IMG/VR virus record: IMGVR_UViG_3300032893_000021
Span: 1 to 64,000 of that record
DNA: 64,000 nt
Direction: 5' to 3' (one strand)
Source of the DNA: a virus
Position 1 is the first letter of the stretch. Each line of letters begins with the position of its first letter. Shown in pieces: positions 1 through 64,000 of this stretch. A program made the translations under genes and the position numbers. Under the pieces are notes generated by a model. That model worked only from the letters and a program-made list of their open reading frames with translations. It ran no database searches and was not told the origin of the DNA.

Positions 1-132
1 GTGGAGGATGGCGTGCGGGTGTCAGACTGGAACGAGGCGCCGTGCAGCGAGTACCCGGACGACCCGGAGTGGAAGCCGTGCGAGTGCTGCCGGACCATCA
101 CGGCCCACCATTTCCGGGCGGTCGAGCCATGA
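1..132 (+). CDS. small Cys/His-rich protein, possibly 5'-truncated
   Basis: The reading frame is open from the first base (GTG) and encodes 43 residues, so the true start may lie outside the window. Cys27, Cys29, Cys30 and His36-His37 make a compact potential zinc site near the C-terminus. The stop overlaps the next start as ATGA, which indicates translational coupling. I do not recognise the family. Confidence 0.55.
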   Translation: MEDGVRVSDWNEAPCSEYPDDPEWKPCECCRTITAHHFRAVEP

Positions 133-695
133 CGCACCCGACGCCGTGGTCCCTCGGCGAGGACGCCGCGGGGAGCCGCTGGATCACCGCCGCGGACGGC
201 TTCCGCGTGGCGTCGGTGTCCGCCATGGCCGATGGCGACGCGGAGCTCATCGTCGCGTCCGTGAACGCAGTCCCGGCGGCGCAGGCCAAGGACGGCATGA
301 CTCGACGCGATCCCGCCGAGAAGCGGGCACTGCTCGCGCTCTACCGCAACCATCCATCGACCCCGGCCGACACCCGCTACACACGGAGGGCGTATCGGGC
401 CGCGACGGAGCAGCGCGAGATGCTGCTCGCGTGGGCCGCGACCCAGCCTGACTACCGGCTGCTGTACTGCCGCAATCTCGGCCCCAAGGCGCTGGCGTGG
501 ATCAGGGCGAATCAGCCCGCCCAGCCCGCCCCTGCCGCGCCGGTGGACCTTCGGATCGAGTGCGACCGGCTAGCCGATGCGCTCTGGGCTGTGTTCATCG
601 AGCGCGGCGATCCAGAGGCGGCGTCGGTCGCATCGATCCTCCGGCACTACGCAACGACGCTGATCCTCAGGGACGAGGAGACTGACCATGACTGA
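129..695 (+). CDS. hypothetical protein, 188 aa
   Basis: I chose the ATG that overlaps the preceding stop (ATGA) over an upstream in-frame ATG whose extension is arginine-rich, out-of-frame-like sequence. The N-terminal 45 residues (WITAADGFRVASVSA...AELIVASVNA) resemble a short module seen at the start of many small phage proteins. The middle is helical and charged, there is a Pro/Ala linker near residues 125-135, and a C-terminal helix follows. No catalytic motif is visible and the function is unknown. Confidence 0.65.
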   Translation: MTHPTPWSLGEDAAGSRWITAADGFRVASVSAMADGDAELIVASVNAVPAAQAKDGMTRRDPAEKRALLALYRNHPSTPADTRYTRRAYRAATEQREMLLAWAATQPDYRLLYCRNLGPKALAWIRANQPAQPAPAAPVDLRIECDRLADALWAVFIERGDPEAASVASILRHYATTLILRDEETDHD

Positions 696-773
696 CGACA
701 GGCTGCGCGAGGCGGCGCAGGCCGAGAGTTGGCCGACGCCATCGCCGACGCATACGAGGAGGACAAGCCGTGA
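688..773 (+). pseudogene. short frameshifted ORF between two coupled genes
   Basis: An ATG overlapping the upstream gene gives MTDDRLREAAQAE and then runs into Pro/Thr/Arg-rich out-of-frame sequence. Another frame from about position 729 reads LADAIADAYEEDKP and stops at the TGA that overlaps the GTG of the next gene. One extra base near 720-728 would join them into a coherent peptide of about 29 residues. This could be a real single-base loss or a sequence error. Confidence 0.4.
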
Positions 774-1963
774 CCACCCACCGCCACCTCGACTCCGCCA
801 AGAAGTGGACGTCCCCCGTCACCGACCCGGACCTCTCGCCCTACGCGCTCCAGTCGGCGCTCGCGTCCGAGGCGTCCGCCCGCGCCGCCGCCGACGCCGC
901 GCTCGACGCCCGCGTCACCGCGCTGGAGGCGGCCGTTAAGGCGCTCCAGACTCAACCCGACAACCCCGCCCCCGCGCCCCCCGTCGGCTCGGCGTTCGCC
1001 GACTCGCTCGCCAACACCGAGGTCGGCGGCCCGTCCCGGAACGCCGTCTCACAGCGGTTCCGCGCCACCGGCCCGCAGGTCGTGTCGATCCGGGGCTACA
1101 ACATCGGCGCGACGCACCCCGGCTACGGCGCCGGGACCGGCGGCACGTGGTCGATCACCGTCGAGGAGGACGACGGCACGGGCCTCCCGTCCGGTCGCGT
1201 CATGGGCGGCGCGACGGAGGTCAACCCGCCCGACGACTTCCCGCTCGTGCCGCTGTCCGCGACGGTCACGCCCGGGAGGCTCTACCACCTCGTCTACCGC
1301 AACACCGACCCCGACCCCGCGGCCAACTACAGCAGCGTCGACGACCTGTTCCTCCGCACGCCCACCAGCCCTCGCCAGCCGACCCTCCCCGACTCCGACT
1401 GGGCCACGCTGCTCAAGTCCGGCCCCGGGCCGTGGGCGGAGCGCCCGGGCTTCTCGCCCATCATCGAGGTCGCCTACGCCGACGGCACGCGGCAGGGCCT
1501 CGGCTACATGGAGGTGTGGGTCCGCTCGCCGCAGCAGGTGTCCGGCCAGCTCATGGCGCGCGAGCTGTTCCCGTCGCCGGTCTTGGCGCGCGGCGTCACG
1601 CTCCGCGTCATGCGCGTCTCGGGCACGTCGCCGCTCCTCGTCAACTTCGGCGGCCTCAGCGCGTCGATCCCCGCCTCGTCCGTGGCCGTCCAGCCGGAGT
1701 ACGGCAAGGACGGGTGCAGCGCGAGCCTCGTCACCGCGATGTTCATCGGGCACGCCACCGGGAACGAACTTCGCCTGTCCTGCCCCGCCGACACCGTCTA
1801 CGCCGTGTTCGCGGTGCGCAAGGGGACGCACTACGGCCTCTCGTGCGTCGCGCCGGGGAAGGGGCAGGTGAGCGCCGACGGCGGCCTGACGTGGGGCCCG
1901 TTCACGCAGGACGGGGCCGGGCCGCTCGACGAGGGCGACCTCCAGTTTGGGCTCGTGTCGTGA
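770..1963 (+). CDS. virion fibre-like protein with coiled-coil N-terminus
   Basis: This 397-residue protein starts at a GTG coupled to the preceding stop. Residues about 25-66 form an Ala-rich heptad-like helix (ASEASARAAADAALDARV) typical of trimeric fibre stalks, followed by a Pro-rich linker. The rest is Gly/Thr/Ser-rich and predicted beta-rich, with several short motifs resembling carbohydrate-binding or lectin-like sandwiches. It probably forms a trimer at a tail or head appendage. The host-binding role is inferred from architecture, and no enzyme motif is visible. It lies just upstream of the terminase gene, away from the other fibre genes at 40-52 kb. Confidence 0.6.
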   Translation: MTTHRHLDSAKKWTSPVTDPDLSPYALQSALASEASARAAADAALDARVTALEAAVKALQTQPDNPAPAPPVGSAFADSLANTEVGGPSRNAVSQRFRATGPQVVSIRGYNIGATHPGYGAGTGGTWSITVEEDDGTGLPSGRVMGGATEVNPPDDFPLVPLSATVTPGRLYHLVYRNTDPDPAANYSSVDDLFLRTPTSPRQPTLPDSDWATLLKSGPGPWAERPGFSPIIEVAYADGTRQGLGYMEVWVRSPQQVSGQLMARELFPSPVLARGVTLRVMRVSGTSPLLVNFGGLSASIPASSVAVQPEYGKDGCSASLVTAMFIGHATGNELRLSCPADTVYAVFAVRKGTHYGLSCVAPGKGQVSADGGLTWGPFTQDGAGPLDEGDLQFGLVS

Positions 1964-2030
1964 GGCGATCGACGATATTTCCAGACCCATGTCGACGCGT
2001 ACATCAAGGCGAAGTTGCAGAGAGGGAACG

Positions 2031-2186
2031 ATGAGAGTCATCCAGAACGACCTTGAGGTCCGGCCGCGCCGCACCCGGCTGGCGAGGCGGCTCCGCGTCA
2101 GGTGGCTCGGGGCCAGGCGCGGCGCCCTCTCGCTCCGCGAGCGGGCCGCGCTCCGGCTGGCCCCGTGGCTCGCCGAGGGCGACTGA
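2031..2186 (+). CDS. small basic protein, 51 aa
   Basis: It begins MRVIQNDLEV after the ribosome-binding site GAGAGGGA and is rich in arginine (RRTRLARRLRVRW). It may bind nucleic acid or another protein. It lies in the slot where a small terminase subunit often sits but is too short and lacks the expected helical domains. Function unknown. Confidence 0.5.
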   Translation: MRVIQNDLEVRPRRTRLARRLRVRWLGARRGALSLRERAALRLAPWLAEGD

Positions 2187-2204
2187 GCAGAATGGGGTCG
2201 ATTA

Positions 2205-4160
2205 CTGGCGCTGCGCGTTAGGGGCCGCTGGCCGGAGCTCTCGGTCGAGGCGGTCGACCTCCTCGCGGACGCCGTCCGCGCCGAGAGGTTCGCCTCGATG
2301 CGCGCCCGCGAGGCGCGGCGGACCATGTCGACGCGCTCGTTCTCGGACGGCTACAGGCGGTTCCGGGGACGGGTCGCCACCCCGTGGTTCCACGACGTCT
2401 GGTACGCGGCGCTGGACGCGCCCGAGCTCGACCGGATCCTGATCCAGGGGCCACGGGAGCACGCGAAGACGTCGGTCGTCCTGACGTACGCCCTCCGCCG
2501 CCTCGCGGAGGACCACCGGCTCCGGGTCGGGATCATCTCCGGCTCGGACGACCTGGCGATGAAGTTCCTCAAGGAGCTCCGCTACGAGTTCGAGGGGAAC
2601 GAGGCGCTCCGCCGGGACTTCAACGGCGGGGCCGACTGGCGCGGCGACCAGTGGACCGACCACGAGTTCGTCCTCTCGGACGCGCGGACCGGCACGGACG
2701 GCATCAGCGGCAAGGACGTGTCCGTGTTCTCGGTCGGCCAGGGCGCCCAGATCAGCTCGCGCCACTGCGACCTCCTCATCGTGGACGACGTCGAGAGCGC
2801 CAAGTCGGTCAAGAGTGAGCTCGTCCGCCAGGCGACCCGGGAGTGGTGGGCCCGCGAGGTCGCGCCCGTCCTCTCGGCTGGAGGCAAGCTGGTCGTCCTC
2901 GGCACGCGGAAGCACTTCGACGACCTCTACGCCCATCTCATCGAGGGCGACCCGGACCTGTCCGAGGACGAGGCGCAGACGTGGCACATCGTGGACGTCG
3001 CGAAGTCGGTCTGGCGCCCGGGCCTGCCCGAGTGGGCGGAGGGCTCGCAGATCTGGCCCGAGATGTGGAGCGTCCCGGCCCTCCGGAAGCGCAAGCGCGA
3101 GCTGGACCGGGCGGACCTCCTGGCCTGGCCGCAGGAGTACCTGAACGAGCCGCGGCCGTCCGGGGTCCAGATGTTCTTCCCGGAGCGCTGGCCGACGTTC
3201 CGGCGGGCCCCGTGGGGCCTGACGTTCTACCAGGGCTGGGACCTCGCCATCAGCACGAGGGAGCAGGCGGACTACACATGCGGCTGGACGGTCGGCGTCT
3301 CGGCCTCGAACGAGGTCTACCTCCTGGAGCAGCGCCGCGGCCACTGGGACTTCAACAGGACGCTCGCCGAGATCGGGGACATGGGGCGCCGCTGGTCGGA
3401 GGAGCCGTCCGGGACGCTGGCCGCGGTCGGCATCGAGTCGGTCGCGTACCAGGCGGCCGCCGTGCAGGAGGCCCTGCGGCGCACGATGCTGCCGATCGTC
3501 CCGGTCAAGGCGGACAAGGAGAAGACGGTCCGCGCCCGCCTGCTCGAGGCGCGCGCCGGGCAGTTGATGGTGTTCCGGCCGGACCCGCCGCCCCCGTGGT
3601 GGGACGAGTTCGCGGCCGAGGCATCGTTCTTCCCGGACGGGGCCCACGACGACCAGGTTGACGGGCTGGCCCATGCCGTCCGCCTCGCCGGGTGGTCGTC
3701 CGAGTCGATCGCCTACGCGATGGGCGTCTGGACCTGCTCCAAGTGCGGGCACATGTTCATCTGGGTTGCCGGGCGGCCGTGCCCGTCGTGCGGCGAGCGC
3801 GCCCCGGCCGAGTTCGGCGACCCCGAGCTCGAGCGGCGCGGCGCGCTGGGGGCCGGGATCGAGTTCTGGCGCGGCGGCGGCGACGCAGGGCCGGGCATCG
3901 CGCAGCTCTCGCCACGGGACAGGGACGCCGCCGACATGGTCGAGGCCGGGGAGCCGCCCGCCTACGACCCGGCCACGTGGGCGGAGGTCCGCGCCTCGCT
4001 CCGGAGGGTCGCGGAGTGGTACGCGGACGGCGGCCAGGACGTCAAGTCGCAGATCGCGCTCGAGATGGCGGGCGCGCTGGAGGCCAGGTCGAGGGAGCCC
4101 GAGCGCCCGGCCGAGATCGCGTGGACGGTCTACGGCGGCGGCGGGAACGGTGCCCACTGA
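2205..4160 (+). CDS. terL: terminase large subunit with C-terminal zinc ribbon
   Basis: ATPase-nuclease motor that packages DNA into proheads. Numbering from the proposed CTG start (651 aa), the Walker A motif GPREHAKTS is at 82-90, Walker B CDLLIVDDVE at 188-197, and the GTRKHFDD segment near 233-240 fits the coupling motif. The RNase H-like nuclease contains Asp346 (GWDLAIS), Glu411 (GIES) and Asp482/483 (GAHDDQVDG). After the nuclease, Cys511, Cys514, Cys526 and Cys529 form a zinc ribbon that most terminases lack. The usual start would be the ATG at 2298, but the reading frame continues upstream through 31 plausible residues to a CTG inside TACTGGCG, the same octamer found at three other structural-gene starts. 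Its Shine-Dalgarno is weak. Confidence 0.92.
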   Translation: MALRVRGRWPELSVEAVDLLADAVRAERFASMRAREARRTMSTRSFSDGYRRFRGRVATPWFHDVWYAALDAPELDRILIQGPREHAKTSVVLTYALRRLAEDHRLRVGIISGSDDLAMKFLKELRYEFEGNEALRRDFNGGADWRGDQWTDHEFVLSDARTGTDGISGKDVSVFSVGQGAQISSRHCDLLIVDDVESAKSVKSELVRQATREWWAREVAPVLSAGGKLVVLGTRKHFDDLYAHLIEGDPDLSEDEAQTWHIVDVAKSVWRPGLPEWAEGSQIWPEMWSVPALRKRKRELDRADLLAWPQEYLNEPRPSGVQMFFPERWPTFRRAPWGLTFYQGWDLAISTREQADYTCGWTVGVSASNEVYLLEQRRGHWDFNRTLAEIGDMGRRWSEEPSGTLAAVGIESVAYQAAAVQEALRRTMLPIVPVKADKEKTVRARLLEARAGQLMVFRPDPPPPWWDEFAAEASFFPDGAHDDQVDGLAHAVRLAGWSSESIAYAMGVWTCSKCGHMFIWVAGRPCPSCGERAPAEFGDPELERRGALGAGIEFWRGGGDAGPGIAQLSPRDRDAADMVEAGEPPAYDPATWAEVRASLRRVAEWYADGGQDVKSQIALEMAGALEARSREPERPAEIAWTVYGGGGNGAH

Positions 4161-4185
4161 CCCCCCCAACCCCCCCAAACCCCCC
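4161..4185 (+). repeat. C-tract, three C6-C7 runs separated by A2-A3
   Basis: Immediately after the terminase stop the + strand carries runs of seven, seven and six cytosines separated by AA and AAA. The minus strand could therefore form a G-quadruplex. No comparable tract occurs elsewhere in the window. Confidence 0.7.
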
Positions 4186-4204
4186 TTTACTAGTACGGTA
4201 CGAT
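4186..4204 (+). promoter_or_regulatory. AT-rich island with -35-like and -10-like hexamers, non-canonical spacing
   Basis: TTTACT at 4186-4191 resembles the -35 boxes of six other promoters here, and TACGAT at 4199-4204 resembles a -10 box, but only 7 bases separate them instead of 17. It may be a -10-only promoter for the next gene or an operator. Confidence 0.3.
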
Positions 4205-4253
4205 GGTGTCGTGGGGACCGCGCGGGCGGCCCCGGGCGCCGGGAGGGACCGAG

Positions 4254-4445
4254 ATGGGTCACGAGTTCGAGTACGGAGAGGGGACCGAGTGCCGCCGCTG
4301 CGGCCAGCCGCGCGGCTGGCACCGCCCGGCCCAGGACAGGACCGGCGAGGCGCGCGCCAGCGCCGACCGGGGCCGCTGCGACGCCGTCCGGCGCCTCTAC
4401 GCCCGGCGCGCACCGGCGCCGCGCGCGCTGGCGGCCGCGCGGTAG
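4254..4445 (+). CDS. small C-x-x-C protein, 63 aa
   Basis: I selected the ATG after GGGAGGGACCGAG. Residues CRRCGQPRGWH form half of a zinc-ribbon-like site, followed by an Arg/Ala-rich tail. It is probably a DNA- or protein-binding accessory factor. Its TAG stop is embedded in a TAGGAT -10 box. Confidence 0.55.
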   Translation: MGHEFEYGEGTECRRCGQPRGWHRPAQDRTGEARASADRGRCDAVRRLYARRAPAPRALAAAR

Positions 4446-4468
4446 GATGCGCGGGGCGCCCTGCCCCG
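4443..4468 (+). promoter_or_regulatory. TAGGAT -10 box with leader hairpin
   Basis: TAGGAT at 4443-4448 supplies both the stop of the upstream gene and a -10 box without a -35. The hairpin CGGGGC (4452-4457) / GCCCCG (4463-4468) follows, then GAGGAGG ahead of the next GTG. The same stop-embedded box recurs at 8711, 13037 and 19924. Confidence 0.45.
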
Positions 4469-4490
4469 ACGCCCGAGGAGGATCCAAGGG

Positions 4491-4757
4491 GTGAGCGACG
4501 AGGCCGAGCCCGGGGCCGAGCCCGAGACCGTCATCGCGACGGCGCGCGTGATCCTGGACAACAACAAGGCCAGGCCGGTGGTGCTGAGCGTGCCGCGCGA
4601 CATCACCGTCGAGGAGGCGCTGTCCGTCGCTGGCTGGGTCACCGGAGCGCTGACGGCGCTGATCGCCGGAGAGCGCGCGAAGGCCGAGGCAGAGCAGGCG
4701 AGGCTGACCGGGACCATCTCCGCCGAGGAGGCCCGCCGCAGGATCATCATCCAGTGA
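4491..4757 (+). CDS. hypothetical protein, 88 aa
   Basis: GTG start after GAGGAGGATCCAAGGG. It has an acidic N-terminus, a short beta segment (KARPVVLSVPRDI), then two helices ending in an EAR/RRIIIQ tail. The overall form looks like a small alpha/beta adaptor. Coupled to the next gene by GTGA. Confidence 0.6.
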   Translation: MSDEAEPGAEPETVIATARVILDNNKARPVVLSVPRDITVEEALSVAGWVTGALTALIAGERAKAEAEQARLTGTISAEEARRRIIIQ

Positions 4758-5083
4758 GGACACGGCCGTGCCGCGCCTGCGGCGGGGTCCACTGCCATCA
4801 CGGCTACGAGGGGCGGGACGACAAGTGCGCGTGGTGCGGCGGGGTCCTGGGCGAGCCGCCCCCCGCGGCCGCCGAGAGGGAGCCGCTGATGCCGCTCCTC
4901 GACGCCTGGGCCGAGCGGGACCGGAGGTACTCGCGGCGCCGCGAGCCGCCGACCCCGGCCGAGGTCTCCGCGGCCCGGGTCTACCGGGCGCGCGAGGTGG
5001 AGGCCCTGGCACCGGCCGACAGGCCGCTGGCCCGGGCCGCCCTGTCTCGCCTGTCCTTCGGCTTCGCGGACCAGCGCTGGTGA
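4754..5083 (+). CDS. zinc-binding protein, 109 aa
   Basis: The GTG overlaps the preceding stop. Two C-x-x-C pairs (CRAC and CAWC), with intervening C-H-H residues, form a complete zinc-ribbon-like module in the first 35 residues. A Pro-rich linker and a helical, basic C-terminus (LSRLSFGFADQRW) follow. One of many small zinc proteins in this genome. Likely regulatory or nucleic-acid-binding, by inference only. Confidence 0.6.
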   Translation: MRTRPCRACGGVHCHHGYEGRDDKCAWCGGVLGEPPPAAAEREPLMPLLDAWAERDRRYSRRREPPTPAEVSAARVYRAREVEALAPADRPLARAALSRLSFGFADQRW

Positions 5084-5340
5084 GCGCCGCCGGTCCGTCG
5101 CTGTTCCAGGCCCTCGTGTTCGTCATGACCGTGGAGGGGCCGGAGGCCTCGTCGGGGCCGCTCACGGGGCTCGCGGTCGGGCTCGAGATGGCGTCCCGCC
5201 ACCCGGAGGAGGCGACGGCCGCGCTGGAGGCGCTCAGGGCGATGTACGTGGCGAACGCGCGGGCCGCCGGGACGCGCCCGGGGCCGCCCGCCGTGGCGGA
5301 CCGGCTCGCGGAGATGATCAGGGAATGGAGGCTGGTATGA
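5080..5340 (+). CDS. hypothetical helical protein, 86 aa
   Basis: Starts at a GTG overlapping the upstream TGA and ends overlapping a 14-codon ORF. Mostly alpha-helical (GLAVGLEMASRHPEEATAALEAL). No recognised family. Confidence 0.55.
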   Translation: MSAAGPSLFQALVFVMTVEGPEASSGPLTGLAVGLEMASRHPEEATAALEALRAMYVANARAAGTRPGPPAVADRLAEMIREWRLV

Positions 5341-5381
5341 TCTCGGACGCCGACCTCTTGCGCATCATCAACCGCTGGTAG
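5337..5381 (+). CDS. 14-codon overlapping mini-ORF
   Basis: An ATGA overlap opens an ORF encoding MISDADLLRIINRW, which stops in TAGGAGGG, the Shine-Dalgarno of the next gene. It may keep ribosomes running across the gap so that the downstream GTG is translated by coupling, or encode a micropeptide. Confidence 0.35.
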   Translation: MISDADLLRIINRW

Positions 5382-5391
5382 GAGGGCCCTA

Positions 5392-5595
5392 GTGCCTAGG
5401 CGCCGCAAGACTGTCAGGACGGAGCAGGTCGACAACGGCTGGGCGGTCGCGACGATCGCGTACGAGCGCGAGCCGGGGACAGGCCGCGTCACGGCCCGCG
5501 TCGTGGGCTACAAGCCGAAGAGGTGGCACCCCCGCTACTGGCGCGCCGTCGCGATCGCCGTAGCCACGATGGCGCGCCGGAGGCTCCGCCGGTGA
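5392..5595 (+). CDS. small basic protein, 67 aa
   Basis: GTG start 7 bases after AGGAGGG. It has a basic N-terminus (PRRRKTVRT), a central beta hairpin and a basic C-terminal helix ending MARRRLRR. Possible nucleic-acid-binding protein; family not recognised. Confidence 0.55.
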   Translation: MPRRRKTVRTEQVDNGWAVATIAYEREPGTGRVTARVVGYKPKRWHPRYWRAVAIAVATMARRRLRR

Positions 5596-5990
5596 CGGCG
5601 CCGTCCTGGCTCTGGGTCCTGCTCGGCCTTGCGCTCGTCGGCCTCGCCGGGGCCCTCTGGGCCAAGACGTCGGCCGACGACGCCGAGGCCAGGGCGGAGG
5701 GCGCCCGGGCCCCGCTGCCGCCCGACCTGCCCCGCGAGCCCGCGGACCTCGCGCGCGTCGGGACGTGGCGCTCGGTCCAGACGCCGCTCGGGCCGCGGCT
5801 CGCCCACGTCGAGCTGTCGGGCGACGGCACGTGGGGCGCCAAGGTCTACCCGGGAGGCGCCTCCCGCAAGCTCTACTCCGGGTCCTCCGGGGCGGCGACC
5901 GCCGACGAGGCCGTCGCGCTCGCGGTCGCCGGGCTGGCGGCGCTCTTGTCGGACCCTCCCGCGATCCCCGGCGAACTCCCCAAAGAATAG
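5592..5990 (+). CDS. membrane-anchored hypothetical protein, 132 aa
   Basis: Residues 5-24 (WLWVLLGLALVGLAGALWA) form one N-terminal membrane anchor, followed by an acidic Ala-rich linker and a small beta-rich domain (TWRSVQ...DGTWGAKVYPGG). Most of the protein would be outside the membrane if the usual N-in topology holds. It overlaps its neighbour by GTGA, and a consensus promoter follows its stop. Confidence 0.6.
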   Translation: MTAPSWLWVLLGLALVGLAGALWAKTSADDAEARAEGARAPLPPDLPREPADLARVGTWRSVQTPLGPRLAHVELSGDGTWGAKVYPGGASRKLYSGSSGAATADEAVALAVAGLAALLSDPPAIPGELPKE

Positions 5991-5993
5991 GGG

Positions 5994-6022
5994 TTTACGC
6001 CCAGTCCCCGGAGTGCTATGAT
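5994..6022 (+). promoter_or_regulatory. promoter TTTACG-N17-TATGAT for a leaderless gene
   Basis: The -35 TTTACG (5994-5999) and -10 TATGAT (6017-6022) are 17 bases apart. The expected transcription start (about 6029-6030) coincides with the ATG at 6030, predicting a leaderless mRNA. The ATG at 6018 lies inside the -10 box and cannot be used by this transcript. Confidence 0.7.
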
Positions 6023-6029
6023 CCCGGGG

Positions 6030-6323
6030 ATGAAGAGCGTGACGGCGACCGAGTTCGACAAGACGTGGCGACGCCTGACCGGCGCGGCCGAGGTCACCGC
6101 GTACGGCAGGGTCATCGGCGTCTGGACGCCCAGCTGGTCCCCGGCGTCTGCCTCGGGTGGCGAGGTCCCGGCCCCGCCGCCCGCATCCGGTCCCGGGCGC
6201 CAGCCTGGACCGGATGCGGGCGCGCCGGGAGACCCACCCCTCTCGGCGCGCCCGCCGTCGCCCGTCCCGAAGCCGACGTCGACCAGGCCCCGGAAGTCGA
6301 GGGGAATGGAGCTCCGGCCGTGA
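6030..6323 (+). CDS. Phd/YefM-like antitoxin-fold protein with proline-rich tail
   Basis: Residues 1-32 (TATEFDKTWRRL... EVTAYGRVIGVWTP) match the N-terminal DNA-binding signature of Phd/YefM antitoxins, where a conserved -ATEF- helix is followed by a strand reading T.xGR.x.v. The toxin-binding half is replaced by about 60 Pro/Gly/Ala-rich residues, and no Doc- or YoeB-like toxin is adjacent. It has its own strong promoter and a leaderless start, so it may be an autoregulated repressor or a decoy antitoxin. The fold is assigned by eye only. Confidence 0.6.
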   Translation: MKSVTATEFDKTWRRLTGAAEVTAYGRVIGVWTPSWSPASASGGEVPAPPPASGPGRQPGPDAGAPGDPPLSARPPSPVPKPTSTRPRKSRGMELRP

Positions 6324-6559
6324 CGCTCCACGGCTGCCAGCACGGGCTGATCGCGGAGCGCTGCCCGTTCGAGGTCACGCCCTCGAACGTCGACGAGGCG
6401 CTGGCGGCCCTCACCAGGGGGCGCCGGATCGCCGCCCGCGACAGGGTCTACGCCTCGCCCGAGGCCGTCGCGGTCGCCCCCGGCGGGTACGGCCTCGCGC
6501 TGAGGCCGGACCGCCGCCTCCGGGGGCTCGAGTGCAGATTCGAGAGGCGGACGGCGTGA
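6320..6559 (+). CDS. hypothetical protein, 79 aa
   Basis: GTG start coupled to the preceding gene. The N-terminus HGCQHGLIAERCPF offers two Cys and two His as a possible metal site. The rest is alpha/beta with a basic end. Function unknown. Confidence 0.5.
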   Translation: MTLHGCQHGLIAERCPFEVTPSNVDEALAALTRGRRIAARDRVYASPEAVAVAPGGYGLALRPDRRLRGLECRFERRTA

Positions 6560-6828
6560 AGCGGACGAAGCGCGGCCGCCGGGCGGCGCCCGGGCTCGTC
6601 GACTGGTCAGCCTTCCCGATCAGCCCGGCACCCCCGCTCCGGCGCCGGTCCCCGCGGCTCGACCCGACCGCCAGGTTCTACCGCGACGCGATGTGGCGCG
6701 AGGGCGAGCTCCACTCGCTCGCCCGCCGGTCACGGGACGCCGGACTGGGCAGCCTGGTCGTGATGCCAGCGGGGGCCGTCCTGTACGCCTGCGGCACGTT
6801 GCCGAAGTCGTGTGAGGGCCGGAGATGA
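6556..6828 (+). CDS. hypothetical basic protein, 90 aa
   Basis: GTG overlaps the preceding stop. Very basic N-terminal 40 residues (KRTKRGRRAAPG), a helical middle and a short hydrophobic strand (SLVVMPAGAVLYA). Two Cys residues near the end. Not recognised. Confidence 0.5.
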   Translation: MKRTKRGRRAAPGLVDWSAFPISPAPPLRRRSPRLDPTARFYRDAMWREGELHSLARRSRDAGLGSLVVMPAGAVLYACGTLPKSCEGRR

Positions 6829-7070
6829 TGATCCGCGACGGCCGCAGGCCGATCGGCGGGTACCGCCCCGGCGCCGACACGCCAGCGGCGGGGGCGCCAG
6901 GGCGGCCGGGCAAGGAGGAGGACCCGGCCCGGGCCGCCCGGCGCCGCGAGCTCCACGCCGCGTGCCAGCGCCGCCACTACGCCCGCAACCGCGAGTACTA
7001 CGCCCAGTGGCAGCGCGACCACGCAGCCGAGGCCAACGCGAGGCGCCGGGCGCGGAGGGCGGCCGGGTGA
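6825..7070 (+). CDS. small basic helical protein, 81 aa
   Basis: The C-terminal half is one charged aromatic helix (RRHYARNREYYAQWQRDH), a pattern common in small phage and HNH-associated proteins that contact DNA. No HNH catalytic residues are present. Coupled on both sides by overlapping start/stop codons. Confidence 0.55.
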   Translation: MMIRDGRRPIGGYRPGADTPAAGAPGRPGKEEDPARAARRRELHAACQRRHYARNREYYAQWQRDHAAEANARRRARRAAG

Positions 7071-7420
7071 CCATCCAGCCGTACATGGGGCGGCAGGCCC
7101 GCCGCCTGACCGTCGCCCTGATCGCGGACGCCGCGACGTTCGCCGCGTTCGCGTGGCTCGTCGGCATGAACGGCGCCCACGTCGAGCGCAATCCCCTCGT
7201 GGGGGCCGTCTACGCGGGCGGCGGCGTCATGGGCGTCGTGGCCCTCAAGCTCGCCGCAGCGTGGCTCCTGGAGTGGCGCGCGCGGTCCTCGCGGGCCGAG
7301 GTGGGCCGGTGGTACGCGGGCGGCTTCGCGCTGCTCTCCTCGCTCGCCATCGCGGGCACCGTGGTGGGCGCGGGCTTCAACGTCGCGTCGCTGCTCGACT
7401 CGATCCGGGGAGCCGTCTGA
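7067..7420 (+). CDS. polytopic membrane protein, 117 aa
   Basis: Three hydrophobic spans are visible at about residues 14-34, 42-64 and 82-112, with a basic loop (EWRARSSRAE) between spans two and three. GTG start overlaps the preceding stop. It could be an accessory holin or superinfection-exclusion protein; both are guesses from topology. Confidence 0.6.
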   Translation: MTIQPYMGRQARRLTVALIADAATFAAFAWLVGMNGAHVERNPLVGAVYAGGGVMGVVALKLAAAWLLEWRARSSRAEVGRWYAGGFALLSSLAIAGTVVGAGFNVASLLDSIRGAV

Positions 7421-7779
7421 TGCGCTTCCGGGGCACCCTCGTCCGGCCGCTCGCGGACCAGGCCGACCTCGACGGCAACTTCATCGATCCCGCGGGGGTC
7501 GAGTTCACCAATCCAGTCACGGTGTTCGTCGAGTTCGACTACCGCAACCCGGTCGGCCGGGCGGTGGTGTCGCGGGCGCCGGACGGCTCGCTCGTGGCCG
7601 AGGGGGAGCTGGGGATCGACAAGCCTGCGGGCCTGCGCATCGCGGCCGGGGTCGCCAGCCTCGGAGACTTGAAGCGCACGCAGGGCGGCCGCGTCATCTC
7701 GGCCTGCCGCCTCAACGCCATCGGCCTGACGCCGAACCACAGCGATCCGGGCCAGCCGGAGATCGAGGAGGTCCCATGA
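7420..7779 (+). CDS. hypothetical protein, 119 aa
   Basis: ATG overlaps the preceding stop by one base. The N-terminus MRFRGTLVRPLADQADLDGNF and a run of short strands suggest a compact beta fold. The neighbouring genes are membrane or small accessory proteins. Function unknown. Confidence 0.6.
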   Translation: MRFRGTLVRPLADQADLDGNFIDPAGVEFTNPVTVFVEFDYRNPVGRAVVSRAPDGSLVAEGELGIDKPAGLRIAAGVASLGDLKRTQGGRVISACRLNAIGLTPNHSDPGQPEIEEVP

Positions 7780-8003
7780 CCCAGCCGAGGGCCACGTCGA
7801 CCCAGGGCCTCCACATCCACGCGTGGCAGCCGGTCGGGCTCGTCGAGATCAGGATCCCGTCCGGGATCGGCTGGGAGCCGGGCCACGACGTCGTGTTCGC
7901 CTGCGCCTGCACGGCCGTCAAGAGCGTCCCGGTCCTGCACCGGTCTGACGTGGCGGCCGCGGCCGCCGCCACGGCGCGCCTGGACGACGAGGACGGCGCG
8001 TGA
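7776..8003 (+). CDS. hypothetical protein, 75 aa
   Basis: Coupled by ATGA. One beta-rich segment containing CACTAVKSVPVLH is followed by an Ala-rich, acidic tail. No family recognised. Confidence 0.5.
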   Translation: MTQPRATSTQGLHIHAWQPVGLVEIRIPSGIGWEPGHDVVFACACTAVKSVPVLHRSDVAAAAAATARLDDEDGA

Positions 8004-8224
8004 TCGAGCAGGCCCCCAGGCCCCTGATCGTGTCCGAGTCCGTCGTCTCCCTGGTCGAGGAGCAGGAGGGCACCCTGCTCTCGCTCCTCGCGCCCGGCTG
8101 GCCGGTGGCGGAGAGGTGGGCCGAGACGGTCAGGCGCTGCCGGATGGCGTCGATCTCGCTCCGCGACGCCGCGTGGACGGTCCTCGCCGAGGTAGCCGAC
8201 GGCCACCCGACGTGCTGGGTCTGA
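8000..8224 (+). CDS. hypothetical helical protein, 74 aa
   Basis: GTG start coupled to the preceding gene. Two to three helices (VVSLVEEQEGTLLSLLAPGW; AERWAETVRRCRMASISL). No recognised domain. Confidence 0.5.
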   Translation: MIEQAPRPLIVSESVVSLVEEQEGTLLSLLAPGWPVAERWAETVRRCRMASISLRDAAWTVLAEVADGHPTCWV

Positions 8225-8225
8225 C

Positions 8226-8456
8226 GTGAGGGGCTACCGCGCGGTCCTCGTCCCGTCCCTCGACGAGCAGCGGGCGATCGGCCTGGGGCACTTGATCGAT
8301 CCCGAGGACGCCGCCCGCTTCGTGCGGTCGCTGATCGGCGTCCCGTCCTCGGACGCCGGGCCCCTCCGGGTCCTCGAGCGCGTCTGGGTCGAGGACGGCC
8401 GCCTGCTCGGCGAGTGGCGGCTCCTCCACGACGCCCCGTCGGTCGTGCTGGCGTGA
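8226..8456 (+). CDS. hypothetical protein, 76 aa
   Basis: GTG start two bases after the preceding stop. Its composition suggests a small alpha/beta domain with a C-terminal hairpin (RVWVEDGRLLGEWRLLHD). Unknown role. Confidence 0.5.
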   Translation: MRGYRAVLVPSLDEQRAIGLGHLIDPEDAARFVRSLIGVPSSDAGPLRVLERVWVEDGRLLGEWRLLHDAPSVVLA

Positions 8457-8713
8457 AGCCCGCGACCCTCTACGACCACGTCCACGGCGTCGCCCACCTG
8501 ATCGAGCGGTGGACCGAGCGGGACGAGGCGGACCCGCTGCGGGCGCGCCGCGCGGTCCTCGCCTGCGGGTCCGCCGACCCGTTCACGGGTCCCAGGAACT
8601 GGTGCGTCACGGGAGCCGCGAGCCTCGGCTACTGCAGATTCCGCGACCACCGGGCGATGCCCAGGTGCGGCCCGTGCGCCGAGGCCCTACCGGAAGCGCC
8701 CGCGGGCGGCTAG
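8453..8713 (+). CDS. Cys-rich protein, 86 aa
   Basis: Helical N-terminus, then spaced cysteines in LACGSADPF, NWCVTG, YCRFRDH and RCGPC with a histidine between, consistent with one or two zinc sites. Its TAG stop forms the first half of the TAGGAT promoter of the lysis cassette. Confidence 0.55.
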   Translation: MKPATLYDHVHGVAHLIERWTERDEADPLRARRAVLACGSADPFTGPRNWCVTGAASLGYCRFRDHRAMPRCGPCAEALPEAPAGG

Positions 8714-8716
8714 GAT
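8711..8716 (+). promoter_or_regulatory. TAGGAT -10 box, stop-embedded, leaderless downstream gene
   Basis: TAGGAT contains the TAG stop of the upstream gene. Transcription starting 7 bases beyond the box would begin at the GTG at 8723, making the next gene leaderless. There is no -35 match. Confidence 0.5.
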
Positions 8717-8722
8717 GGGGCG

Positions 8723-8920
8723 GTGAACAGCCAAGCGCCCGATCAATCGGACACCTACGGCGTCGCCGCCGCGCGGGCCTGGGCCGCCGCGGTCCATTCC
8801 TTCTGGAAGCAGCTCCGCGCGTCCGGCATGCCGCCCAGGGAGGCGCTCGCCTGCACCGTCGCGATGATCCGGGCGGCCAGCCCGTCGCGCGTCGACTCCA
8901 ACGAGGAGGACTCGAAGTGA
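8723..8920 (+). CDS. small protein opening the lysis cassette, 65 aa
   Basis: Starts at the GTG predicted to be the mRNA 5' end; no Shine-Dalgarno precedes it. A central helix (AARAWAAAVHSFWKQLRASG) and a second helix (PREALACTVAMIRAA) resemble small adaptor proteins. Coupled by GTGA to the holin-like gene. Confidence 0.5.
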   Translation: MNSQAPDQSDTYGVAAARAWAAAVHSFWKQLRASGMPPREALACTVAMIRAASPSRVDSNEEDSK

Positions 8921-9216
8921 ACCTGACTCCAGACCAGTGGCAGGCGGCGGTCGCCGTCCTCGTCCCGCTCGTCGTGGGCCTCCTGAAGCAGGCCCGGCTG
9001 CCGGACGTCTACAACGCCCTGATCGCGATCGCGGTCTACGTCGTCGCCGGGCTCGTCGCCGTCCCCGTCTCGGGGCAGGCCCTCACGATCGACAACATCG
9101 TCCCCGCCATCGCCACGTTCACGGCCGTCGGGACCATCGCGTACCAGCTGTTCTGGAAGTCGTTCGAGTCGACCGCGGCGGCGGCTAGGCTGCGCCTCGG
9201 CCACGGACCGGCCTGA
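8917..9216 (+). CDS. holin-like membrane protein, 99 aa
   Basis: Begins LTPDQWQAAVAVLVPLVVGL, a pattern typical of small holins in phages of high-GC hosts. Three hydrophobic spans lie at about 9-24, 33-53 and 62-80, followed by a short charged tail. It is followed by two coiled-coil proteins and, further on, by two papain-like hydrolases, which fits a lysis role: forming the membrane lesion that releases the endolysin. The assignment rests on size, topology and context. Confidence 0.65.
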   Translation: MNLTPDQWQAAVAVLVPLVVGLLKQARLPDVYNALIAIAVYVVAGLVAVPVSGQALTIDNIVPAIATFTAVGTIAYQLFWKSFESTAAAARLRLGHGPA

Positions 9217-9219
9217 CCC

Positions 9220-9504
9220 GTGGCCCGCAAGAGGGGCGGGCGCGGACTCGCCCGGCGCGTCCGAGGGCTGGAGCGCGAGCTCCGGCGGCGCGACCACGAG
9301 CTGGCCCGCTACCGCGCAGACGTGATGGCGGGCGTCCTCCTGCTGCTCCAGGAGCACGCGCCGCTCGACTCGGGAGACGCAGGGGTTCACGCGTACTACG
9401 ATCCCCTGCTGGGTCGACACCAGGGATGGCCGGGGCCGCACTACTGGCTGCCGGGGCCGCCCCGGCCCGAGAACACGTCCGGGGGGACTGGGGGCGGCGG
9501 GTGA
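9220..9504 (+). CDS. coiled-coil protein in lysis cassette, 94 aa
   Basis: GTG start. Residues 10-45 are a basic coiled coil (RRVRGLERELRRRDHELARY), followed by a Gly/Pro/Trp-rich tail. No membrane span. It may assist the adjacent membrane proteins. Confidence 0.5.
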   Translation: MARKRGGRGLARRVRGLERELRRRDHELARYRADVMAGVLLLLQEHAPLDSGDAGVHAYYDPLLGRHQGWPGPHYWLPGPPRPENTSGGTGGGG

Positions 9505-9507
9505 CGA

Positions 9508-9813
9508 ATGGACTTCGAGGCCGTCGGCAAGCTGATCTCCGATGTCGGCGTCCCGCTCGGGATCCTGATCGTCTTCGCGTGGATGCTCGCCACCGGGCGG
9601 CTCCGCACCCAGCAGGAGACGGAGCGGCTCACGGAGTCGCTCGAGTACGCCGAGCGGCTCCGGGCCGAGGAGCACGAGGCGAGGCTCAGGGCCGAGGAGC
9701 GGACCGACGAGGCCATCAAGGTGATGGAGGAGCACACCGAGCTGCTGCGGGAGATCGAGCGTGACATACTACGCCAGGGCGGGAGCCGCCGTGCCCAGCG
9801 TGACGGAGGGTGA
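9508..9813 (+). CDS. single-span membrane protein with coiled coil (spanin- or holin-type)
   Basis: One transmembrane helix at about residues 11-30 (VGVPLGILIVFAWMLAT), then a long charged coiled coil from 35 to 95 rich in Glu/Arg (ERLTESLEYAERLRAEEHEA). The architecture matches bitopic lysis accessory proteins that follow holins in many siphophages. The precise role is inferred. Confidence 0.6.
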   Translation: MDFEAVGKLISDVGVPLGILIVFAWMLATGRLRTQQETERLTESLEYAERLRAEEHEARLRAEERTDEAIKVMEEHTELLREIERDILRQGGSRRAQRDGG

Positions 9814-9982
9814 GCCGGTCGGGGGGCGCGACTCCAGGCGCGCAGAGGAGCGCGCCGCGTCCGAGGCGCTCATGCGCCGGGCTGACAGGTCGATCAAGCG
9901 GGCCCGCGCCGTCGAGGCCAACGTGCGGCGGATGCTCGCCGTGTACCTCGAGCGCGAGGCGAACGGAGGCGGCGGAGGGTAG
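9791..9982 (+). CDS. small coiled-coil protein, 63 aa
   Basis: I chose the GTG that follows GGGAG by 5 bases; further GTGs lie upstream at 9761 and downstream at 9800. The helix RRADRSIKRARAVEANVRRM is strongly basic, and the tail is Gly-rich. It overlaps the end of the preceding gene in another frame. Confidence 0.5.
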   Translation: MPSVTEGEPVGGRDSRRAEERAASEALMRRADRSIKRARAVEANVRRMLAVYLEREANGGGGG

Positions 9983-10303
9983 TTGGATGCGGCAACCCAA
10001 TCGCTCCTCGCCACATCGCTGGTGTCGGTATACGCCGCCCTGCTTGCGGTCGGGGCCGTGTCCACGGCCGTCCGCGTGGCGCAGTTCCGCCGCACCGGCC
10101 GCCGCCCTCCGCGCCTCCTCAAGAGGGATCTCGCGCTCCTGTCCGGGCACTCGGTCGCGCTCGCGGCGGTCCTGGTCCCTCGCGCCCTCGGCATCCTCGA
10201 CGCTGTCGACGGCAGCGCGGTCTGGTGGGTACTCGTGGGGGGCGGCCCGATCGTCGCGATCACCGTCTACGTGTACTACGAGCTCTTCGTGATCGGGCAC
10301 TGA
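9983..10303 (+). CDS. polytopic membrane protein, 106 aa
   Basis: TTG start directly after the preceding stop. Three hydrophobic segments lie at about 8-30, 50-72 and 80-103, with a basic cytoplasm-type loop (RRTGRRPPRLLKR) between the first two. A second holin-class or membrane accessory protein of the lysis region. Confidence 0.6.
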   Translation: MDAATQSLLATSLVSVYAALLAVGAVSTAVRVAQFRRTGRRPPRLLKRDLALLSGHSVALAAVLVPRALGILDAVDGSAVWWVLVGGGPIVAITVYVYYELFVIGH

Positions 10304-10713
10304 TGGACCAGCGGATCCTGCTCTACGTCAAGTGGCGGGACGGCGACTGCGTCGCCCGGTTCGCGAACCACCCGCTCTGGGCGACGCGCTGGCCGATGCT
10401 CCAGGGCCTGCCGGACCCGGGGCCCTGCCGCGACCGCTTCGGCGCGCTCCTCGACGCCGTCCGCCCGGTCCCGGCGATGCACCTCGAGGGCGACCACGTC
10501 CCGGACGCGGACGGGCACGCGATGGGGGCCAAGGCGCCCGACGACGCGGCGCACCTCTGGGGCGTCTGCGCAGGGCACCACACGGGGACGTCGGCCGGGC
10601 GGCAGTGGGCGACGCACGCCGAGGTCAGGCGGGCGGCGGCGCTCTACATCGCCGCCGCCAACGAGGCGGCCGCGGCGCGCTGGATGAGGCCGCCGGAGGC
10701 GGTGGCGTCGTGA
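10303..10713 (+). CDS. HNH-endonuclease-like protein, 136 aa
   Basis: The core MHLEGDHVPDADGH...HLWGVCAGHHTG parallels the HNH layout, where the first His follows an acidic strand (EGDHV) and a later C-x-x-H-H segment ends the beta-beta-alpha-metal motif. The usual C-x-x-C structural pair is incomplete, with only Cys45 and Cys86 in place, so the metal site may be reduced. HNH proteins often sit near terminase and support packaging nicking; here the gene lies within the lysis region. Nuclease activity is unproven. Confidence 0.55.
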   Translation: MDQRILLYVKWRDGDCVARFANHPLWATRWPMLQGLPDPGPCRDRFGALLDAVRPVPAMHLEGDHVPDADGHAMGAKAPDDAAHLWGVCAGHHTGTSAGRQWATHAEVRRAAALYIAAANEAAAARWMRPPEAVAS

Positions 10714-10958
10714 GCCGCGCCGCGCTCGCCGTCCTGTCGCCGACGCTGGTCGTCTACGCCCCGGCGTCCGGGACCAAGGCCGACCTGCACTACCTGCAGA
10801 CGGCGCTGGCCGACGCGGCCGCGGATCTCGGCATCAGGGTGCTCGTCGTCCCGGGCCCCGCCGACGTCGTCAGCCTGGTCGACTGGCCCGGGATCGCCGA
10901 GGCCGCCGAACGGGTCTCCGAGGCGATCGCCCTGCGCCTCTCCGAGGGGCCGCCGTGA
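10710..10958 (+). CDS. hypothetical alpha/beta protein, 82 aa
   Basis: GTG overlaps the preceding stop. The strand-helix-strand order (LAVLSPTLVVYAP; ADLHYLQTALADAAADLGIRVLVVPG) suggests a small Rossmann-like or flavodoxin-like half-domain. No catalytic motif. Confidence 0.5.
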   Translation: MSRAALAVLSPTLVVYAPASGTKADLHYLQTALADAAADLGIRVLVVPGPADVVSLVDWPGIAEAAERVSEAIALRLSEGPP

Positions 10959-11362
10959 ACTGGCTGGTGGCAGTCCAGGCCGTCGCCATCGTGGCCGTCG
11001 TCGCCATCCTCGACTACGCCCGCAGGTCAGCCGAGCGAGCCCGCGCCAGCGCCGCGTCGGAGGCGGCCGACAACCTCGCCCGGGCCCTCCGCGCCGAGGC
11101 GGCCCTGGACGCCTGCGAGGCCGACAGGGTCAGGGACCGGCCGCGCGCCCCGGCCGTCGTCTCGCCCGAGGCGAGGACGGCCCTGCGCAGGACCGTCCCG
11201 TGCGGTCACTGCGGCGGCTGGCACCTGAGGGCGTGCCCGCGCCTGAAGCGGATCAGGTACAGGCCCGACGGAGCGACGCCGCTCGAGGCCGAGTACTGGC
11301 AGGACTGGACGGACGAGGACGTCGTCTGGCCTGAGTCAGTGTACGAGGAGGGAGAGGCATGA
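10955..11362 (+). CDS. membrane-anchored zinc-ribbon protein, 135 aa
   Basis: N-terminal membrane span (WLVAVQAVAIVAVVAILDY), an Ala/Glu-rich coiled coil to about residue 60, then CGHCGGWHLRACPRLKRI, a compact C-x-x-C...H...C zinc site found in small proteins of actinophages. The C-terminus is acidic and aromatic. Coupled to the endolysin gene by ATGA. Confidence 0.6.
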   Translation: MNWLVAVQAVAIVAVVAILDYARRSAERARASAASEAADNLARALRAEAALDACEADRVRDRPRAPAVVSPEARTALRRTVPCGHCGGWHLRACPRLKRIRYRPDGATPLEAEYWQDWTDEDVVWPESVYEEGEA

Positions 11363-12132
11363 CGTACCATCACAAGCACGTCTCGGAGCTGCCGGACAGC
11401 CCGGTGGTCGAGTGCACCTGGGCGACCGGGGTCGAGCTGGCCCGGGCCGCCCTGTACGGGACCACGCGCGAGCCGCCCGCCACGGGCGTCGAGCGCGAGG
11501 CGCTCCGCGTGGCCGGGGGCGGCTCCAACGAGGGCGGCTCGACCTACATGCAGATGGCGGCCGGGTGCCAGCGCCGCTACGGCTGGTCGCCGTCCGTGAC
11601 CGAGTCCCTCGTGGCGGCGCCGGGCCGCGGGTACTTCCTCGGCGTCCAGGGCGAGTACGCCGCGCTGCCCGACCACTACAGGCGCTGGGACCCCGGCTTC
11701 GCGGCCGGGCACTCCGCCGTGGTCTACAACATCGACGGGCCGCTGATGTGGTGCGACCCGCTCGTGCCGCCGACCGTCGACGGATGGGTCGGCGAGCCGA
11801 TCTCGTGGCCGACCGTCACGGCCTACTTCAGGGCTCTGCCGGGGGCGCACATCGCGACCGCGAAGCTGGCCGTCCCGCCGCCCGCCTGGCACATGACGAT
11901 CGCCAGCGGGACGCGCGACATCGAGTACGCCCGCATGTCCCCGACCGGCTGCGTCGCCGAGTGGCTCCACTACCCGTGGAGCGGCCACGCGTCCGGCGCC
12001 CCCATCGCGACGCCGGTCGACAGGAAGACGTGCTCGACCGGGTCGGTCAACAGGCTCGCCGTCGTCAAGACCGGGAAGCTCGCCGGGAAGCTGGTCCGCG
12101 AGACGTCCCAGGTCGTGTTCCACCAGGCGTAG
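11359..12132 (+). CDS. papain-like (C39-type) cysteine peptidase, endolysin candidate
   Basis: The 257-residue protein shows a papain-fold order of catalytic residues: Cys19 in VECTWATG, His118 in AGHSAVVYNI and Asp133 in CDPLVP. The following segment up to residue 170 matches C39-like peptidases found as phage lysins and cell-wall hydrolases. It lies downstream of holin-like genes and just before a second papain-like gene. The likely substrate is the host peptidoglycan cross-bridge, but a role in virion or effector processing is not excluded. There is no signal peptide, so export would depend on the holin. Confidence 0.65.
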   Translation: MTYHHKHVSELPDSPVVECTWATGVELARAALYGTTREPPATGVEREALRVAGGGSNEGGSTYMQMAAGCQRRYGWSPSVTESLVAAPGRGYFLGVQGEYAALPDHYRRWDPGFAAGHSAVVYNIDGPLMWCDPLVPPTVDGWVGEPISWPTVTAYFRALPGAHIATAKLAVPPPAWHMTIASGTRDIEYARMSPTGCVAEWLHYPWSGHASGAPIATPVDRKTCSTGSVNRLAVVKTGKLAGKLVRETSQVVFHQA

Positions 12133-12142
12133 GAGGATCAAA

Positions 12143-13039
12143 GTGGACTACAGGCTGGGGCGGCGTCCCCCCAAGGGCGCCCCGGCGCTGATGCTCGGGC
12201 CGCTGCTCACCGGGAAGATCCCGGCCCACCCGGCGAGCGAGGACTACCTCGCCGCCCTCGGCGGCGGCTGGCAGATGCTCGGCAACGACCAGTACGGCGA
12301 CTGCGTCGCCGTGACGTGGGCGAACGTCCGGAGGCTCGTCACGGCCGTCATCGGCCCGGGCGAGCGCTACCCGACGATGGCCGACGTGATCGAGGTCTAC
12401 AAGACCCAGAACCCGGGATTCCCGTCGCAGGACGACGGGATGGACATCCAGACGCTGCTCGAGTGGCTCGTCTCGACGGGCGGCCCGGACGGCGTCAAGG
12501 CGCTCGCGTTCGCCAAGGTCGACCTGTCCTCCAAGGACGAGGTCGAGGCGGCGCTCGCGATCTTCGGCTTCCTCTGGACCGGCATCAACGTCCAGAGGGC
12601 GAACATGGACGACTTCGACGCGGGGCGGCCCTGGGACTACCACCCCGGGAGCCCGGTGGAGGGCGGCCACTCGGTCGTCTCGGGCGGCTACACCGGGGCC
12701 GCGTCGGGCGCCGACGAGCGGTTCATCACGTGGGCGGCCGAGACGTCGTTCACCGACGCGTTCTGGGCGCGCGAGGCAGAGGAGGCCTGGGTCGTGATCT
12801 GGCCCGAGCACCTCGGGACCGGGACATTCGAGCAGGGGATCGATCAGAAGGCCCTCGCCGACGCCTACACGGCGTTGACGGGGCGCCCCTTTCCCGTCGC
12901 CCCCGGTCCCCGGCCCGACCCCGCCGACGCCGCCCTCGCCGACTCCGTCAGGGTGTGGGCTTCTGCTCGGCACTCTGGCGCTAACCGGCGCGCTGCTATG
13001 GCTGTGGAGGCGTGGTTGACGGCCAAGGGCCTGGCGTAG
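12143..13039 (+). CDS. papain-like cysteine peptidase, second lysin candidate
   Basis: GTG start 8 bases after GGAGGA. The catalytic Cys54 is in NDQYGDCVAVTWA, a signature of C1-like peptidases encoded by phages and bacteria, and His176 is in EGGHSVVSGGY. ERFITWAAETSF near 193-203 fits the Asn/Trp segment that completes the site. The C-terminal 60 residues are Pro/Ala-rich and poorly conserved. Together with the upstream gene this gives two different papain-fold hydrolases in tandem. Its stop codon forms a TAGGAT box upstream of the portal gene. Confidence 0.65.
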   Translation: MDYRLGRRPPKGAPALMLGPLLTGKIPAHPASEDYLAALGGGWQMLGNDQYGDCVAVTWANVRRLVTAVIGPGERYPTMADVIEVYKTQNPGFPSQDDGMDIQTLLEWLVSTGGPDGVKALAFAKVDLSSKDEVEAALAIFGFLWTGINVQRANMDDFDAGRPWDYHPGSPVEGGHSVVSGGYTGAASGADERFITWAAETSFTDAFWAREAEEAWVVIWPEHLGTGTFEQGIDQKALADAYTALTGRPFPVAPGPRPDPADAALADSVRVWASARHSGANRRAAMAVEAWLTAKGLA

Positions 13040-13042
13040 GAT
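13037..13042 (+). promoter_or_regulatory. TAGGAT -10 box, stop-embedded, upstream of portal
   Basis: TAG is the stop of the second peptidase gene. The predicted transcript starts near 13049 and has a GC-rich leader with inverted CCGGGG/CCCCGG segments before CCCGGAGGA and the portal start. Confidence 0.45.
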
Positions 13043-13089
13043 TGGCCGGGGCCCCTCCCCGGGGCCCCCCTCTCACCCGGAGGACGGTA

Positions 13090-16000
13090 CTGGCGAACCC
13101 GAACGCGATCGCAGCGGGACTGGCGGCGAGGGCCCAGGCGCAGGGGGCGCTGGCCGGTCCCGGCTCCTCGCCCCTGACCGCCTCGTACAACCAGTGGGTC
13201 GCCGGGTCGCCGGTCGGGGGCGCGGCCCTCCCGGCCCCGTTCTACGACTTCCTCGCCGGGGCGTTCGGGCCCCTGTCCCCGATCCAGCCGATGCCGGTCG
13301 ACGTCGTCCCCCGGGACGACGAGGGCCGCCCGCTCCCGCGCCGCTGGCAGTACCCCGTCGGCTGGAACCTCCCGGTCGGACAGCCAGGCACGGAGGGCTA
13401 CCGGCTCGCCTCCTACGCCACGCTCCGCCGCCTCGCCGACGGGTACTCCGTGATCCGGGCGATGCTGAACATCCGCAAGAACGAGATGTCAGGCCTCAAC
13501 TGGGACGTCGGCGCCACGGGCGACGCGCAGTCGAGGACGAAGGGTGACAAGGGGGCCGCGAAGGACCAGCGCTCGCGGGCGGCCGAGGTCGTGCGGTGGT
13601 TCAAGCGCATCGACTCGAACTACTTCGGGTTCCAGTCGTGGTTCGAGGCCGGGCAGGAGGACCAGCTCGTCATCGACGCCGTGACCCTCCACCCGCTCCC
13701 GACGCGCGTCAAGGGGAAGGGCCTGTTCGGCTGCGGCGTCGCCGAGCTCGAGCTGATCAACGGCGAGACGATCAGGCCGCTCGTCAACATCCGGGGCGCC
13801 TCGCCGCGCTTCCCGGAGGTGGCGTACCAGCAGTACCTCTGGGGGGTCCCCCGCTCGGACTTCGCCGCGATGGCCCGGGACGAGGACGTCGAGGAGCTCG
13901 CGGTCGACTACGGCCTCGACGGTGTCGAGCCGGACGCCGAGTACACGCGGCGCGAGCTGCTGTACCTGCCGCGGAACCAGCGGACGTGGACGCCGTACGG
14001 GTTCAGCCCGATCGAGATGGCCCTGATCCCGGTCACGATCGGCATCCAGCGCCAGGGCTTCCTGCTCGACTACTTCACCGACGGGACGATCCCGGGCGTC
14101 TACGTCATCGCGGGCGAGTCGTACGTGACACCGTCCCAGCAGCGCGGGCTCCAGGACCTGATCAACGGGATCGCCGGGGACGTCGGGCAGAAGCACCGGG
14201 CGATCGTCCTGCCGCCGGGCTCCAAGACGGAGCCGCAGAAGGACATGACGTTCCAGCAGGCGGTCGACCAGGCGATCGTCGAGCAGGTCGCGATGATCCT
14301 CCACATCCAGCCGCACGAGATCGGCATGGTCCCGGGCGGCCGGACCAGCGGCCTGGGCGGCGCGGGCATGGCCCAGGTCCAGCAGGACTCGGTCGTCGAG
14401 AGCCGGACCGAGCCCGAGCGCAAGTGGTGGAAGGGGAAGTTCGACTGGCTGATCCAGGAGGTCATGGGCCAGGAGGACCTCGAGTGGAAGTGGCTCGACT
14501 TCGAGGAGGAGCAGGACGCCGAGCAGAAGGCGAACGCCGACAAGGCGGACGTCTCGATCGGCAAGCGCTCGATCGACGAGCAGCGCATCGACGACGGGCT
14601 CGACCCCTGGGACCTGCCGCTCACCAAGACCCCGTTCGTCATCGGCGGGCCGTCCGGCATCATCCCGCTCGACCCCTCCGTCCCGCCGCCCGCGGCGCCC
14701 GCCCCGGCCGGGCCCGGCGGCGCCCCGGGGCCCGGCGGCTCGCCCGCCCAGGGCGCCCTGGCGGAGGCGCTGAAGCCGGACGGCAAGGACGCCTCCAAGC
14801 CGAGGCACGACCCGGCCGCCGCGCTCCTGTCGGACAAGAAGAAGGACCGCCGGAAGGGCCGCAAGGAGCTGGCCGACCGGTTCGCCGACAACCTCAAGGA
14901 CGCCGTGAAGGACAAGCCCGCCGTCCTGGGCGGCGCCGCCGGGCCCGGCGCGGCACTCGAGCCGTCCTCCGCGGGCGAGGGGGCCGACAAGGCCAAGGGG
15001 GCCACGGTCGCCGACCTGATGAAGTGGCGCACCAGGTACAACGACTCGAAGCTGCCGCGGATCGTCCACGACTACCTGCTCCGCTCCTACCCGAAGGGCG
15101 ACATCGACTGGTCCGAGGACCCGGCCATCGCCTGGGAGTTCGATCCCCACGTCAAGCTGTCCGACATCGACATGGCGCGGCGCCCGGGCGGGCGCGACCC
15201 GTCGAAGGTGTCCGCGATCGCAGACACGGTCGGCAAGGGCGCGTCGATGGACCCGGTCGTCCTCGTCGAGTACGAGACGCCCGACGAGGCCGGGCTGAAC
15301 ATCGCCGACGGCTGGCACCGCACGCTGGGCGCCGAGAAGGCGGGCGAGGACGAGGTCCCGGCGTTCGTCGGGCGCGGCGTCCCGGACAAGTACCGCGACC
15401 TGATCGACGGCCGCATGCAGGACGACTCGGGCAGCAAGAAGAAGGCCGCGCTCGCCGAGCTGTCAGTCCTCGGGCGGTACGTCCGGAAGCACGGGTCGGC
15501 CGAGGGGTTCGAGGCCCGCGCGATGGACCCCGACGTGGTCAGGCTCTTCAAGGCCGAGACGGCGCGTGGCGAGACCGGCCCGGCCCTCGAGCGCGCCCGG
15601 CGCCGGGTCCTGAAGGAGGGCGGCAACCCGCAGGCCCTCCGCGACTGGTACAACGCGGGCGCCGACGGCCAGATCGACTGGGGCTCCGACGGCGACTTCG
15701 ACCAGTGCGTCTCGGTCGCCTCGAACTACATGTCGGACGAGGACGCCAGGGGCTTCTGCAACCTCCGGCACCAGGACGCCGTCGGCGGCGCGCCGGGGAC
15801 CGAGAAGAACTTCAGCGTCGGCTCGCCGCTGGCCTCCGGCCTCGCCCCGTACGACCTCGACACGGGCGAGCGCCCGGCCATCGGCCCTCGGTGCACGTCC
15901 TGCGGCGCCGCGCTGTTCCCGGGCTCGGCCGACTACGGCGACGGGCGATGCGCCGACTGCCAGATCAGCGAGGACGTCCAGCGCCGGTCGCCAGGCGAGC

Positions 16001-16842
16001 CGATGTTCAACGACTCGGCCCCGGCCGTCCTGCTCCGCGCGATCGAGGCGGAGCTCACGCGGCGCGGCGTCGACCTCGCCAAGTGGAACCCCGACCAGCC
16101 CCGCGACGACAGGGGGCGGTGGACGGCGGGCGGCGGCCCGTCCGGCGAGGTCCCGGTCGTCCAGGACACCCGGAAGATCGGCGACTTCCCGCAGGAGGTC
16201 CAGGACGCCGCCCGGTCGGTCACCGCGCGCGCCGCGGCCGCCGAGCCCAGGGTCACCGCAGACATGGCGCACATCGCGTCGGCCACCGGCGGGAACCTGA
16301 ACGAGCGCTTCACGGGGCCGGACGGCAAGGAGCACGGGACGCTCGACGCCGTCCTGAAGAGCGACAGCTCGACCGCCCGCAAGATCGCGGACGACATCCG
16401 CGACAAGGGGTACACGACGGCCCAGTCGGCGGCCCAGGTCTACGACGCCCTCCGGTACACGGTCACGTACCCGGCGGGCGAGTACGCCAAGGGGGCCGAG
16501 CGGGCGATGGACGACCTGAAGGCGGCCGGGTACGAGCCGCTGCGCGGCAAGGACTTCTGGAGCGACGCGAGCCAGGGGTACGCCGGGGTCAACACCGTCT
16601 GGGGCGACCCGCGCACCGGGCAGAGCTTCGAGGTCCAGTTCCACACCCCGGAGGCCCTCCAGTACAAGGAGGGCGTGGGGCACCCGGTCTACGAGGCCTG
16701 GCGCGCGCAGCCGGAGGGCTCGGCCGCCCGGGCGTACTACGACTCGAAGGTCAACGAGGCCTGGCAGCCGATCCGGGACGCGGTCCCCTACCTGGACGCG
16801 CTCAAGGACTTCATGACGGGGATGTTCCCGCCGCGGAACTAG
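13090..16842 (+). CDS. portal protein fused to ParB-like, zinc-ribbon and RelA/SpoT-like domains
   Basis: Numbering from the CTG start (1250 aa), residues 1-520 are the phage portal: YSVIRAMLNIRKNEMSGLNW, LLYLPRNQRTWTPYGFSP and LHIQPHEIGMVPGGRTSG are typical segments. About 560-640 is a Pro/Ala/charged linker. Residues 695-765 look like a ParB/Srx-type domain (NIADGWHRTLGAEKAG). Cys935, Cys938, Cys951 and Cys954 form a zinc ribbon. The linker tag KWNPDQPRDDRGRWTAGG begins at 998. About 1045-1240 resembles RelA/SpoT nucleotidyltransferase toxins, with DALRYTV, YAGVNTV and FEVQFHTPE corresponding to the conserved D..R, Y..hN/H and E.Q..T motifs. The CTG follows GGAGGA by 5 bases. A GTG at 13012 is in frame but overlaps the upstream gene and adds unlikely sequence. 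The toxin would be carried on the portal vertex. Confidence 0.85.
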   Translation: MANPNAIAAGLAARAQAQGALAGPGSSPLTASYNQWVAGSPVGGAALPAPFYDFLAGAFGPLSPIQPMPVDVVPRDDEGRPLPRRWQYPVGWNLPVGQPGTEGYRLASYATLRRLADGYSVIRAMLNIRKNEMSGLNWDVGATGDAQSRTKGDKGAAKDQRSRAAEVVRWFKRIDSNYFGFQSWFEAGQEDQLVIDAVTLHPLPTRVKGKGLFGCGVAELELINGETIRPLVNIRGASPRFPEVAYQQYLWGVPRSDFAAMARDEDVEELAVDYGLDGVEPDAEYTRRELLYLPRNQRTWTPYGFSPIEMALIPVTIGIQRQGFLLDYFTDGTIPGVYVIAGESYVTPSQQRGLQDLINGIAGDVGQKHRAIVLPPGSKTEPQKDMTFQQAVDQAIVEQVAMILHIQPHEIGMVPGGRTSGLGGAGMAQVQQDSVVESRTEPERKWWKGKFDWLIQEVMGQEDLEWKWLDFEEEQDAEQKANADKADVSIGKRSIDEQRIDDGLDPWDLPLTKTPFVIGGPSGIIPLDPSVPPPAAPAPAGPGGAPGPGGSPAQGALAEALKPDGKDASKPRHDPAAALLSDKKKDRRKGRKELADRFADNLKDAVKDKPAVLGGAAGPGAALEPSSAGEGADKAKGATVADLMKWRTRYNDSKLPRIVHDYLLRSYPKGDIDWSEDPAIAWEFDPHVKLSDIDMARRPGGRDPSKVSAIADTVGKGASMDPVVLVEYETPDEAGLNIADGWHRTLGAEKAGEDEVPAFVGRGVPDKYRDLIDGRMQDDSGSKKKAALAELSVLGRYVRKHGSAEGFEARAMDPDVVRLFKAETARGETGPALERARRRVLKEGGNPQALRDWYNAGADGQIDWGSDGDFDQCVSVASNYMSDEDARGFCNLRHQDAVGGAPGTEKNFSVGSPLASGLAPYDLDTGERPAIGPRCTSCGAALFPGSADYGDGRCADCQISEDVQRRSPGEPMFNDSAPAVLLRAIEAELTRRGVDLAKWNPDQPRDDRGRWTAGGGPSGEVPVVQDTRKIGDFPQEVQDAARSVTARAAAAEPRVTADMAHIASATGGNLNERFTGPDGKEHGTLDAVLKSDSSTARKIADDIRDKGYTTAQSAAQVYDALRYTVTYPAGEYAKGAERAMDDLKAAGYEPLRGKDFWSDASQGYAGVNTVWGDPRTGQSFEVQFHTPEALQYKEGVGHPVYEAWRAQPEGSAARAYYDSKVNEAWQPIRDAVPYLDALKDFMTGMFPPRN

Positions 16843-17080
16843 CGGCGTCACCGCCCGGCCCGGCGGTCAGGTGGTGCGCCTCGTCCGGCGTGATCCGGAG
16901 GTAGTCGAGGCCGCCCCGCTCGATCGCCCGCGCGAGGCCCTCGCCCGGGACCGCGGTCCAGCCGCGAGCGCCCGGGTCCCAGCGCTCGACGGCGCCGCTC
17001 GCGTCGCCCATCCGCAGGACCGCGAGCGGGTCGTCGGGGTGGGTGCGGAAGTAGAGCCATCCCAGCTCGGTCGTCGTCAT
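16811..17080 (-). CDS. hypothetical accessory protein, 89 aa
   Basis: Transcribed leftward, ending inside the 3' end of the portal gene by 32 bases (convergent overlap). GGAAGGAAGG precedes the ATG. It contains strands around FRTHPDDPLAVLRMGD and LDYLRITPDEAHHL. The C-terminus is low complexity. Last gene of a leftward accessory block. Confidence 0.55.
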   Translation of the reverse strand: MTTTELGWLYFRTHPDDPLAVLRMGDASGAVERWDPGARGWTAVPGEGLARAIERGGLDYLRITPDEAHHLTAGPGGDAASSAAGTSPS

Positions 17081-17169
17081 GGACCTTCCTTCCCGCCCAG
17101 GCTCGGGGCTCGCGCCCTGGCGGCCTCGTCCGCCCGGCACCCCATCGTACCGCCCGCGCTCCCGGCTGG

Positions 17170-17553
17170 CTACCGGCTCGAGGCCTCGTACTGCGCCCAG
17201 GTCTCGAACCAGTCGTGGACCGGGACCGGCCCCAGCGAGGGCCCGACCGCCCCGAGGATGCCCTGGCGGCGGGGGGCCTCGCCGGTCAGCGCCCGGAGCG
17301 CCGTCTGCCAGGCCTCGCTGTACTCGCCGTGCGCGTACGTCCCGCCGAACATCGGCCCGGCCATCCCGGGCCGCGGGGGGGCCTTCACGATCGGGCCTGC
17401 GCCAGCGGGCCCGAGCTCCAGGGTCGCCTCGGGGTAGTCGCCGTCCGGCTCGTCGCCGCCCGGGACGTTGACCAGCGTGACCCCGGCCTTGCCGTGGTAC
17501 GCGCACGCGGCCGAGTCGAACGTGCCGCGAAAGATCGTGAGCCGCAATCCCAT
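17170..17553 (-). CDS. hypothetical accessory protein, 127 aa
   Basis: I chose the ATG preceded by CAGGAGGCACGAG. MGLRLTIFRGTFDSAAC opens a beta-rich domain; the C-terminus is aromatic (VHDWFETWAQYEASSR). It has its own promoter and leader hairpin upstream. Family not recognised. Moron-like by position and orientation. Confidence 0.55.
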   Translation of the reverse strand: MGLRLTIFRGTFDSAACAYHGKAGVTLVNVPGGDEPDGDYPEATLELGPAGAGPIVKAPPRPGMAGPMFGGTYAHGEYSEAWQTALRALTGEAPRRQGILGAVGPSLGPVPVHDWFETWAQYEASSR

Positions 17554-17568
17554 CTCGTGCCTCCTGCC

Positions 17569-17623
17569 CGGGGCCTCCGCCCCGTCGCGAGTCAAGTGTA
17601 GCGCGCAGCGCCGAGGATGTAAA
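17569..17623 (-). promoter_or_regulatory. leftward promoter TTTACA-N17-TACACT with GGAG-loop leader hairpin
   Basis: On the minus strand the -35 is 17623-17618 and the -10 is 17600-17595. The leader forms CGGGGC-GGAG-GCCCCG (17584-17579 / 17574-17569), followed by GGAGG and the ATG. It shares spacing and hairpin type with four other promoters in this window. Confidence 0.65.
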
Positions 17624-17631
17624 CCCCCCTC

Positions 17632-17877
17632 CTAGAACATCTCGTCGTACTCGGCCCGGGAGACGAAGCGCAGGACGCTCGTCGCCCCGTGCCCGTGCCC
17701 GGCCGCGTGGTACGCGATGTCGCAGGGCGCCGTCCACTCGACGCGCCAGGTTCCGGGCCCGACGCACTCGAGGAGGCGGTACTCGCCGCAGCGGTCCTCG
17801 GGGTCCTCGCCGGGCCCGAAGTGGATCCGGCCCTGGAAGTCGACCCGCCCGGTCTGACCGGCCCTGCGCGCGCTCAT
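17632..17877 (-). CDS. hypothetical accessory protein, 81 aa
   Basis: ATG overlaps the stop of the upstream zinc-ribbon gene (ATGA). Beta-rich, with short segments GRVDFQGRIHFGPGED and GTWRVEWTAP and a His-rich AYHAAGHGHGA that could bind metal. No recognised family. Confidence 0.55.
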   Translation of the reverse strand: MSARRAGQTGRVDFQGRIHFGPGEDPEDRCGEYRLLECVGPGTWRVEWTAPCDIAYHAAGHGHGATSVLRFVSRAEYDEMF

Positions 17878-18086
17878 GCGAGCTGCCTCACGGTGCCGAG
17901 GCATCGCAGGCAGGGGACCCAGCGTCGGCCCCCGATCGAGCGCTCGGCGCCCTCCCGGCGCCTGTTGCCGCAGCGGCAGCGCCAGCCGGACGTCGCCGCC
18001 CGGGCGCGCGCCCTCGTGCAGTCCATGCAGACGGCCCAGGGGCCGAGGCCCAGGGGCTTGCCGCAGCCCTCACAGGGGCTTCCCAT
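17874..18086 (-). CDS. double zinc-ribbon protein, 70 aa
   Basis: Four C-x(1-2)-C type pairs (CEGC, CMDC, CRC, CLRC) within 70 residues suggest two stacked zinc sites with basic loops. Shine-Dalgarno AGGGAGGACGCG. Likely nucleic-acid or RNA-polymerase binding, by analogy only. Confidence 0.6.
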   Translation of the reverse strand: MGSPCEGCGKPLGLGPWAVCMDCTRARARAATSGWRCRCGNRRREGAERSIGGRRWVPCLRCLGTVRQLA

Positions 18087-18098
18087 CGCGTCCTCCCT

Positions 18099-18599
18099 TC
18101 AGACAGCGTAGCCGAGCATGGAGTCGTCGGCGTCCGCCGCGGCCTCGCGGAGCGCCTCGCCCGTCAGGTACCCGTGGACGTAGGGCCGGAATGGGTTCGT
18201 GTCGCCCGGCTCCCCGGCCTCCATGTGCGCCAGGTGGGGCCAGTACATCCCGTCCCAGGACGCCGCGGCCAGGTTCAGCAGGTCCCCAGCCGTCCAGGGC
18301 TCGTCCGTCTCGAAGTCGTCCCCGTAGCTGTTGAACGCGGCGCCGTGGCGGGCGTAGACGTGGCCTCGCGTCATGCGGCCCAGGAACTCGCTGCCCGGGA
18401 CCCAGTACGCCTCGCCGTCCGGCCCGCGAAGGTCCCGGGCGCCCGAGCGGGTCCGCGCCGTCCAGCCGACCTTGACGAGCGTCAGCCGCTCGCCGTACCG
18501 CTGGACGTGGACGTCGATGTCGACCCAGGACTCGTAGCCCTCGGCCGGGATGTCGATCCGGTGGGCGCGGTGCGTGTCGCGCCGCTCGCCGTCTCCCAT
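18099..18599 (-). CDS. hypothetical accessory protein, 166 aa
   Basis: First gene of the leftward block, preceded by AAGGAGGCAGCGTG and its own promoter. Acidic and aromatic, with no membrane span or obvious catalytic motif. GYESWVDIDVHVQRYGERLTL and WDGMYWPHLAHMEAG are the best-formed segments. Function unknown. Confidence 0.6.
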   Translation of the reverse strand: MGDGERRDTHRAHRIDIPAEGYESWVDIDVHVQRYGERLTLVKVGWTARTRSGARDLRGPDGEAYWVPGSEFLGRMTRGHVYARHGAAFNSYGDDFETDEPWTAGDLLNLAAASWDGMYWPHLAHMEAGEPGDTNPFRPYVHGYLTGEALREAAADADDSMLGYAV

Positions 18600-18616
18600 C
18601 ACGCTGCCTCCTTGCC

Positions 18617-18667
18617 GGGGCGCTCGCCCCTCGAGGACAGCATAGCAGGTCACGTCCGCGAAGTAAA
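18617..18667 (-). promoter_or_regulatory. leftward promoter TTTACT-N17-TATGCT with GAGC-loop leader hairpin
   Basis: The -35 is 18667-18662 and the -10 is 18644-18639. The leader forms GGGGC-GAGC-GCCCC between 18630 and 18617. It lies back to back with a rightward promoter; the two -35 boxes form the inverted repeat GTAAA-GCCCC-TTTAC. Confidence 0.7.
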
Positions 18668-18672
18668 GCCCC

Positions 18673-18728
18673 TTTACATAGCCTGGCGGATCCGGTATGA
18701 TGGTCCCGGCGGCGGGCGAGGGCCCGCC
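18673..18728 (+). promoter_or_regulatory. rightward promoter TTTACA-N17-TATGAT with GAGG-loop leader hairpin
   Basis: The -35 is 18673-18678 and the -10 is 18696-18701. The leader contains GGCGGGC (18711-18717), loop GAGG, and GCCCGCC (18722-18728), then GGAGGAA before the ATG. Confidence 0.75.
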
Positions 18729-18744
18729 CGACGGAGGAACGAAG

Positions 18745-18990
18745 ATGGCGGCACCCCGGAAGATCCAGGTCCGCACCGAGCCGGACCGCGTGATCGTGAA
18801 GCTCGGCGGCCTCGTCCTCGACATCGGCCCAACGGGCGACTGGAACGGCCTGACCGTCGAGGCGTACCCCGAGGCTGGCAAGATGTCCGGCGCGCGCGTC
18901 GAGCGCGAGGACTGGGAGCGCGGCCGCATGGGGCCCCTCGAGCCGGGCGAGGTCTCGACGTACCGGGTCCGGCCCGGGACGGCGTCATGA
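18745..18990 (+). CDS. hypothetical protein, 81 aa
   Basis: First gene of a rightward unit that leads into the effector block. Beta-rich N-terminus (KIQVRTEPDRVIVKLGGLVLDIGP). ATG after CGGAGGAACGAAG. Coupled by ATGA to the SLOG gene. Confidence 0.6.
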   Translation: MAAPRKIQVRTEPDRVIVKLGGLVLDIGPTGDWNGLTVEAYPEAGKMSGARVEREDWERGRMGPLEPGEVSTYRVRPGTAS

Positions 18991-19469
18991 AGGTCCTCGT
19001 CACCGGTGACCGGAACTGGGGTCGCGACTGGGACGACCGCGAGGTCCTCGAGGCGGCCCTGGCCTCCTCCGGCGTCTCCGCCCTCGTCACCGGCTGCGCC
19101 CGGGGCGCCGACCTGATGGCCGAGCGCTGGGCGTCCGCGCGGGGGGTCCCGATCGAGCACCACCCGGCCGACTGGGCCCGCTACGGGCGCGCCGCCGGGC
19201 CGGTCCGCAACGCCGAGATGCTGGCCGCCCGGCCGGGCCTCGTCCTGGCCTTCCACCGGGACCTCGGGGCGTCCCTCGGGACTGCGGACATGGTCCGGCG
19301 GGCGCTGGCGGCCGGGCTCCGGGTCGAGGTCCTCCCGGCCGCCGAGGGCCGCTGCGGCGCCTGCGGCGCGGCCTGCGAGCCCGGCATGCACGCACACCAG
19401 GCGTGCTGCCGCCATCCGCGCGCCGAGGCCGGGCCCTGCCTCGACTGCGGGGCCCGGGTGGGTGGCTGA
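18987..19469 (+). CDS. SLOG-superfamily DUF2493-like protein with C-terminal Cys cluster
   Basis: MKVLVTGDRNWGRDWDD, LVTGCARGADLMAERWA, HPADWARYGRAAGPVRN and LAFHRDLGASLGTADMVRRA follow the DUF2493 (YspA-like) SLOG signature in order over residues 1-115. These Rossmann-like domains bind nucleotide-derived ligands. Residues 120-158 add a C-x-x-C, H-x-H and CxDC cluster suggesting zinc binding, which is not part of the basic family. Phage versions are thought to sense or process nucleotides; a role in counter-defence is speculative. Confidence 0.75.
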   Translation: MKVLVTGDRNWGRDWDDREVLEAALASSGVSALVTGCARGADLMAERWASARGVPIEHHPADWARYGRAAGPVRNAEMLAARPGLVLAFHRDLGASLGTADMVRRALAAGLRVEVLPAAEGRCGACGAACEPGMHAHQACCRHPRAEAGPCLDCGARVGG

Positions 19470-19471
19470 CG

Positions 19472-19681
19472 ATGCTCGCCGGGCTGCGCGCCGGGGACCG
19501 GGCCCTCCTCCCGAACGGGACGGCCGTCACGGTCGTCCACCGGTACGCCGAGCGCGGCAAGTGGCTCGCGGTCTGCCGCAAGCCTGACGGGACGAGGGGC
19601 ACCTGGCCGCTCGCCTCGCTGCGCCCGGCCCCGGCGGCGGGCCTCTCGGATCCGCCCGCCGGGCTGGGGAACCGGCAATGA
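19472..19681 (+). CDS. hypothetical small beta protein, 69 aa
   Basis: GLRAGDRALLPNGTAVTVVHRYAER resembles a small KOW- or SH3-like beta barrel. ATG two bases after the preceding stop. Unknown function. Confidence 0.5.
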   Translation: MLAGLRAGDRALLPNGTAVTVVHRYAERGKWLAVCRKPDGTRGTWPLASLRPAPAAGLSDPPAGLGNRQ

Positions 19682-19926
19682 GCGCGATGGGCCAAGTGCC
19701 GGTTGTCCTCGGGCGCGAGGTCGGCGTCGCCGTCGTCCATACCGAGGGCGGCACCGTGATCCGGTGGCGCGTGCGCGGCGGGGACGGGGGCGATGAGCCC
19801 CGCGCCGTCATGGCCGTCGTCGCACGCCTCTTGCGCGACGCGGGCGACACGCGGGCGGCCGACGCCGTCGAGCGCGCGATGGCCCTCGTGGGCAACGGCC
19901 TAGCCGCGGCTCCGGCGGACGGGTAG
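19678..19926 (+). CDS. hypothetical protein, 82 aa
   Basis: Coupled by ATGA. Two strands (VPVVLGREVGVAVVHTEGG) followed by a helix (VMAVVARLLRDAGDTRAAD). Its TAG stop is part of the TAGGAT box preceding the effector genes. Confidence 0.5.
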   Translation: MSAMGQVPVVLGREVGVAVVHTEGGTVIRWRVRGGDGGDEPRAVMAVVARLLRDAGDTRAADAVERAMALVGNGLAAAPADG

Positions 19927-19929
19927 GAT
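19924..19929 (+). promoter_or_regulatory. TAGGAT -10 box, stop-embedded, at head of effector block
   Basis: Contains the TAG of the preceding gene. A start 7-8 bases downstream would coincide with the GTG at 19937, giving a leaderless transcript for the first effector gene. Confidence 0.5.
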
Positions 19930-19936
19930 GGACGAC

Positions 19937-20422
19937 GTGGACGCGATGACTGACCTGACGGCGCTCCCGACCGAGGCGCTGGTCGAGATCAGGGAGGCGC
20001 TGAAGTACAACCCCGACCAGCCGCGGGACGAGCGCGGGCGCTGGACGGCGGGCGACTCCACCGGCGCCGCCTGGGCCGACGCGAAGGCGCGGATCGCCGC
20101 CCACGGCCCCGGCAACTGCTACCCGGCCGCCGCCACCCTGGCGATGCGAGCCGACGAGCTCGGGCTCCGCAACGCGCGCGTCGTCCACGCCACATGCACT
20201 GGGCAGGGCGCCATCGCCGGGAAGGCGTTCGGCCACGCCTGGGTCGAGGCGGACGGCCCGCACGGCATCCGCGTGGCCTACGACTACAGCGGCGGCAAGG
20301 AGGTCGAGCTCCCGGCGTCGTTCTACCGGCAGCTCGGAGAGGCGCGCGGCGTCAGGGAGTACACGCCGCGTGAGGCGATGGTCCAGATGGTGAAGACGGG
20401 GCACTACGGGCCGTGGGCCTGA
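19937..20422 (+). CDS. tagged papain-like effector candidate, 161 aa
   Basis: I chose the leaderless GTG; an ATG 9 bases upstream would add three residues but would overlap the -10 box. The N-terminal helix TALPTEALVEIREALKYN runs into the tag PDQPRDERGRWTAGD. The following domain carries Cys in GPGNCYPAAA, His in KAFGHAWVEA and Asp in VAYDYSGGK, the order expected of papain-like peptidases or transglutaminase-type enzymes. In known polymorphic-toxin systems such domains act on host proteins. The substrate is unknown. Confidence 0.65.
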   Translation: MDAMTDLTALPTEALVEIREALKYNPDQPRDERGRWTAGDSTGAAWADAKARIAAHGPGNCYPAAATLAMRADELGLRNARVVHATCTGQGAIAGKAFGHAWVEADGPHGIRVAYDYSGGKEVELPASFYRQLGEARGVREYTPREAMVQMVKTGHYGPWA

Positions 20423-21900
20423 CCGGGCTGTTCACCGAGGCTGGCCGCGCCGGGGTCGCCCTGGCGCCGGACCACCGCGCGCGCGCCGAGGCGGCCAGGA
20501 CGCTCCGCTCGGACGCCCGCCGGGAGGCGACCCTCGCCCCGGTCGTCGAGCGCGTCCGGCGCGAGCTGCTGGAGGCGGCGCGCGAGGGCGCCGTCCTGCG
20601 CGAGCCGGTGGCCCGGAAGTTCGACCCGTCCGAGCCGCGGGACGAGCGCGGCGAGTGGACGGCCGGTGGAGAGGATTCGATCAGGACGGAACTATCGTCG
20701 GCGCGCGAGGCGATGGATGCGGCCAACGACGCGATGTACATGGCCGAGCAAGACGGAGACGACGACGCATACGACCGAGCGGCAGCAAGGTGGGCGGAGG
20801 CCAACAGCCGACACGAGGCCGCCGAGGACGCGCTGCGCGGGCTTGGCAAGCGCGACGGAGACAACCAGCATTCCGGATCTGCGACCAAGGCCGAGTGGGA
20901 CGAGGGGGCGCACCCCCGCGTCCCGGCCGGGCAGGAGGGCGGCGGGGAGTTCACGGACGGCGCGGGCGGCATGACGCTGGAGCGGTACCGCGACGAGCGG
21001 GCCCGGATGGAGGCCCTGACGGACGCCAACCGGGCGGAGCTCCGGGGCGGGTCCATGACCGGCCCCCCGCCGCGGACGGCGGCCGGTGTCGGCCCCCCGG
21101 CGGACGTGTGGGCGGCGTGGCACGAGCGTGCCGAGTACAACGTCGCCCAGGCGGCCGCCCAGCGCGGCGAGACGGCGGAGGAGTTCACATCGAAGCTCCA
21201 GGCCCAGGCGGCCGCCCTCGTCGACAAGTCTGACGTCAGGGTCCGGTGCACGCCGGACGTCCTCGGGAAGATCCTCGGGGACGGCAGGTTCAAGTCCCAG
21301 TTCGAGACGAGGACCTCGAACGGCCTGCTGAACCTGGCCACGCGCAGCGGCATGGAGACGCAGGCGTTCGGCTACGCGCCGCGCCTCGACACGTCCGCGC
21401 GCCCGGTCTACGGCTACATGAACACGCGCGGCCTGACCGGGGCCGACGAGGAGAAGAGCTTCTGGCTCCAGCAGTACGGCGGCGCGATCGTCCACCTCTC
21501 GGACGCCGTCCGGGACCGGACGACCTTCACGTTCGGCGACTCGCTCCCGATGTCGGGCGTGCCGTGCCCCGTCTCCGACCCGCGCTGGGAGGCGACCGAC
21601 CCGCAGTACGACCATCTCGGCTGGCACGTCGACCGGTCGTCCTTCCCGCCGGGGCTCGACTACTCGGAGCAGTACCCGGCCGCGTGGTCGTGGATGGTTC
21701 GGGAGGGGCCGGACGCCGACGCGGTCGCCGCGACGACGCCGTCCGGGGCCACGCTCGACTACATCGAGGCCCAGGTCCACGGCGGCGTCAGCGCCTCCGA
21801 CATCGCGTCGGTGGAGCTGCCGTCCGAGCCGGACCCGGCGCTCAAGGCGCTCCTCGACGGGGCGTCGATCCCATACACGGTGTACGGAGGCAAGTCGTGA
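20413..21900 (+). CDS. doubly tagged effector candidate of unknown activity, 495 aa
   Basis: GTG overlaps the preceding gene. An N-terminal helical region is followed by tag type A (FDPSEPRDERGEWTAGG, 70-86) and, after a charged coiled region, tag type B (HPRVPAGQEGGGEFTDG, 168-184). The C-terminal domain contains KILGDGRFKSQFETRTSNG, RPVYGYMNTRG and RTTFTFGDSLP, a set of motifs I associate with uncharacterised toxin-like domains in phage and plasmid proteins. Adjacent conserved Arg/Tyr/Glu residues suggest an enzyme, possibly ADP-ribosyltransferase-like, but I cannot assign it. Confidence 0.6.
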   Translation: MGLTGLFTEAGRAGVALAPDHRARAEAARTLRSDARREATLAPVVERVRRELLEAAREGAVLREPVARKFDPSEPRDERGEWTAGGEDSIRTELSSAREAMDAANDAMYMAEQDGDDDAYDRAAARWAEANSRHEAAEDALRGLGKRDGDNQHSGSATKAEWDEGAHPRVPAGQEGGGEFTDGAGGMTLERYRDERARMEALTDANRAELRGGSMTGPPPRTAAGVGPPADVWAAWHERAEYNVAQAAAQRGETAEEFTSKLQAQAAALVDKSDVRVRCTPDVLGKILGDGRFKSQFETRTSNGLLNLATRSGMETQAFGYAPRLDTSARPVYGYMNTRGLTGADEEKSFWLQQYGGAIVHLSDAVRDRTTFTFGDSLPMSGVPCPVSDPRWEATDPQYDHLGWHVDRSSFPPGLDYSEQYPAAWSWMVREGPDADAVAATTPSGATLDYIEAQVHGGVSASDIASVELPSEPDPALKALLDGASIPYTVYGGKS

Positions 21901-22127
21901 ACCAGATCATCGCGGTCCAGCCGCCGGGCCGCTACCTCGTCGCCGACCCGGCCACGAGGCTCGGGCGCGTGCTCGACACGGCGGAGCGCGTCCTGTACCC
22001 GCCGTCGCCCGTCGACACGATCGCCTCGCGCGGCTACTGGGAGGAGTACGACGGCCCGCAGGACGCCCTGTCGGGCCTGCTGGAGGGCGTCCGCGAGATC
22101 GCGGCGCCGGAGGAGAGGACCCGATGA
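21897..22127 (+). CDS. small hypothetical protein between effector genes, 76 aa
   Basis: GTGA-coupled to the upstream effector. Short strands (IIAVQPPGRYLVAD) and a helical, acidic C-terminus. As small genes after toxins often encode partners, it is a candidate effector-associated chaperone or immunity protein. Confidence 0.5.
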   Translation: MNQIIAVQPPGRYLVADPATRLGRVLDTAERVLYPPSPVDTIASRGYWEEYDGPQDALSGLLEGVREIAAPEERTR

Positions 22128-22357
22128 CCAGCATAGCCCCGCCGATCTGCGGCGGCTGCAAGCACCTCCGTGGGAACCTGATGGACCCCAAGTGCGACGC
22201 GTTCCCCGAGGGCATCCCGCGCGAGATACTGCTCTCGGAGGCCGACCACCGCACGGCGTTCCCGGGGGACAACGGCATCCAGTTCGACCCGCGCGACAAG
22301 CGCGCCGAGCGGTACGCCGCCACGCTGTTCGACGACATCCCCGCCGCCGGGGTCTGA
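22124..22357 (+). CDS. conserved Cys/His protein next to effectors, 77 aa
   Basis: PPICGGCKHLRG...CDAFPEGIP.EIL...DHRTAFPGDNGIQFD is a signature I have seen in many small phage and bacterial proteins; the function is not known to me. The C-x-x-C with a further Cys and His may bind zinc. It is coupled to both neighbours and lies directly before the multi-zincin gene. Confidence 0.6.
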   Translation: MTSIAPPICGGCKHLRGNLMDPKCDAFPEGIPREILLSEADHRTAFPGDNGIQFDPRDKRAERYAATLFDDIPAAGV

Positions 22358-25300
22358 GTGCCCGACCTCCTCTCGGCGCTCCCGACCGCCGACCTCGCCC
22401 GCCTGCGCGCCGACCTGCTCCGCTACTCGGAGGACGAGGCGCGGGACGACAGGGGGCGGTGGACGGCGGACGGGGGTTCGGTGGACGTCGGGCCCGGCTT
22501 CCGCACGTCGGGCGTCCCGCGCGAGTACGGCGACCGCGTCCTGTCGACGGTGGGGCGCCTGTCGGCCCAGTTCCCCGGCGTCCGCATCGCGGTCGACGCC
22601 CGGACCGGCGACGACTTCCGGGCGACCTCGACCGGCAGGGACAAGCCGGGGACGGTGACGATCGCCCGATGCGAGGGCAACGCCCTGCGCGGCCAGACCA
22701 TCGTGCTCAACGGTGGCCAGGTGTCCCTCGACGACGTCAACCCCCTGACGGCCGTCCCCGGCCCCGAGGGCGTCGCGGCCCACGAGTTCGGCCACGCGGT
22801 CGACGCGTACATGATGACGGCCGGGGCCGGTCTCAAGGACCTCGGCGGGGACGCGATGCGCGACTACCTCGACTGGCGCCAGCGGCTCCTCTCGACGCAG
22901 GGCATCCGGGGCTTCGGGTCGTCCTACTTGACGGGGCGCCTCGACGCCTCGGGGAGGTACGAGCGGGTCCGCCTCGGGTGGTCGAAGCTGTCCTGGTACG
23001 CGGGCACCGACCCGCGCGAGGCCGTGGCGGAGGCGTTCAGCGCGGCGTACACGCCCGGCAGCCCGGGCTACGACCACCCGGCGTGCGCCGAGCTCCGCGA
23101 CGTGCTCGCGAGGGCCGGGTCGGCCGCTTCGGCGTCGGGCAAGGCCGTCAAGTTCGACGACTCCGAGGAGCGCGTCCCGGCCGGGTCGCCCAACGGCGGC
23201 CAGTGGACCTCCGGCGGCGAGGCGCTCGCGTCCGAGGCGGCGGCGTACGAGGCGCGGTGGCCGAACAAGGCGGTGCTCGACACGGTCCCCGAGGGCCTGA
23301 CGCCGGAGCAGACCGCGCTCCTCGCGTCGCTCGGGCTCGACAAGCCCCAGCCCGCGATCCAGCCGGACTTCGCCGCGATCGCCGACCCGCACCACGGCCT
23401 TGAGGCGGTCCGCGAACTCGCCCGGCTGCGCGAGGCGTTCCCGTCGATCCGCGTCTCGTCGCTGGAGATGCGGATGCCGTCGACGCTGATCAACTCGTCT
23501 CCGTCGGACGACCAGCGCGTCGTGGCCCGGACGGTCATCGACTCGATCGTGCTCAACCCCAACTGGTACGGCAAGGACGGGCCGTCCCTCGACCAGTTCT
23601 CGGACGGCGCCAAGTACCACCCCGACGGGTGCGGGACCCCGGCCGGGTGCATCACCCACGAGTTCGGCCACGTCCTCGACCACGCCCTCGAATACGACCA
23701 GACCGCCGCGGGCGAGGCGTACCGGCAGTGGCGCTCCGACTACCTCTCGTCGGGCACGCGCATCTCCGCCTACGCCCGCACGAACGAGTGGGAGGCGATC
23801 GCAGAGGTGTTCTCCGCCGCGTACGCCCCCGGCTCGCTGGCCACGGGCAACTGGGGCGCCGTCGGCCTCCGGGACGTCCTTTCCTCGACCGGCGTGTACA
23901 CGGGCAAGGCGGCGACGGCCGACCTCGCCAAGTGGAACCCCGACCAGCCTAGGGTACCCGCGGGCGAGCCAGGCGGCGGCCAGTGGGAGGGCGGCTCGCC
24001 GGTCGCCGGGGCGTTCCGGTCCGCGCTCGACGGGATGCCGAGGCCGTCCGGCTCGATCGCCGCCCAGGTCGCGTTCCACGACTGGTTCAAGCAGGCCTCC
24101 GGGGGCGACGGGCAGTGGGACGTCTCGGCGCTCTCGCGGCAGCCGGACACGGGGCGCTTCTCCGCCTCGATGGCCGTCCTCTCCGCCTCGTTCCCCGACG
24201 TCACGGGCGGCGTCGGCGTCAAGGTGACGGACGGCTACGCGATCCACGCCGGGGTCGGGACCGACGCCGTCGCGTGGGCCGACTCCCTCGCGTACCCGCA
24301 GACGGTGACGCTCGAGAAGATGATGTGGGCGACCGGGGCGACCCGGCTCCAGTGGGGCGACGAGGCGTCGAACGGCTTCCACCCCGAGGGCTGCTGGGCA
24401 CCCGAGGGCGTGGCCGCGCACGAGTTCGGGCACCTCGTCGACGCCGTGCTCCGCGACACGGCGGACGACGAGAGGGTCGCCGACCTGAACGCCTTCCTCC
24501 TGACCCACACCGCCTCGGGCTACGGCGCGCGGTCCGGCACCGAGAACTTCGCCGAGTGGTTCGCGGCCGCGTACTCCCCGACGTCGCCGCTGGCGGGCTC
24601 CGCCGACTGCCGCGACTTCCGGGCGATCGTCGAGTCGTCGATGGTCCGCAAGTACGACGCCAGCGAGGCGCGGGACGAGCGCGGCCGCTGGACGGCCGGG
24701 GGCGGCGGGCTCGACGGCCTGACGCTCCGGCTCGACGGCGTCCACCCCGACATCCGCCCGGGGCTGGAGTCGACGCTCGCCCGCATGGCCGACCGCTACC
24801 CCGTCCTCCGCGAGCGCGGCCTGATCGTCAACCGGCTCCCGACGATCGGCGGCGCCCTCGCCGACACGGCGTACCCGATGCCCCAGACGTTCTACAAGGC
24901 GTCCATCAACCTGAGCTCCGCGTACGAGCGACCCGGCGACCCGAGGTGGGCCGAGGAGCCCGGGTGGTCCGTGTCGCAGGGCCCCGAGGGCACGCTGGTC
25001 CACGAGATCGGGCATGCGCTCGACATGTACAACGGCGGCGCCGGGGCTCGGGCACTGGAGGCGTCCGGGCCGTCGCGGGGCGCGTACGGCGGGACCCGGT
25101 ACGGCACGGCGGCCTCGCTGTACGGCGCGACCGGCGGCCCCGACGAGCGGTTCGCCGAGGCGTTCGCGCAGGTCAACCTCGCGCCGGAGTCGGAGTGGTC
25201 GCCGGACGCCCGGATCGTCGCCGCGCTGTACCCGCCCGTCACCAAGGCCGCGGCGCCCGACTTGACCAAGTCGCTCCGGTTCCTCGACCGGGCGCGCTCG

Positions 25301-26704
25301 ATCCTGCGGGCCGGGTTCCTCGCGGCCCTGGTCGGCGGCGCCCGGGACGCCGCGGCCGAGGCGGGCGAGGACCCGGACCTATGGGGCGAGGGCGACTTCG
25401 GGGACGAGGCGGACGCCCTCGTCGAGGGCCAGCACCACTGGATCGCCGGGCTGGCGTCGGTCCTCGCGCTCGGGCAGCTCACAGAGGGGATGCTCTCGTC
25501 GCGGGCGGGGCTCTACGCGAGCGGCATGTACGGCGCGTACGAGTCCGGCTTCGCGGACGGCGTCGGGGCGTCACGGCCGGGCTGGACGGCCACGTGGAGG
25601 ACGGAGGGCGACAAGGAGGTCTGCGAGCTCTGCGCCGACCGCGACGGGGCGTCCTGGCCCGCCGACGGGTCGTACCCGCTCCCCGGCGAGGGCGGCTTCG
25701 GCGACCAGTGCGACGGAGGCCCGAACTGCCGGTGCGCGGTCGACTACACGTACGACGGCGACGCGGCCCAGGCCCCCGACGCCCCAGAGGAGCCGCTCGA
25801 CGTCGCGGCCGCCGCCACGGCCGACCTGCTGAAGCTCCGCGACGGCGCTATGTGGGACGAGTACTGGAACTCTAGGTCCCCGGCCAAGGTCGCCGACCCG
25901 GACTGGACGGAGCTCCCGACCCCGACGCTGCTCCGGGTGGCGGCGGTCCTGCGCAAGTACAGCGAGGACCAGCCGCGAGTACCGGCGGGCAGCGCAGAGG
26001 GAGGCGAGTTCGCGTCGGCCGGTGGCGAGTCGGCCCACCTCGCGGCCATGTCGAGGATGGACGCGGCCGGGGTCGCGGCGTACGTCGAGGCCCACACGGG
26101 CACCAGGGTCGACTACTCCCGCACGGACAACTACGGTCACGCGATCCCCGACGCCAAGCCGAAGATGTCGTGGCTCCGCCCGGCGATGGCGCGGTTCGTC
26201 GCGCTCCACGAGCAGTTCCCAGGAGTGACCGTCACCAAGATCGGGTTCGGGACCGCGTCCGGCAAGAACGCGGGCAGCGTGCTCGCGTTCTGCACCAGGG
26301 ACCCGTGGAACGGGACCTCGGAGATCACGCTGGTCACGACGTACTGGGCCGGGCACTGGGGCATCAATATGGCAGAGGGCTGGAACGCGGCCGGGCCGAG
26401 CCCGGAGGCGATCATGACCCACGAGTTCGGCCACGCCGTCGACGCCGCCGCCTTCCGGGCGGCGGACCAGCAGACGGTCTACCCCGACTCCGACCTCGGG
26501 TGGCGCCTCAACACCTTCATGAAGGCCCCGGCGATCTCGGGCTACGGGCGGTCGGACGACTCCGATCTCCGCAAGGAGAAGTTCGCCGAGCTGTTCGCGG
26601 CCGTGTACGCGCCGACGGGGAACCCACCGGCAGACCAGGAGGCCGGGCTGCGGGCGTACCTCGCGGCGGCGCTCGGGACCGCCAAGGCCGCGCTCGTCGG
26701 CTAG
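22358..26704 (+). CDS. MuF-type minor head protein carrying five zincin metalloprotease-like domains
   Basis: In this 1448-residue protein each presumed effector is preceded by the linker tag (begins 22 type A, 265 B, 525 B, 765 A, 1200 B). Zincin motifs are HEFGH at 142, HEFGH at 434, HEFGH at 688, HEIGH at 882 and HEFGH at 1355. Each is followed 60-80 residues later by E-x-x-A-E-x-F (EAVAEAF, EAIAEVF, ENFAEWF, ERFAEAF, EKFAELF), which supplies the third ligand of a gluzincin. About 990-1130 resembles the Mu F head domain, with C1089-x-x-C1092 and C1124-R-C1126 (VCELCADRDG; NCRCAVDY). MuF proteins sit inside the head near the portal and are a known chassis for polymorphic toxins. Here effectors lie on both sides of it. 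The start codon is GTG. Confidence 0.8.
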   Translation: MPDLLSALPTADLARLRADLLRYSEDEARDDRGRWTADGGSVDVGPGFRTSGVPREYGDRVLSTVGRLSAQFPGVRIAVDARTGDDFRATSTGRDKPGTVTIARCEGNALRGQTIVLNGGQVSLDDVNPLTAVPGPEGVAAHEFGHAVDAYMMTAGAGLKDLGGDAMRDYLDWRQRLLSTQGIRGFGSSYLTGRLDASGRYERVRLGWSKLSWYAGTDPREAVAEAFSAAYTPGSPGYDHPACAELRDVLARAGSAASASGKAVKFDDSEERVPAGSPNGGQWTSGGEALASEAAAYEARWPNKAVLDTVPEGLTPEQTALLASLGLDKPQPAIQPDFAAIADPHHGLEAVRELARLREAFPSIRVSSLEMRMPSTLINSSPSDDQRVVARTVIDSIVLNPNWYGKDGPSLDQFSDGAKYHPDGCGTPAGCITHEFGHVLDHALEYDQTAAGEAYRQWRSDYLSSGTRISAYARTNEWEAIAEVFSAAYAPGSLATGNWGAVGLRDVLSSTGVYTGKAATADLAKWNPDQPRVPAGEPGGGQWEGGSPVAGAFRSALDGMPRPSGSIAAQVAFHDWFKQASGGDGQWDVSALSRQPDTGRFSASMAVLSASFPDVTGGVGVKVTDGYAIHAGVGTDAVAWADSLAYPQTVTLEKMMWATGATRLQWGDEASNGFHPEGCWAPEGVAAHEFGHLVDAVLRDTADDERVADLNAFLLTHTASGYGARSGTENFAEWFAAAYSPTSPLAGSADCRDFRAIVESSMVRKYDASEARDERGRWTAGGGGLDGLTLRLDGVHPDIRPGLESTLARMADRYPVLRERGLIVNRLPTIGGALADTAYPMPQTFYKASINLSSAYERPGDPRWAEEPGWSVSQGPEGTLVHEIGHALDMYNGGAGARALEASGPSRGAYGGTRYGTAASLYGATGGPDERFAEAFAQVNLAPESEWSPDARIVAALYPPVTKAAAPDLTKSLRFLDRARSILRAGFLAALVGGARDAAAEAGEDPDLWGEGDFGDEADALVEGQHHWIAGLASVLALGQLTEGMLSSRAGLYASGMYGAYESGFADGVGASRPGWTATWRTEGDKEVCELCADRDGASWPADGSYPLPGEGGFGDQCDGGPNCRCAVDYTYDGDAAQAPDAPEEPLDVAAAATADLLKLRDGAMWDEYWNSRSPAKVADPDWTELPTPTLLRVAAVLRKYSEDQPRVPAGSAEGGEFASAGGESAHLAAMSRMDAAGVAAYVEAHTGTRVDYSRTDNYGHAIPDAKPKMSWLRPAMARFVALHEQFPGVTVTKIGFGTASGKNAGSVLAFCTRDPWNGTSEITLVTTYWAGHWGINMAEGWNAAGPSPEAIMTHEFGHAVDAAAFRAADQQTVYPDSDLGWRLNTFMKAPAISGYGRSDDSDLRKEKFAELFAAVYAPTGNPPADQEAGLRAYLAAALGTAKAALVG

Positions 26705-26776
26705 GGGTGCCTGGGGCTGGCCCTGCGGCCCGGCAGCGCCTAGAGTTGGGCCCTCGGTCCAGCTCGGGAGGCGAAG

Positions 26777-27178
26777 TTGAGAACCAGGATCGCGAGCATC
26801 CGGGTCGGGGTGGGCACCCCCGAGATCAAGCGCGTGCCAGAGCGAATAGGAGGCCCGACCGTGGCGTTCCAGATCCGCGACGACCAGCAGGTCACCCTGA
26901 CCGCCTCGGCCCTCGACGACGAGGGCAACCCGGCGGCCGCCACCATCGCGTTCAGCTCGTCGGACGAGACGGTCGCCGCCGTCACCGACAACGGGGACGG
27001 CACGGCGCTGCTCGTGGCGTCGCCCGGCGAGGGCGGCCTCGGCACGGCGACCGTCACGGCGACCGTGACTGACCTGTCCGGCGACGCAGTCATCACCGGG
27101 ACGTTCGACGTCGAGGTCGTGGCGGGCGACGCCGTGACCGTGAACATCACCCCCGGCGCGCCCGAGCCGAAGGCATAG
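26777..27178 (+). CDS. Ig-like (BIg2-type) domain protein, 133 aa
   Basis: TTG start after GGGAGGCGAAG; a GTG at 26861 behind AGGAGG is equally good and would give a cleaner domain of 105 residues. VTLTASALDDEGNPAAATIAFSSS and AVTDNGDGTALLVA are typical of bacterial Ig-like repeats that decorate capsids and tails. Probably a surface decoration or adhesion subunit. Convergent with the leftward operon, 3 bases apart. Confidence 0.65.
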   Translation: MRTRIASIRVGVGTPEIKRVPERIGGPTVAFQIRDDQQVTLTASALDDEGNPAAATIAFSSSDETVAAVTDNGDGTALLVASPGEGGLGTATVTATVTDLSGDAVITGTFDVEVVAGDAVTVNITPGAPEPKA

Positions 27179-27181
27179 CCG

Positions 27182-27541
27182 TCAGGGGCGGCGCCCCGTC
27201 ATCTCCGAGAGCCGGGCGGCCGTCATCGGCCCGGCCGTCCGGCCAGAGCATCCCTGGCACCTCCCGCCCGGCGTCCCGGGCCGGATCGTGACCATGCAGG
27301 ACGGGGACAGGCACCGCCGCGTCTCGCGCTCGACCCAGGCGCGCGCCCGGGCGGTCGAGCGCGCCCCCACGTAGCCTCCGTGGACCCTGCAGACCCAGAC
27401 GTCCGTCCGGCGGACGTACGGGCGCTCCGCGCGGGCCGCGGTCCCGGCCGGTACGACGCGCCACCACGGGGAGGCCGCGGGCCACCACGCCGAGCAGGCG
27501 GCGCACCATCTGACCTCCCGGCCGCCGACCGTCCGCGTCAC
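27182..27541 (-). CDS. zinc-binding protein, 119 aa
   Basis: Last gene of a leftward operon, GTG start coupled to the upstream gene. WCAACSAWW, VWVCRVH, CLSPSC and CQGC give several Cys/His pairs, sufficient for two zinc sites, in an arginine-rich background. Function unknown. Confidence 0.55.
   Translation of the reverse strand: MTRTVGGREVRWCAACSAWWPAASPWWRVVPAGTAARAERPYVRRTDVWVCRVHGGYVGARSTARARAWVERETRRCLSPSCMVTIRPGTPGGRCQGCSGRTAGPMTAARLSEMTGRRP
27185..27197. terminator. weak hairpin between convergent genes
   Basis: GGGGC-GGC-GCCCC lies at the junction of the convergent genes without a T-tract. It could stop transcription from both sides but is short. Confidence 0.3.
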
Positions 27542-27822
27542 GTCCGGGTCCCCGGCCGCCGGGACGGCTTCATCCAGACTGGGCGGCCGTACCGGGGCTC
27601 CGCCTCCCCCCCGGGCTCCGCCTCCCCGGGCTCCGCCGGGTCGTAGCCCTCGAGCCGGGCGAGCGCGCGGTACCGCTCCGGCAGGGAGCCAGCGTCGCCC
27701 GTGTCGAGGAAGCGGCGGATGGCCGCCGTCTCGGCCGGGGTATGGGCCCGGAAGGCCCAGCCGTGGACGACGCGGTTGCGGCGCCGCTGCTCCAGGGCGG
27801 CGGGCGAGCCCCTACCCGGCAT
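27538..27822 (-). CDS. hypothetical accessory protein, 94 aa
   Basis: I selected MPGRGSPAALEQRRR as the start, within the 3' end of the upstream gene. FRAHTPAETAAIRRFLDTGD and LPERYRALARLEGYDP are helical. The tail has a short EAEPGGEAEP repeat. No family recognised. Confidence 0.5.
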   Translation of the reverse strand: MPGRGSPAALEQRRRNRVVHGWAFRAHTPAETAAIRRFLDTGDAGSLPERYRALARLEGYDPAEPGEAEPGGEAEPRYGRPVWMKPSRRPGTRT

Positions 27823-28093
27823 CCCGGTCGCCTCCCTCGTCGTCCGGGTCGTCGGGGTCCGGCTGTCGGTCCGCCACCTCCTGCGCCCGAGCGAGCTGCG
27901 CGACGATCGGGTCGGGCCCCTCGGCCTCCCAAAGGCGCTGGCAGAGCTCCCACGCCTGGTCCTTGAGCCGCCCGGCGGCCTCGTTGCCGGGGCGGTTGTA
28001 GCCGCCGCGCCTCCATGCCTCGAGCCGCCGCCGCTGCCGGGCCTCGGCCCGGCGGGCGACGATCTGGAGGCGGCGCGCCGAGACCATGTCCAT
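27812..28093 (-). CDS. hypothetical basic protein with acidic tail, 93 aa
   Basis: Start at the ATG after AAGGAGGAGGGGGACG. Basic N-terminal helix (ARRLQIVARRAEARQRRRLE), a helical middle, and an Asp-rich C-terminus (QPDPDDPDDEGGDRD). Possibly a DNA-binding protein with an acidic tail. Confidence 0.5.
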   Translation of the reverse strand: MDMVSARRLQIVARRAEARQRRRLEAWRRGGYNRPGNEAAGRLKDQAWELCQRLWEAEGPDPIVAQLARAQEVADRQPDPDDPDDEGGDRDAG

Positions 28094-28109
28094 CGTCCCC
28101 CTCCTCCTT

Positions 28110-28919
28110 CTACCGGGCCAGGACGAACGCTCGGGCCTTGTTGACGACCAGCGGGAGGTCGTCGGGGCCCTTGACGTAGGGGCTGATCCAGATCTGCCGG
28201 TGCAGGTTGAGCGTCGAGTACCACTGGTTCCGCCAGTGCCCGCCCACGATCCAGCGGTGGCTCCATTCGACGTGCCCGTGCTCGGGCTCGTGCTCCGGCC
28301 CCGCCGGTCGCCGGAGGCGGACCACCGTGACGTACTCGTGGGGCAGGCGAACCCGCTCCGCCCGGCGCAGATAGGCCCGCGGCGGGCGCTCCTTGGTCCA
28401 GACCGCCATGGTCTGGTTGAGCAGCCGCCAGACCGCCTGAACCTGCGTCTGGACCTTGAGGTGGCCACGGTTCGGGAGGCCCTCCGGGATCATCGCCCCG
28501 ATGTCCCAGAGGACGGTGTGAGTCGGCACCCAGCGGCTGGCCCGCCGGGCCTCCCGGGCCGCCGCCGGGTCCTGCGCGTCGAGTTCATCCGGGACGTCCT
28601 GATCGTGGTAGAGCGTCAGCATGACGCTGGCCCCGTTGGCCTGCCACGCGGCGACCGACCACGTCAGGGTGGCCGCCGGGACCTCCGAGCCGTCCACGCG
28701 GATGCGGACCTCGCCGGGCTCCGGTGTGATCGACAGCGGGCGGGGGAAGATGACGAGCCCGTTGCGGGTGATCAGGTCCTCCTCGATGAGCGGCTTGGGC
28801 CGGAAGCCGTCGATCGCGGCCTCGACCACCTTCATCATCTCGGGCTCGACCCAGACCGGCTCCGCGTTGAACACCCGGGTGGCCTCGGACCGGGCCCACC
28901 AGTCGGCCATCCAGATCAT
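28110..28919 (-). CDS. conserved actinophage-type protein of unknown function, 269 aa
   Basis: The C-terminal part (EWSHRWIVGGHWRNQWY...HRQIWISPYVKGPDDLPL) is a pattern I have seen in proteins of high-GC phages and actinomycete genomes without a known function. The N-terminus contains helices (MADWWARSEATRVFNAEP) and an alpha/beta core. It is the largest product of the leftward operon and overlaps its upstream neighbour by ATGA. Its position suggests a lysogenic or accessory role, which I cannot specify. Confidence 0.65.
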   Translation of the reverse strand: MIWMADWWARSEATRVFNAEPVWVEPEMMKVVEAAIDGFRPKPLIEEDLITRNGLVIFPRPLSITPEPGEVRIRVDGSEVPAATLTWSVAAWQANGASVMLTLYHDQDVPDELDAQDPAAAREARRASRWVPTHTVLWDIGAMIPEGLPNRGHLKVQTQVQAVWRLLNQTMAVWTKERPPRAYLRRAERVRLPHEYVTVVRLRRPAGPEHEPEHGHVEWSHRWIVGGHWRNQWYSTLNLHRQIWISPYVKGPDDLPLVVNKARAFVLAR

Positions 28920-29044
28920 GCCCTCGCCGTCGACGTCCTGACCGCGGTGGCGGCCATCCATCTGCGGGCGAACCGCTCGCCCACGTCGCTCGCGAGGAAG
29001 TTGTAGATGTCGATCTGCACGTCGAGCGCGTCCTGCCAGCCCAT
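28916..29044 (-). CDS. small protein, 42 aa
   Basis: MGWQDALDVQIDIYNFLASD opens a helical peptide whose stop overlaps the next start (ATGA). The start is preceded by a GGGGGGACG stretch. Coupling on its downstream side supports it as a real gene despite its size. Confidence 0.5.
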   Translation of the reverse strand: MGWQDALDVQIDIYNFLASDVGERFARRWMAATAVRTSTARA

Positions 29045-29047
29045 CGC

Positions 29048-29479
29048 CTACGTCCCCCCGCCCACGCTGCGGGCGCTGGCGGCGAGCAGCGAGGCCTCGG
29101 GCACCGGCGCGTTGGCGGCCGGGTCGTAGTGGTCGAGGTCGCCCGCGACGATCGCGGTGAGGTCGAACGCCGCCCCGTAGGCGGCCTCCGCCTCGCGGCA
29201 CGCCGCCGAGTCGAGCCCGGCGTCCAGGAGCGCCATCGACGCCGCGATGTGCTTGCGGACGTCGGCAGCGGCCTTCCGCGCCTGCGCGCGGCGGTCCTTC
29301 CCGTTCTCCATCTCGTTCCTCCTCTGGCCGGGCCTCCCGGGCGCCAACGCCGTCGAGACGCGCGGCTCGCCCTGCTCGCCCGGGTCGCCGTCGGCGGCGT
29401 CGCGCACGAGCGCGTAGAGGCGCTCGCGCTCCTCCGGCGTGTAGGGCTCCTGCCCCGGCATCATCCCGTCTTCGGTCAT
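29048..29479 (-). CDS. hypothetical protein, 143 aa
   Basis: Start at the ATG that overlaps the upstream stop. A second ATG 168 bases later has its own good ribosome site (GAGGAGGAACGAG) and could give an 87-residue product. The sequence has a helical, acidic N-terminal part and a helical Ala-rich C-terminal part (AAADVRKHIAASMALLDAGL). Unknown. Confidence 0.5.
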   Translation of the reverse strand: MTEDGMMPGQEPYTPEERERLYALVRDAADGDPGEQGEPRVSTALAPGRPGQRRNEMENGKDRRAQARKAAADVRKHIAASMALLDAGLDSAACREAEAAYGAAFDLTAIVAGDLDHYDPAANAPVPEASLLAASARSVGGGT

Positions 29480-29799
29480 CGGACCTGTCCCCCCCTCTCC
29501 GCGTCGCGCATCTCGGCGCGGTAGCGGCTGTCGTCCGGGGCCGCCCAGTAGGACTCGGGCGGCCCGTCCGGCTCGAACTCCGGCTCGGCGGGCTCGACGT
29601 CGAACCCGTCCGACCCGTCGCAGTCCGGGTCGTTGCAGTAGGCGATGACGCCCGTCGGGAACTCGCGGTGGGCCTCGTGGTCGAGGACCGCCTCGACGCC
29701 GCACGTCGGGCACTCGCGGCGCTCCGTCCACTCGCGGTCGGCGCCGCCGATCTGGTACTCGCGCCCGGTCACGCCGGGCGGGTAGTTCGACAGGGTCAT
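29476..29799 (-). CDS. zinc-ribbon protein with acidic tail, 107 aa
   Basis: CPTCGVEAVLDH and YCNDPDCDG form a four-Cys ribbon between residues 30 and 60. The tail is Glu/Pro/Asp-rich (EPAEPEFEPDGPPESYWA). ATGA-coupled to both neighbours. Confidence 0.6.
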   Translation of the reverse strand: MTLSNYPPGVTGREYQIGGADREWTERRECPTCGVEAVLDHEAHREFPTGVIAYCNDPDCDGSDGFDVEPAEPEFEPDGPPESYWAAPDDSRYRAEMRDAERGGQVR

Positions 29800-29933
29800 C
29801 GCGCGGCCTTCCGCGCCAGCGCGAGAGCGAGCGCCAGGCGCCGCGTGATCGCGTCCGCGTAGGCCCGGCAGGCCGGGCACGTCGCGAGCGCGCCGCCCCC
29901 GTGGGGCTTGCCCGTGTGGCCAGATCCCATCAT
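29796..29933 (-). CDS. small C-x-x-C protein, 45 aa
   Basis: First gene of the leftward operon after GGAGGTTGACG. CPACRAYADAITRRLALAL combines one C-x-x-C pair with a helix. Likely a half-ribbon or dimeric zinc protein. Confidence 0.5.
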   Translation of the reverse strand: MMGSGHTGKPHGGGALATCPACRAYADAITRRLALALALARKAAR

Positions 29934-29950
29934 CGTCAACCTCCGTGACT

Positions 29951-30004
29951 GGGGCCTCCGCCCCGATCCGTCCACAGCATAGCCGGTCCGCGGATCATTG
30001 TAAA
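29951..30004 (-). promoter_or_regulatory. leftward promoter TTTACA-N17-TATGCT with GGAG-loop leader hairpin
   Basis: The -35 is 30004-29999 and the -10 is 29981-29976. The leader forms GGGGC-GGAG-GCCCC (29964-29951), then GGAGG before the ATG. It faces away from the rightward promoter next to it, and the two -35 boxes form the palindrome TGTAAA-CCCC-TTTACA. Confidence 0.75.
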
Positions 30005-30008
30005 CCCC

Positions 30009-30064
30009 TTTACATAGGTTCCCAGACCGGCTATGCTCGCGACGGAGCCCGGCGAGGGCCGGGC
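30009..30064 (+). promoter_or_regulatory. rightward promoter TTTACA-N17-TATGCT with GAGG-loop leader hairpin
   Basis: The -35 is 30009-30014 and the -10 is 30032-30037. The leader contains GCCCGGC (30047-30053), loop GAGG, and GCCGGGC (30058-30064), then GAGGAGGAA before the ATG. Same architecture as the promoter at 18673 with a different stem sequence. Confidence 0.75.
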
Positions 30065-30082
30065 GCTCGAGGAGGAAGCTGG

Positions 30083-30349
30083 ATGGGCGGCACGAGCCTC
30101 GGCCCCTGCGGGTGCGACCTGCTGGAGGGCCGCTGCGCCCGGCATCGGGCGATGATGGAGGCGATCCACGACGCGTGGTACGGCCTGGTTCCGATGAGCG
30201 GCACGACAGACGCGATCTGGGCCCTGAGCGACGGCTACGGGACGCCGGGCTTCGTGCCCGCCCAAGGCCACGACTGGAGCGGCATCCGGGACAGCTCGAT
30301 CGGGGCCGTCGAGGCCATGTACGCGGCCGCCACGGGAGGCGCGCGATGA
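30083..30349 (+). CDS. small Cys/His protein, 88 aa
   Basis: Start after GAGGAGGAAGCTGG. PCGCDLLEGRCARHR is a metal-binding-like knuckle near the N-terminus; the rest is helical and aromatic. First gene of a rightward unit leading to the glycosyltransferase cluster. Confidence 0.55.
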   Translation: MGGTSLGPCGCDLLEGRCARHRAMMEAIHDAWYGLVPMSGTTDAIWALSDGYGTPGFVPAQGHDWSGIRDSSIGAVEAMYAAATGGAR

Positions 30350-31131
30350 GCGCGGCTGGCGGTCGCGATCCGCTCTGGCCCGCCGGGGACCGCCCGATGT
30401 GCGGCGAGTGCAAGGCGGTCCCGGTCTACATGGCCGGACTCTGCGGAAGCTGCTGGGCCGCGAAGGGCCGCGCCGCGGCTGCCGTGACGTGCAGCGGGTG
30501 CGGCCACGCCCACCACTGGCGCGAGTGCCAAGCCGACGTGCTGGGGCTGCTGGGCACGGCCTACCGCTGCCCGTGCCGTAGACGCGGCCCGCGCGGGTCC
30601 GAGGGGCCGGAGGTCGGCGGGACGAGCATCCGCTCGACGCTCGGGGCAGCGGACGTGGTCCTCGGGGAGGTCGAGGAGCGCACCTGGACGGTCGTCCAGC
30701 ACGAGGTCGACGGCTTCCCGGTCCCGGGCTCGACCGGCCGCCGGGAGGTCAGCCGCGAGGTGCGCTTCGCCTTCCGGCTCGAGGCGGAAGCCTGGGCCGA
30801 GGCGCAGCGCGCGGAGGGGTTCACCGAGTTCCACTTCAGCCACACCGCCTGCGGGTACTACGGGCCGACCGACTCGCTCGGGAACTGCTGGACCGCCACG
30901 GCGCGCCGCCGGATCGCCCGCTCGGGTGACCGGGTCGAGGTCGTTTGGCCCGGCAGCGCCTTCGAGGGGCGGACCGGGGTCGTCGAGCAGGCGTTCGACG
31001 AGACGGCCAACGTCGTCCTCGACTCGCCCGGCGTCCGCGAGCCACACATGAACTTCGGGCTCCAGGAGCTGCGGGTCCTCGACGAGGCCTGGGAGGACAA
31101 CATGGAGAGGTTCGCGAGGGGCGACTCATGA
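30346..31131 (+). CDS. zinc-ribbon plus KOW-like domain protein, 261 aa
   Basis: N-terminal C-x-x-C motifs (CGECKAVP, CGSCWAAKG, CSGCGHAHHW, CPCRR) suggest two zinc sites. The middle is alpha/beta. Residues 190-235 (GDRVEVVWPGSAFEGRTGVVEQAF) look like a KOW/SH3 barrel as found in RNA- or polymerase-binding proteins. A transcription- or translation-related role is possible. Confidence 0.6.
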   Translation: MSAAGGRDPLWPAGDRPMCGECKAVPVYMAGLCGSCWAAKGRAAAAVTCSGCGHAHHWRECQADVLGLLGTAYRCPCRRRGPRGSEGPEVGGTSIRSTLGAADVVLGEVEERTWTVVQHEVDGFPVPGSTGRREVSREVRFAFRLEAEAWAEAQRAEGFTEFHFSHTACGYYGPTDSLGNCWTATARRRIARSGDRVEVVWPGSAFEGRTGVVEQAFDETANVVLDSPGVREPHMNFGLQELRVLDEAWEDNMERFARGDS

Positions 31132-31283
31132 CGGACACCCTGTTCGGCATCGCCGCCGTCGCGGCGATCGCGTACACCGTGACGGACCTCGTCCGGCGGC
31201 TCGACCGCTGGCTCGACCGCAAGACCGGGATGACGGCGCGCTGGAGCCCGCCGCGGCAGGCGCACCGGGGACGGCGGAGGTGA
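31128..31283 (+). CDS. small membrane protein, 51 aa
   Basis: One hydrophobic segment (TLFGIAAVAAIAYTVTDLV) and a very basic C-terminus (RRR). ATGA-coupled. Confidence 0.5.
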   Translation: MTDTLFGIAAVAAIAYTVTDLVRRLDRWLDRKTGMTARWSPPRQAHRGRRR

Positions 31284-31522
31284 GCGTCAGCAGGTCCTGC
31301 GACCGCTGCCGCATGGCGCGCCAGCGCGTCCTGGACGGGCGCCCGGTCAGCGTCGTCCGGCGGTACACGATGTCGGTCCAGGTCCCCGGCGGCGGGGCCC
31401 GCTACGGCTTCGGCGCCATCGACCTGTGCGACGAGTGCTGGGAGGAGGTCTGCCAGCCGAAGCAGCGCCCGACGCGCGGGACGCCGCGCAAGCACCCGTC
31501 GATGCTGGGGGCCGGGCGATGA
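31280..31522 (+). CDS. zinc-binding protein, 80 aa
   Basis: SCDRCRMARQR at the N-terminus and LCDECWEEVC near residue 50 form a split four-Cys site separated by a beta hairpin. GTG start coupled to the preceding gene. Confidence 0.55.
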   Translation: MSVSRSCDRCRMARQRVLDGRPVSVVRRYTMSVQVPGGGARYGFGAIDLCDECWEEVCQPKQRPTRGTPRKHPSMLGAGR

Positions 31523-31773
31523 GCCGCCGCCCGCTCCCGCCGGTCCGCTCGACCCACACCGGGGTCGCCGAGGCGGACGCCGCCTGCTCCGACTGCCAGT
31601 TCACGGCCGAGGGCAAGAACGCGCTCGGCCTCGGGAACGTCCACGCGCGCCGGACCGGGCACGAGGTGGTCTGCTCCCAGACGATCGTCGCGGTCTACAA
31701 CCGCAACGACGGAGCCGGGGCGCCCGAGCGCCGGGGCGCCGCGACGGACAGGCTGTTCGGAGACGTGCCGTGA
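31519..31773 (+). CDS. zinc-finger-like protein, 84 aa
   Basis: CSDCQFTAEGKNALGLGNVH...GHEV is close to a C2H2-type layout: C-x-x-C followed by a short helix and two histidines. ATGA-coupled to the next gene. Confidence 0.55.
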   Translation: MSRRPLPPVRSTHTGVAEADAACSDCQFTAEGKNALGLGNVHARRTGHEVVCSQTIVAVYNRNDGAGAPERRGAATDRLFGDVP

Positions 31774-32516
31774 GGGTCCTCTGCGGCTGGACGGACCTTC
31801 AGCCCGAGACGCGCGCCGCGCTCGACTCCTCGGGCTACCCCGTCGAGTACGTCGACTGCCGTGGCGACCAGTCGCGCTACCACGGCGCGCTCGAGGCGGC
31901 GTGGAGGGTCGGCGGCGACCTCGCCGTGGTCGAGCACGACATCGTCCCGTGGCCCGGCGCCCTCGCGGAGCTCGAGGCCTGCTGGCGCTCCTGGTGCGCG
32001 TTCCCGTACGAGCTGTCGGTCGGCTACGGGTCGTGGCTCGGCTGCGCCCGGTTCTCGGCCAGCCTGCTCGACGCGGTCCCGGACGCGCCAGCGGCCGTCG
32101 ACCGGCTGCGCGACGACGGGACGCCCCGGCGCTACTGGGCGCGCCTCGACACCCGGCTGGCCCAGGTCCTCGAGGCGAACGGGCACCGGCAGCACCAGCA
32201 CTGGCCAGCGGTCGGGCACCTCAACCCGGCCCAGAGGTTCCTCGGGGCGGTCAACTGCTCGGCATGCGGGGCGCCGGTCCCGCCCGAGCAGATGCGCCTC
32301 GGGCCGCCGCCGTACGCCTGCCGGTCCTGCGGCTGGACGCCGCGCTGCGCCGAGTCGGTCTACCGGCGCGGAGAGCGCCTGCCGTGCCCGAACAGGGCCC
32401 GTATGATTGCGCTCGGCTCGCCGGGCGCCGCATGGACTCCCCTCTGCGGGACCCACGAGAACACCGACCGCTGGGCCAACTACCCGGACATCGACTGGAG
32501 GCCCGTCACGGCGTGA
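31770..32516 (+). CDS. GT-A-type glycosyltransferase-like protein with C-terminal zinc ribbon, 248 aa
   Basis: DLAVVEHDIVPWPGALAELEAC is a DXD-like acidic motif at the end of a strand, followed by WCAFPYELSVGYGSWLGCARFS, which matches a phage glycosyltransferase-like family with related members at 34729 and 54199. After residue 155, CSACGAPVPPE and CRSCGWTPRC make a zinc ribbon. Probable substrates are virion proteins, modified DNA or host polysaccharide; context does not decide. Confidence 0.6.
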   Translation: MRVLCGWTDLQPETRAALDSSGYPVEYVDCRGDQSRYHGALEAAWRVGGDLAVVEHDIVPWPGALAELEACWRSWCAFPYELSVGYGSWLGCARFSASLLDAVPDAPAAVDRLRDDGTPRRYWARLDTRLAQVLEANGHRQHQHWPAVGHLNPAQRFLGAVNCSACGAPVPPEQMRLGPPPYACRSCGWTPRCAESVYRRGERLPCPNRARMIALGSPGAAWTPLCGTHENTDRWANYPDIDWRPVTA

Positions 32517-32986
32517 GGATCGAGATAGGCGGCGGCGCCGTCCCCGTCGACGCGACCACGATGAACCTCGACCCCGTCCACGGGGAGGGCGAGTGGAGGC
32601 GTCCTGCCCAGGACGTCCCGTGGCCCTGCGAGGACGGGACGGTCGAGTCGGTCCGCGCCTCCCACGTGATGGAGCACGTCCCGGCCGCGGACCGGATCGC
32701 CGTGTTCAACGAGGCGTGGCGCGTCCTCCGGCCCGGCGGCTCGTTCGAGGTCGTCGTCCCGATCCTGTCGGCGTCGCTCGGGCCGTCCGGCCAGGTCTTG
32801 TTCGACTGGGGGGCGCTCGCCGACCCGACCCACGTGTCACTCTGGGTCCGGGAGTCGTTCGCCTACTTCACGGGCGCGATCCGCCCCAACGCCGAGTACG
32901 GCATCTCGCTCTGGCGCGAGCAGTCCTGGAGGGTCGAGCGCCAGCCGTTCGGCGACGAGGGGCACTGGACCGGGGTGAAGCCGTGA
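32513..32986 (+). CDS. class I SAM-dependent methyltransferase, 157 aa
   Basis: MNLDPVHGEGEWRRP, VESVRASHVMEHVPAADRIAVFNEAWRVLRPGGSFEVVVP and the downstream strands match the methyltransferase core used by sugar-modifying enzymes: the acidic loop, the HVMEHV helix and the LRPGG turn are clear. The N-terminal glycine motif (IEIGGGAVP) is short. It sits between glycosyltransferase genes and probably acts on the same sugar. Confidence 0.75.
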   Translation: MRIEIGGGAVPVDATTMNLDPVHGEGEWRRPAQDVPWPCEDGTVESVRASHVMEHVPAADRIAVFNEAWRVLRPGGSFEVVVPILSASLGPSGQVLFDWGALADPTHVSLWVRESFAYFTGAIRPNAEYGISLWREQSWRVERQPFGDEGHWTGVKP

Positions 32987-33762
32987 CCGTGGCGGCCGTC
33001 TCGATGGTCAAGGACGAGGCCGACTTGATCGGGGCCGCCGTCCGGCACATGATCGACCAGGTCGACCTCGTCATCGTCGCGGACAACGGCTCGACCGACG
33101 GGACGCGGGACGAGCTCTCCGACCTCGCCCGCGCCTACCCGGGCTGGCTGGAGGTCGTCGACGAGCCGCGGGCGGCGTACCTCCAGGCCGAGACGATGAA
33201 CCGCCTCGCCGAGCGGGCCGCCGGGGCCGACTGGATCGTGCCGTTCGACGCTGACGAGCGGTGGGAGGCAGTCTCGTCCTGCTGCGTCTCGTCCCTCCTC
33301 GACGGGCTCCCGGAAGCAGTCCAGATCGTCGCGGCCGAGACGTACGACGTCGTCCCGGCGCCCGGGGCGGAGCCGTGGGGCGGACCTCTCCTCCACCGTC
33401 CGGGGTCGCTATGGGAGCTGCCGGGCCACGGCAAGGTCGCCTACCGGCCCGGGTCCGGGCGGCGCCTCGTCCAGGGGAGCCACGCCGTGGAGGGGCTCGC
33501 GACCCCGTCCCCGGACGGCTCGCTCCGCGTCCTCCACCTGCCGTTCCGGTCGCTCGAGCAGGCGCGGCGCAAGCTGCGCAACGGCAAGGCGGCCGTCGAG
33601 GCGGCCGGGGAGGCGCTTCCGCCCTCGTCCGCGTGGCACTGGCGCGAGTGGGGCGCGCTCGACGACGAGGCCCTCGCCGCGTGGTGGGCGGACTGGACCC
33701 GCCCGGAAGGCCTGGAGCCCGTCCCGTGGAGGGGGCCGCGCGAGCAGGAGGCGATGCCGTGA
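32983..33762 (+). CDS. family 2 glycosyltransferase, 259 aa
   Basis: VAAVSMVKDEADLIGAAVRH and VDLVIVADNGSTDGTRDEL are the nucleotide-sugar binding strands of GT2. DWIVPFDADERWEAV is the DXD motif. Catalytic residues beyond it are less clear. GTG start overlapping the methyltransferase stop. Confidence 0.8.
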   Translation: MTVAAVSMVKDEADLIGAAVRHMIDQVDLVIVADNGSTDGTRDELSDLARAYPGWLEVVDEPRAAYLQAETMNRLAERAAGADWIVPFDADERWEAVSSCCVSSLLDGLPEAVQIVAAETYDVVPAPGAEPWGGPLLHRPGSLWELPGHGKVAYRPGSGRRLVQGSHAVEGLATPSPDGSLRVLHLPFRSLEQARRKLRNGKAAVEAAGEALPPSSAWHWREWGALDDEALAAWWADWTRPEGLEPVPWRGPREQEAMP

Positions 33763-34325
33763 CGCCCGAGGTGATGGCCTTCGTCCGGTCAGCCCTGCCG
33801 GGCGACCTCGTCCGCGGCCGCGACGTCCTCGAGGTGGGGTCGCGGGACGTGAACGGCTCGCCGCGCCACTACCTCAAGTCACTCTCCCCGGCGTCGTACA
33901 TCGGCGTTGACGCGGTCGACGGGGACGGGGTCGACCTGGTCCTCCAGGCCGAGGGCCTGGAGGCGCACTTCGGAGCGGACCGGTTCGGGGTCGTCGTCTC
34001 GACCGAGATGCTCGAGCACGCCGAGGACTGGAGGACGGCGCTCCTCGGGATGATGGCAGTGGCGGCCCCGGGCGGCGTCCTCGTCCTGACGACCCGGTCC
34101 CCCGGCTTCGACCGGCACGAGTGGCCTGGTGACTACTGGAGGTTCACGACCGCCGACCTCGCGGCCGCCCTCGACGGGTGGATCGGCGTCGTCTCGGTCC
34201 CGGACCCGTACTACCCGGGCGCGTTCGCCTCGGCCCGCAAGCCGGAGCCGTGGGACCGCGCCCGCGCCGCCGGGCGGCTCGAGTCCGTCCTGCCCAGCCC
34301 GGCCCCCGAGGAGGAGACGCCGTGA
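33759..34325 (+). CDS. SAM-dependent methyltransferase, 188 aa
   Basis: GRDVLEVGSRDVNGS is motif I, ASYIGVDAVDGDGVDLV motif II, and VVVSTEMLEHAEDWRTAL plus AAPGGVLVLTTRS complete the core. This type is common in phage glycan clusters. Coupled on both sides by GTGA. Confidence 0.8.
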   Translation: MTPEVMAFVRSALPGDLVRGRDVLEVGSRDVNGSPRHYLKSLSPASYIGVDAVDGDGVDLVLQAEGLEAHFGADRFGVVVSTEMLEHAEDWRTALLGMMAVAAPGGVLVLTTRSPGFDRHEWPGDYWRFTTADLAAALDGWIGVVSVPDPYYPGAFASARKPEPWDRARAAGRLESVLPSPAPEEETP

Positions 34326-34732
34326 AGATCCTATGGCACCCGACCTGCGGCGGGGTCGTCGCGCCGCCCGAGGACGGCGCCTGGGCCCTCTGCCGCTGCG
34401 GCAACAGCGCCATCCGGCTGGTCGACCGGACCCGCGTGGTCGCCGAGGCCGCCTCCCGAGACGGCTCGCGGGACGCCCGCATCATCGGCCTCCACAACGG
34501 GTACCTCAACGCCGGGGTCGGGGAGGCCCTCTCGGACCTGTCCTGGAGGACACGCTGGGCGCTCGCCCGCTCGATCACGCCAGACCACTACTTGTACGCC
34601 AGGCGGGAGAGCCCGCTCGTCGTCTTCGAGCCCGGCGAGACGTACGACTCGTCGTGGAGCGAGTGGCCCGAGCCTGTCGCCCTGGGCCCACTGTTCTTTC
34701 CGTCGGATCCGGGCCGCGGACGAGTCCCTTGA
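34322..34732 (+). CDS. hypothetical protein with N-terminal zinc site, 136 aa
   Basis: KILWHPTCGGVVAPPEDGAWALCRCGN is a short Cys-rich module. DARIIGLHNGYLNAG and ESPLVVFEPGETYDSSW follow. It lies between glycosyltransferase genes and is likely part of the same pathway. Function unknown. Confidence 0.55.
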   Translation: MKILWHPTCGGVVAPPEDGAWALCRCGNSAIRLVDRTRVVAEAASRDGSRDARIIGLHNGYLNAGVGEALSDLSWRTRWALARSITPDHYLYARRESPLVVFEPGETYDSSWSEWPEPVALGPLFFPSDPGRGRVP

Positions 34733-35403
34733 TCTCCTCCTACGCCGTCGCCACGCCCAGCCGCGGGCTGATCCACTCGCGGACGGTCGAGGCAGTGGCG
34801 CGCGAGTCGGCCGACACGCCCGGCTTCACGGGATGGGCGATCACGCACGACCTGCCGATACCGCTCGCCCACGAGCAGGCCGTCGCCTCGGCGATCGGGC
34901 GCTGGCTCCCGGAGGCGGTCATCATGGTCGAGGAGGACGTGATCCCGCCCGAGGGCTCGTTCGGGGCGCTGCTCCTCGCACTCGAGGCGGGGGCCGACGT
35001 CGCCGGTGTCGACTACCCGGTCGGAGAGGACTGGGGCTGCGCGGTCCGCGACGAGGCAGGGGCGGTCCTATGGGTCGGGACCGGCCTGGCGGCCCTGTCC
35101 GTCCCCGCCCTCGAGCGCCTAGAGCGGCCGTGGTTCAGGACGGACCGCCGCTGGCTCAGGGGCCCCGACGGCGGCTGGCACGACGTCCCGGCGGCGCCCG
35201 ACGAGCGCGACCGCTTCGGCCAGCAGGACATAGAGCTCTGCCGCCGGGTCCGCGAGGCGGGCGGCCGCGTCTCGGTCGTCCCCGGGATGACGGCCGCCCA
35301 CGCCCAGGTCCGCGGGATGGGGCGCCAGGGCTCCAACGTCGGCTGGCACGACGTCCGCCTCAGGACCGAGATCCGCGAGCAGTACCCGGGGGACCGCGGA
35401 TAG
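34729..35403 (+). CDS. GT-A-type glycosyltransferase-like protein, 224 aa
   Basis: TTG start overlapping the preceding stop (TTGA). SYAVATPSRGLIHSRTVEAV is the nucleotide-binding start and PEAVIMVEEDVIPPEGSF the acidic motif. GVDYPVGEDWGCAV and QQDIELCRRVREAG fit the acceptor half. Ends the glycan cluster. Confidence 0.7.
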   Translation: MISSYAVATPSRGLIHSRTVEAVARESADTPGFTGWAITHDLPIPLAHEQAVASAIGRWLPEAVIMVEEDVIPPEGSFGALLLALEAGADVAGVDYPVGEDWGCAVRDEAGAVLWVGTGLAALSVPALERLERPWFRTDRRWLRGPDGGWHDVPAAPDERDRFGQQDIELCRRVREAGGRVSVVPGMTAAHAQVRGMGRQGSNVGWHDVRLRTEIREQYPGDRG

Positions 35404-35436
35404 GCTGTACGCGCGCCCCCCGCCCGCGCTAGGCTC
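35401..35436 (+). promoter_or_regulatory. two TAGGCT -10-like boxes upstream of protease gene
   Basis: TAGGCT at 35401-35406 includes the preceding stop codon and a second copy lies at 35431-35436. Neither has a clear -35. They would start transcription 60 and 30 bases before the protease start. Confidence 0.35.
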
Positions 35437-35472
35437 TGGCGCGACAGGCACCTGGGCGCGAGGAGGCTGGTA

Positions 35473-38088
35473 CTGGCGACGCGGGCCGGTAGGGGCGACG
35501 ACATCGAGTACGGCTGGGTCCCGATCGTCAAGGTCGAGCGGGACCCGCTCGACCCGTCGGTCAGGATCGTCTACGGGAAGGTGACCGACGGGACGGTGGA
35601 CTCGGACGAGCAGATCGTCGACCCCGAGTACGCCCGGAAGGCGATGGCCGACTGGTACGAGACGGCCGCGAACGTCCGACAGATGCACAGCACGAACCTG
35701 CCACCGGCGGGCAAGGGCATCATGCTTGAGCACCGCGACGGGGACGGGGCCGAGGGCGGCGAGTGGGTCCGGTCCCGCGTCGTCGAGCCGACCGCGGTCA
35801 AGCTCTGCGACGAGGGGGTGTACGGCGGCTACTCCGTCGGGATCGCCCGGCCCCGGATCGTCCGTGACGCCCGGGCCCGCGGCGGGCGCATCGTAGGCGG
35901 GCGCATCGTCGAGATCAGCCTGGTCGACCGGCCCGCCAACTACAACGCCAAGTTCGCCCTGGCGAAGGCCGACCGGTCCGGCAGGATGGCCTACGTCGGG
36001 AAGGTCGTCTCGCTCCGGCCCGCCGAGGTGGACCCGGCGCCGCGCGCGCCGCGCATCCGCGAGGGCTCGGTCATCAAGATCACCGAGGCCGACGGCTCAG
36101 TCGCCACGGGGCGCGTCGTCACGGCCGGGGCGCGCTGGGCGCGCATCGACACGCTCGGCTACGGCGGGACCGGGATCGAGCTAGTGGACCGGCGGGGCGC
36201 GAGCGTCGAGAAGTACAGCGACTCACAGGAGCGCGACGACCACGGGCGCTGGTCCGGAGGTGGCTCGGGCGAGGGCACCCGGTCATGGCAGGACAGGGTC
36301 CCACCGGCCCACCAAGGGCGCGAGGGGCACGATGTCCACCTCGTCCTCAACGGCGGGGCCAACGTTCGCGGCACGGTGTCGTCGGTGACGCCCGACAAGA
36401 CAGTCTTCCGGACGGGAGCCACGACGGCCGGGTCGAGCCCCGGCATGAGGACGAACGGGGATCCCCCCCAGACGTACGTCGACCACTCGGAAGTGGCCCA
36501 GATCAAGGACTACACGACCAACGAGCGCGTGAGCCCGAACAACATCGTACTCGGCACAGTCAAGGCGCAGGCGGGGCCTAATCCGGCCGACATGGAGGAC
36601 TCTGTGGCAGACGACGCGGACACCACCAAGGGGGCCGACCTCGCGTCTGCCGCCGAGAACATCGCCGACGCGGCGGACGACCTCAAGGACGCGGCCGGGG
36701 ACCTCGGCGACACGGCCGGTGGGGACGACTCGGACGACGGGGACGACTCGGACGCCGACAAGGCGGCCAAGGGCAAGGTCCCGCCCCAGTTCCTGGAGCA
36801 CCAGAAGCCGAAGGCTGGCGCCGACGCACCGGCCGACGGCGCTGCGGACGACGACTCCGCCGACAAGGCCGCGGGCCGCAAGTGCCCGTCCTGCGGCGGG
36901 ATGTTCGGCGACTCGGACAAGTGCGTGAAGTGCGGCAAGGCCTGGACGACCGACGGCACCGACGACGCCGAGAAGGCCGAGCGCAAGGCGGCCAAGGCCG
37001 CGCGCAAGGCCGCCAAGGCCGCGGCGGCCAAGATCGTCGCGGCGCCCGGCGACGGCGAGGAGGTCTCCTACCTCGTCCGGCGCGCGCACGACGTCACCTG
37101 CGGAGCATACGGGACGGACGCGCTGGCGGCCGCCTACCCGTCCGTCGAGAAGAGGCTCGGGGACGCGCTCGGCGCGTCCGCCCGCGACGCGGCCTACGCG
37201 GCCCTCGCGTCCGAGGTCCGGGAGGGCGGGACGCCAGCGGGCATCGTGGCGCTCGGCAAGGCCATCTCCGCCCTCGACGCCCTGTCGGGGCACGCCGAGG
37301 CGCTCGCCGCGGCCCGCGAGGGCCTCGTCGAGGCGTTCCGCGCGGCCAACAAGGACGCCGCCGAGCCGGTCGGGCTCCCGAGCCCGTCCGAGACGATCAC
37401 GCCCGGCCAGTTCCGGCGCGGCTACATCTCGGAGGGCCACCAGGACCAGGGCGGCACGGGCCACCCGCACGCGACGATCCCGTCTGCCACCCACCCGCTG
37501 GACCCCGCCTCGATCGACCGCGGTCCGCTGACGGACGGGCACCAGCGCTACCTGGCCTCCAAGATGGCCGAGGTCCACGACGGCCTCGCCGACTGGAGGC
37601 CCGAGCTCTGCCTGATGGACGCCGGTGGCTCGAACGCCTTCGACCGGCAGCCGTACCCGTCGCCGTCCCAGAGGCCGCCCGCCCTGCCGTCGATCCCCAA
37701 CCGGTCGGCGGACTCCGGCCCCGTCCCCGTGGTCGCCGTCCCGGCCGCGGCGCCCGTCGCCAAGACGTACACCCCCGAGGAGTTCGAGGCGGCCCTCTCG
37801 AAGGCCACCGCGCCCCTCGCCACCAAGATTGCCAACCTGGAGCAGGCGTACGAGGACCTCGCGTCCTCGCCTGACACGACGGCCGCCGCCCCGCGCGGGC
37901 TCCGGCAGCCGTCGGCCTCGGACAAGCTGGCCACCGCAGACGCCGCCAAGGCCGCGCGCAAGGCGCGGAAGGCGGAGAAGCGCTCGCGGCGCGCCGGTTT
38001 CTACGAGGACCTGGCAGGCTCCTCCGACCCCGTCACCCGGAACCGAGCGGTCGACTGGCTCGCCCGCCACGGCCGGTCCATCAACTGA
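35473..38088 (+). CDS. prohead protease (S78-like) fused to a scaffold-like region, with effector-type tag
   Basis: From the proposed CTG (871 aa) the protease occupies about 1-170: His72 in RQMHSTNLPPAGKG, Ser121 in GGYSVGIARP and the closing EISLVDRPANYN follow the S78-type order. YSDSQERDDHGRWSGGG at 248-264 is the linker tag otherwise seen before effectors. Four cysteines between 471 and 487 (CPSCGGMFGDSDKCVKC) form a zinc ribbon. The remaining Ala/Asp-rich helical region resembles a scaffold that is removed by self-cleavage in many phages. GAGGAGG lies 6 bases before CTG; the first alternative start, GTG at 35581, would delete the conserved N-terminal strands. Confidence 0.85.
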   Translation: MATRAGRGDDIEYGWVPIVKVERDPLDPSVRIVYGKVTDGTVDSDEQIVDPEYARKAMADWYETAANVRQMHSTNLPPAGKGIMLEHRDGDGAEGGEWVRSRVVEPTAVKLCDEGVYGGYSVGIARPRIVRDARARGGRIVGGRIVEISLVDRPANYNAKFALAKADRSGRMAYVGKVVSLRPAEVDPAPRAPRIREGSVIKITEADGSVATGRVVTAGARWARIDTLGYGGTGIELVDRRGASVEKYSDSQERDDHGRWSGGGSGEGTRSWQDRVPPAHQGREGHDVHLVLNGGANVRGTVSSVTPDKTVFRTGATTAGSSPGMRTNGDPPQTYVDHSEVAQIKDYTTNERVSPNNIVLGTVKAQAGPNPADMEDSVADDADTTKGADLASAAENIADAADDLKDAAGDLGDTAGGDDSDDGDDSDADKAAKGKVPPQFLEHQKPKAGADAPADGAADDDSADKAAGRKCPSCGGMFGDSDKCVKCGKAWTTDGTDDAEKAERKAAKAARKAAKAAAAKIVAAPGDGEEVSYLVRRAHDVTCGAYGTDALAAAYPSVEKRLGDALGASARDAAYAALASEVREGGTPAGIVALGKAISALDALSGHAEALAAAREGLVEAFRAANKDAAEPVGLPSPSETITPGQFRRGYISEGHQDQGGTGHPHATIPSATHPLDPASIDRGPLTDGHQRYLASKMAEVHDGLADWRPELCLMDAGGSNAFDRQPYPSPSQRPPALPSIPNRSADSGPVPVVAVPAAAPVAKTYTPEEFEAALSKATAPLATKIANLEQAYEDLASSPDTTAAAPRGLRQPSASDKLATADAAKAARKARKAEKRSRRAGFYEDLAGSSDPVTRNRAVDWLARHGRSIN

Positions 38089-38114
38089 CGCATCCCCACA
38101 GGGGAGGAGAGTTT

Positions 38115-39908
38115 CTGGCAACCCTGTTCAGGGCGGGCGACTTCCGCCCGTCGTCCGGCAAGGCCCGGACCGAGCTGGCGACCCAGGCCGCCGAGCTCGT
38201 CAAGGGCGAGGGGTACGCCCGCGTCGGCGGCAACAGGCCGCTGCGGAGCACCTCGAAGATCATGGACCACGGCATGCGCCTCGCGAAGGCCATGCGGAGG
38301 GTGTCCGAGCGCTCCCGCCGGGACGGCGCCGACGCCTTCAAGTCGATGAACCCGTCGTTCATCACCGAGTTCGGCCGCTTCTACGCCGCCCAGCCGCAGC
38401 AGCAGGCGATGACCCAGCTGTTCGCCGCGGTCCAGGAGCTGGCCGCCTCCGTCGGCAAGACGATCTCGCTCTCGTCGCCGCTCTCGACGGGCCTCGTCCC
38501 GTACGACCTCGTGGCCCCGAGCCGCCTGATCTACCCGGTCTACTCGCCCCTCCGCAACAAGCTCCCCAGGACCCAGGGCCAGGGCACGTCCCGCCGGGTC
38601 AAGGTGTTCACCGGCATCTCGGGCTCGCACACAGGCGGCCAGTCCGTCCTGCGCTGGTCCATCCCGGAGTTCCCGGGCGGCGGCGGGCTCGCCGCGACGA
38701 ACTGGCCCAACCAGCTCCCGGCCGCGGGCTCCCAGCACGCCGAGGACGTCACGATCCCGTACAAGTTCTTCGGGATCACCGAGGCCCTCTCGTGGCTCGC
38801 CCAGTTCAGCGGCCAGGGCTTCGAGGACATCTCGGCGCTCGCGAACCTGATCCTGCTGCAGGAGGCCATGCTCGCGGAGGAGCACACGATCCTCCAGGCG
38901 AAGATCGACAACGTCTCGGCCCCGTCCGCGCCCACCGTCGCTGCCCGCACCGCGGCCACCGGCGAGACGGCCCTGTCGGGCGTCACCACGGCGGTCTACG
39001 TCAAGGTGACGGCCACCACGTTCTTCGGCGAGTCCCTGCCGTCCTCGGCGGGCACGGCGAACTGGTCGGCCGGTCAGGTCTGCGACGTCACGATCGTCCC
39101 GACCGCGGGCGCGGCCCAGTACAACATCTACGTCACGACCGGCACGGCCGCCGGGACGTACTACCTGATGGCCTCCGGCGTCGGCGGCCACAAGTACACC
39201 CTGCAGGGGGCGCTCCCGACGGGCGGCACCCAGCCCCCGACGGCCGACTCCGGAACCGGCAACTCCAACGACTACGACGGCCTGTTCCCGATCCTCGACG
39301 GGTCGACCCACACGGGCTCCTACCCGGCGTCCGGCTACAAGGCCGGGTACATCAACCAGTCCGTCGGCAGCCAGCTGACGATCGCCGTCCTCGCCGACAT
39401 GTGGCGCGGCCTCTGGGACAACACGGCGTCGAACAACGCCTCGGACTCCGGCGGCTTCCGGGCCGACCCGGCCGAGCTGCTCGTCGAGGGCACCGACTCG
39501 GCGAACTTCGCCGAGAACATCCTCGCGCAGTCCTCGGGCGGCCAGCAGGCGTACCAGATCCGCATCGACATGGACGACGTCGGGAACATCCGCGCTGGCG
39601 CCGCGGTCTCCCAGATCCAGAACCCGATCACGCGGTCGATGGTCGCCCTCGTCACCCACCCGTACATGCAGCAGGGCAACGCGCTGGCGCTGACCTACCA
39701 GCTGCCCCAGTCGTTCTCCAACGTCGGCAACGCCTGGGAGGTCACGAACGTCCAGGACTACGTCAGCATCAGCTGGCCGGTCATCGACGTCACGTTCCGG
39801 TACTCGCTCTTCCAGTACGGCGCCCTCGTCGGCATCGCCCCGCAGTTCTCCGGCCGCCTCGGCGGCATCCAGAAGTCGGGCGACTCCACGAACGGCAACT
39901 GGGCCTAG
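38115..39908 (+). CDS. major capsid protein, HK97-like, with inserted Ig/FN3-like domain
   Basis: 597 residues from a CTG preceded by GGGGAGGAGAG. An N-terminal delta-like helical region to about residue 105 is followed by a typical capsid core (SRLIYPVYSPLRNKLPR, GSHTGGQSVLRWSIPEF, FGITEALSWLAQFSGQGFED). About 270-380 is a Thr/Ala/Gly-rich beta domain (TTFFGESLPSSAGTAN; AQYNIYVTTGTAAG) resembling FN3/Ig-like surface insertions. The end (NVQDYVSISWPVIDVTFRYS) is the P-domain closure. It lies directly after the protease/scaffold gene. ATG starts appear only 49 codons later and would cut the delta region. Confidence 0.88.
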   Translation: MATLFRAGDFRPSSGKARTELATQAAELVKGEGYARVGGNRPLRSTSKIMDHGMRLAKAMRRVSERSRRDGADAFKSMNPSFITEFGRFYAAQPQQQAMTQLFAAVQELAASVGKTISLSSPLSTGLVPYDLVAPSRLIYPVYSPLRNKLPRTQGQGTSRRVKVFTGISGSHTGGQSVLRWSIPEFPGGGGLAATNWPNQLPAAGSQHAEDVTIPYKFFGITEALSWLAQFSGQGFEDISALANLILLQEAMLAEEHTILQAKIDNVSAPSAPTVAARTAATGETALSGVTTAVYVKVTATTFFGESLPSSAGTANWSAGQVCDVTIVPTAGAAQYNIYVTTGTAAGTYYLMASGVGGHKYTLQGALPTGGTQPPTADSGTGNSNDYDGLFPILDGSTHTGSYPASGYKAGYINQSVGSQLTIAVLADMWRGLWDNTASNNASDSGGFRADPAELLVEGTDSANFAENILAQSSGGQQAYQIRIDMDDVGNIRAGAAVSQIQNPITRSMVALVTHPYMQQGNALALTYQLPQSFSNVGNAWEVTNVQDYVSISWPVIDVTFRYSLFQYGALVGIAPQFSGRLGGIQKSGDSTNGNWA

Positions 39909-39916
39909 CACTTCAC

Positions 39917-39954
39917 GCGGGGCGGGCGGTGCTCTCCCTCACCGCCCGCCCCGC
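39917..39954 (+). terminator. 15-bp perfect stem-loop after capsid gene
   Basis: A perfect 15-bp inverted repeat (39917-39931 with 39940-39954) encloses an 8-base CT-rich loop. It starts 8 bases after the capsid stop and ends 21 bases before the next start. There is no T-tract, so it may slow polymerase, protect the capsid mRNA 3' end, or lower downstream expression. Confidence 0.6.
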
Positions 39955-39975
39955 CGGGACCATAGGAGGCGCAAC

Positions 39976-40278
39976 GTGCCCTTGTTCCAGCTCCTCGGGG
40001 GCGCCCGGGGCCTCGACATGCCCGACGGGTCGTCCGTCCAGGCCGACAGGCATGGGCGGGTGGTCGTGCAGGACGAGGCGGCGGCGTCCATCCGCGGGAG
40101 CGCGGCCATGAGGCGCTACGACGCCATCGTCGAGATCGCTCCGGCGCGCTACTCCGCCGGGGCGGTCGACGGCCGGGAGTGCCCGTCCTGCGGGCGCTCG
40201 TGCTGGCCCTGGACAACCGAGTGCGGCAGGTGCGGCTCCGCCCTGGCGCCAAGCGACGGAGGCTCATTGAGGACATGA
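39976..40278 (+). CDS. small virion-region protein with C-terminal zinc ribbon, 100 aa
   Basis: GTG after ATAGGAGGCGCAAC. The N-terminus is beta-like (FQLLGGARGLDMPDGSS) and CPSCGRSCWPWTTECGRCGS at the end is a four-Cys ribbon. Position after the capsid gene suggests a capsid or connector accessory. Unknown. Confidence 0.6.
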   Translation: MPLFQLLGGARGLDMPDGSSVQADRHGRVVVQDEAAASIRGSAAMRRYDAIVEIAPARYSAGAVDGRECPSCGRSCWPWTTECGRCGSALAPSDGGSLRT

Positions 40279-40625
40279 CCGTCTACCTCCAGCACACCTT
40301 CTACAGCATCGGCATCCCCGAGACGGGGCACGTGCACAACCGGAACGCGCCGCCCGAGGACGAGACGCCGACGGCGATCGACTGCGATCTGTGCGAGCCG
40401 TACCTCGTCAAGAACGCCGGTGCCGTGTACGACACCCGCCTCCTGCCGCCGACGCAGGCCCAGGCCGAGCGCGCCGAGCGCGAGTCCGGCCAGGGCAGCA
40501 CGGCGGCCGAGATCGGGGAGCGGATCGCCGAGGCGCTGGAGGGCCGCCCCGCGCGGCGCGGTCGCAAGGACAAGGCCGCGGCGGCGGACGGGCCGGAGGT
40601 CCGTGTCGTCGTCGACGGGGGCTGA
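40275..40625 (+). CDS. hypothetical protein, 116 aa
   Basis: ATGA-coupled to the preceding gene. Contains VYLQHTFYSIG and a C-x-x-C (CDLCEPYLV), then a helical, basic-acidic tail (TAAEIGERIAEALEG). Possible minor head protein by position only. Confidence 0.55.
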   Translation: MTVYLQHTFYSIGIPETGHVHNRNAPPEDETPTAIDCDLCEPYLVKNAGAVYDTRLLPPTQAQAERAERESGQGSTAAEIGERIAEALEGRPARRGRKDKAAAADGPEVRVVVDGG

Positions 40626-40631
40626 CCAGGG

Positions 40632-40823
40632 ATGGGGCGGCCGAAGCGGCTATGCCGCCTCTGCGCCCGCCCGGGCCAGTACACGGTAGAGAACTGCTCG
40701 GACTGCGGGCACCCGCACTGCAGCGAGCACATAGTCTGGACGGGCGACCGATGGCGATGCCGGAGGTGCGCCCGCCGGGCGACCGGTCGGGGCAACCAGG
40801 CCGGGGAGGCGGCGGAGGCGTAG
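40632..40823 (+). CDS. double zinc-finger protein, 63 aa
   Basis: CRLCARPGQYTVENCSDCG and HCSEH...CRRC give a cross-brace-like set of Cys/His ligands (B-box- or RING-like spacing). Basic overall. Function unknown. Confidence 0.55.
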   Translation: MGRPKRLCRLCARPGQYTVENCSDCGHPHCSEHIVWTGDRWRCRRCARRATGRGNQAGEAAEA

Positions 40824-40824
40824 G

Positions 40825-40944
40825 GTGGCGAAGGGCACGGTCAGTCCCAAGGGCGACCTCGGGATCGCGGTGCGCCGCGCCGAGCCGTCGCCGGTCCGGC
40901 GCCTCGCCGACGCCATCGCATCTCTCTTGAGGAGGACTTCCTGA
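40825..40944 (+). CDS. short basic protein, 39 aa
   Basis: GTG start immediately after the preceding TAG. Encodes MAKGTVSPKGDLGIAVRR and a basic helix. Its TGA lies in CTGA, overlapping the proposed CTG start of the next gene; the GAGGAGG Shine-Dalgarno of that gene lies inside this frame. Confidence 0.5.
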   Translation: MAKGTVSPKGDLGIAVRRAEPSPVRRLADAIASLLRRTS

Positions 40945-41810
40945 CCAGCATCCCGTCCATCCGCATCCCGCTCCTGGGCGGGAGGCTCGCCTACCTCGCG
41001 CGGCGCGAGGACGCCGCGATCACGGCCCAGCAGCTGTTCGCGACGCGCCTCTACGCGCTCCACCGCGACCGGCACGGGCACGTCATCTCCGACAACCGCG
41101 ACGACTTCGACCTCCTCCGCGGTCTGGGCTACGACCTCGGCTCCGGGGCGGTGACGAACGTCGGGGTCATGGCGATGGCCAACGACTATGCGTGGTCGGC
41201 CCAGCTGAACCTGTCGACGATCGGCCTCGCCAACTACCACGCCTGGGGCACGAACGCGACCGCCGCCGCCGCGACCGACATCGCGCTCGGCACGCTCGCC
41301 GCGCCGACGACGACCACCGCCGTGACCGGGACGGCGTCGAACGTCTCGACGGCCAACTCCCAGCAGTACCGCACCGTCGCGACGATCTCGGCTGGCGGCT
41401 CCCTTGCCATCACCGAGTGGGGCGTCCACTCCCTCGCGACCCTGACCTCGTCCACGGGCACCCCGTTCACGGCCACGTCGGCCACGACATGGACGGACAC
41501 GGGCTCCGCCCAGACCGCGTCCTCCGCGACCGTCCGCGGCCTCCAGCAGACCATCGTCAAGCCGGGCACCACGACCGTCTGGGGCCTGAACCTCTCGAAC
41601 ACGACCCACATCGGCACGCTCGCCGTCGGGGCGCTCGCGTCGGGCTGGTTCAAGGTCGCGGACGGCACGGGCGGCTCGACCCCGGGCGCCACCGAGGCGT
41701 TCACGATCCTGCCGGTCATGCTCGACCACAAGCAGTTCTCGGCGATCAACGTCATCAACGGCGACTCCATCCAGTTCACCTACACCCTGACGCTGAACTC
41801 CGGCGGGTAG
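40941..41810 (+). CDS. virion structural/fibre-like beta protein, CTG start, 289 aa
   Basis: The CTG overlaps the upstream stop as CTGA and follows GAGGAGG by 6 bases. Translation from it gives LTSIPSIRIPLLGGRLAYL, a plausible helical N-terminus; the first GTG is 70 codons later. The main part (NYHAWGTNATAAAATDIALG, ITEWGVHS, WFKVADG) is a Thr/Ala-rich beta-sandwich of the type found in capsid or tail decoration proteins. First gene of a 12-kb run of surface proteins. Confidence 0.7.
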   Translation: MTSIPSIRIPLLGGRLAYLARREDAAITAQQLFATRLYALHRDRHGHVISDNRDDFDLLRGLGYDLGSGAVTNVGVMAMANDYAWSAQLNLSTIGLANYHAWGTNATAAAATDIALGTLAAPTTTTAVTGTASNVSTANSQQYRTVATISAGGSLAITEWGVHSLATLTSSTGTPFTATSATTWTDTGSAQTASSATVRGLQQTIVKPGTTTVWGLNLSNTTHIGTLAVGALASGWFKVADGTGGSTPGATEAFTILPVMLDHKQFSAINVINGDSIQFTYTLTLNSGG

Positions 41811-41836
41811 CCCCGTCCGGGGGGGGAGCGCGAGCC

Positions 41837-41866
41837 GGGGGCGGGCGCCCGCGGGGCCCCGCCCCC
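41837..41866 (+). terminator. 9-bp GC stem-loop in intergenic gap
   Basis: GGGGGCGGG (41837-41845) pairs with CCCGCCCCC (41858-41866) around a 12-base GC-rich loop. No T-tract. Similar in position to the stem-loop after the capsid gene. Confidence 0.5.
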
Positions 41867-41884
41867 ACAGCGATCGAGGTGTAG

Positions 41885-42349
41885 GTGGCGAACAACGTCA
41901 AGATTCCCGCGACGGGCTCAGGCGACGCCACCCCGACGATCGCGTCCGAGGGGATCGGCTCGACGCCGGTCGTCCAGTACCAGCAGATGAAGCTGGTCGA
42001 CGGGACGGTCGGATCGACCACGCCCGTCGACGCGGGCCCCGGCGCCCCCGCCAACGGCCTCCGCGTCGTCGACGCCACGTCGTCGACCCCGACCTCCACC
42101 AACGTGTCGGGAACCACGACATCCACGACCCTGCTCGCGGCGAACGCGAGCCGGGCGGGCGCGACGTTCTTCAACGACTCGACGGCCACCCTGTACCTCC
42201 TGCTCGGCTCCGGCACGGCCTCGGCGACCAGCTTCACGGTCAAGATCGCCTCGGGCGGGTACTACGAGCTGCCCTACGAGTACGAGGGCCAGGTGGTCGG
42301 CGTCTGGAGCGCGGCGGCCGGGGCGGTCCGGATCACCGAGCTCGTCTGA
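41885..42349 (+). CDS. virion decoration-like beta protein, 154 aa
   Basis: GTG start after GAGGTGTAG. Thr/Ser/Ala-rich strands (VVQYQQMKLVDGTVGS; TLYLLLGSGTASATSFTVKI; GGYYELPYEYEG) match small phage structural proteins found with tail fibres and capsid decoration. Function inferred from neighbours. Confidence 0.65.
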   Translation: MANNVKIPATGSGDATPTIASEGIGSTPVVQYQQMKLVDGTVGSTTPVDAGPGAPANGLRVVDATSSTPTSTNVSGTTTSTTLLAANASRAGATFFNDSTATLYLLLGSGTASATSFTVKIASGGYYELPYEYEGQVVGVWSAAAGAVRITELV

Positions 42350-42351
42350 CG

Positions 42352-44655
42352 ATGGCCGCCGCGTACCGCAACAGGGCCGCGTCCGCCGGGTCGACGACCT
42401 CGATCACGGCGACCGTCCCGTCCGGTGTCGTCGACGGCGACGTCATGGTCCTCGTGGTGGCCACGGTCGGCCAGCCGACCTGCACGACGCCGACGGGGTG
42501 GGCACCCCTGCTCAACAACCTCGCCGCGAACATCGGCCAGCGCTTGTTCTGGAGGGTCGCCGCGTCCGAGCCGTCCTCGTACTCCCTGACGCTCGGCAGC
42601 GCGGTGTACAGCGTGACGACGGTGGTCGCGTTCTCGGGCGTCGACCCGGTCATCCCCACGCCCTCGCAGTACGCCGGTCAGACGGCCTCCGCGTCGGCGA
42701 GCATCGTCTCGCCCGCGCTCGGGTCGTGGGCGTCGTGCAACGGCGTCGACGTGAACTTCGCCGCCTCCCGAGTCGGGACGGCGATCACGCAGCCGGGCGG
42801 CTACTCGGACACCGGGAACACGAACTCCGGCGGCGCGGGTCAGCTGGAGGCCGAGGCCTCCTACTCGATCCTCAGCGGCGTCACCACGGTCGGGTCGGTC
42901 ACGGCGACGACGTCCGGCGGCGACTACAACTCGGGCCAGCACGTGTTCCTCCGCTCGTCCGGGTCGGTCGGTACGGCCTACGCGGCCGCCGCCGCGAAGA
43001 CGACGTCCCTGTACGCGGCCCGCTTCGACTCGGGCTCCGGCTTCGGGGCGGCCTACTCGTCGCCGTCGTCGCCGTCCTCGTACCCCGCCACGCTCGCCTC
43101 GCCGGACAGGGCGACCGCCGTCATCATGGGCGAGTCGTCGCCCGGGTACGACGCGGCGGCGTTCCCGTTCCTGGTCGCCTCCGGCTGGGGGACGCGCTAC
43201 GGGAACGCGCCCGGCGCGGTCAACTACCCCAACGGCCTCGCCGCCGTCAGCGGCGCCGTCGCCATGTCGGGGAGCACGACGCCGTACCTCGAGGCGTGGC
43301 CGTGGAGCGCTGGCTTCGGCTCCAAGTACGCCGACCCGGGGACGCTGCCCGAGGCCGACTGCTACAGCATCGCGTTCACGCCGTCGAAGGCCGCCGTCAT
43401 CGTCGGCATCAACGCCTCTCCGTACATCGGGGCGTGGCACTTCGCCTCCGGCTGGGGGTCCAGGTACTCGAACCCGGCGTCGCTCCCGACCCTGATGGGC
43501 AACGCACTGGCCGTGTCGCCGGACGGCAAGGCCGTGATCGCCGGTGACTCGTCGGCGTCGTTCCTGAGCGCGTACCACTGGGACGACTCGACCGGCTTCG
43601 GGTCCAAGTACTCCGCCCCCGGCACGGCCCTCCCGGGGAGCCCCAACTCGATCGCGTTCAGCCCCGACGGGTCGGTCGTCCTGTTCGCGCTGAACTCCTC
43701 CCCGTACGTCTCGGCCTACGCCTTCAACAGCACGACCGGCTTCGGCTCCAAGTACGCCGACCCGGTGATCGGCCCGGGGGTGGTCGTCTACGGCGCGGCG
43801 TTCACGCCGGACGGCAAGGCGGTCGTGCTCGGGATCTCCGGCTCGCCGTACATGGCGGCGTTCCAGTGGGTTCCCGGCACCGGGTGGGGATCGCGGATGA
43901 ACTCCCCGCTCTCGTCGCCCGGCGCGGACATGGGGTTCCCGGTCATCATGGCCTCGCCGCCCGACCAGTACGACCTGTCGGTGCTCTCCGACTCGCCGCT
44001 CGCGTACCTGCGGCTCGACGAGTCGAAGGGCTCCGTCCCGGCCGACTCGTCCGGCAACACGAGGACGTGGGTGTACGGCGGGACGGTGCGTCAGGGGGTC
44101 CAGGGGATCGGGGTCGGGGGCGGCGCGCTCGGCCTCGACGGGTCGACGGGCTACGTGGGCGACACGGCCGACAACTTCATGCCGACCGGCAACGGGTCGT
44201 GGACCGCCGAGGCGTGGGTCCGGGTCCCGGCGTCGGCGAACGCGCAGGCCGTCGGGTGGGGGGCCTACTCCGCGAACCAGTCGTGGTTCCTCGGCTGGGA
44301 CTCGTCGGGGCACATGTACGCGGTGCTCTACGGCGGGTCGAACAACTTCCTCGACACCGCGTCGAACGTCTCGGACGGGGCCCTCCACCACATCGCGGCG
44401 ACCTGGGACGGGACGCACCTCGTCGGCTACCTCGACGGGGTCCGGGGGTCGGGCGGCATCCTGACGCCGGGGATCACGGGGGCCGTCCCCGCGTCCCAGT
44501 CGATCTACGTCGGGGTCTGGTCCGCCTACATGGGCGGGTCGATCTCGCGCGTGGCGCTGTACGGGACGGCGCTCTCCGCCGCGAGGATCGCCGAGCACTA
44601 CGCCATCGGCGCCGCCGTCCCCGGCGTCCGGCTCGTCCGGCACAGGTCGGTCTGA
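42352..44655 (+). CDS. large adhesin: beta-propeller-like repeats plus LamG-like domain, 767 aa
   Basis: Residues 1-200 form a beta domain with GVDPVIPTPSQYAGQ in its middle. From about 200 to 545, a repeat of 45-50 residues occurs about seven times, each with [GF]GSKY-x-DP or GWGxRY followed by SPDGKAV-like and SPYxxA strands, as in WD40/kelch-like propellers. After 545 a LamG/concanavalin-A-like domain (AYLRLDESKGSVPADSSGN; WTAEAWVRVP; HHIAATWDGTHLVGYLDG) is clear. It is a likely receptor-binding fibre or spike. Confidence 0.72.
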   Translation: MAAAYRNRAASAGSTTSITATVPSGVVDGDVMVLVVATVGQPTCTTPTGWAPLLNNLAANIGQRLFWRVAASEPSSYSLTLGSAVYSVTTVVAFSGVDPVIPTPSQYAGQTASASASIVSPALGSWASCNGVDVNFAASRVGTAITQPGGYSDTGNTNSGGAGQLEAEASYSILSGVTTVGSVTATTSGGDYNSGQHVFLRSSGSVGTAYAAAAAKTTSLYAARFDSGSGFGAAYSSPSSPSSYPATLASPDRATAVIMGESSPGYDAAAFPFLVASGWGTRYGNAPGAVNYPNGLAAVSGAVAMSGSTTPYLEAWPWSAGFGSKYADPGTLPEADCYSIAFTPSKAAVIVGINASPYIGAWHFASGWGSRYSNPASLPTLMGNALAVSPDGKAVIAGDSSASFLSAYHWDDSTGFGSKYSAPGTALPGSPNSIAFSPDGSVVLFALNSSPYVSAYAFNSTTGFGSKYADPVIGPGVVVYGAAFTPDGKAVVLGISGSPYMAAFQWVPGTGWGSRMNSPLSSPGADMGFPVIMASPPDQYDLSVLSDSPLAYLRLDESKGSVPADSSGNTRTWVYGGTVRQGVQGIGVGGGALGLDGSTGYVGDTADNFMPTGNGSWTAEAWVRVPASANAQAVGWGAYSANQSWFLGWDSSGHMYAVLYGGSNNFLDTASNVSDGALHHIAATWDGTHLVGYLDGVRGSGGILTPGITGAVPASQSIYVGVWSAYMGGSISRVALYGTALSAARIAEHYAIGAAVPGVRLVRHRSV

Positions 44656-44665
44656 GGAGGCGGCG

Positions 44666-45214
44666 ATGGCGTACTACGCGCCCGAGGTCATGCCGATCGG
44701 CGGGATCATCCTGTGGTCCGGCTCGATCGCCTCGATCCCCTCCAACTGGCAGCTGTGCGACGGCACGAACGGGACGCCCGACCTGCGCGACAAGTTCGTG
44801 GTCGGCGCGCGACAGGACAACGCGGGCGTCGCCAACACCAACCTGACCGGGTCGCTCACCCAGTCCGGCGCGGCGGCCGCCTCGAGCCACTCGCTCTCCA
44901 CGAGCGTCGCGGTCAGCGCCCATACGCTGTCCACGAACGTCTCGCTCTCGAGCCACACCCTGACGACCAACGTCGCGATCGCGGCCCACACCCTCAACAC
45001 GTCGTCGACCTTCCGGACCTCGTCCGCCTCGACCTCGGCGGCCGTCACGGGGCCGACCAGCCTGACGCACACGATCACCCAGCCCGTGGTTGGAGACCAC
45101 TCGATCACCCAGCCGGTCGTCTCCGCCCACTCGATCACCCAGCCGGTCGTCGCCGACCATACGACCGCCTGGCCCGGCTACTATGCGCTCGCGTACATTC
45201 AGCGAATCGCGTAG
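44666..45214 (+). CDS. tail-collar domain protein with histidine repeats, 182 aa
   Basis: Residues 5-50 (IGGIILWSGSIASIPSNWQLCDGTNGTPDLRDKFVVGA) match the phage tail collar domain. The rest is a repeat with a His every 10-11 residues: about four copies of SHxLxTNVxx, then three of HxITQPVVxx. Such His ladders are known to bind metal in the tips of T4-type fibres. The end (WPGYYALAYIQRIA) is conserved in this domain family. Likely fibre tip. Confidence 0.75.
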   Translation: MAYYAPEVMPIGGIILWSGSIASIPSNWQLCDGTNGTPDLRDKFVVGARQDNAGVANTNLTGSLTQSGAAAASSHSLSTSVAVSAHTLSTNVSLSSHTLTTNVAIAAHTLNTSSTFRTSSASTSAAVTGPTSLTHTITQPVVGDHSITQPVVSAHSITQPVVADHTTAWPGYYALAYIQRIA

Positions 45215-45229
45215 AGGGGAGCATGGCCG

Positions 45230-45499
45230 ATGAAGGCGAAGGTCTTCGAGGAGGAGGTCGCGCGCCTCCGGGAATCCCTGCCGGACGGCTGGGCATGGAC
45301 CGGCCTCAAGCTGCACGACGAGACCACGGACGAGATGCACGGCGAGATGTGGACCGCGACCGTCCGCTCCAGGCTGCCGCCGCTCGACGGGTCGGGCGGC
45401 GTCATCCTCTGGGAGCGGGAGGGCCCTCCGAGGGCGACCCCGGCCGACGCGCTGGACGCCGTCAGGGGGGAGATCAGGAAGCAGGCGCGCCGTGGGTAG
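45230..45499 (+). CDS. hypothetical protein, 89 aa
   Basis: MKAKVFEEEVARLRESLPDG starts a helix, then a beta meander (GEMWTATVRSRLPPLDG) and a C-terminal helix. Small accessory to the surface-gene block. Unknown. Confidence 0.55.
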   Translation: MKAKVFEEEVARLRESLPDGWAWTGLKLHDETTDEMHGEMWTATVRSRLPPLDGSGGVILWEREGPPRATPADALDAVRGEIRKQARRG

Positions 45500-46238
45500 G
45501 GGGAAGGCCTCGAAGGCCGGGACCGCCCCCGCCGCCGTGCAGGACCCCCCGCCCGGGGACGTGTTCGTCGCCGAGGCCCCCGTCCCGGACCGCGAGGACT
45601 CGGTCCTGATCGGCTGCCCGACGTACAAGGGCCTCGCCCCGATCCTGAAGGAGTGGCTCGAGCACGTCGCCGCCCTCCACTGGAAGAACCGCCGGACCAT
45701 CCTGGTTGACAACACGGCCGACGGCGGGAAGTACGCCGACCGGGTCAGGCGCAAGTGGACGAAGGTCTACGGCGACCTCGACGTCCGCCACGTCGAGCCC
45801 TCGAAGGACTGGGAGGATACGTTCTACCGCTCGTGGAGGGTGATCGCGGACCACGCCGAGTTCAACGGGTACGACTGGGTCTGGAGCCTCGAGCAGGACG
45901 TGATCGTCCCCGAGCTGACGCTCGACACGCTCCTCAACGTGGCTGGCTACATCAAGGCCCCGTTCGTGACCCACACCTACCCGTACCATAACGGCCGCCC
46001 GGGGTACTACCAGGGCCTCGGGTGCACCCTGATGAAGATGGAGCTCCTGATCGGGGCCCTCGGGATCGCGTACAAGCGGGTGCCGCTGGTCGAGGGAGCG
46101 GTCTACGACGTCGCCAAGCGCGGCACGCACGCGTCGCTCCACGAGGTCCTCGCGATCGAGCACCGCGACAACGACGGCCGGTACTGGCAGTTCGGCACCC
46201 TCGACGGCGAGGAAGCCGCCGTCCGCATCGAGCCGTAG
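45492..46238 (+). CDS. glycosyltransferase-like protein, GT-A type, 248 aa
   Basis: SVLIGCPTYKGLAPILKEWL and RRTILVDNTADGGKYADRV are the GT2-like nucleotide-binding strands. DWVWSLEQDVIVPELTL is the DXD-like motif also seen in three other genes here. GTHASLHEVLAIEHRDNDGR closes the domain. Placed among surface-protein genes, so it may glycosylate fibres or the repeat protein next to it. Confidence 0.68.
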   Translation: MGRGKASKAGTAPAAVQDPPPGDVFVAEAPVPDREDSVLIGCPTYKGLAPILKEWLEHVAALHWKNRRTILVDNTADGGKYADRVRRKWTKVYGDLDVRHVEPSKDWEDTFYRSWRVIADHAEFNGYDWVWSLEQDVIVPELTLDTLLNVAGYIKAPFVTHTYPYHNGRPGYYQGLGCTLMKMELLIGALGIAYKRVPLVEGAVYDVAKRGTHASLHEVLAIEHRDNDGRYWQFGTLDGEEAAVRIEP

Positions 46239-46248
46239 CCGGGGCTGA

Positions 46249-49200
46249 TTGAGCCTCCTCACACTCCTCCACGGGGCGTCGACCGGCGGCGGGACGACCT
46301 ACACCTCGACCCTGACCGCCAGCATGTCCCCGGCCGCCTCGTCGTTCTCAAGGGCGTCGAAGCGCGCGCTGACCGCCACGGAGGGTCCAGCCGGGGCGCT
46401 CGCCCGCCTGTCGGCCAGGGCGATGGCCGCCTCCGTCACCCCGTCCGGCTCGGCCGCCCGCCGCACGGCGCGCTCGCTGGCGGCGTCCGTCAGCCCGGCC
46501 GGTGTCCTCCTGCGGGCCCTTCCGCACTCGATGACCGCCTCAATGGGCCCGGCGGGCGCCGCCGCCCGGCGGACGGCCCGGGCCCTTGCGGCGTCCTCCG
46601 GCCCGGCCGGTTCGCTCGTCCGCACCGGGATGCCGGTCAGGATGACGGCCTCGGAGTCCCCGTCCGGGTCGGCGGCCCGGCGGACGGCCCGCGCCCTCGC
46701 GGCCTCCGTCACCCCGGCCGGGGCCCTCTCGCGCTCGGCTTCGAGGGCCCTGTCGGCTACCATCTCGCCTGCGGGGTCGGCGGCCAAGCGGGCGGCGCGC
46801 TCGCTGACTGCGGCCGAGGGTCCGTCCGGGTCGCTGCTCCGCTTCACGACGCGAACGCTCGCCGGGTCCATCGGCCCGGCTGGCGCTGCCGCTCGGGCGT
46901 TCCCCCACGCCCTCGCCGCCTCGATCGGGTTCGGCCCCCCAGGCTCGTCCGGCCTCGGCGCCCTGCTCGGCGCCGCGGTCCCCGGCTCGACCGTCCTCGG
47001 CTCGTACGGCGCCGCCGCGACCGACGCGCTGACGAGGTCGACCAGGCGCGCCCTCGCGGCCGCGGCGTCCTCGTCTGGGGCGCTCGGAAGGGCCGGGATG
47101 CCGGTCCGCCTGACGGCGGCGATCGGGCCCGCAGGGGCCGCCGTGCGCTCGACCGCCAGGAAGCTCTCGGCCTCAGTCACCCCGGCCGGGACGGTCCTCC
47201 GGGCGTACGTCCGGGCCCTCGCGGCCTCCGTCGCACCGGCCGGTGCGCTGGCGCGCGCATCCGCAGTCCCGCTCTCGGCCTCGATCTCGTCGGGCGGGGC
47301 GTACGCTCGCCGCACCTCGAGGGCGCTCGCGGCCGCCGTCTCCCCGTCCGGCGCGGCGGCCAAGGCCGTTGCGAGGGCGCTGGCCGCCTCGGTCACCCCG
47401 ACCGGGACGGTCCTGCGGGCCCAGGTCCGCGCCCTCTCGGCCTCCGTATCCATGTCGGGGTCAGTCTCGCGGAGCGCCGCCCGGTCCCTCGCGGCGTCGA
47501 TCGGACCGGCTGGCGCCGCCGTCAGGTCGACCGCACGGGCCCTCGCCGCGTCCGCCTCGCCGTCCGGCGTCCTCGGCCGGGCCGGGATGCCGGTCAGGAT
47601 GGCCGCCTCGGTCACGCCAGCCGGGGCCGCCGCCCGCCGCACGGCGAGGGCGCTTGCCGCCGCCGTCGCCTCCTCGGGCGCCCTCGCGCGCTCGGGGATG
47701 CCGGTCAGGATGACGGCCACGATCGGCCCGGCCGCCTCACTCACCCGCTCGTTCCCGTACCGCCTCGCCGCGTCGATCGGCCCGGCCGGGACTCTCGCCA
47801 GGTCCGCCGCGCGCCAGCTGGCCGCGTCCCTCTCGCCCGCCGGGGCCGTCCTCCGGGCGCAGGTCAGGACCCTGGCAGCGTCCGTCACCCCGTCCGGGGC
47901 CGCGTCCAGGAGGACGGCGCGCCCCATGCCAGCCTCGCTGTCGCCAGCCGGGGCGGCCGCCCGCGCCGTGGCAAGGGCGCTCGCCGCGTCCGTCTCGCCC
48001 GCCGGGGCGATCGGCCGGGCCGGGATGCCGGTGCGGATGACGGCTGCCCTCGCGGCATCCGGCGCCGCCGCCCGGCGGACGGCCCGCGCCCTGATCGCCT
48101 CCGCGTCCCCGGCCGGGGTCCTCGTCCGCACCGGGATGCCGGTCCGCCTGACGGCGGCCGTCGCACCGGCCGGTGCCCTGCTCAGGGCGTTCCCCTACCG
48201 GCTCGCGGCGTCCGTCGCGCCAGCCGGTGCGATCACCAGGTCGACTGCCCGCGCCCTGTCCGCGTCGCTCTCCGCGGCCGGTTCGGCCTCGCGCGGCTTC
48301 CCGTACAGGATGACGGCCTCGGTCAGCCCGGCCGGGACGGTCCTGCGGGCGTTCCCGTACCGGCTGGCCGCGTCGGTCACCCCGGCGGGCGCCGCGGCCC
48401 GGCGGACGGCGCGCCAGCTGGCGGCCTCGGCCTCGCCGTCCGGCGTCGTCTGGCGCTCCTTCCCGTACCGGCTCGCGGCCGCGTCACTCTCTCCTGCCGG
48501 GGCCGTCCTCCGGGCGCTCCCGCACACGATGTCGGCAGCCGTCTCCCCGGCCGGGTCCGCGGCCCGCCTGACGGCGCGCAGGCTGGCGGCGTCCGTCGGC
48601 CCGTCCGGCTCGATCGCCCGGGCGGCCTCCAGGGCCCTGTCCGCGTCGATCGGCCCCGCGGCCTCGCTCGCACGCCTGGCGGCCCGGGCCCTCGCGGGTG
48701 CCCTGTCGCCCGTCGGGTCCCTCGAGTCGTCCGGCGGCAGGTTCGTCTACCTGACGGCCGCGATCACGACGTCCGCGTCGGTCGCCATGTCGACCTCGAG
48801 GAGGCTCGCCGCCGCCCTGCCACCGGCCGGTGCGCTGGCCAGGGCGCGCCTCGTCTCGCTCGCGGCCGCCCTATCGTCGTCAGCCTCGCTGGCCCGGCGC
48901 ACGGCCCGGGCGCTGGCCGGGGCCTCGTCACCCGCCGGGGCGGCGTCCCTCAGGACCGGCGTCCCGCTCGCCGGGACCGCCTCCCCGGCCGGTTCGGCCT
49001 CGAGGTCCACCGCCAGGAAGCTCTCCGCCTCGGCCTCCCCGGCCGGTTCGCTCGCCCGGGCGGCCTCCAGGCAGCTCGCGGCCGCCGTCTCCGCCTCGGG
49101 CGCCCTCACCCGGCGCACTGGCCGCCTCCTCGCCGCGTCGGCCTCGGCGTCCGCCTCGCTGGCGCGGGCGTCCTCGAGGGCCCTGTCAGCCGCGCTCGAC

Positions 49201-49875
49201 GCGGCCGGGTCACTCGCGTGGTCCCATCTCGGGCCGACCCTGGTCGATCTGGCCGCGTCGCTGTCCCCGTCCGCCGCGCTGGCCAGGACGACCGCTCGCG
49301 GGCTGGCCGGGGCGGCCTCACCGGCCGGTGCCCTGTCGCGCGTCGGGACGAGGGCGCTGGCCGCGTCGGTCTCGCCAGCGGGCGCCGCCGTCCGCAGGAC
49401 GGCGCGGAGCCTCGCCGGGGCACTCGGGGCGGCCGGGGCGGCCTCGAGGTCCACCGGCGTCCCGCTCGCGGCCTCGATCGCCTCGGCCGGTTCGATCCTG
49501 AGGACGAGGCCGGTCCAGCTCGCCGCCGCCCTCACGTCCGCCGCCGCCCTCGCCCGCTCGACGGCTCGGTCCATGACGGCCTCGACGCTGCCCTCGGGGG
49601 CGATCGCGCGCCGCGTCTCGGTGGCCCTCCGGGCGGCCCTCGGCCTCCTCGGCTTCCTCGCGTCCCAGTTCAGGCCGAGCATCCGGGCCGACCGCGTCTC
49701 CGCCGCCGACTACGCCGCCTTCTCGGCCGCGGCGTCCGACGCGGCGGCGGCTACCGTCGCGACGGCCGATGGGGTAGCCTTCGGCGTGGGGACGGCGGAC
49801 TCCGCCGGGCACGCCGTCGCCCAGGCAGCCTCGGCGACGTACGCCGTCGCGGTGTCGGACGCCCTGACGGACTGA
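46249..49875 (+). CDS. giant repetitive protein, about 55-60 copies of an 18-residue unit, 1208 aa
   Basis: TTG start. After about 20 residues the protein is built from units of 18 (occasionally 19) residues with consensus L-A-A-S-V-x-P-A-G-A-x-x-R-R-T-A-R-A. It is rich in Ala, Ser, Arg, Gly and Pro and almost lacks acidic residues until a non-repetitive acidic C-terminal 70 residues (ADYAAFSAAASDAAAATV). Variants such as RTGMPVRMT and RAFPYRLAA recur in blocks, showing duplication. Regular 18-residue spacing would suit a beta-solenoid or a fibre. Probably an extended virion appendage; the positive charge may bind cell-surface polymers. Confidence 0.7.
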   Translation: MSLLTLLHGASTGGGTTYTSTLTASMSPAASSFSRASKRALTATEGPAGALARLSARAMAASVTPSGSAARRTARSLAASVSPAGVLLRALPHSMTASMGPAGAAARRTARALAASSGPAGSLVRTGMPVRMTASESPSGSAARRTARALAASVTPAGALSRSASRALSATISPAGSAAKRAARSLTAAEGPSGSLLRFTTRTLAGSIGPAGAAARAFPHALAASIGFGPPGSSGLGALLGAAVPGSTVLGSYGAAATDALTRSTRRALAAAASSSGALGRAGMPVRLTAAIGPAGAAVRSTARKLSASVTPAGTVLRAYVRALAASVAPAGALARASAVPLSASISSGGAYARRTSRALAAAVSPSGAAAKAVARALAASVTPTGTVLRAQVRALSASVSMSGSVSRSAARSLAASIGPAGAAVRSTARALAASASPSGVLGRAGMPVRMAASVTPAGAAARRTARALAAAVASSGALARSGMPVRMTATIGPAASLTRSFPYRLAASIGPAGTLARSAARQLAASLSPAGAVLRAQVRTLAASVTPSGAASRRTARPMPASLSPAGAAARAVARALAASVSPAGAIGRAGMPVRMTAALAASGAAARRTARALIASASPAGVLVRTGMPVRLTAAVAPAGALLRAFPYRLAASVAPAGAITRSTARALSASLSAAGSASRGFPYRMTASVSPAGTVLRAFPYRLAASVTPAGAAARRTARQLAASASPSGVVWRSFPYRLAAASLSPAGAVLRALPHTMSAAVSPAGSAARLTARRLAASVGPSGSIARAASRALSASIGPAASLARLAARALAGALSPVGSLESSGGRFVYLTAAITTSASVAMSTSRRLAAALPPAGALARARLVSLAAALSSSASLARRTARALAGASSPAGAASLRTGVPLAGTASPAGSASRSTARKLSASASPAGSLARAASRQLAAAVSASGALTRRTGRLLAASASASASLARASSRALSAALDAAGSLAWSHLGPTLVDLAASLSPSAALARTTARGLAGAASPAGALSRVGTRALAASVSPAGAAVRRTARSLAGALGAAGAASRSTGVPLAASIASAGSILRTRPVQLAAALTSAAALARSTARSMTASTLPSGAIARRVSVALRAALGLLGFLASQFRPSIRADRVSAADYAAFSAAASDAAAATVATADGVAFGVGTADSAGHAVAQAASATYAVAVSDALTD

Positions 49876-50213
49876 GGAGGCGCTCAGCGAGCGAACCGCC
49901 CAACCGGTACACCGTAGGGAATGCCGTCACGGTCTCCGGGACCTACACGAACAAGAAGACGGGCTCCACGGTCGACCCCGACGTGGCATGCGTCGACGTG
50001 GTCGACCCGACCGGCAAGACGACGACGTACCGCACGGACGACGTCGGGTCTCCGATCGTCCGCGCCTCGTCCGGCGTCTACACCCTCGACGTCGACACGT
50101 CCGCGAAGCCGGGCCGCTGGCAGTACCGCTGGTGGTCTCCGCCCGGCGGCTCGGTCCAGACAGCCGGGGCGGGCGAGTTCCTCGTCTCGGCCTTCCCGGC
50201 CCCGGTCCCGTGA
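49872..50213 (+). CDS. virion accessory Ig-like protein, uncertain start, 113 aa
   Basis: SEPPNRYTVGNAVTVSGTYTN, VDPDVACVDVVDPTGKTT and GRWQYRWWSPPGGSVQ form a recognisable Ig-like small structural protein. No ATG, GTG or TTG lies at the expected position. The only usable codon is a CTG overlapping the preceding stop (CTGA), although an AGGAGG lies downstream of it, so the start may be misread. Coupled to the next gene by GTGA. Confidence 0.6.
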   Translation: MRRRSASEPPNRYTVGNAVTVSGTYTNKKTGSTVDPDVACVDVVDPTGKTTTYRTDDVGSPIVRASSGVYTLDVDTSAKPGRWQYRWWSPPGGSVQTAGAGEFLVSAFPAPVP

Positions 50214-50569
50214 CGGAGCAGTACGCCAACGGCGCCAGGACGACCGTCGCCTCGCCGGTCGGGAGCGGCGACGGGACGGTGTCCGTGGCGAGCGCGACCG
50301 GGTTCCCGACGTCCGGGAACTTCCGGCTCCTCGTCTGCCGCGCCGACCTGACGAACGCCGAGCTGATGCTCGTGACCTCGGTCGCCGGGACGACCTTCAC
50401 GGTCTCGAGGGCGGCCGAGCCGTACGGCGGCGCCCAGAGCGCCGTGTCCCACGCGTCCGGGGAGGTCGCGGCCCACGTCCTGACGGTCGCCTCGCTCCCG
50501 ACCGGCGGGGCGGCCCCGCCCGCGGTCACGGCGGCTGCGCTCCTCTACGCCTACCAGAACATGAGGTGA
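50210..50569 (+). CDS. virion accessory beta-domain protein, 119 aa
   Basis: DGTVSVASATGFPTSGNFRL, ELMLVTSVAGTTFTVSRAA and SAVSHASGEVAAHVL follow the same domain layout as residues 40-100 of the major tail protein at 54888. It is therefore a free-standing copy of a tail surface domain, likely a decoration or fibre adaptor. Confidence 0.65.
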   Translation: MTEQYANGARTTVASPVGSGDGTVSVASATGFPTSGNFRLLVCRADLTNAELMLVTSVAGTTFTVSRAAEPYGGAQSAVSHASGEVAAHVLTVASLPTGGAAPPAVTAAALLYAYQNMR

Positions 50570-50573
50570 CCTG

Positions 50574-50996
50574 ATGGCTGCCGGGACGAGCCCCATCTTC
50601 TACGCGACCCCGAAGACGGCCGCCGTTCAGTTCGCGAACGGCGACGGCACGTCCCTGAAGACGCTCCTCACCGCTGGCTCGAACGGCAGCCTCGTCCTGG
50701 GCGTCGAGGCGACCACGACCGACACGGCCGCCAACGACGTGGGCCTCTACGTCCAGATCGGCGGGTCGGGCACCAACTACCCGATCGGCGGCAAGCGGGT
50801 CCCGGCCGGGTCGGGCGACGCAACCGCCTCCAACCCGACCGCGGCCGTGCAGGTCCTCGACGTCGGCCAGTTGCCGTTCCTGCTGCCTGACGGCACGCTC
50901 CAACTCGGCGCGGGCGACGTTCTGAAGGCCGGTGTGCAGGCGGCCGTGACCTCGGCCAAGACGCTCACGCTGCTCGCCCAGTACGGCGACTTCTAG
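50574..50996 (+). CDS. virion structural protein, 140 aa
   Basis: PIFYATPKTAAVQFANGDGTS, GVEATTTDTAANDVGLYVQI and LKAGVQAAVTSAKTLTLLAQYGDF match small phage structural proteins near tail-fibre genes. Beta-rich. No enzymatic motif. Confidence 0.65.
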   Translation: MAAGTSPIFYATPKTAAVQFANGDGTSLKTLLTAGSNGSLVLGVEATTTDTAANDVGLYVQIGGSGTNYPIGGKRVPAGSGDATASNPTAAVQVLDVGQLPFLLPDGTLQLGAGDVLKAGVQAAVTSAKTLTLLAQYGDF

Positions 50997-51713
50997 GTGT
51001 CGAGGGTCCTCGTCCCGAGCAAGCACGCAGGGGTCCCGAGGCAGCAGGCCGTCCCGTTCCCGGGCGCCTCCAAGTGGTCCAACCCTGTCTGGATGCGGCC
51101 TGGGCTGTCGAGCCCCTACGCCCGCGACTTCACGGCCATGCCGGGCCGGGCGTCCCTCGACCGCGTCGTGCGCAACCGCGGCTTCTCCACGCCGTCGACC
51201 AGCATCCTCGTGCCGGGCGGAGGGCAGCCGGTCGAGGTGTACTTCGACACGCAGGGAGCCGCGGTCTACTGGCAGGCCCCCCCTGGCGACTGGGAGATCG
51301 TCGTCGAGTTCAGCGGCTACTCTGCTGGCAATGGCGGAATCGAGATGGTCGGCCCGTTCACCGTCGACGCCTCCGGCACGGGGCAGGCGTGCACCCAGTA
51401 CAACAACCCGGCCGGAGTCGTCAACTGGGGCCTGTCGAGCTGGGCGTACGCCTCGTCCGGCAACACCGCGACGTGGACCGGCGGTCCATTCAACGACCAG
51501 CGCCGCATGTGGCAGACCCTGAGGAAGTCCGGCACGGCGTACACCGGCAAGCACAGCGACGACGGGTCGACGTGGACGTCGTACCAGACGGCCAACACAT
51601 GGGCTGGCACGCCGGTCTGGATCGGCGTGGGCCGGTTCTACACCGCGATCCAGTTCTGGTGGCGGCTGTGGCGGGTCACGGTCTGGCCCGGCCCGACGTT
51701 CTTCCCAGGCTGA
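50997..51713 (+). CDS. adhesin-like beta protein, first of a tandem pair, 238 aa
   Basis: GTG start directly after the preceding stop. Shares with the next gene KWSNPV..., PGGGQPVEV, APPGDWEIVVEFSGY, MWQTLRKSGTAYTGKHSDDGST and WAGTPVWIGVGRF. The fold resembles concanavalin-A-like lectins (DWEIVVEFSGY) used to bind glycans. Likely host receptor binding. Confidence 0.68.
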   Translation: MSRVLVPSKHAGVPRQQAVPFPGASKWSNPVWMRPGLSSPYARDFTAMPGRASLDRVVRNRGFSTPSTSILVPGGGQPVEVYFDTQGAAVYWQAPPGDWEIVVEFSGYSAGNGGIEMVGPFTVDASGTGQACTQYNNPAGVVNWGLSSWAYASSGNTATWTGGPFNDQRRMWQTLRKSGTAYTGKHSDDGSTWTSYQTANTWAGTPVWIGVGRFYTAIQFWWRLWRVTVWPGPTFFPG

Positions 51714-52411
51714 TGTACGCGAAGCAGCAGCGCCGGTCCGCCTACCCGACCCGGGTGCCGCAGGTCGGCGTCCCGTTCAACCAGCGGACGTGGTCCAACC
51801 CCGTGCGCTACCGGATGTCGTCCTACGGCCGCGACTTCACGGCGTTGCGCAACCGGCCGGACCTCGACCGGCGCGTCGCCAACCGCGGCTTCAGCGCGCC
51901 CGCGGCGAGCATCCTCGTCCCGGGCGGCGGGCAGGGTGTCGAGGTGCTGCTAGACGCATCGGCCGCGGCGCTCTACTGGCCTGCTCCGCCCGGCGACTGG
52001 GAGATCGTCGTCGAGTTCGCTGGCTACACGGCCATCGCCAACACCGAGATGGCCGGGCCGTTCGCCGTCGACTCAAGCGGCACCGGCGTCGGCGCCTCCC
52101 AGTACAACAACTCAGCCGGGATCTACTGTTGGAACCTCGTTTCGTGGGCCTACAGCAGCACGGGCGGGTCGGCCGCGTGGTCCAGCCCGATCACACGCCA
52201 ACACATGTGGCAGACGCTGAAGAAGTCGGGCACGACCTACACAGCCAGGCACTCCGACGACGGCTCGACGTTCACCGCCTACACGGCCAACACCACGTGG
52301 GCCGGGACGCCCGCGTGGATCGGCTTCGGCCGGTTCACCGCTGGCACGATCGGCTGGTACCACCTCTACCGGCTCAACGTCTACCCGGCACCGGCCTTCT
52401 TCACCGGCTAG
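51713..52411 (+). CDS. adhesin-like beta protein, second of a tandem pair, 232 aa
   Basis: Starts at an ATG overlapping the preceding stop (TGATG). Clearly paralogous to the upstream gene along its whole length, including PGGGQGVEV, PPGDWEIVVEFAGY, MWQTLKKSGTTYTARHSDDGS and WAGTPAWIGFGRF. The loops differ most, which suits divergent receptor specificity. Confidence 0.68.
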   Translation: MYAKQQRRSAYPTRVPQVGVPFNQRTWSNPVRYRMSSYGRDFTALRNRPDLDRRVANRGFSAPAASILVPGGGQGVEVLLDASAAALYWPAPPGDWEIVVEFAGYTAIANTEMAGPFAVDSSGTGVGASQYNNSAGIYCWNLVSWAYSSTGGSAAWSSPITRQHMWQTLKKSGTTYTARHSDDGSTFTAYTANTTWAGTPAWIGFGRFTAGTIGWYHLYRLNVYPAPAFFTG

Positions 52412-52461
52412 GCAGCGGCAGGCCCGAGGCGCTAACCTCTCCATAGGAGGAACGGACCCGA

Positions 52462-53424
52462 GTGACGACAGGGCTGACACCGTACATCACGCCCAAGGTC
52501 CTGCTCGCGACCAACTACGGCGTCGACTGGAAGTCGTTCCCGCGCCAGGGCGCCTCGTCAGAGGACCAGCTGGCGGCGCAGCTCGACGCCTGCTGGAAGG
52601 CGACGTCGGAGGCGGACGCGGTCGCGAACCAGTCGCTCAGGGCCGGGGTCGACACGGAGACGGAGTTCGGGCCCGACCTCGCCGTGACCGTCCCCGGCAA
52701 CGGCTGGGCCAGGATGAGGATGACGAGGTCCCCGGTCCTCCGGGTCGTCGGGGCCGCCGCCGGTCCCGCGGCCGCCACGCCGCCGGTGGCCCTCTCGCCG
52801 ATCCCGGCCACGTCACTCGTGGTCGAGCACGGTGGGCAGCACCAGACCGGGACCATCGTCCCCGCGGGCGGGTCCCCGTCGCCGACCACCATCCTCGTCG
52901 CGCCCGGCTACGTCTCGTGGGCCCTCGGGCGCAACGGCTACATGCTGCAGGTCACCACCGTCTCCGGGTTCCCGGTCGCCGGGATCGACGCCGCCGCGGC
53001 CGCCGGGGACACCGAGATCCACGTCGACGACGTCTCCGGGTGGTGGGACCCGGACCAGGGGCTCGGCGCGGCCGGGACGGTGGCCGACCCGCCGACGCGC
53101 GAGGACGTGTCCGTGTCGGGCATGACGCCCGACGTCCCGGGCGCCATCTCGGGGCCCGGGACGCTGACGCTGGCGGCGCCCCTCCAGTTCCCGCACGTCC
53201 CGCTGGTCGGCGGCCTGACCGGGCCCGACCAGCGCGTCCTCCTGACGGCGATGCCGCAGACCCTCCAGAACGCCGTCCTCTACTTCGCGACCTACTTCGG
53301 CCTGATGCGCGGCTCGGCCGCGCTCGCCCCCCAGCAGGCACGCGGCGCGATCGGCGGCGTGGCCCGCCAGGACTGGTACGAGCGAGGGGAGAAGGCCGTC
53401 GCCCGGTTCGCGAGGACCTGGTGA
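52462..53424 (+). CDS. head-tail connector/neck protein candidate, 320 aa
   Basis: GTG after ATAGGAGGAACGGACCCGA. Helical N-terminus (QLAAQLDACWKATSEADAVA), a beta domain (SGWWDPDQGLG), and a helical C-terminus (LQNAVLYFATYFGLMRGSAALA). Position between adhesin genes and the tail terminator candidate, and size, suit a neck protein. Homology is not visible to me. Confidence 0.6.
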   Translation: MTTGLTPYITPKVLLATNYGVDWKSFPRQGASSEDQLAAQLDACWKATSEADAVANQSLRAGVDTETEFGPDLAVTVPGNGWARMRMTRSPVLRVVGAAAGPAAATPPVALSPIPATSLVVEHGGQHQTGTIVPAGGSPSPTTILVAPGYVSWALGRNGYMLQVTTVSGFPVAGIDAAAAAGDTEIHVDDVSGWWDPDQGLGAAGTVADPPTREDVSVSGMTPDVPGAISGPGTLTLAAPLQFPHVPLVGGLTGPDQRVLLTAMPQTLQNAVLYFATYFGLMRGSAALAPQQARGAIGGVARQDWYERGEKAVARFARTW

Positions 53425-53930
53425 GCATCTACTCGGTCGAGCACTGGGCGGCGGACGGCCTCAGCGGCCTTGAGTCGCCGGGCCTCGACCCGGTCCAGTC
53501 ATGGGTCGCCCCGCCCCCGCCCGGGTCGGCCTTCATGACCACGCCGCAGGCCTTCGTCTGGGGCGGCAGGGGCCGCGAGACGAGACTCACCCTCCCGCGC
53601 GCGCGCTCGGCCGCCGACGCCGCCGCCGGGCGGGCCGGGCAGCGGCAGGCGAGACACCAGCTGACGGTCTGGGTCATGTGGGCGTCGGACGTCTCGATCT
53701 CGGTCCAGGACCTGTTCCCGGTCCTCCTGCGGACCGTCCTCGACTTCTTCCGGTACGCCGAGCTCGGCCAGACGATCGCCGACCCGACCGACGGCTCGAC
53801 GTCCGTCCTCCAGACCGTCGGCGAGGACATCGAGTGGCGGTACGGCCCGCCCGTGGCGTCGGGGGACGGCCTCTACCTCTACCACGCCGCCGAGCTGACC
53901 GTCGCCGCGGTCGAGGCCTGGCAGTCATGA
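53421..53930 (+). CDS. tail terminator/head-closure-type protein, 169 aa
   Basis: LTVWVMWASDVSISVQDLFP, VLLRTVLDFFRYAELGQTI and TSVLQTVGEDIEWRYGPPV with a final Ala-rich helix fit the layout of siphophage tail terminators: strand, long helix, strands. GTGA-coupled to the connector candidate. It is 18 bases from the glycosyltransferase-like gene by way of a 91-residue protein. Confidence 0.6.
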   Translation: MSIYSVEHWAADGLSGLESPGLDPVQSWVAPPPPGSAFMTTPQAFVWGGRGRETRLTLPRARSAADAAAGRAGQRQARHQLTVWVMWASDVSISVQDLFPVLLRTVLDFFRYAELGQTIADPTDGSTSVLQTVGEDIEWRYGPPVASGDGLYLYHAAELTVAAVEAWQS

Positions 53931-54202
53931 GGGTCGCCGTCGACAGGTCCGTCCGCGAGGTCGTGATGGCGGACGGGACCTCCTACCCGGTCGGGGCGTC
54001 CGGCCGTGTGGTCGTCACGGAGCCATCCCACGTCGAGGAGCTCCGTCGGCGCGGCCCGGTGGACGGCCGGGGCTCGACGAGGGGTGACTACGCCGCCGAG
54101 GTCAAGGCGCCCCCGCGCGGGTCCGGCGGCTGGACCTGCGCCTGCGGCTGGGACGGCTGGGAGTGGACGAGGCGCTGCGGCCGCTGCGGGGCGCCCCGGT
54201 GA
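53927..54202 (+). CDS. small zinc-ribbon protein, 91 aa
   Basis: ATGA-coupled. N-terminal beta segment (RVAVDRSVREVVMADGTSY) and C-terminal WTCACGWDGWEWTRRCGRCG, a four-Cys ribbon rich in tryptophan. Possibly a connector accessory or modulator. Confidence 0.6.
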   Translation: MRVAVDRSVREVVMADGTSYPVGASGRVVVTEPSHVEELRRRGPVDGRGSTRGDYAAEVKAPPRGSGGWTCACGWDGWEWTRRCGRCGAPR

Positions 54203-54891
54203 GCTGGCCGCCGGACCCGCTGGTGTACGTCCCGTACGTCCCCGGCATGCTCAGGCCGGAGACGGAGGCCGCCCTCGCGCCCCACAACCCGGTCCATGCC
54301 GTGCTCGACCCGGAGGACCCGGCCGCCTACTGGGGCCTGCTCTCGGGCGTCTGGGCGGACGGCCTGACGTTCGCGGTCGTCGAGCAGGACGTGGTCCCCG
54401 AGCCCGGGACGGTGGAGGGGTTCGCGGCCTGCCCGCAGGGGTGGTGCGCGGTCCCGTACCTCTGGGGCGACCTGCCCCTGACGGCGTTCGGGTGCGTGCG
54501 CTTCCGCGACTCGTTCATCGCGCGGCACCCGGACGTGTTCTGCAGGATCCCCGAGGCGCAGCGCGACTGGAGGTCGCTCGACTCGATGGTGATCGGCGAG
54601 CTGCACCGGCGCGGCGAGTCCGAGCACGTCCACGGGCCCAGGGCCCTGCACCTGCGCGACCCCGAGCCGAAGGCGGCCAGGCTAGCGTTCCGGGGCCCCG
54701 TGCGGCTACGCTGGGTCGGGGACGGGCGCCGCCGCCTCGACGGGGTCCCGGCCGCCGACACGGAGCTGGGCGACCCGGCGATGGTCGCGATAGCGCTGGA
54801 GTCCGGCCTGTACGTGCGGGCCGGTGGAGACGACGAGCCCCGGCGAGCCCGGGCGACGGCGCCCGAGGATGCGCCGAGAGGAGGTACTTGA
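54199..54891 (+). CDS. glycosyltransferase-like protein in tail operon, 230 aa
   Basis: GTG overlaps the preceding stop. DGLTFAVVEQDVVPEPGTVEGFAACPQGWCAVPY has the same acidic motif and following Cys/Trp/Pro segment as the 31770 protein. The C-terminal half is basic and Arg-rich. Located directly before the major tail protein, which it may modify. Confidence 0.58.
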   Translation: MSWPPDPLVYVPYVPGMLRPETEAALAPHNPVHAVLDPEDPAAYWGLLSGVWADGLTFAVVEQDVVPEPGTVEGFAACPQGWCAVPYLWGDLPLTAFGCVRFRDSFIARHPDVFCRIPEAQRDWRSLDSMVIGELHRRGESEHVHGPRALHLRDPEPKAARLAFRGPVRLRWVGDGRRRLDGVPAADTELGDPAMVAIALESGLYVRAGGDDEPRRARATAPEDAPRGGT

Positions 54892-56117
54892 CCACCGGAT
54901 ACGGCAGCATCCCGCTGTCCTCCCTCCAGGCCTTCACGGAGGCGGCGCGGGTCTCGGCCACCAACCTCAACCCAGGCTACACGACGCTCGCCGCGGCCGT
55001 CACCGGCACCGGCGGGACCTCGATCAGCGTGACCTCGGCAGCCGGGTTCCCCGGCTCGGGACCGTTCTACGTCATGATCGACGCCGAGCAGATGCAGGTC
55101 ACCGCTGGCTTCGGGACCACGTCCTGGACCGTCAGCCGCGGCGCCAACGGGACCACGGCGGCGACGCACGCCAGCGGCGCGCTCGTCTTCCAGTCCGCCA
55201 CGTCGCTCATCCCCATCGAGCCGATCATGTTCGAGCCGATGGTCGACCGCTACATGCCCGCCCTGATGCGGAACTCGTTCGTCGCCTTCTACGAGTCGAT
55301 GATCGTCTCGGAGCGCTCCGAGCTGAAGGGGCTCAAGATGCCCCAGACGTTCGAGGTCCTGCCGAACCTCCTCGGCTTCGCGGTCAAGGGCGGCGTCGTC
55401 CCGTCACAGAGCCCAACCGGGGTCTACACCTGGGACTTCTCCCCGACCCTCGCGGCGGACGACATCTCCGGGCTAGGCGCCGAGATGGGCTCCGACACGG
55501 CGTTCTACCACATCGCCGCCCTGTACTGCGACCAGCTGGTCCTCGAGTTCGTCCGCGGGACTGACGCGGCCCAGGCCACGGTCGACTTCATCGGGCAGAT
55601 GGCCTTCCAGATGGGCGCCCGGACCCCGGGCCTGACCCGCCTGGACCTGAACATGATCAACCCGGCGTACACGTCCACGTTCATCGACTCGGCGACGATC
55701 GGGACGACGCCGTTCAACGACATGTCCAGCGCGAAGGCGACCCTCAAGAACGGCATCCAGCAGCTCTACTTCCTCAACGGGAAGCTGTACTCGACCGCGA
55801 TCGCCCGCCCGACGCGCGCGCTCGATGTCGAGCTGGTCCAGTGGTTCGACGACTCGACCGAGCTCTCGAACGCCATGAACGCGGTCGGGAACGGGGTCGA
55901 GCGGAAGCTGAGGCTCGCCGCGACGGGCACGCAGATCGCCTCGACCGGGGTCAACCGCTCGCTGACGCTCGACGCGTACCTCTACTGGAGGACGTTCCCC
56001 TTCAAGGCCGAGAACGAGACCTGGCGGGTGACGTACACCGGCACGACCGTCTACGACGACACGGCCGGGCGCGACTGGAAGATGACGCTCGTCAACGACC
56101 TCGCCGCGGCGGCCTGA
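54888..56117 (+). CDS. major tail protein candidate, 409 aa
   Basis: TTG start overlapping the preceding stop with GAGGAGGTAC before it. Residues 40-100 form a surface domain (SISVTSAAGFPGSGPFYVMI; TVSRGANGTTAATHASG) like the free-standing protein at 50210. The rest (FVAFYESMIVSERSELKGLKM, PNLLGFAVKGGVVPS, VYTWDFSP, LVLEFVRGTDAAQATVDFIGQM) fits a tail-tube protein, and it lies before the HK97 gp10-like, chaperone and tape-measure genes in standard order. Confidence 0.75.
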   Translation: MTTGYGSIPLSSLQAFTEAARVSATNLNPGYTTLAAAVTGTGGTSISVTSAAGFPGSGPFYVMIDAEQMQVTAGFGTTSWTVSRGANGTTAATHASGALVFQSATSLIPIEPIMFEPMVDRYMPALMRNSFVAFYESMIVSERSELKGLKMPQTFEVLPNLLGFAVKGGVVPSQSPTGVYTWDFSPTLAADDISGLGAEMGSDTAFYHIAALYCDQLVLEFVRGTDAAQATVDFIGQMAFQMGARTPGLTRLDLNMINPAYTSTFIDSATIGTTPFNDMSSAKATLKNGIQQLYFLNGKLYSTAIARPTRALDVELVQWFDDSTELSNAMNAVGNGVERKLRLAATGTQIASTGVNRSLTLDAYLYWRTFPFKAENETWRVTYTGTTVYDDTAGRDWKMTLVNDLAAAA

Positions 56118-56118
56118 C

Positions 56119-56547
56119 ATGGGCGCCTGGGAGGACGCGTGGCAGAGGTTCGAGGCGGAGGCGGGGCCGGTCCTCTCCTCCGCCCTGTCCGACGCCGCGC
56201 CGTACTCCACAGGGGAGCTCGCGGCGAGCATGACGTGGGAGGACCAGCAGGGGCGGCTGACGGCCGGGTCCTCCGACGCCCGCGGGCCGATCGCGGCCTA
56301 CGTGACGCGGGGGACGGCGCCCCACGGGATCGATCCCGTCTACGCCTCCGTCCTCCACTTCTTCGCGGGCGACGGCACCGAGGTGTTCGCGTCCCACGTC
56401 GATCACCCCGGCACGGCCGCGAACCCGTTCCACATCGACGCCTGGGGGGCGGCCCGGGACGGCGTCCTCGCCGCGTTCCGGCGAGAGATGCCGGGCGCGG
56501 CGCTCTCCTACCTCAACCCGTGGCGCAACAGGACGCTGGAGGTGTAA
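56119..56547 (+). CDS. HK97 gp10-like tail completion protein, 142 aa
   Basis: AAYVTRGTAPHGIDPV, LHFFAGDGTEVFASHVDHPG and AANPFHIDAW are characteristic of HK97 gp10-type proteins involved in head-tail joining. The gene is placed here after the major tail gene rather than before it. ATG one base after the preceding stop. Confidence 0.78.
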   Translation: MGAWEDAWQRFEAEAGPVLSSALSDAAPYSTGELAASMTWEDQQGRLTAGSSDARGPIAAYVTRGTAPHGIDPVYASVLHFFAGDGTEVFASHVDHPGTAANPFHIDAWGAARDGVLAAFRREMPGAALSYLNPWRNRTLEV

Positions 56548-56551
56548 TGGC

Positions 56552-57082
56552 ATGGGGTTCCTCTCAGGCTTCGAGCATGTGACGATCCGGTTCAACGACC
56601 GGTTCCAGGTCGACGAGGCCGGGAAGTGGTGGGTCCGGGTCCAGACGTCCCTCGAGCGCAAGGCGTTCCGGCGGGCGCAGGCCAAGCTGATGACGCCGGT
56701 CATGGTGGCCAAGGGCAAGGACGTGTCAACGACGGCGAACGTCTCGTCGGCCGAGTACGTGGACGAGCTCGTGTTCGCCGCCGTCCTCGACTGGAACTTC
56801 ACGGACCGGGAGGACAAGCCGCTCCCGCTCGCCCCCGACGCCGCCAAGCGCGAGAGCATCGACGCGCTCCCGGAGGAGGTCGTCGAGGCGATCCACAAGG
56901 CGGTCCGGGACGGGACGCCCGGGGCGGACACCTCCGAGGACGGGCTCAAGGGGGACGAGGCCGAGCGCGAGCGCTTTCCGGAAGGCGGTCAGGGACGTCC
57001 TGATGTTCCCGTCGCGGGAGAGGGACCCCGAGGCGGAGCAGACCCTGGCGGAGATCCAGGCGGCCCGGCTGATGTGGCGTGA
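56552..57082 (+). CDS. tail assembly chaperone, first frame
   Basis: Residues 1-115 (MGFLSGFEHVTIRFNDRFQVDEAGKW... VFAAVLDWNFTDREDKPLPL) match the conserved N-terminal part of tail-assembly chaperones between tail-tube and tape-measure genes. The last 45 residues in this frame are Gly/Pro-rich and look out of frame. A G5 run at 56950-56954 (AAG GGG GAC) lies where a frameshift would join it to the next ORF. Confidence 0.72.
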   Translation: MGFLSGFEHVTIRFNDRFQVDEAGKWWVRVQTSLERKAFRRAQAKLMTPVMVAKGKDVSTTANVSSAEYVDELVFAAVLDWNFTDREDKPLPLAPDAAKRESIDALPEEVVEAIHKAVRDGTPGADTSEDGLKGDEAERERFPEGGQGRPDVPVAGEGPRGGADPGGDPGGPADVA

Positions 57083-57242
57083 GCTCGGCGTCCCGGCGAC
57101 GGCCGACGCCGACGGCTGGACAGTCTCGCGCTGGGAGCGCGTCCTGACGGCCCTGCCGGAGATCGTCACCTTCGAGAACACCGAGGCCAGGGCCCGGGCC
57201 GAGTCGGACGCGAGGGCCCACAGCCAGCAGAGAAGGCGGTAG
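57003..57242 (+). CDS. tail assembly chaperone, second frame (possible frameshift product)
   Basis: Helical continuation (RDPEAEQTLAEIQAARLMWREL) typical of the second chaperone domain. Its frame remains meaningful upstream of this ATG (SASAFRKAVRDVL), suggesting entry from the first ORF by a +1 or -2 shift at the G5 run rather than independent initiation. The ATG overlaps a TGA in the third frame. Ends directly before the tape measure. Confidence 0.65.
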   Translation: MFPSRERDPEAEQTLAEIQAARLMWRELGVPATADADGWTVSRWERVLTALPEIVTFENTEARARAESDARAHSQQRRR

Positions 57243-57246
57243 GGTA

Positions 57247-60200
57247 CTGGCGTTCGACGAGGAGTACGTCGTCCTCCTCGCCCTGGAGGCGCGCGAGAAC
57301 GCGGTCCGGGCCGTCGAGTCGGTCGACCGCTCCCTCAACAAGCTGGCCGGGTCGTCCGGGCGCGCCAGGCGCTCCCTCGAGGGGATGTCCGGCGCCCAGA
57401 AGGCGCTCGGGATCGGCCTCGGGGCCGTGGCCGCCGGGGTGGCGACCTACTTCGTGGCCGCGGAGCACTCGGCCGCCGAGCTCCAGACGGCGATGGCGAC
57501 CGTCCAGGTCAACGCCAACCTGACCGGGGACGCCGCGGCCGCGATGGGGCAGCAGATCGAGGAGGCCGCCGTCGGCACGACCGCCTCGGCGACCGACATG
57601 GCCCGCGCCCTCGGGCCGATCGCCGGAGAGCTGAGGAGGATCCAGGGCGGCTCGCTCGACGCCGCGTCCGCGACCGAGGTCCTGTCCTCGGCCCAGGACC
57701 TGGCAGCCGGGTCGGGGACCTCGCTCAGGTCGACCACCAAGGCGATCACGGACCTCCTCCTCGTCTACCACAAGCACGCCGAGGACGCGGCCTCCGTCTC
57801 GGACTCGCTCCAGCAGGCCCACGCCGACCTCGGGATCGGCGTCGACCGGCTGGCGATGATGCTCCAGCGGCTCCAGCCGAGGATCGCCGGGTCCGGCGTC
57901 GACATGCAGCACCTGCTCGGCATCGTCCGCGAGCTGGCCCCGGCCGTCGGCTCCGGCCAGCGGGCGATGATGATGGTCGGGAACATCCTCTCGATCCTCC
58001 AGAACCCGTCGAAGGCGGCCCAGTCCGCGCTCGCCTCGCTCGGCGTCACGCTGACCGACTCGACCGGGAAGTTCGTCGGGTTCTCGAAGGCGGTCGACCT
58101 GATCAAGGGGGCGTACGACCAGCTCCCGGCCGCGGTCGGCAAGACGGCCGCGTCCCAGCGGCTCGCCAAGGACGAGGCGATGCTCGCCAAGCTGGCGACC
58201 GAGGCGTCCTCGAAGGCCGTCACCGCCCACAAGAACGCCCTGACTGCCGACGTCAAGGGCCTCCTCGCCCACGGGGCCCAGCTGACCCAGAACACCCTGC
58301 TCCAGGCCCTGTTCGGCAGGCAGGCCAACATCGCGTCGTCGCTCATCACGGGCGGGTCCGCCGCGATCGAGGACAACACCACGGCGCTCGCGAGGAACAT
58401 GACGGCCGCGCAGGCGGCCGCGACGACTGACGCGACGGTGTCCGGGCAGCTCGAGGTCCTCCACAAGATGCTGTCCACCGTCTCGGCCGCGATCGGGTCG
58501 GTGTTCATCCCGGCCACCGCGTCCGCGCTCCACGCCGTCGTGTCGATCCTCCAGCCGATCGCGGCCTGGATCGTCGCGAACCCCCAGATCGCGACCACGG
58601 CCCTCGCGGTCGCGGGCGCCGTCGCCGGGCTGGGGGCGGCCCTGGTGTTCGTCAAGCCGCTGGTCATCGGGGCGGCGGAGGAGCTCATCGGGCTCCTGGG
58701 CCCGGCCATCGCGCTCGCGGCCCCGGTAGCGCTCGTGGCCGCCGCGGTCCTCGGGCTCAGGACCGGCATCGGCCCGGTCGACTCCGCCCTCGACTCGCTG
58801 AGGCACGGGATCGACCTCGTCGTCCCGCCGTTCGCGGCGTTCGCGTCTGCGCTGGCGGCGCTCCTGTCTGGCTCTGGCTCCGTCGGGTCGGTCGCGAACG
58901 CGGCCGAGGGCCTCGGGCGCACGCTCCTCGGCCTGGCGTCCGCCGCCTCCGCCTGGGCCGTCGCGGCGGTCCAGAACGTCATGCCGCAGGTGATCGACAC
59001 GCTCGAGCAGGTCGGCGCCGCGGCCGCGGCCTGGGTCGCCGACCAGGTCCCGAAGTGGGTCGCGACGGCCCAGGGCTGGATCGGCGCCGCGGCGGACTGG
59101 CTCCAGACGACCGGAGTCCCGCTGTTCGTCAACGCCGTGGGCGTCCTGATCGACAAGGCCGTCGGGGTCATCGGGGACGGCAGCACGATCACCGCGGTCG
59201 TCAAGCAGCTGTCGCAGTGGGCAACCGCGCTCGCGGCGTGGGCCATCACCGCCGGGGCCGAGGCGGCCGCGGCCCTCGTGGCCTGGATCACGGCGACCCT
59301 CGTCAGCAAGGGGCCCGAGATCATCGGCGGCCTATGGACCCTCGCCTCGAGCATCGTGTCAGGCCTGGTCCAGGGCATCCTCGCGGACCCCGGCAAGGTC
59401 GCCCAGGCCGTGCTCGTCCTGCTGACCGGCGCGACGGTCGTGCACATGGTGGCGGCCGCGGCGGGCGTCCTCGCCGAGGCGTTCAACGCCGCCTACGCCG
59501 CCGCCGTGGCGGCCGGGCAGATGCTGGTGGCCGCCCTGCGCGGGCTGCTCCTCGGGACCGCCGTGACGGAGGTCGCGGCCGAGGCGGGCGCCGAGATGGG
59601 CGACGAGCTGATGGCGTCGTTCATGGCCGTGGCGGCGGGGCCCGCGGCGGCGGCGGAGGCCGCCACGGCGGGGGAGGCGCTCGCGAGCGGGGTCGGGGCC
59701 GGGATCGCGGGCGGGGTCGGAATCGGGGCGATCGCCACCGGCCTCGGGACGGCGCTCGTCGCCGCCATCCCGATCGCGCTCCTCTGGGCCGCCTCGAAGG
59801 CCAAGTACACGGACACCACCGCGGCCCAGAAGGCCATCATCTCGGCCGCCACGAGCACGGGCCACCGGTACGCCATGCCAGCCGGGTCCTCGGGATCGCC
59901 GGTCATGATCGAGACGGGCGGCGCGAGCGCGGCGGACATGGCCGTCTCCGCGACGACGCGGGCGGTCGACAAGCTGACCGGCTCGCTGGGCGCCGAGGCC
60001 AACGCGTGGTCGTACTCGGCCGAGGCGGTCCAGGCGGCCCAGAACGCCTTCCGCGAGGGCGAGCGCTCGGCAACCGCGAGCGGCAACGCCATCTCGGCGT
60101 CGGCGTCCGACTGGAGCAACGTCTGGATCGACTCGATCCACGGCGCGGTCCAGGTCTCGAACGCGGCAGCGTCCAGCCTCGGGCGCCCAATCTCGTCGGC

Positions 60201-61047
60201 GATCCAGCGCGCGCACGACATCGCCGTGCGGATCGCCTCCTCGACGCCCGGCGACGTCGCCAGCGCGATCAAGGACGGCGCCGCCGCCGTGACCTCCGCC
60301 ATGGGCCAACTGAACGCGGACCTGGCCAAGATCGACCCCAAGACGGGGAAGCTCAAGGCCGGGAAGGCGGGCGCCGGTGTCATGCCCAACTACGCCGACC
60401 AGATCCGGCAGCAGCAGACGGCGGTCGAGGCCGCGACCGGGCAGCTGACGGCGGCCCAGATCGCGGCGATCCAGAAGGGCCACGACAAGTTCGCCCAGGC
60501 CGGGCTGGCGAACGGCGTCGCGATCGCCCACGGGCTCGGCTCGTCATACGACCAGATCAAGGCCGACGCCGGGGCGGCGCTGCAGGGCGCCCAGGACCAG
60601 CTGACTGCGCTCCAGGCCGCGGCCGGTGCGAACGGCTACAGCACCGGCGTCACCTACGCCAACAACCTCGCCAACGGAATCGCGACCGGTGAGGTCTCCG
60701 TGAAGGCCGCGCTGCGGAACATCGGCCAGCTGCTGCACGCCGAGAGCCCGCCCGGGCCGCGCAGCCCGCTCCACGAGATCGACCTATGGGGCGCCCGGAC
60801 CGGCCAGGCGTTCGTCGACGAGTTCGCCAGGTCGCTGTCCGGCCTGTCCGCCGCCGCCGCCGCACCGCTGTCCGGCGCCGCCTCGGCGATGGCCGCCCCG
60901 CTCGCGGCCCCAGCCTCCGCCTCCGGGCGGCGCGGCGACGTCCACGTCTACCTCGACGGCAAGCGCGTGTCGGGGGCCGTCAGCCACCTGCTGTTCGACG
61001 AGGAGCGGACCTACGGCGGGGCGGCGAACCCGCTGAGCCCGTTCTGA
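57247..61047 (+). CDS. tape measure protein, 1266 aa
   Basis: From CTG in GGTACTGGCG the N-terminus reads LAFDEEYVVLLALEARENAV, normal for tape measures; the first ATG is 46 codons further and would lose it. Central hydrophobic helices (WIVANPQIATTALAVAGAVAGLG; LLGPAIALAAPVALVAAAV; VAGAGI-type Ala/Gly runs near 820-860) suit membrane insertion during DNA entry. LHAESPPGPRSPLHEIDLWGA is the familiar C-terminal motif. At about 0.15 nm per residue the tail would be near 190 nm. Confidence 0.88.
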   Translation: MAFDEEYVVLLALEARENAVRAVESVDRSLNKLAGSSGRARRSLEGMSGAQKALGIGLGAVAAGVATYFVAAEHSAAELQTAMATVQVNANLTGDAAAAMGQQIEEAAVGTTASATDMARALGPIAGELRRIQGGSLDAASATEVLSSAQDLAAGSGTSLRSTTKAITDLLLVYHKHAEDAASVSDSLQQAHADLGIGVDRLAMMLQRLQPRIAGSGVDMQHLLGIVRELAPAVGSGQRAMMMVGNILSILQNPSKAAQSALASLGVTLTDSTGKFVGFSKAVDLIKGAYDQLPAAVGKTAASQRLAKDEAMLAKLATEASSKAVTAHKNALTADVKGLLAHGAQLTQNTLLQALFGRQANIASSLITGGSAAIEDNTTALARNMTAAQAAATTDATVSGQLEVLHKMLSTVSAAIGSVFIPATASALHAVVSILQPIAAWIVANPQIATTALAVAGAVAGLGAALVFVKPLVIGAAEELIGLLGPAIALAAPVALVAAAVLGLRTGIGPVDSALDSLRHGIDLVVPPFAAFASALAALLSGSGSVGSVANAAEGLGRTLLGLASAASAWAVAAVQNVMPQVIDTLEQVGAAAAAWVADQVPKWVATAQGWIGAAADWLQTTGVPLFVNAVGVLIDKAVGVIGDGSTITAVVKQLSQWATALAAWAITAGAEAAAALVAWITATLVSKGPEIIGGLWTLASSIVSGLVQGILADPGKVAQAVLVLLTGATVVHMVAAAAGVLAEAFNAAYAAAVAAGQMLVAALRGLLLGTAVTEVAAEAGAEMGDELMASFMAVAAGPAAAAEAATAGEALASGVGAGIAGGVGIGAIATGLGTALVAAIPIALLWAASKAKYTDTTAAQKAIISAATSTGHRYAMPAGSSGSPVMIETGGASAADMAVSATTRAVDKLTGSLGAEANAWSYSAEAVQAAQNAFREGERSATASGNAISASASDWSNVWIDSIHGAVQVSNAAASSLGRPISSAIQRAHDIAVRIASSTPGDVASAIKDGAAAVTSAMGQLNADLAKIDPKTGKLKAGKAGAGVMPNYADQIRQQQTAVEAATGQLTAAQIAAIQKGHDKFAQAGLANGVAIAHGLGSSYDQIKADAGAALQGAQDQLTALQAAAGANGYSTGVTYANNLANGIATGEVSVKAALRNIGQLLHAESPPGPRSPLHEIDLWGARTGQAFVDEFARSLSGLSAAAAAPLSGAASAMAAPLAAPASASGRRGDVHVYLDGKRVSGAVSHLLFDEERTYGGAANPLSPF

Positions 61048-61048
61048 C

Positions 61049-62968
61049 ATGGCGACCGGGATCCTCGTCACCATAGCGTCGGTCGACCGGACGCAGTCAG
61101 CCCCGCTGTCGACCGCGCCGGACGGGAACCAGAGCTGGATCACGATGACGGAGCAGGTCCCCGGGACCTCGACCGCGCGCATCCTCCTCTACGACCCGGA
61201 CAACTCGATCTGGGTGGACCGGCTGTCCCTGATCACCGTCAGCGACCTGGCGAACCCCGGCAAGAACGTGTTCAACGGCTACGTCAACAGGCGCGAGATC
61301 ATCGTCGTCGCGACCTACCGGTTCTGGCAGCTGGACTGCGTCGATCTGAACGCGGTCCCGGACACGACGAACGTCGGCGTCCCCAACGGGACGGCCTGGC
61401 AGCTCGACCAGTCGGGCCAGTACATCCCCGTCGACCCCAACGCGATCGTGATCGGCGGGTCCGACTCCGAGAACGTCCAGCGCCTGTTCGCGGCCTACTG
61501 GGCCGGTCCGGTCGACGTGGACACAACGACGTACGTCGACACGATCTCGCCGGACCTGGGCCTCGTCGAGCCGGTCGTCTGGAACAGGGTCTCGCTCCGG
61601 AACGCGCTCGACGACATCGCGACGCTGGCCGGGCCGTACACGCGCTGGTGGATCGACGCAGACGCCTTCCTCCACTGGACGTCGGTCCCACAGGCCGGGG
61701 CCCCGTCCGGCGGCGGCGGCGTGACCGGCTCGCTGCCGATGCTCTTCCCCCAGTCGGACGCCCCGCTATGGCCGCCCGCCCCGTACGCCGTCTCGGACTC
61801 CCCGGACGGCGTCACCTCCATCTCGTACGAGAACTTCAAGTACGTGATGGACGACACGGGTGCTGCCGCCAGCCTCTACGCGAACGGCGCGACGGACTAC
61901 ACGATGGCCCTCAACCCGCGGCCCACGCCGGACGGTGTGGTGGCCGCGGTCGACGTCCCGCCGCCGGTCCGGCCGAACAACGGCTCCGACTACGTCGTCT
62001 ACCTGACCGCCGCCGTCCAGGTGTACGGGGTGGACTGGTCGGATCCCGACAACCCGGTGAGGCTCGACACGACGACGCCCTACGGCTCGGCCGGGACGTT
62101 CGTGAACACGACGTACGAGTCGATCCCCTCCTCGGACGGGACGGTCAAGCAGTACTACGTGATCCACACCGACGGATCGCTGGTGTTCCCGGACGGCTAC
62201 GCGATCTGGTCGGGCCTCGTCTCGATCCGCATCTACCCGTACACCTCGAACCCCAACCACAAGGGGGCGGACCTCGGGGTCGGCGGCACCGGCTGGGTCC
62301 AGGACGGCGACCCGTCGTGGCTGTCGAGGTACATCGACCTGCCCTCGGCGTCCTCCCAGGCGGCCCGCGACACGCAGGGCGGGACCGCCCTCGACTACGC
62401 CTCCGACTCGCTGATCCGCGGGTCGTGCGACGTGGTCTACCCGTCCGTCCTGTTCCGGGCCGGGATGGGCCTCGAGGTCACCAGCGCCCCGGCCGGTCTG
62501 GACGCCGAGACGTTCATGATCACCAAGGTCACGACGACCTTCCTGTCCGGCACGGACCTGCGGCGCGCGGCGCTCGAGTGGGGGACCGGCCCCTTCGGGA
62601 CGCTGGGGATGCGCGAGCAGGCGAAGCGCAAGGCGGCGAAGAAGCTGGGGGCCACGATCCACCGGGTCTGGTTCACGAACGCGAACCCGTCGCCCGGGTC
62701 GACCGTGACCGCCAAGACGCAGCTCTGCAACCACGCCGGGGAGCCGTGGCACATCCGCGGGAAGCCGGTCGACTGGTCGGTCCAGGTCTTCGACCGCCAC
62801 GGCAACGACGTGACGGCCGCCCAGAAGCGCCGGACCTCCTTCGCCCACGGCTGGAAGCTGTCGGCCACGTCGTCGCTCACCGACCACTACGGCAGGGCGT
62901 CCACCCGCCTGACGCTCTCGACCTCGAAGGGCCTACAGTACTTCATGACGGCGACGACGCCGGACTAG
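61049..62968 (+). CDS. distal tail / baseplate hub protein, 639 aa
   Basis: ATG follows the tape-measure stop by one base. WITMTEQVPGTSTARILLYDPD, KNVFNGYVNRREIIVVATYRFW and LDDIATLAGPYTRWWIDADA follow the order of siphophage distal tail and hub proteins. The last 100 residues (PGSTVTAKTQLCNHAGEPWH; DHYGRASTRLTLST) are a bacterial Ig-like domain. Standard position after the tape measure. Confidence 0.72.
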   Translation: MATGILVTIASVDRTQSAPLSTAPDGNQSWITMTEQVPGTSTARILLYDPDNSIWVDRLSLITVSDLANPGKNVFNGYVNRREIIVVATYRFWQLDCVDLNAVPDTTNVGVPNGTAWQLDQSGQYIPVDPNAIVIGGSDSENVQRLFAAYWAGPVDVDTTTYVDTISPDLGLVEPVVWNRVSLRNALDDIATLAGPYTRWWIDADAFLHWTSVPQAGAPSGGGGVTGSLPMLFPQSDAPLWPPAPYAVSDSPDGVTSISYENFKYVMDDTGAAASLYANGATDYTMALNPRPTPDGVVAAVDVPPPVRPNNGSDYVVYLTAAVQVYGVDWSDPDNPVRLDTTTPYGSAGTFVNTTYESIPSSDGTVKQYYVIHTDGSLVFPDGYAIWSGLVSIRIYPYTSNPNHKGADLGVGGTGWVQDGDPSWLSRYIDLPSASSQAARDTQGGTALDYASDSLIRGSCDVVYPSVLFRAGMGLEVTSAPAGLDAETFMITKVTTTFLSGTDLRRAALEWGTGPFGTLGMREQAKRKAAKKLGATIHRVWFTNANPSPGSTVTAKTQLCNHAGEPWHIRGKPVDWSVQVFDRHGNDVTAAQKRRTSFAHGWKLSATSSLTDHYGRASTRLTLSTSKGLQYFMTATTPD

Positions 62969-62980
62969 AGGAGCCGCCCA

Positions 62981-64000
62981 GTGGGCAACCCCGATTACCC
63001 CTCGAACGGGCAGGCCGAGAGGGTCGACGCCCTCGTCGGCATCGATGACACAGCGCGCCTGAAGCTGGGCCTCGGGGACGTCGCAGTGCCGGGCGCCTCG
63101 ACCGACGCCGCATGGCACGCGGCCGGGACCCACCTGTCCGGAGACGTCCTCGGGACGACGTACGGCGGCGACGACGCCGTCTCGCTGGGCGCCGTCTCGT
63201 CCGGCGGCTCCGTGGTCCCGCTCGCGGGCGACGCGGCGGGCGGGGCGCACTCGGCCGTCCTGGCGCCCGCACCGTCCGGCCTCCACCTGGCGCAGGCGTC
63301 CGGCACGCTCTCGGCCGGGACGTACGGCTACCGGGTGACGGCCAAGACGGCGGCCGGGGAGTCCCTCGCCTCCGTCGAGGCGACCCTCGGCATCTCGGCG
63401 TCCCACGGCGTGGCGCTGACGTGGTCCCCGGTCCCGGGCGCCGTCCGGTACGGCGTCTACGGGAGGACCGCCGGGTCCGAGCAGTGGCTCGCCGACACGG
63501 CGGGCCCGGTCACGTCGTACACCGACGACGGGTCCGGCTCGCCGTCCGGCGCGCTCCCGTCGGCCTCGACCGCCTTCACCGGCCTCGCGGCCGGATGGGA
63601 CGGCTCCGAGCCGAGGGCCATCGCGGTCGACGCCGCTGGCCGGGCCGCTGTCTCCGCGGCGGGCGCCTGGGCCGGGTCGGCCTACGCGGTCCCGGTGGCC
63701 GTCGACGCGAACGGCAACGTGATGACGACGCGCCTCGCGCCGTCCGGCGGCCTCGCCTACACCCTGGCGAAGTCGGGGATGGCGGCCACCGCGGCCGGGC
63801 AGCTCCTCGTCGTCGAGGGCCCGTCCGGGGAGAGCGCGTTCGTGACACGGGTGACGATCTGGAACCCAGGCATCCAGACGACCCCCGGCATCACCGAGTT
63901 CGCGGTCCGCAGGACGACGACCACGGGGACGGGCGGGACGCAGACACCGGCGGCCCACGGCGCGTTCGGGTCGTACGGCGGCGTCTGCCGGTCGCTCCCC
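62981..64000 (+). CDS. tail tip/fibre protein, incomplete at window end
   Basis: GTG after GAGGAGCCGCCCA. 340 codons remain open to the end. Residues about 95-180 (SAGTYGYRVTAKTAAGESLA; TWSPVPGAVRYGVYG; VTSYTDDGSGSPSG) form a fibronectin-type III domain, followed by beta-rich sequence. Probably a receptor-binding tail component. Confidence 0.7.
   Translation, partial: MGNPDYPSNGQAERVDALVGIDDTARLKLGLGDVAVPGASTDAAWHAAGTHLSGDVLGTTYGGDDAVSLGAVSSGGSVVPLAGDAAGGAHSAVLAPAPSGLHLAQASGTLSAGTYGYRVTAKTAAGESLASVEATLGISASHGVALTWSPVPGAVRYGVYGRTAGSEQWLADTAGPVTSYTDDGSGSPSGALPSASTAFTGLAAGWDGSEPRAIAVDAAGRAAVSAAGAWAGSAYAVPVAVDANGNVMTTRLAPSGGLAYTLAKSGMAATAAGQLLVVEGPSGESAFVTRVTIWNPGIQTTPGITEFAVRRTTTTGTGGTQTPAAHGAFGSYGGVCRSLP

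What the first reader, a model, noticed from the sequence alone, without database searches (positions are those of the whole stretch)
22358..26704. A MuF head protein carrying five zincin domains, each introduced by a linker tag
Five HE(F/I)GH motifs, each followed by E-x-x-A-E-x-F, occur at residues 142, 434, 688, 882 and 1355 of one 1448-residue protein, with a MuF-like C-x-x-C...NCRC domain near 990-1130 in between. MuF proteins are a known chassis for polymorphic toxins. Single effectors at the C-terminus are usual, so five protease-like domains on both sides of MuF look unusual. I infer that the head could deliver several metalloproteases with different targets.
Basis: partly seen in the sequence, partly recalled or inferred. 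Interest (0 to 1): 0.85.

Follow-up and report, generated by a model that had tools for sequence, protein, structure and literature searches.

The report
Phage head protein with five tagged metalloproteases
A phage head protein carries five different protease-like domains, each headed by the same short peptide tag, and that tag turns out to be a widespread, apparently undescribed label that phages put in front of the effector domains they attach to head proteins, which may be how such cargo is loaded into and cut free inside the virus head.

Summary
One 1448-aa ORF (22358-26704, +) holds five HE(F/I)GH...ExxAE zincin domains, five linker tags and a MuF-like cysteine module. The domains are diverged paralogues (25-34% identity). 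They keep the zinc ligands and catalytic Glu in all five. Predicted models match lethal-factor/PPEP (M34) proteases. Multi-zincin polyvalent proteins (one to five copies) and MuF-metallopeptidases are already described, so the five-zincin MuF is a new variant of a known kind.

The tag is the more interesting part. On this contig all ten copies lie in five genes of the head module: portal, two effector genes, the MuF protein and a prohead-protease-like gene. Elsewhere the tag joins portal, MuF and other N-terminal modules to at least 14 unrelated C-terminal families, several of them polymorphic toxins. It also sits at the N-terminus of head maturation proteases of three cultured actinophages. 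A second tag (FGGDRSAAGRYAAxxRW) has the same partners: XkdF protease, zincin, Zeta toxin, ART, DUF3626. Most likely these are capsid-loading and/or prohead-protease-processing signals, like T4's capsid targeting sequence but repeated before each cargo domain. Virion delivery, cleavage and protease activity are inferred, not shown.

The parts
22358..26704 (+). Whole ORF: MuF-like head protein with five tag-zincin units, 1448 aa
   Evidence: codon-usage score among the highest of the window
22412..22492 (+). Tag T1 (LRYSEDEARDDRGRWTADGG)
   Evidence: tag profile 40.8 bits; the profile was built from these ten tags
22493..23143 (+). Zincin Z1 (HEFGH at aa 142, ExxAE at 221)
23141..23227 (+). Tag T2 (VKFDDSEERVPAGSPNGGQWTSGGE)
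   Evidence: 36.1 bits
23228..23920 (+). Zincin Z2 (HEFGH at aa 434)
   Evidence: AF2 model pLDDT 70.9, pTM 0.73; best PDB matches lethal factor and PPEP; BFVD 'Lethal factor'/'Minor capsid protein' E 4e-4 to 8e-4
23921..24007 (+). Tag T3 (AKWNPDQPRVPAGEPGGGQWEGG)
   Evidence: 34.8 bits
24008..24640 (+). Zincin Z3 (HEFGH at aa 688)
   Evidence: phrog_7153 E 8.6e-6
24641..24721 (+). Tag T4 (RKYDASEARDERGRWTAGGGG)
   Evidence: 46.4 bits
24722..25312 (+). Zincin Z4 (HEIGH at aa 882), most diverged
   Evidence: AF2 model pLDDT 54.9, pTM 0.61; best PDB matches lethal factor and PPEP/Zmp1
25313..25807 (+). MuF-like module; cysteine signature CxxC...NCRC at aa ~1077-1131
   Evidence: hhalign probability 92.4 to four MuF proteins over 54 columns; phrog_595/2662/3517
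25946..26032 (+). Tag T5 (RKYSEDQPRVPAGSAEGGEFASAGGE)
   Evidence: 35.2 bits
26033..26701 (+). Zincin Z5 (HEFGH at aa 1355)
13012..16842 (+). Portal protein with a tagged C-terminal domain (tag at aa ~1024: AKWNPDQPRDDRGRWTAGGG)
   Evidence: phrog_2662 E 1.2e-37, Pfam portal 5.8e-10; C-terminal domain phrog_2859/7625
19928..20422 (+). Tag followed by a transglutaminase/papain-like domain (weak)
   Evidence: tag 51.2 bits; PF13471 E 0.008, below cut-off
20413..21900 (+). Two tags followed by a DUF3626 domain
   Evidence: PF12294 E 3.8e-12; tags 49.0 and 31.7 bits
35581..38088 (+). Prohead-protease-like domain (GYSVGI, EISLVDRPA) + tag + long C-terminal region; gene before the putative MCP (38262-39908)
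   Evidence: domain shared at 36-52% identity with proteins downstream of the portal in L254/L257/L261/L262; no Pfam hit, so the protease assignment rests on motif and position; tag 42.6 bits

Best explanation
The ORF is a polyvalent MuF-like head protein whose cargo is five diverged M34-like (lethal-factor/PPEP-type) metalloprotease domains. Each domain is headed by a copy of a ~25-residue peptide module, [KR][YFW]xxxxPR(DExGRW or VPAGxxxGG[QE]W)TxGGG. My best reading is that this module is a virion-cargo signal: it is recognised in the prohead by the scaffold or prohead protease, so that tagged domains are retained inside the head and cut apart there, and the freed domains later leave with the DNA. 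This is how T4's capsid targeting sequence works, but here the signal is repeated once per domain. The zincins then act in the newly infected cell as protease effectors on host proteins. Shown: the domains, tags, gene context, modularity and the shared partners of two tags. Inferred: loading, cleavage, ejection, activity and targets.
For: (1) All ten tags found on this contig lie in five genes between TerL and the putative MCP (portal, two effector genes, MuF-like protein, protease-like gene). None were found in the tail genes or the remaining 25 kb. (2) A tag query against annotated phages matched six records; five are the extreme N-terminus of head maturation proteases (Nocardia phage P3.1, Mycobacterium phages DrLupo and Predator, the last two each held twice). 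(3) Of 138 tagged proteins from IMG/VR and the annotated phages, 26 hit Pfam portal and 14 CdiA-CT RNase A; others hit Tox-REase-5, CdiA_C, deaminase, ART-PolyVal, MuF and Peptidase_S78. (4) The tag is a shuffling junction: 35 proteins with a portal-type N-part carry 14 unrelated C-part families, and 35 with an unrelated helical N-part carry 11. (5) Tags conserve amino acids more than codons. Flanks of the long form carry at most ~1.2 bits per column on the N-side, against 2-3.6 in core columns outside the search pattern. (6) A second tag has the same partner set: XkdF (8 of 95), Zeta toxin, ART, DUF3626, zincins; it sits ~25 aa behind the protease GFSIGG motif in 5 of 7 XkdF proteins found by motif. 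(7) Other tag-separated arrays exist: L273, L040, L263, L010, and L132 with four ART domains. (8) T4 CTS precedent: targeting plus protease processing in ~10 residues, with a possible equivalent on the protease itself (PMC9026906).
Against: No proteomics was available: packaging, cleavage and injection of any tagged protein are unproven. The putative MCP carries no tag, so the tag is not a general maturation site. The protease-like gene of this phage is not reached by any Pfam or NCBIfam profile. In the cultured phages only the protease carries a recognisable tag, and those matches are individually weak (E 0.3-7). Among the tagged ORFs from alphaproteobacterial prophages no protease was recognised by motif. 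The long-form tag and the second tag found no match in the cultured-phage collection at E <= 1, possibly because of the low-complexity filter. The zincins could instead process the polyprotein itself.
Confidence: 0.5

Rival explanations
1. The zincins are self-processing enzymes: they cut the polyprotein (at the tags or elsewhere) before, during or after packaging, and are not effectors on host proteins.
For: Iyer et al. 2017 propose autoprocessing for polyvalent-protein zincins, with P1 DdrB processed before packaging (PMC5512222). Zincins sit beside other domains in L263, L273 and L255. The nearest folds include PPEPs, which act on Pro-containing sites, and the tags contain Pro.
Against: Most tagged proteins contain no zincin: only 10 of 183 tagged ORFs have any HExxH, so tag cutting cannot generally need one. 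Self-processing needs one active domain, whereas here five diverged domains all keep their catalytic residues, which suits several substrates better.
Confidence: 0.2
2. The tag is only a docking or loading signal (binds scaffold, portal or capsid interior) and is not cut; the protein stays one chain in the virion.
For: The tag is at the extreme N-terminus of three head maturation proteases, as a targeting signal would be. N4 virion RNA polymerase is packaged unprocessed, and its zincin region is required for encapsidation (PMC5512222).
Against: One copy per chain should do for docking, yet copies precede each domain (five here, six and seven in L010). A 1448-aa five-domain chain is a harder passenger for a portal and tail channel than single domains.
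Confidence: 0.2
3. The tag is a flexible spacer of no specific function, spread together with toxin cassettes by recombination.
For: The Gly/Ser-rich tail and position between domains look like a linker; it is a junction of module shuffling.
Against: Strong conservation of R, P, G and W at protein level with different codons. It occurs in proteases and portals. A second tag is equally conserved with the same partners.
Confidence: 0.08

Closest known systems
Polyvalent proteins with zincin-like MPTase domains (Iyer et al. 2017, PMC5512222)
   Same: Large multi-domain phage proteins; one to five zincins per chain, often interspersed with other domains; MuF a hub of the same network; associated with portal-terminase phages
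   Different: Here all five effector domains are of one family on a MuF-like protein, each headed by the same short tag; no such tag was found described in the papers read
MuF polymorphic toxins (Jamet et al. 2017, PMC5576092; Zhang et al. 2012, PMC3482391)
   Same: MuF chassis with an effector; 20% of putative MuF toxins have a metallopeptidase
   Different: Those are described with a toxin in the C-terminal extension; here effectors are on both sides of MuF and in series, and no immunity gene was recognised
T4 capsid targeting sequence and internal proteins (PMC9026906)
   Same: Short shared peptide on otherwise unrelated head-internal proteins, with a possible equivalent on the prohead protease itself; combines targeting and protease processing
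   Different: Unrelated sequence; ~25 rather than ~10 residues; often internal and repeated before each domain; cutting not shown
Peptidase family M34 (lethal factor, PPEP/Zmp1)
   Same: Best structural matches; HExxH with a downstream Glu and a conserved Tyr
   Different: Phage-encoded, below Pfam ATLF cut-off, about 12-17% identity in the best structure alignments, substrates unknown

Membership tests
Zincin metallopeptidase, M34/lethal-factor-like | HExxH plus a third zinc ligand (Glu) on a following helix | tested here: met
   five of five domains by sequence
Zincin metallopeptidase, M34/lethal-factor-like | Fold matches M34 structures | tested here: met
   Z2 best PDB hits lethal factor and PPEP, E 0.012, probability 1.00, TM ~0.5; Z4 the same at low model confidence; Z1, Z3 and Z5 not modelled
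Zincin metallopeptidase, M34/lethal-factor-like | Pfam ATLF gathering score | tested here: not met
   20.9 bits against a cut-off of 27.4; so called M34-like, not filed as M34
Zincin metallopeptidase, M34/lethal-factor-like | Zinc-dependent peptidase activity | not testable with these tools
   needs assay
MuF head protein | MuF domain by profile | tested here: inconclusive
   Pfam PF04233 not hit; NCBIfam not hit; cysteine part matches MuF proteins, hhalign 92% over 54 columns; PHROG head-protein hits
MuF head protein | Encoded in the head module near the portal | tested here: met
   5.5 kb downstream of the portal gene, in the TerL-portal-MCP region
Polyvalent phage protein (Iyer et al. 2017) | Several effector-type domains in one chain beside virion genes | tested here: met
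   five zincins and a MuF-like module between portal and putative MCP
Capsid targeting sequence (T4 type) | Short conserved peptide shared by unrelated head-associated proteins, including the protease | tested here: met
   works-like only, the sequence is unrelated
Capsid targeting sequence (T4 type) | Needed for packaging and cut by the prohead protease | not testable with these tools
   no virion proteomics available
MuF polymorphic toxin with immunity gene | Cognate immunity gene next to the toxin | not tested
   no immunity family was recognised next to the gene, but no dedicated search was made

The most novel reading that the evidence does not exclude
Tailed phages use short conserved peptide tags (at least two classes: R(D/V)...GRW/GGQW and FGGDRSAAGRYAAxxRW) as a general address and release signal for virion cargo. 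Any effector domain behind a tag is loaded into the prohead and cut free by the prohead protease. Arrays such as this five-zincin protein, the seven-tag protein of L010 and the four-ART protein of L132 are strings of ready-made payloads.
Probability: 0.4. Interest if true: 0.88.

Novelty: new variant of a known kind. Interest (0 to 1): 0.7.

Why it matters
If the tag is a loading/processing signal, it gives a sequence handle for finding virion-delivered effectors in phage genomes, most of which are now unannotated. It would also explain how very different toxin domains get into heads through portal, MuF and protease fusions. It makes testable a long-standing question: how head-borne effectors other than those of T4-like phages are sorted and released. 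The five-zincin protein is an extreme case in which one family was multiplied and diverged on one chain, which suggests several protease targets.

Tried and rejected
Whole-protein tblastn against cultured phages and a single-sequence IMG/VR scan found nothing. Tag as a DNA repeat for recombination: rejected, since matching residues often use different codons. Five zincins as an assembly duplication: rejected, domains are only 25-34% identical. An alignment of two-domain segments for folding collapsed onto the overlaps and was not used. Single-linkage clustering of N-parts mixed portals with a helical domain; it was replaced by seed-based counts. Literature searches for tag strings returned no paper; the library lacks most subscription journals. 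Long-form tag and second tag gave no match in cultured phages at E <= 1. NCBIfam gave nothing for the protease-like domain or MuF-like module.
Full report
What is there. The window is the first 64 kb of an 89,286-bp linear IMG/VR virus record, G000, with 73.6% G+C. Its head module includes a large terminase (2298-4160), a portal protein (13012-16842), two small effector genes (19928-20422, 20413-21900), the ORF in question (22358-26704), a prohead-protease-like gene (35581-38088) and a putative major capsid protein (38262-39908, phrog_13692, assigned by size and position). A tape-measure gene (57385-61047) shows it is a tailed phage.

The ORF. The 1448-aa protein contains, in order, T1-Z1, T2-Z2, T3-Z3, T4-Z4, a MuF-like module, T5-Z5 (T = tag, Z = zincin). 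Every zincin is preceded by its own tag. The five zincins are paralogues at 25-34% identity. All keep HExGHxxD and ExxAExF, and an alignment with four relatives adds an invariant Tyr. AlphaFold gave a confident core for Z2 (pLDDT 86-96 over residues ~141-230 of the segment) and a low-confidence model for Z4. For both, the best solved structures are lethal factor and PPEP/Zmp1. Phage 'Lethal factor' and 'Minor capsid protein' models are the best viral matches. So single M34-like domains on minor capsid proteins already exist in databases; L006 (MuF then zincin) and L255 (zincin then MuF) are examples here.

How unusual is five? Iyer et al. 2017 (PMC5512222; [quoted passage not shown] Jamet et al. 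2017 (PMC5576092) report metallopeptidases in 20% of putative MuF toxins. Among 279 loci and 2.5 Mb held at that point, the window protein is the only one with five full zincin signatures; one protein, seen in two records, had two. More multi-zincin chains with a second tag were found later. The five-zincin MuF is therefore at the top of a known range, not outside it.

The tag. A profile built from the ten copies on this contig finds them in the portal, the two effector genes, the MuF-like protein and the protease-like gene, and nowhere else on the record. Searching annotated phages with a consensus tag returned six weak matches. Five of them are the extreme N-terminus of head maturation proteases from three different phages. 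A bacterial-genome scan also hit its limit, with listed hits nearly all from Hyphomicrobiales and other Alphaproteobacteria. In the consensus, positions not fixed by the search pattern (K-[YF]-[SN]-P-D-Q before, N-P-D inside, G-rich after) carry about 2-3.6 bits each, while flanking positions carry about 1 bit or less.

What the tag joins. Of 138 tagged proteins, 26 match Pfam portal and 14 CdiA-CT RNase A, with single hits to Tox-REase-5, CdiA_C, deaminase, ART-PolyVal and MuF and two to prohead protease. Splitting proteins at the tag, 35 proteins with one portal-type N-part carry 14 unrelated C-part families. A further 35 proteins with an unrelated helical N-part carry 11, and the largest C family sits behind portals, the helical module and others. 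This is the behaviour of a polymorphic-toxin junction. Several chains carry tags in series: L273 (ParB-like, C39, tag, further domains, tag, ART-PolyVal, tag, MuF, tag, zincin, ART), L040 (three tags, Zeta toxin, MuF), L263 (tag, Zeta toxin, tag, ParB-like region, zincin), L010 (six and seven tags) and L132 (four ART domains separated by tags, next to a MuF-tag-zincin-like gene). L132 is a second case of one effector family repeated behind tags. 'ParB-like' in L040, L263 and L273 is my reading of a DGHHRW/DGTHRW motif, not a profile hit.

A second tag. The two zincins of L279/L280 are each preceded by a different conserved peptide, KASFGGDRSAAGRYAAEQRWKGH. A pattern scan found 57 stretches, not limited by rows. 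Of 95 proteins carrying it, 8 match the XkdF prohead protease, 7 Zeta toxin, 5 ART, plus acetyltransferases, DUF3626 and HNH. Zincin motifs occur in 15 of the tag2 ORFs, some in overlapping records. In 5 of 7 XkdF proteins found by motif the tag follows the GFSIGG motif by about 25 residues. Prohead protease, ART, Zeta toxin, DUF3626 and zincin are thus shared partners of both tags. Both contain an R-x-x-x-G-R-aromatic core, so they may be distant relatives or convergent.

Mechanism. The nearest worked-out parallel is the T4 capsid targeting sequence: about ten residues that direct internal proteins into the head and also govern cutting by the prohead protease, with a similar role suggested for the protease's own propeptides (PMC9026906; SPN3US parallel in PMC7411985). 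I infer that the tags here do the same job and that repetition before each domain lets a long chain be cut into single domains that can leave through the portal. The zincins would then act on host proteins. Steps shown: architecture, conservation, gene context, modularity. Steps inferred: loading, cutting, ejection, catalysis, targets. Self-processing by the zincins, pure docking without cutting, and a passive linker are rivals, with the evidence listed.

Limits. The MuF assignment rests on the cysteine part. The protease-like gene is assigned by motif and position only. The host is unknown. Absence of a literature description is limited to an open-access library and to exact-string searches.

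Noticed in passing
L279, L286, L289, L304, L315 and others (57 IMG/VR stretches): A second conserved peptide, KASFGGDRSAAGRYAAEQRWKGH, repeated before zincins and found with ARTs, Zeta toxins and XkdF proteases; about ten copies on one contig piece (L289).
   Followed up: partly
L132:608-3142 and 3-740: Four ADP-ribosyltransferase domains in series separated by tags, beside a gene with a MuF end, a tag and a HEITH zincin-like domain: a second homo-array.
   Followed up: partly
L056:1744-7920 (-): Eight closely spaced ORFs, each with a tag, like a battery of tagged effectors.
   Followed up: no
L010:2236-6783 and 7346-12661: Two very long ORFs with six and seven tags; domains include 2H phosphoesterase, InPase and a HEASH motif.
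   Followed up: partly
window 13012-16842: Portal protein with a long C-terminal extension: a possible ParB-like segment, then tag, then a domain of phrog_2859/7625 of unclear (possibly RelA/SpoT-like) type.
   Followed up: no
window 46249-49875: 1208-aa ORF made of many degenerate repeats around ALAASxxPAGxxxRxxAR; function unclear.
   Followed up: no
L253:15266-17128: Intein-splicing domain hit (PF14890 E 4.7e-8, just below cut-off) in an ORF downstream of the portal of a related phage.
   Followed up: no
window 22358-22420, 19928-20005 and 25880-25950: Upstream of several tags lies a similar short helical-looking stretch (LPTxxLxxLRxxLLKY), so the functional unit may be longer than the tag core.
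   Followed up: no
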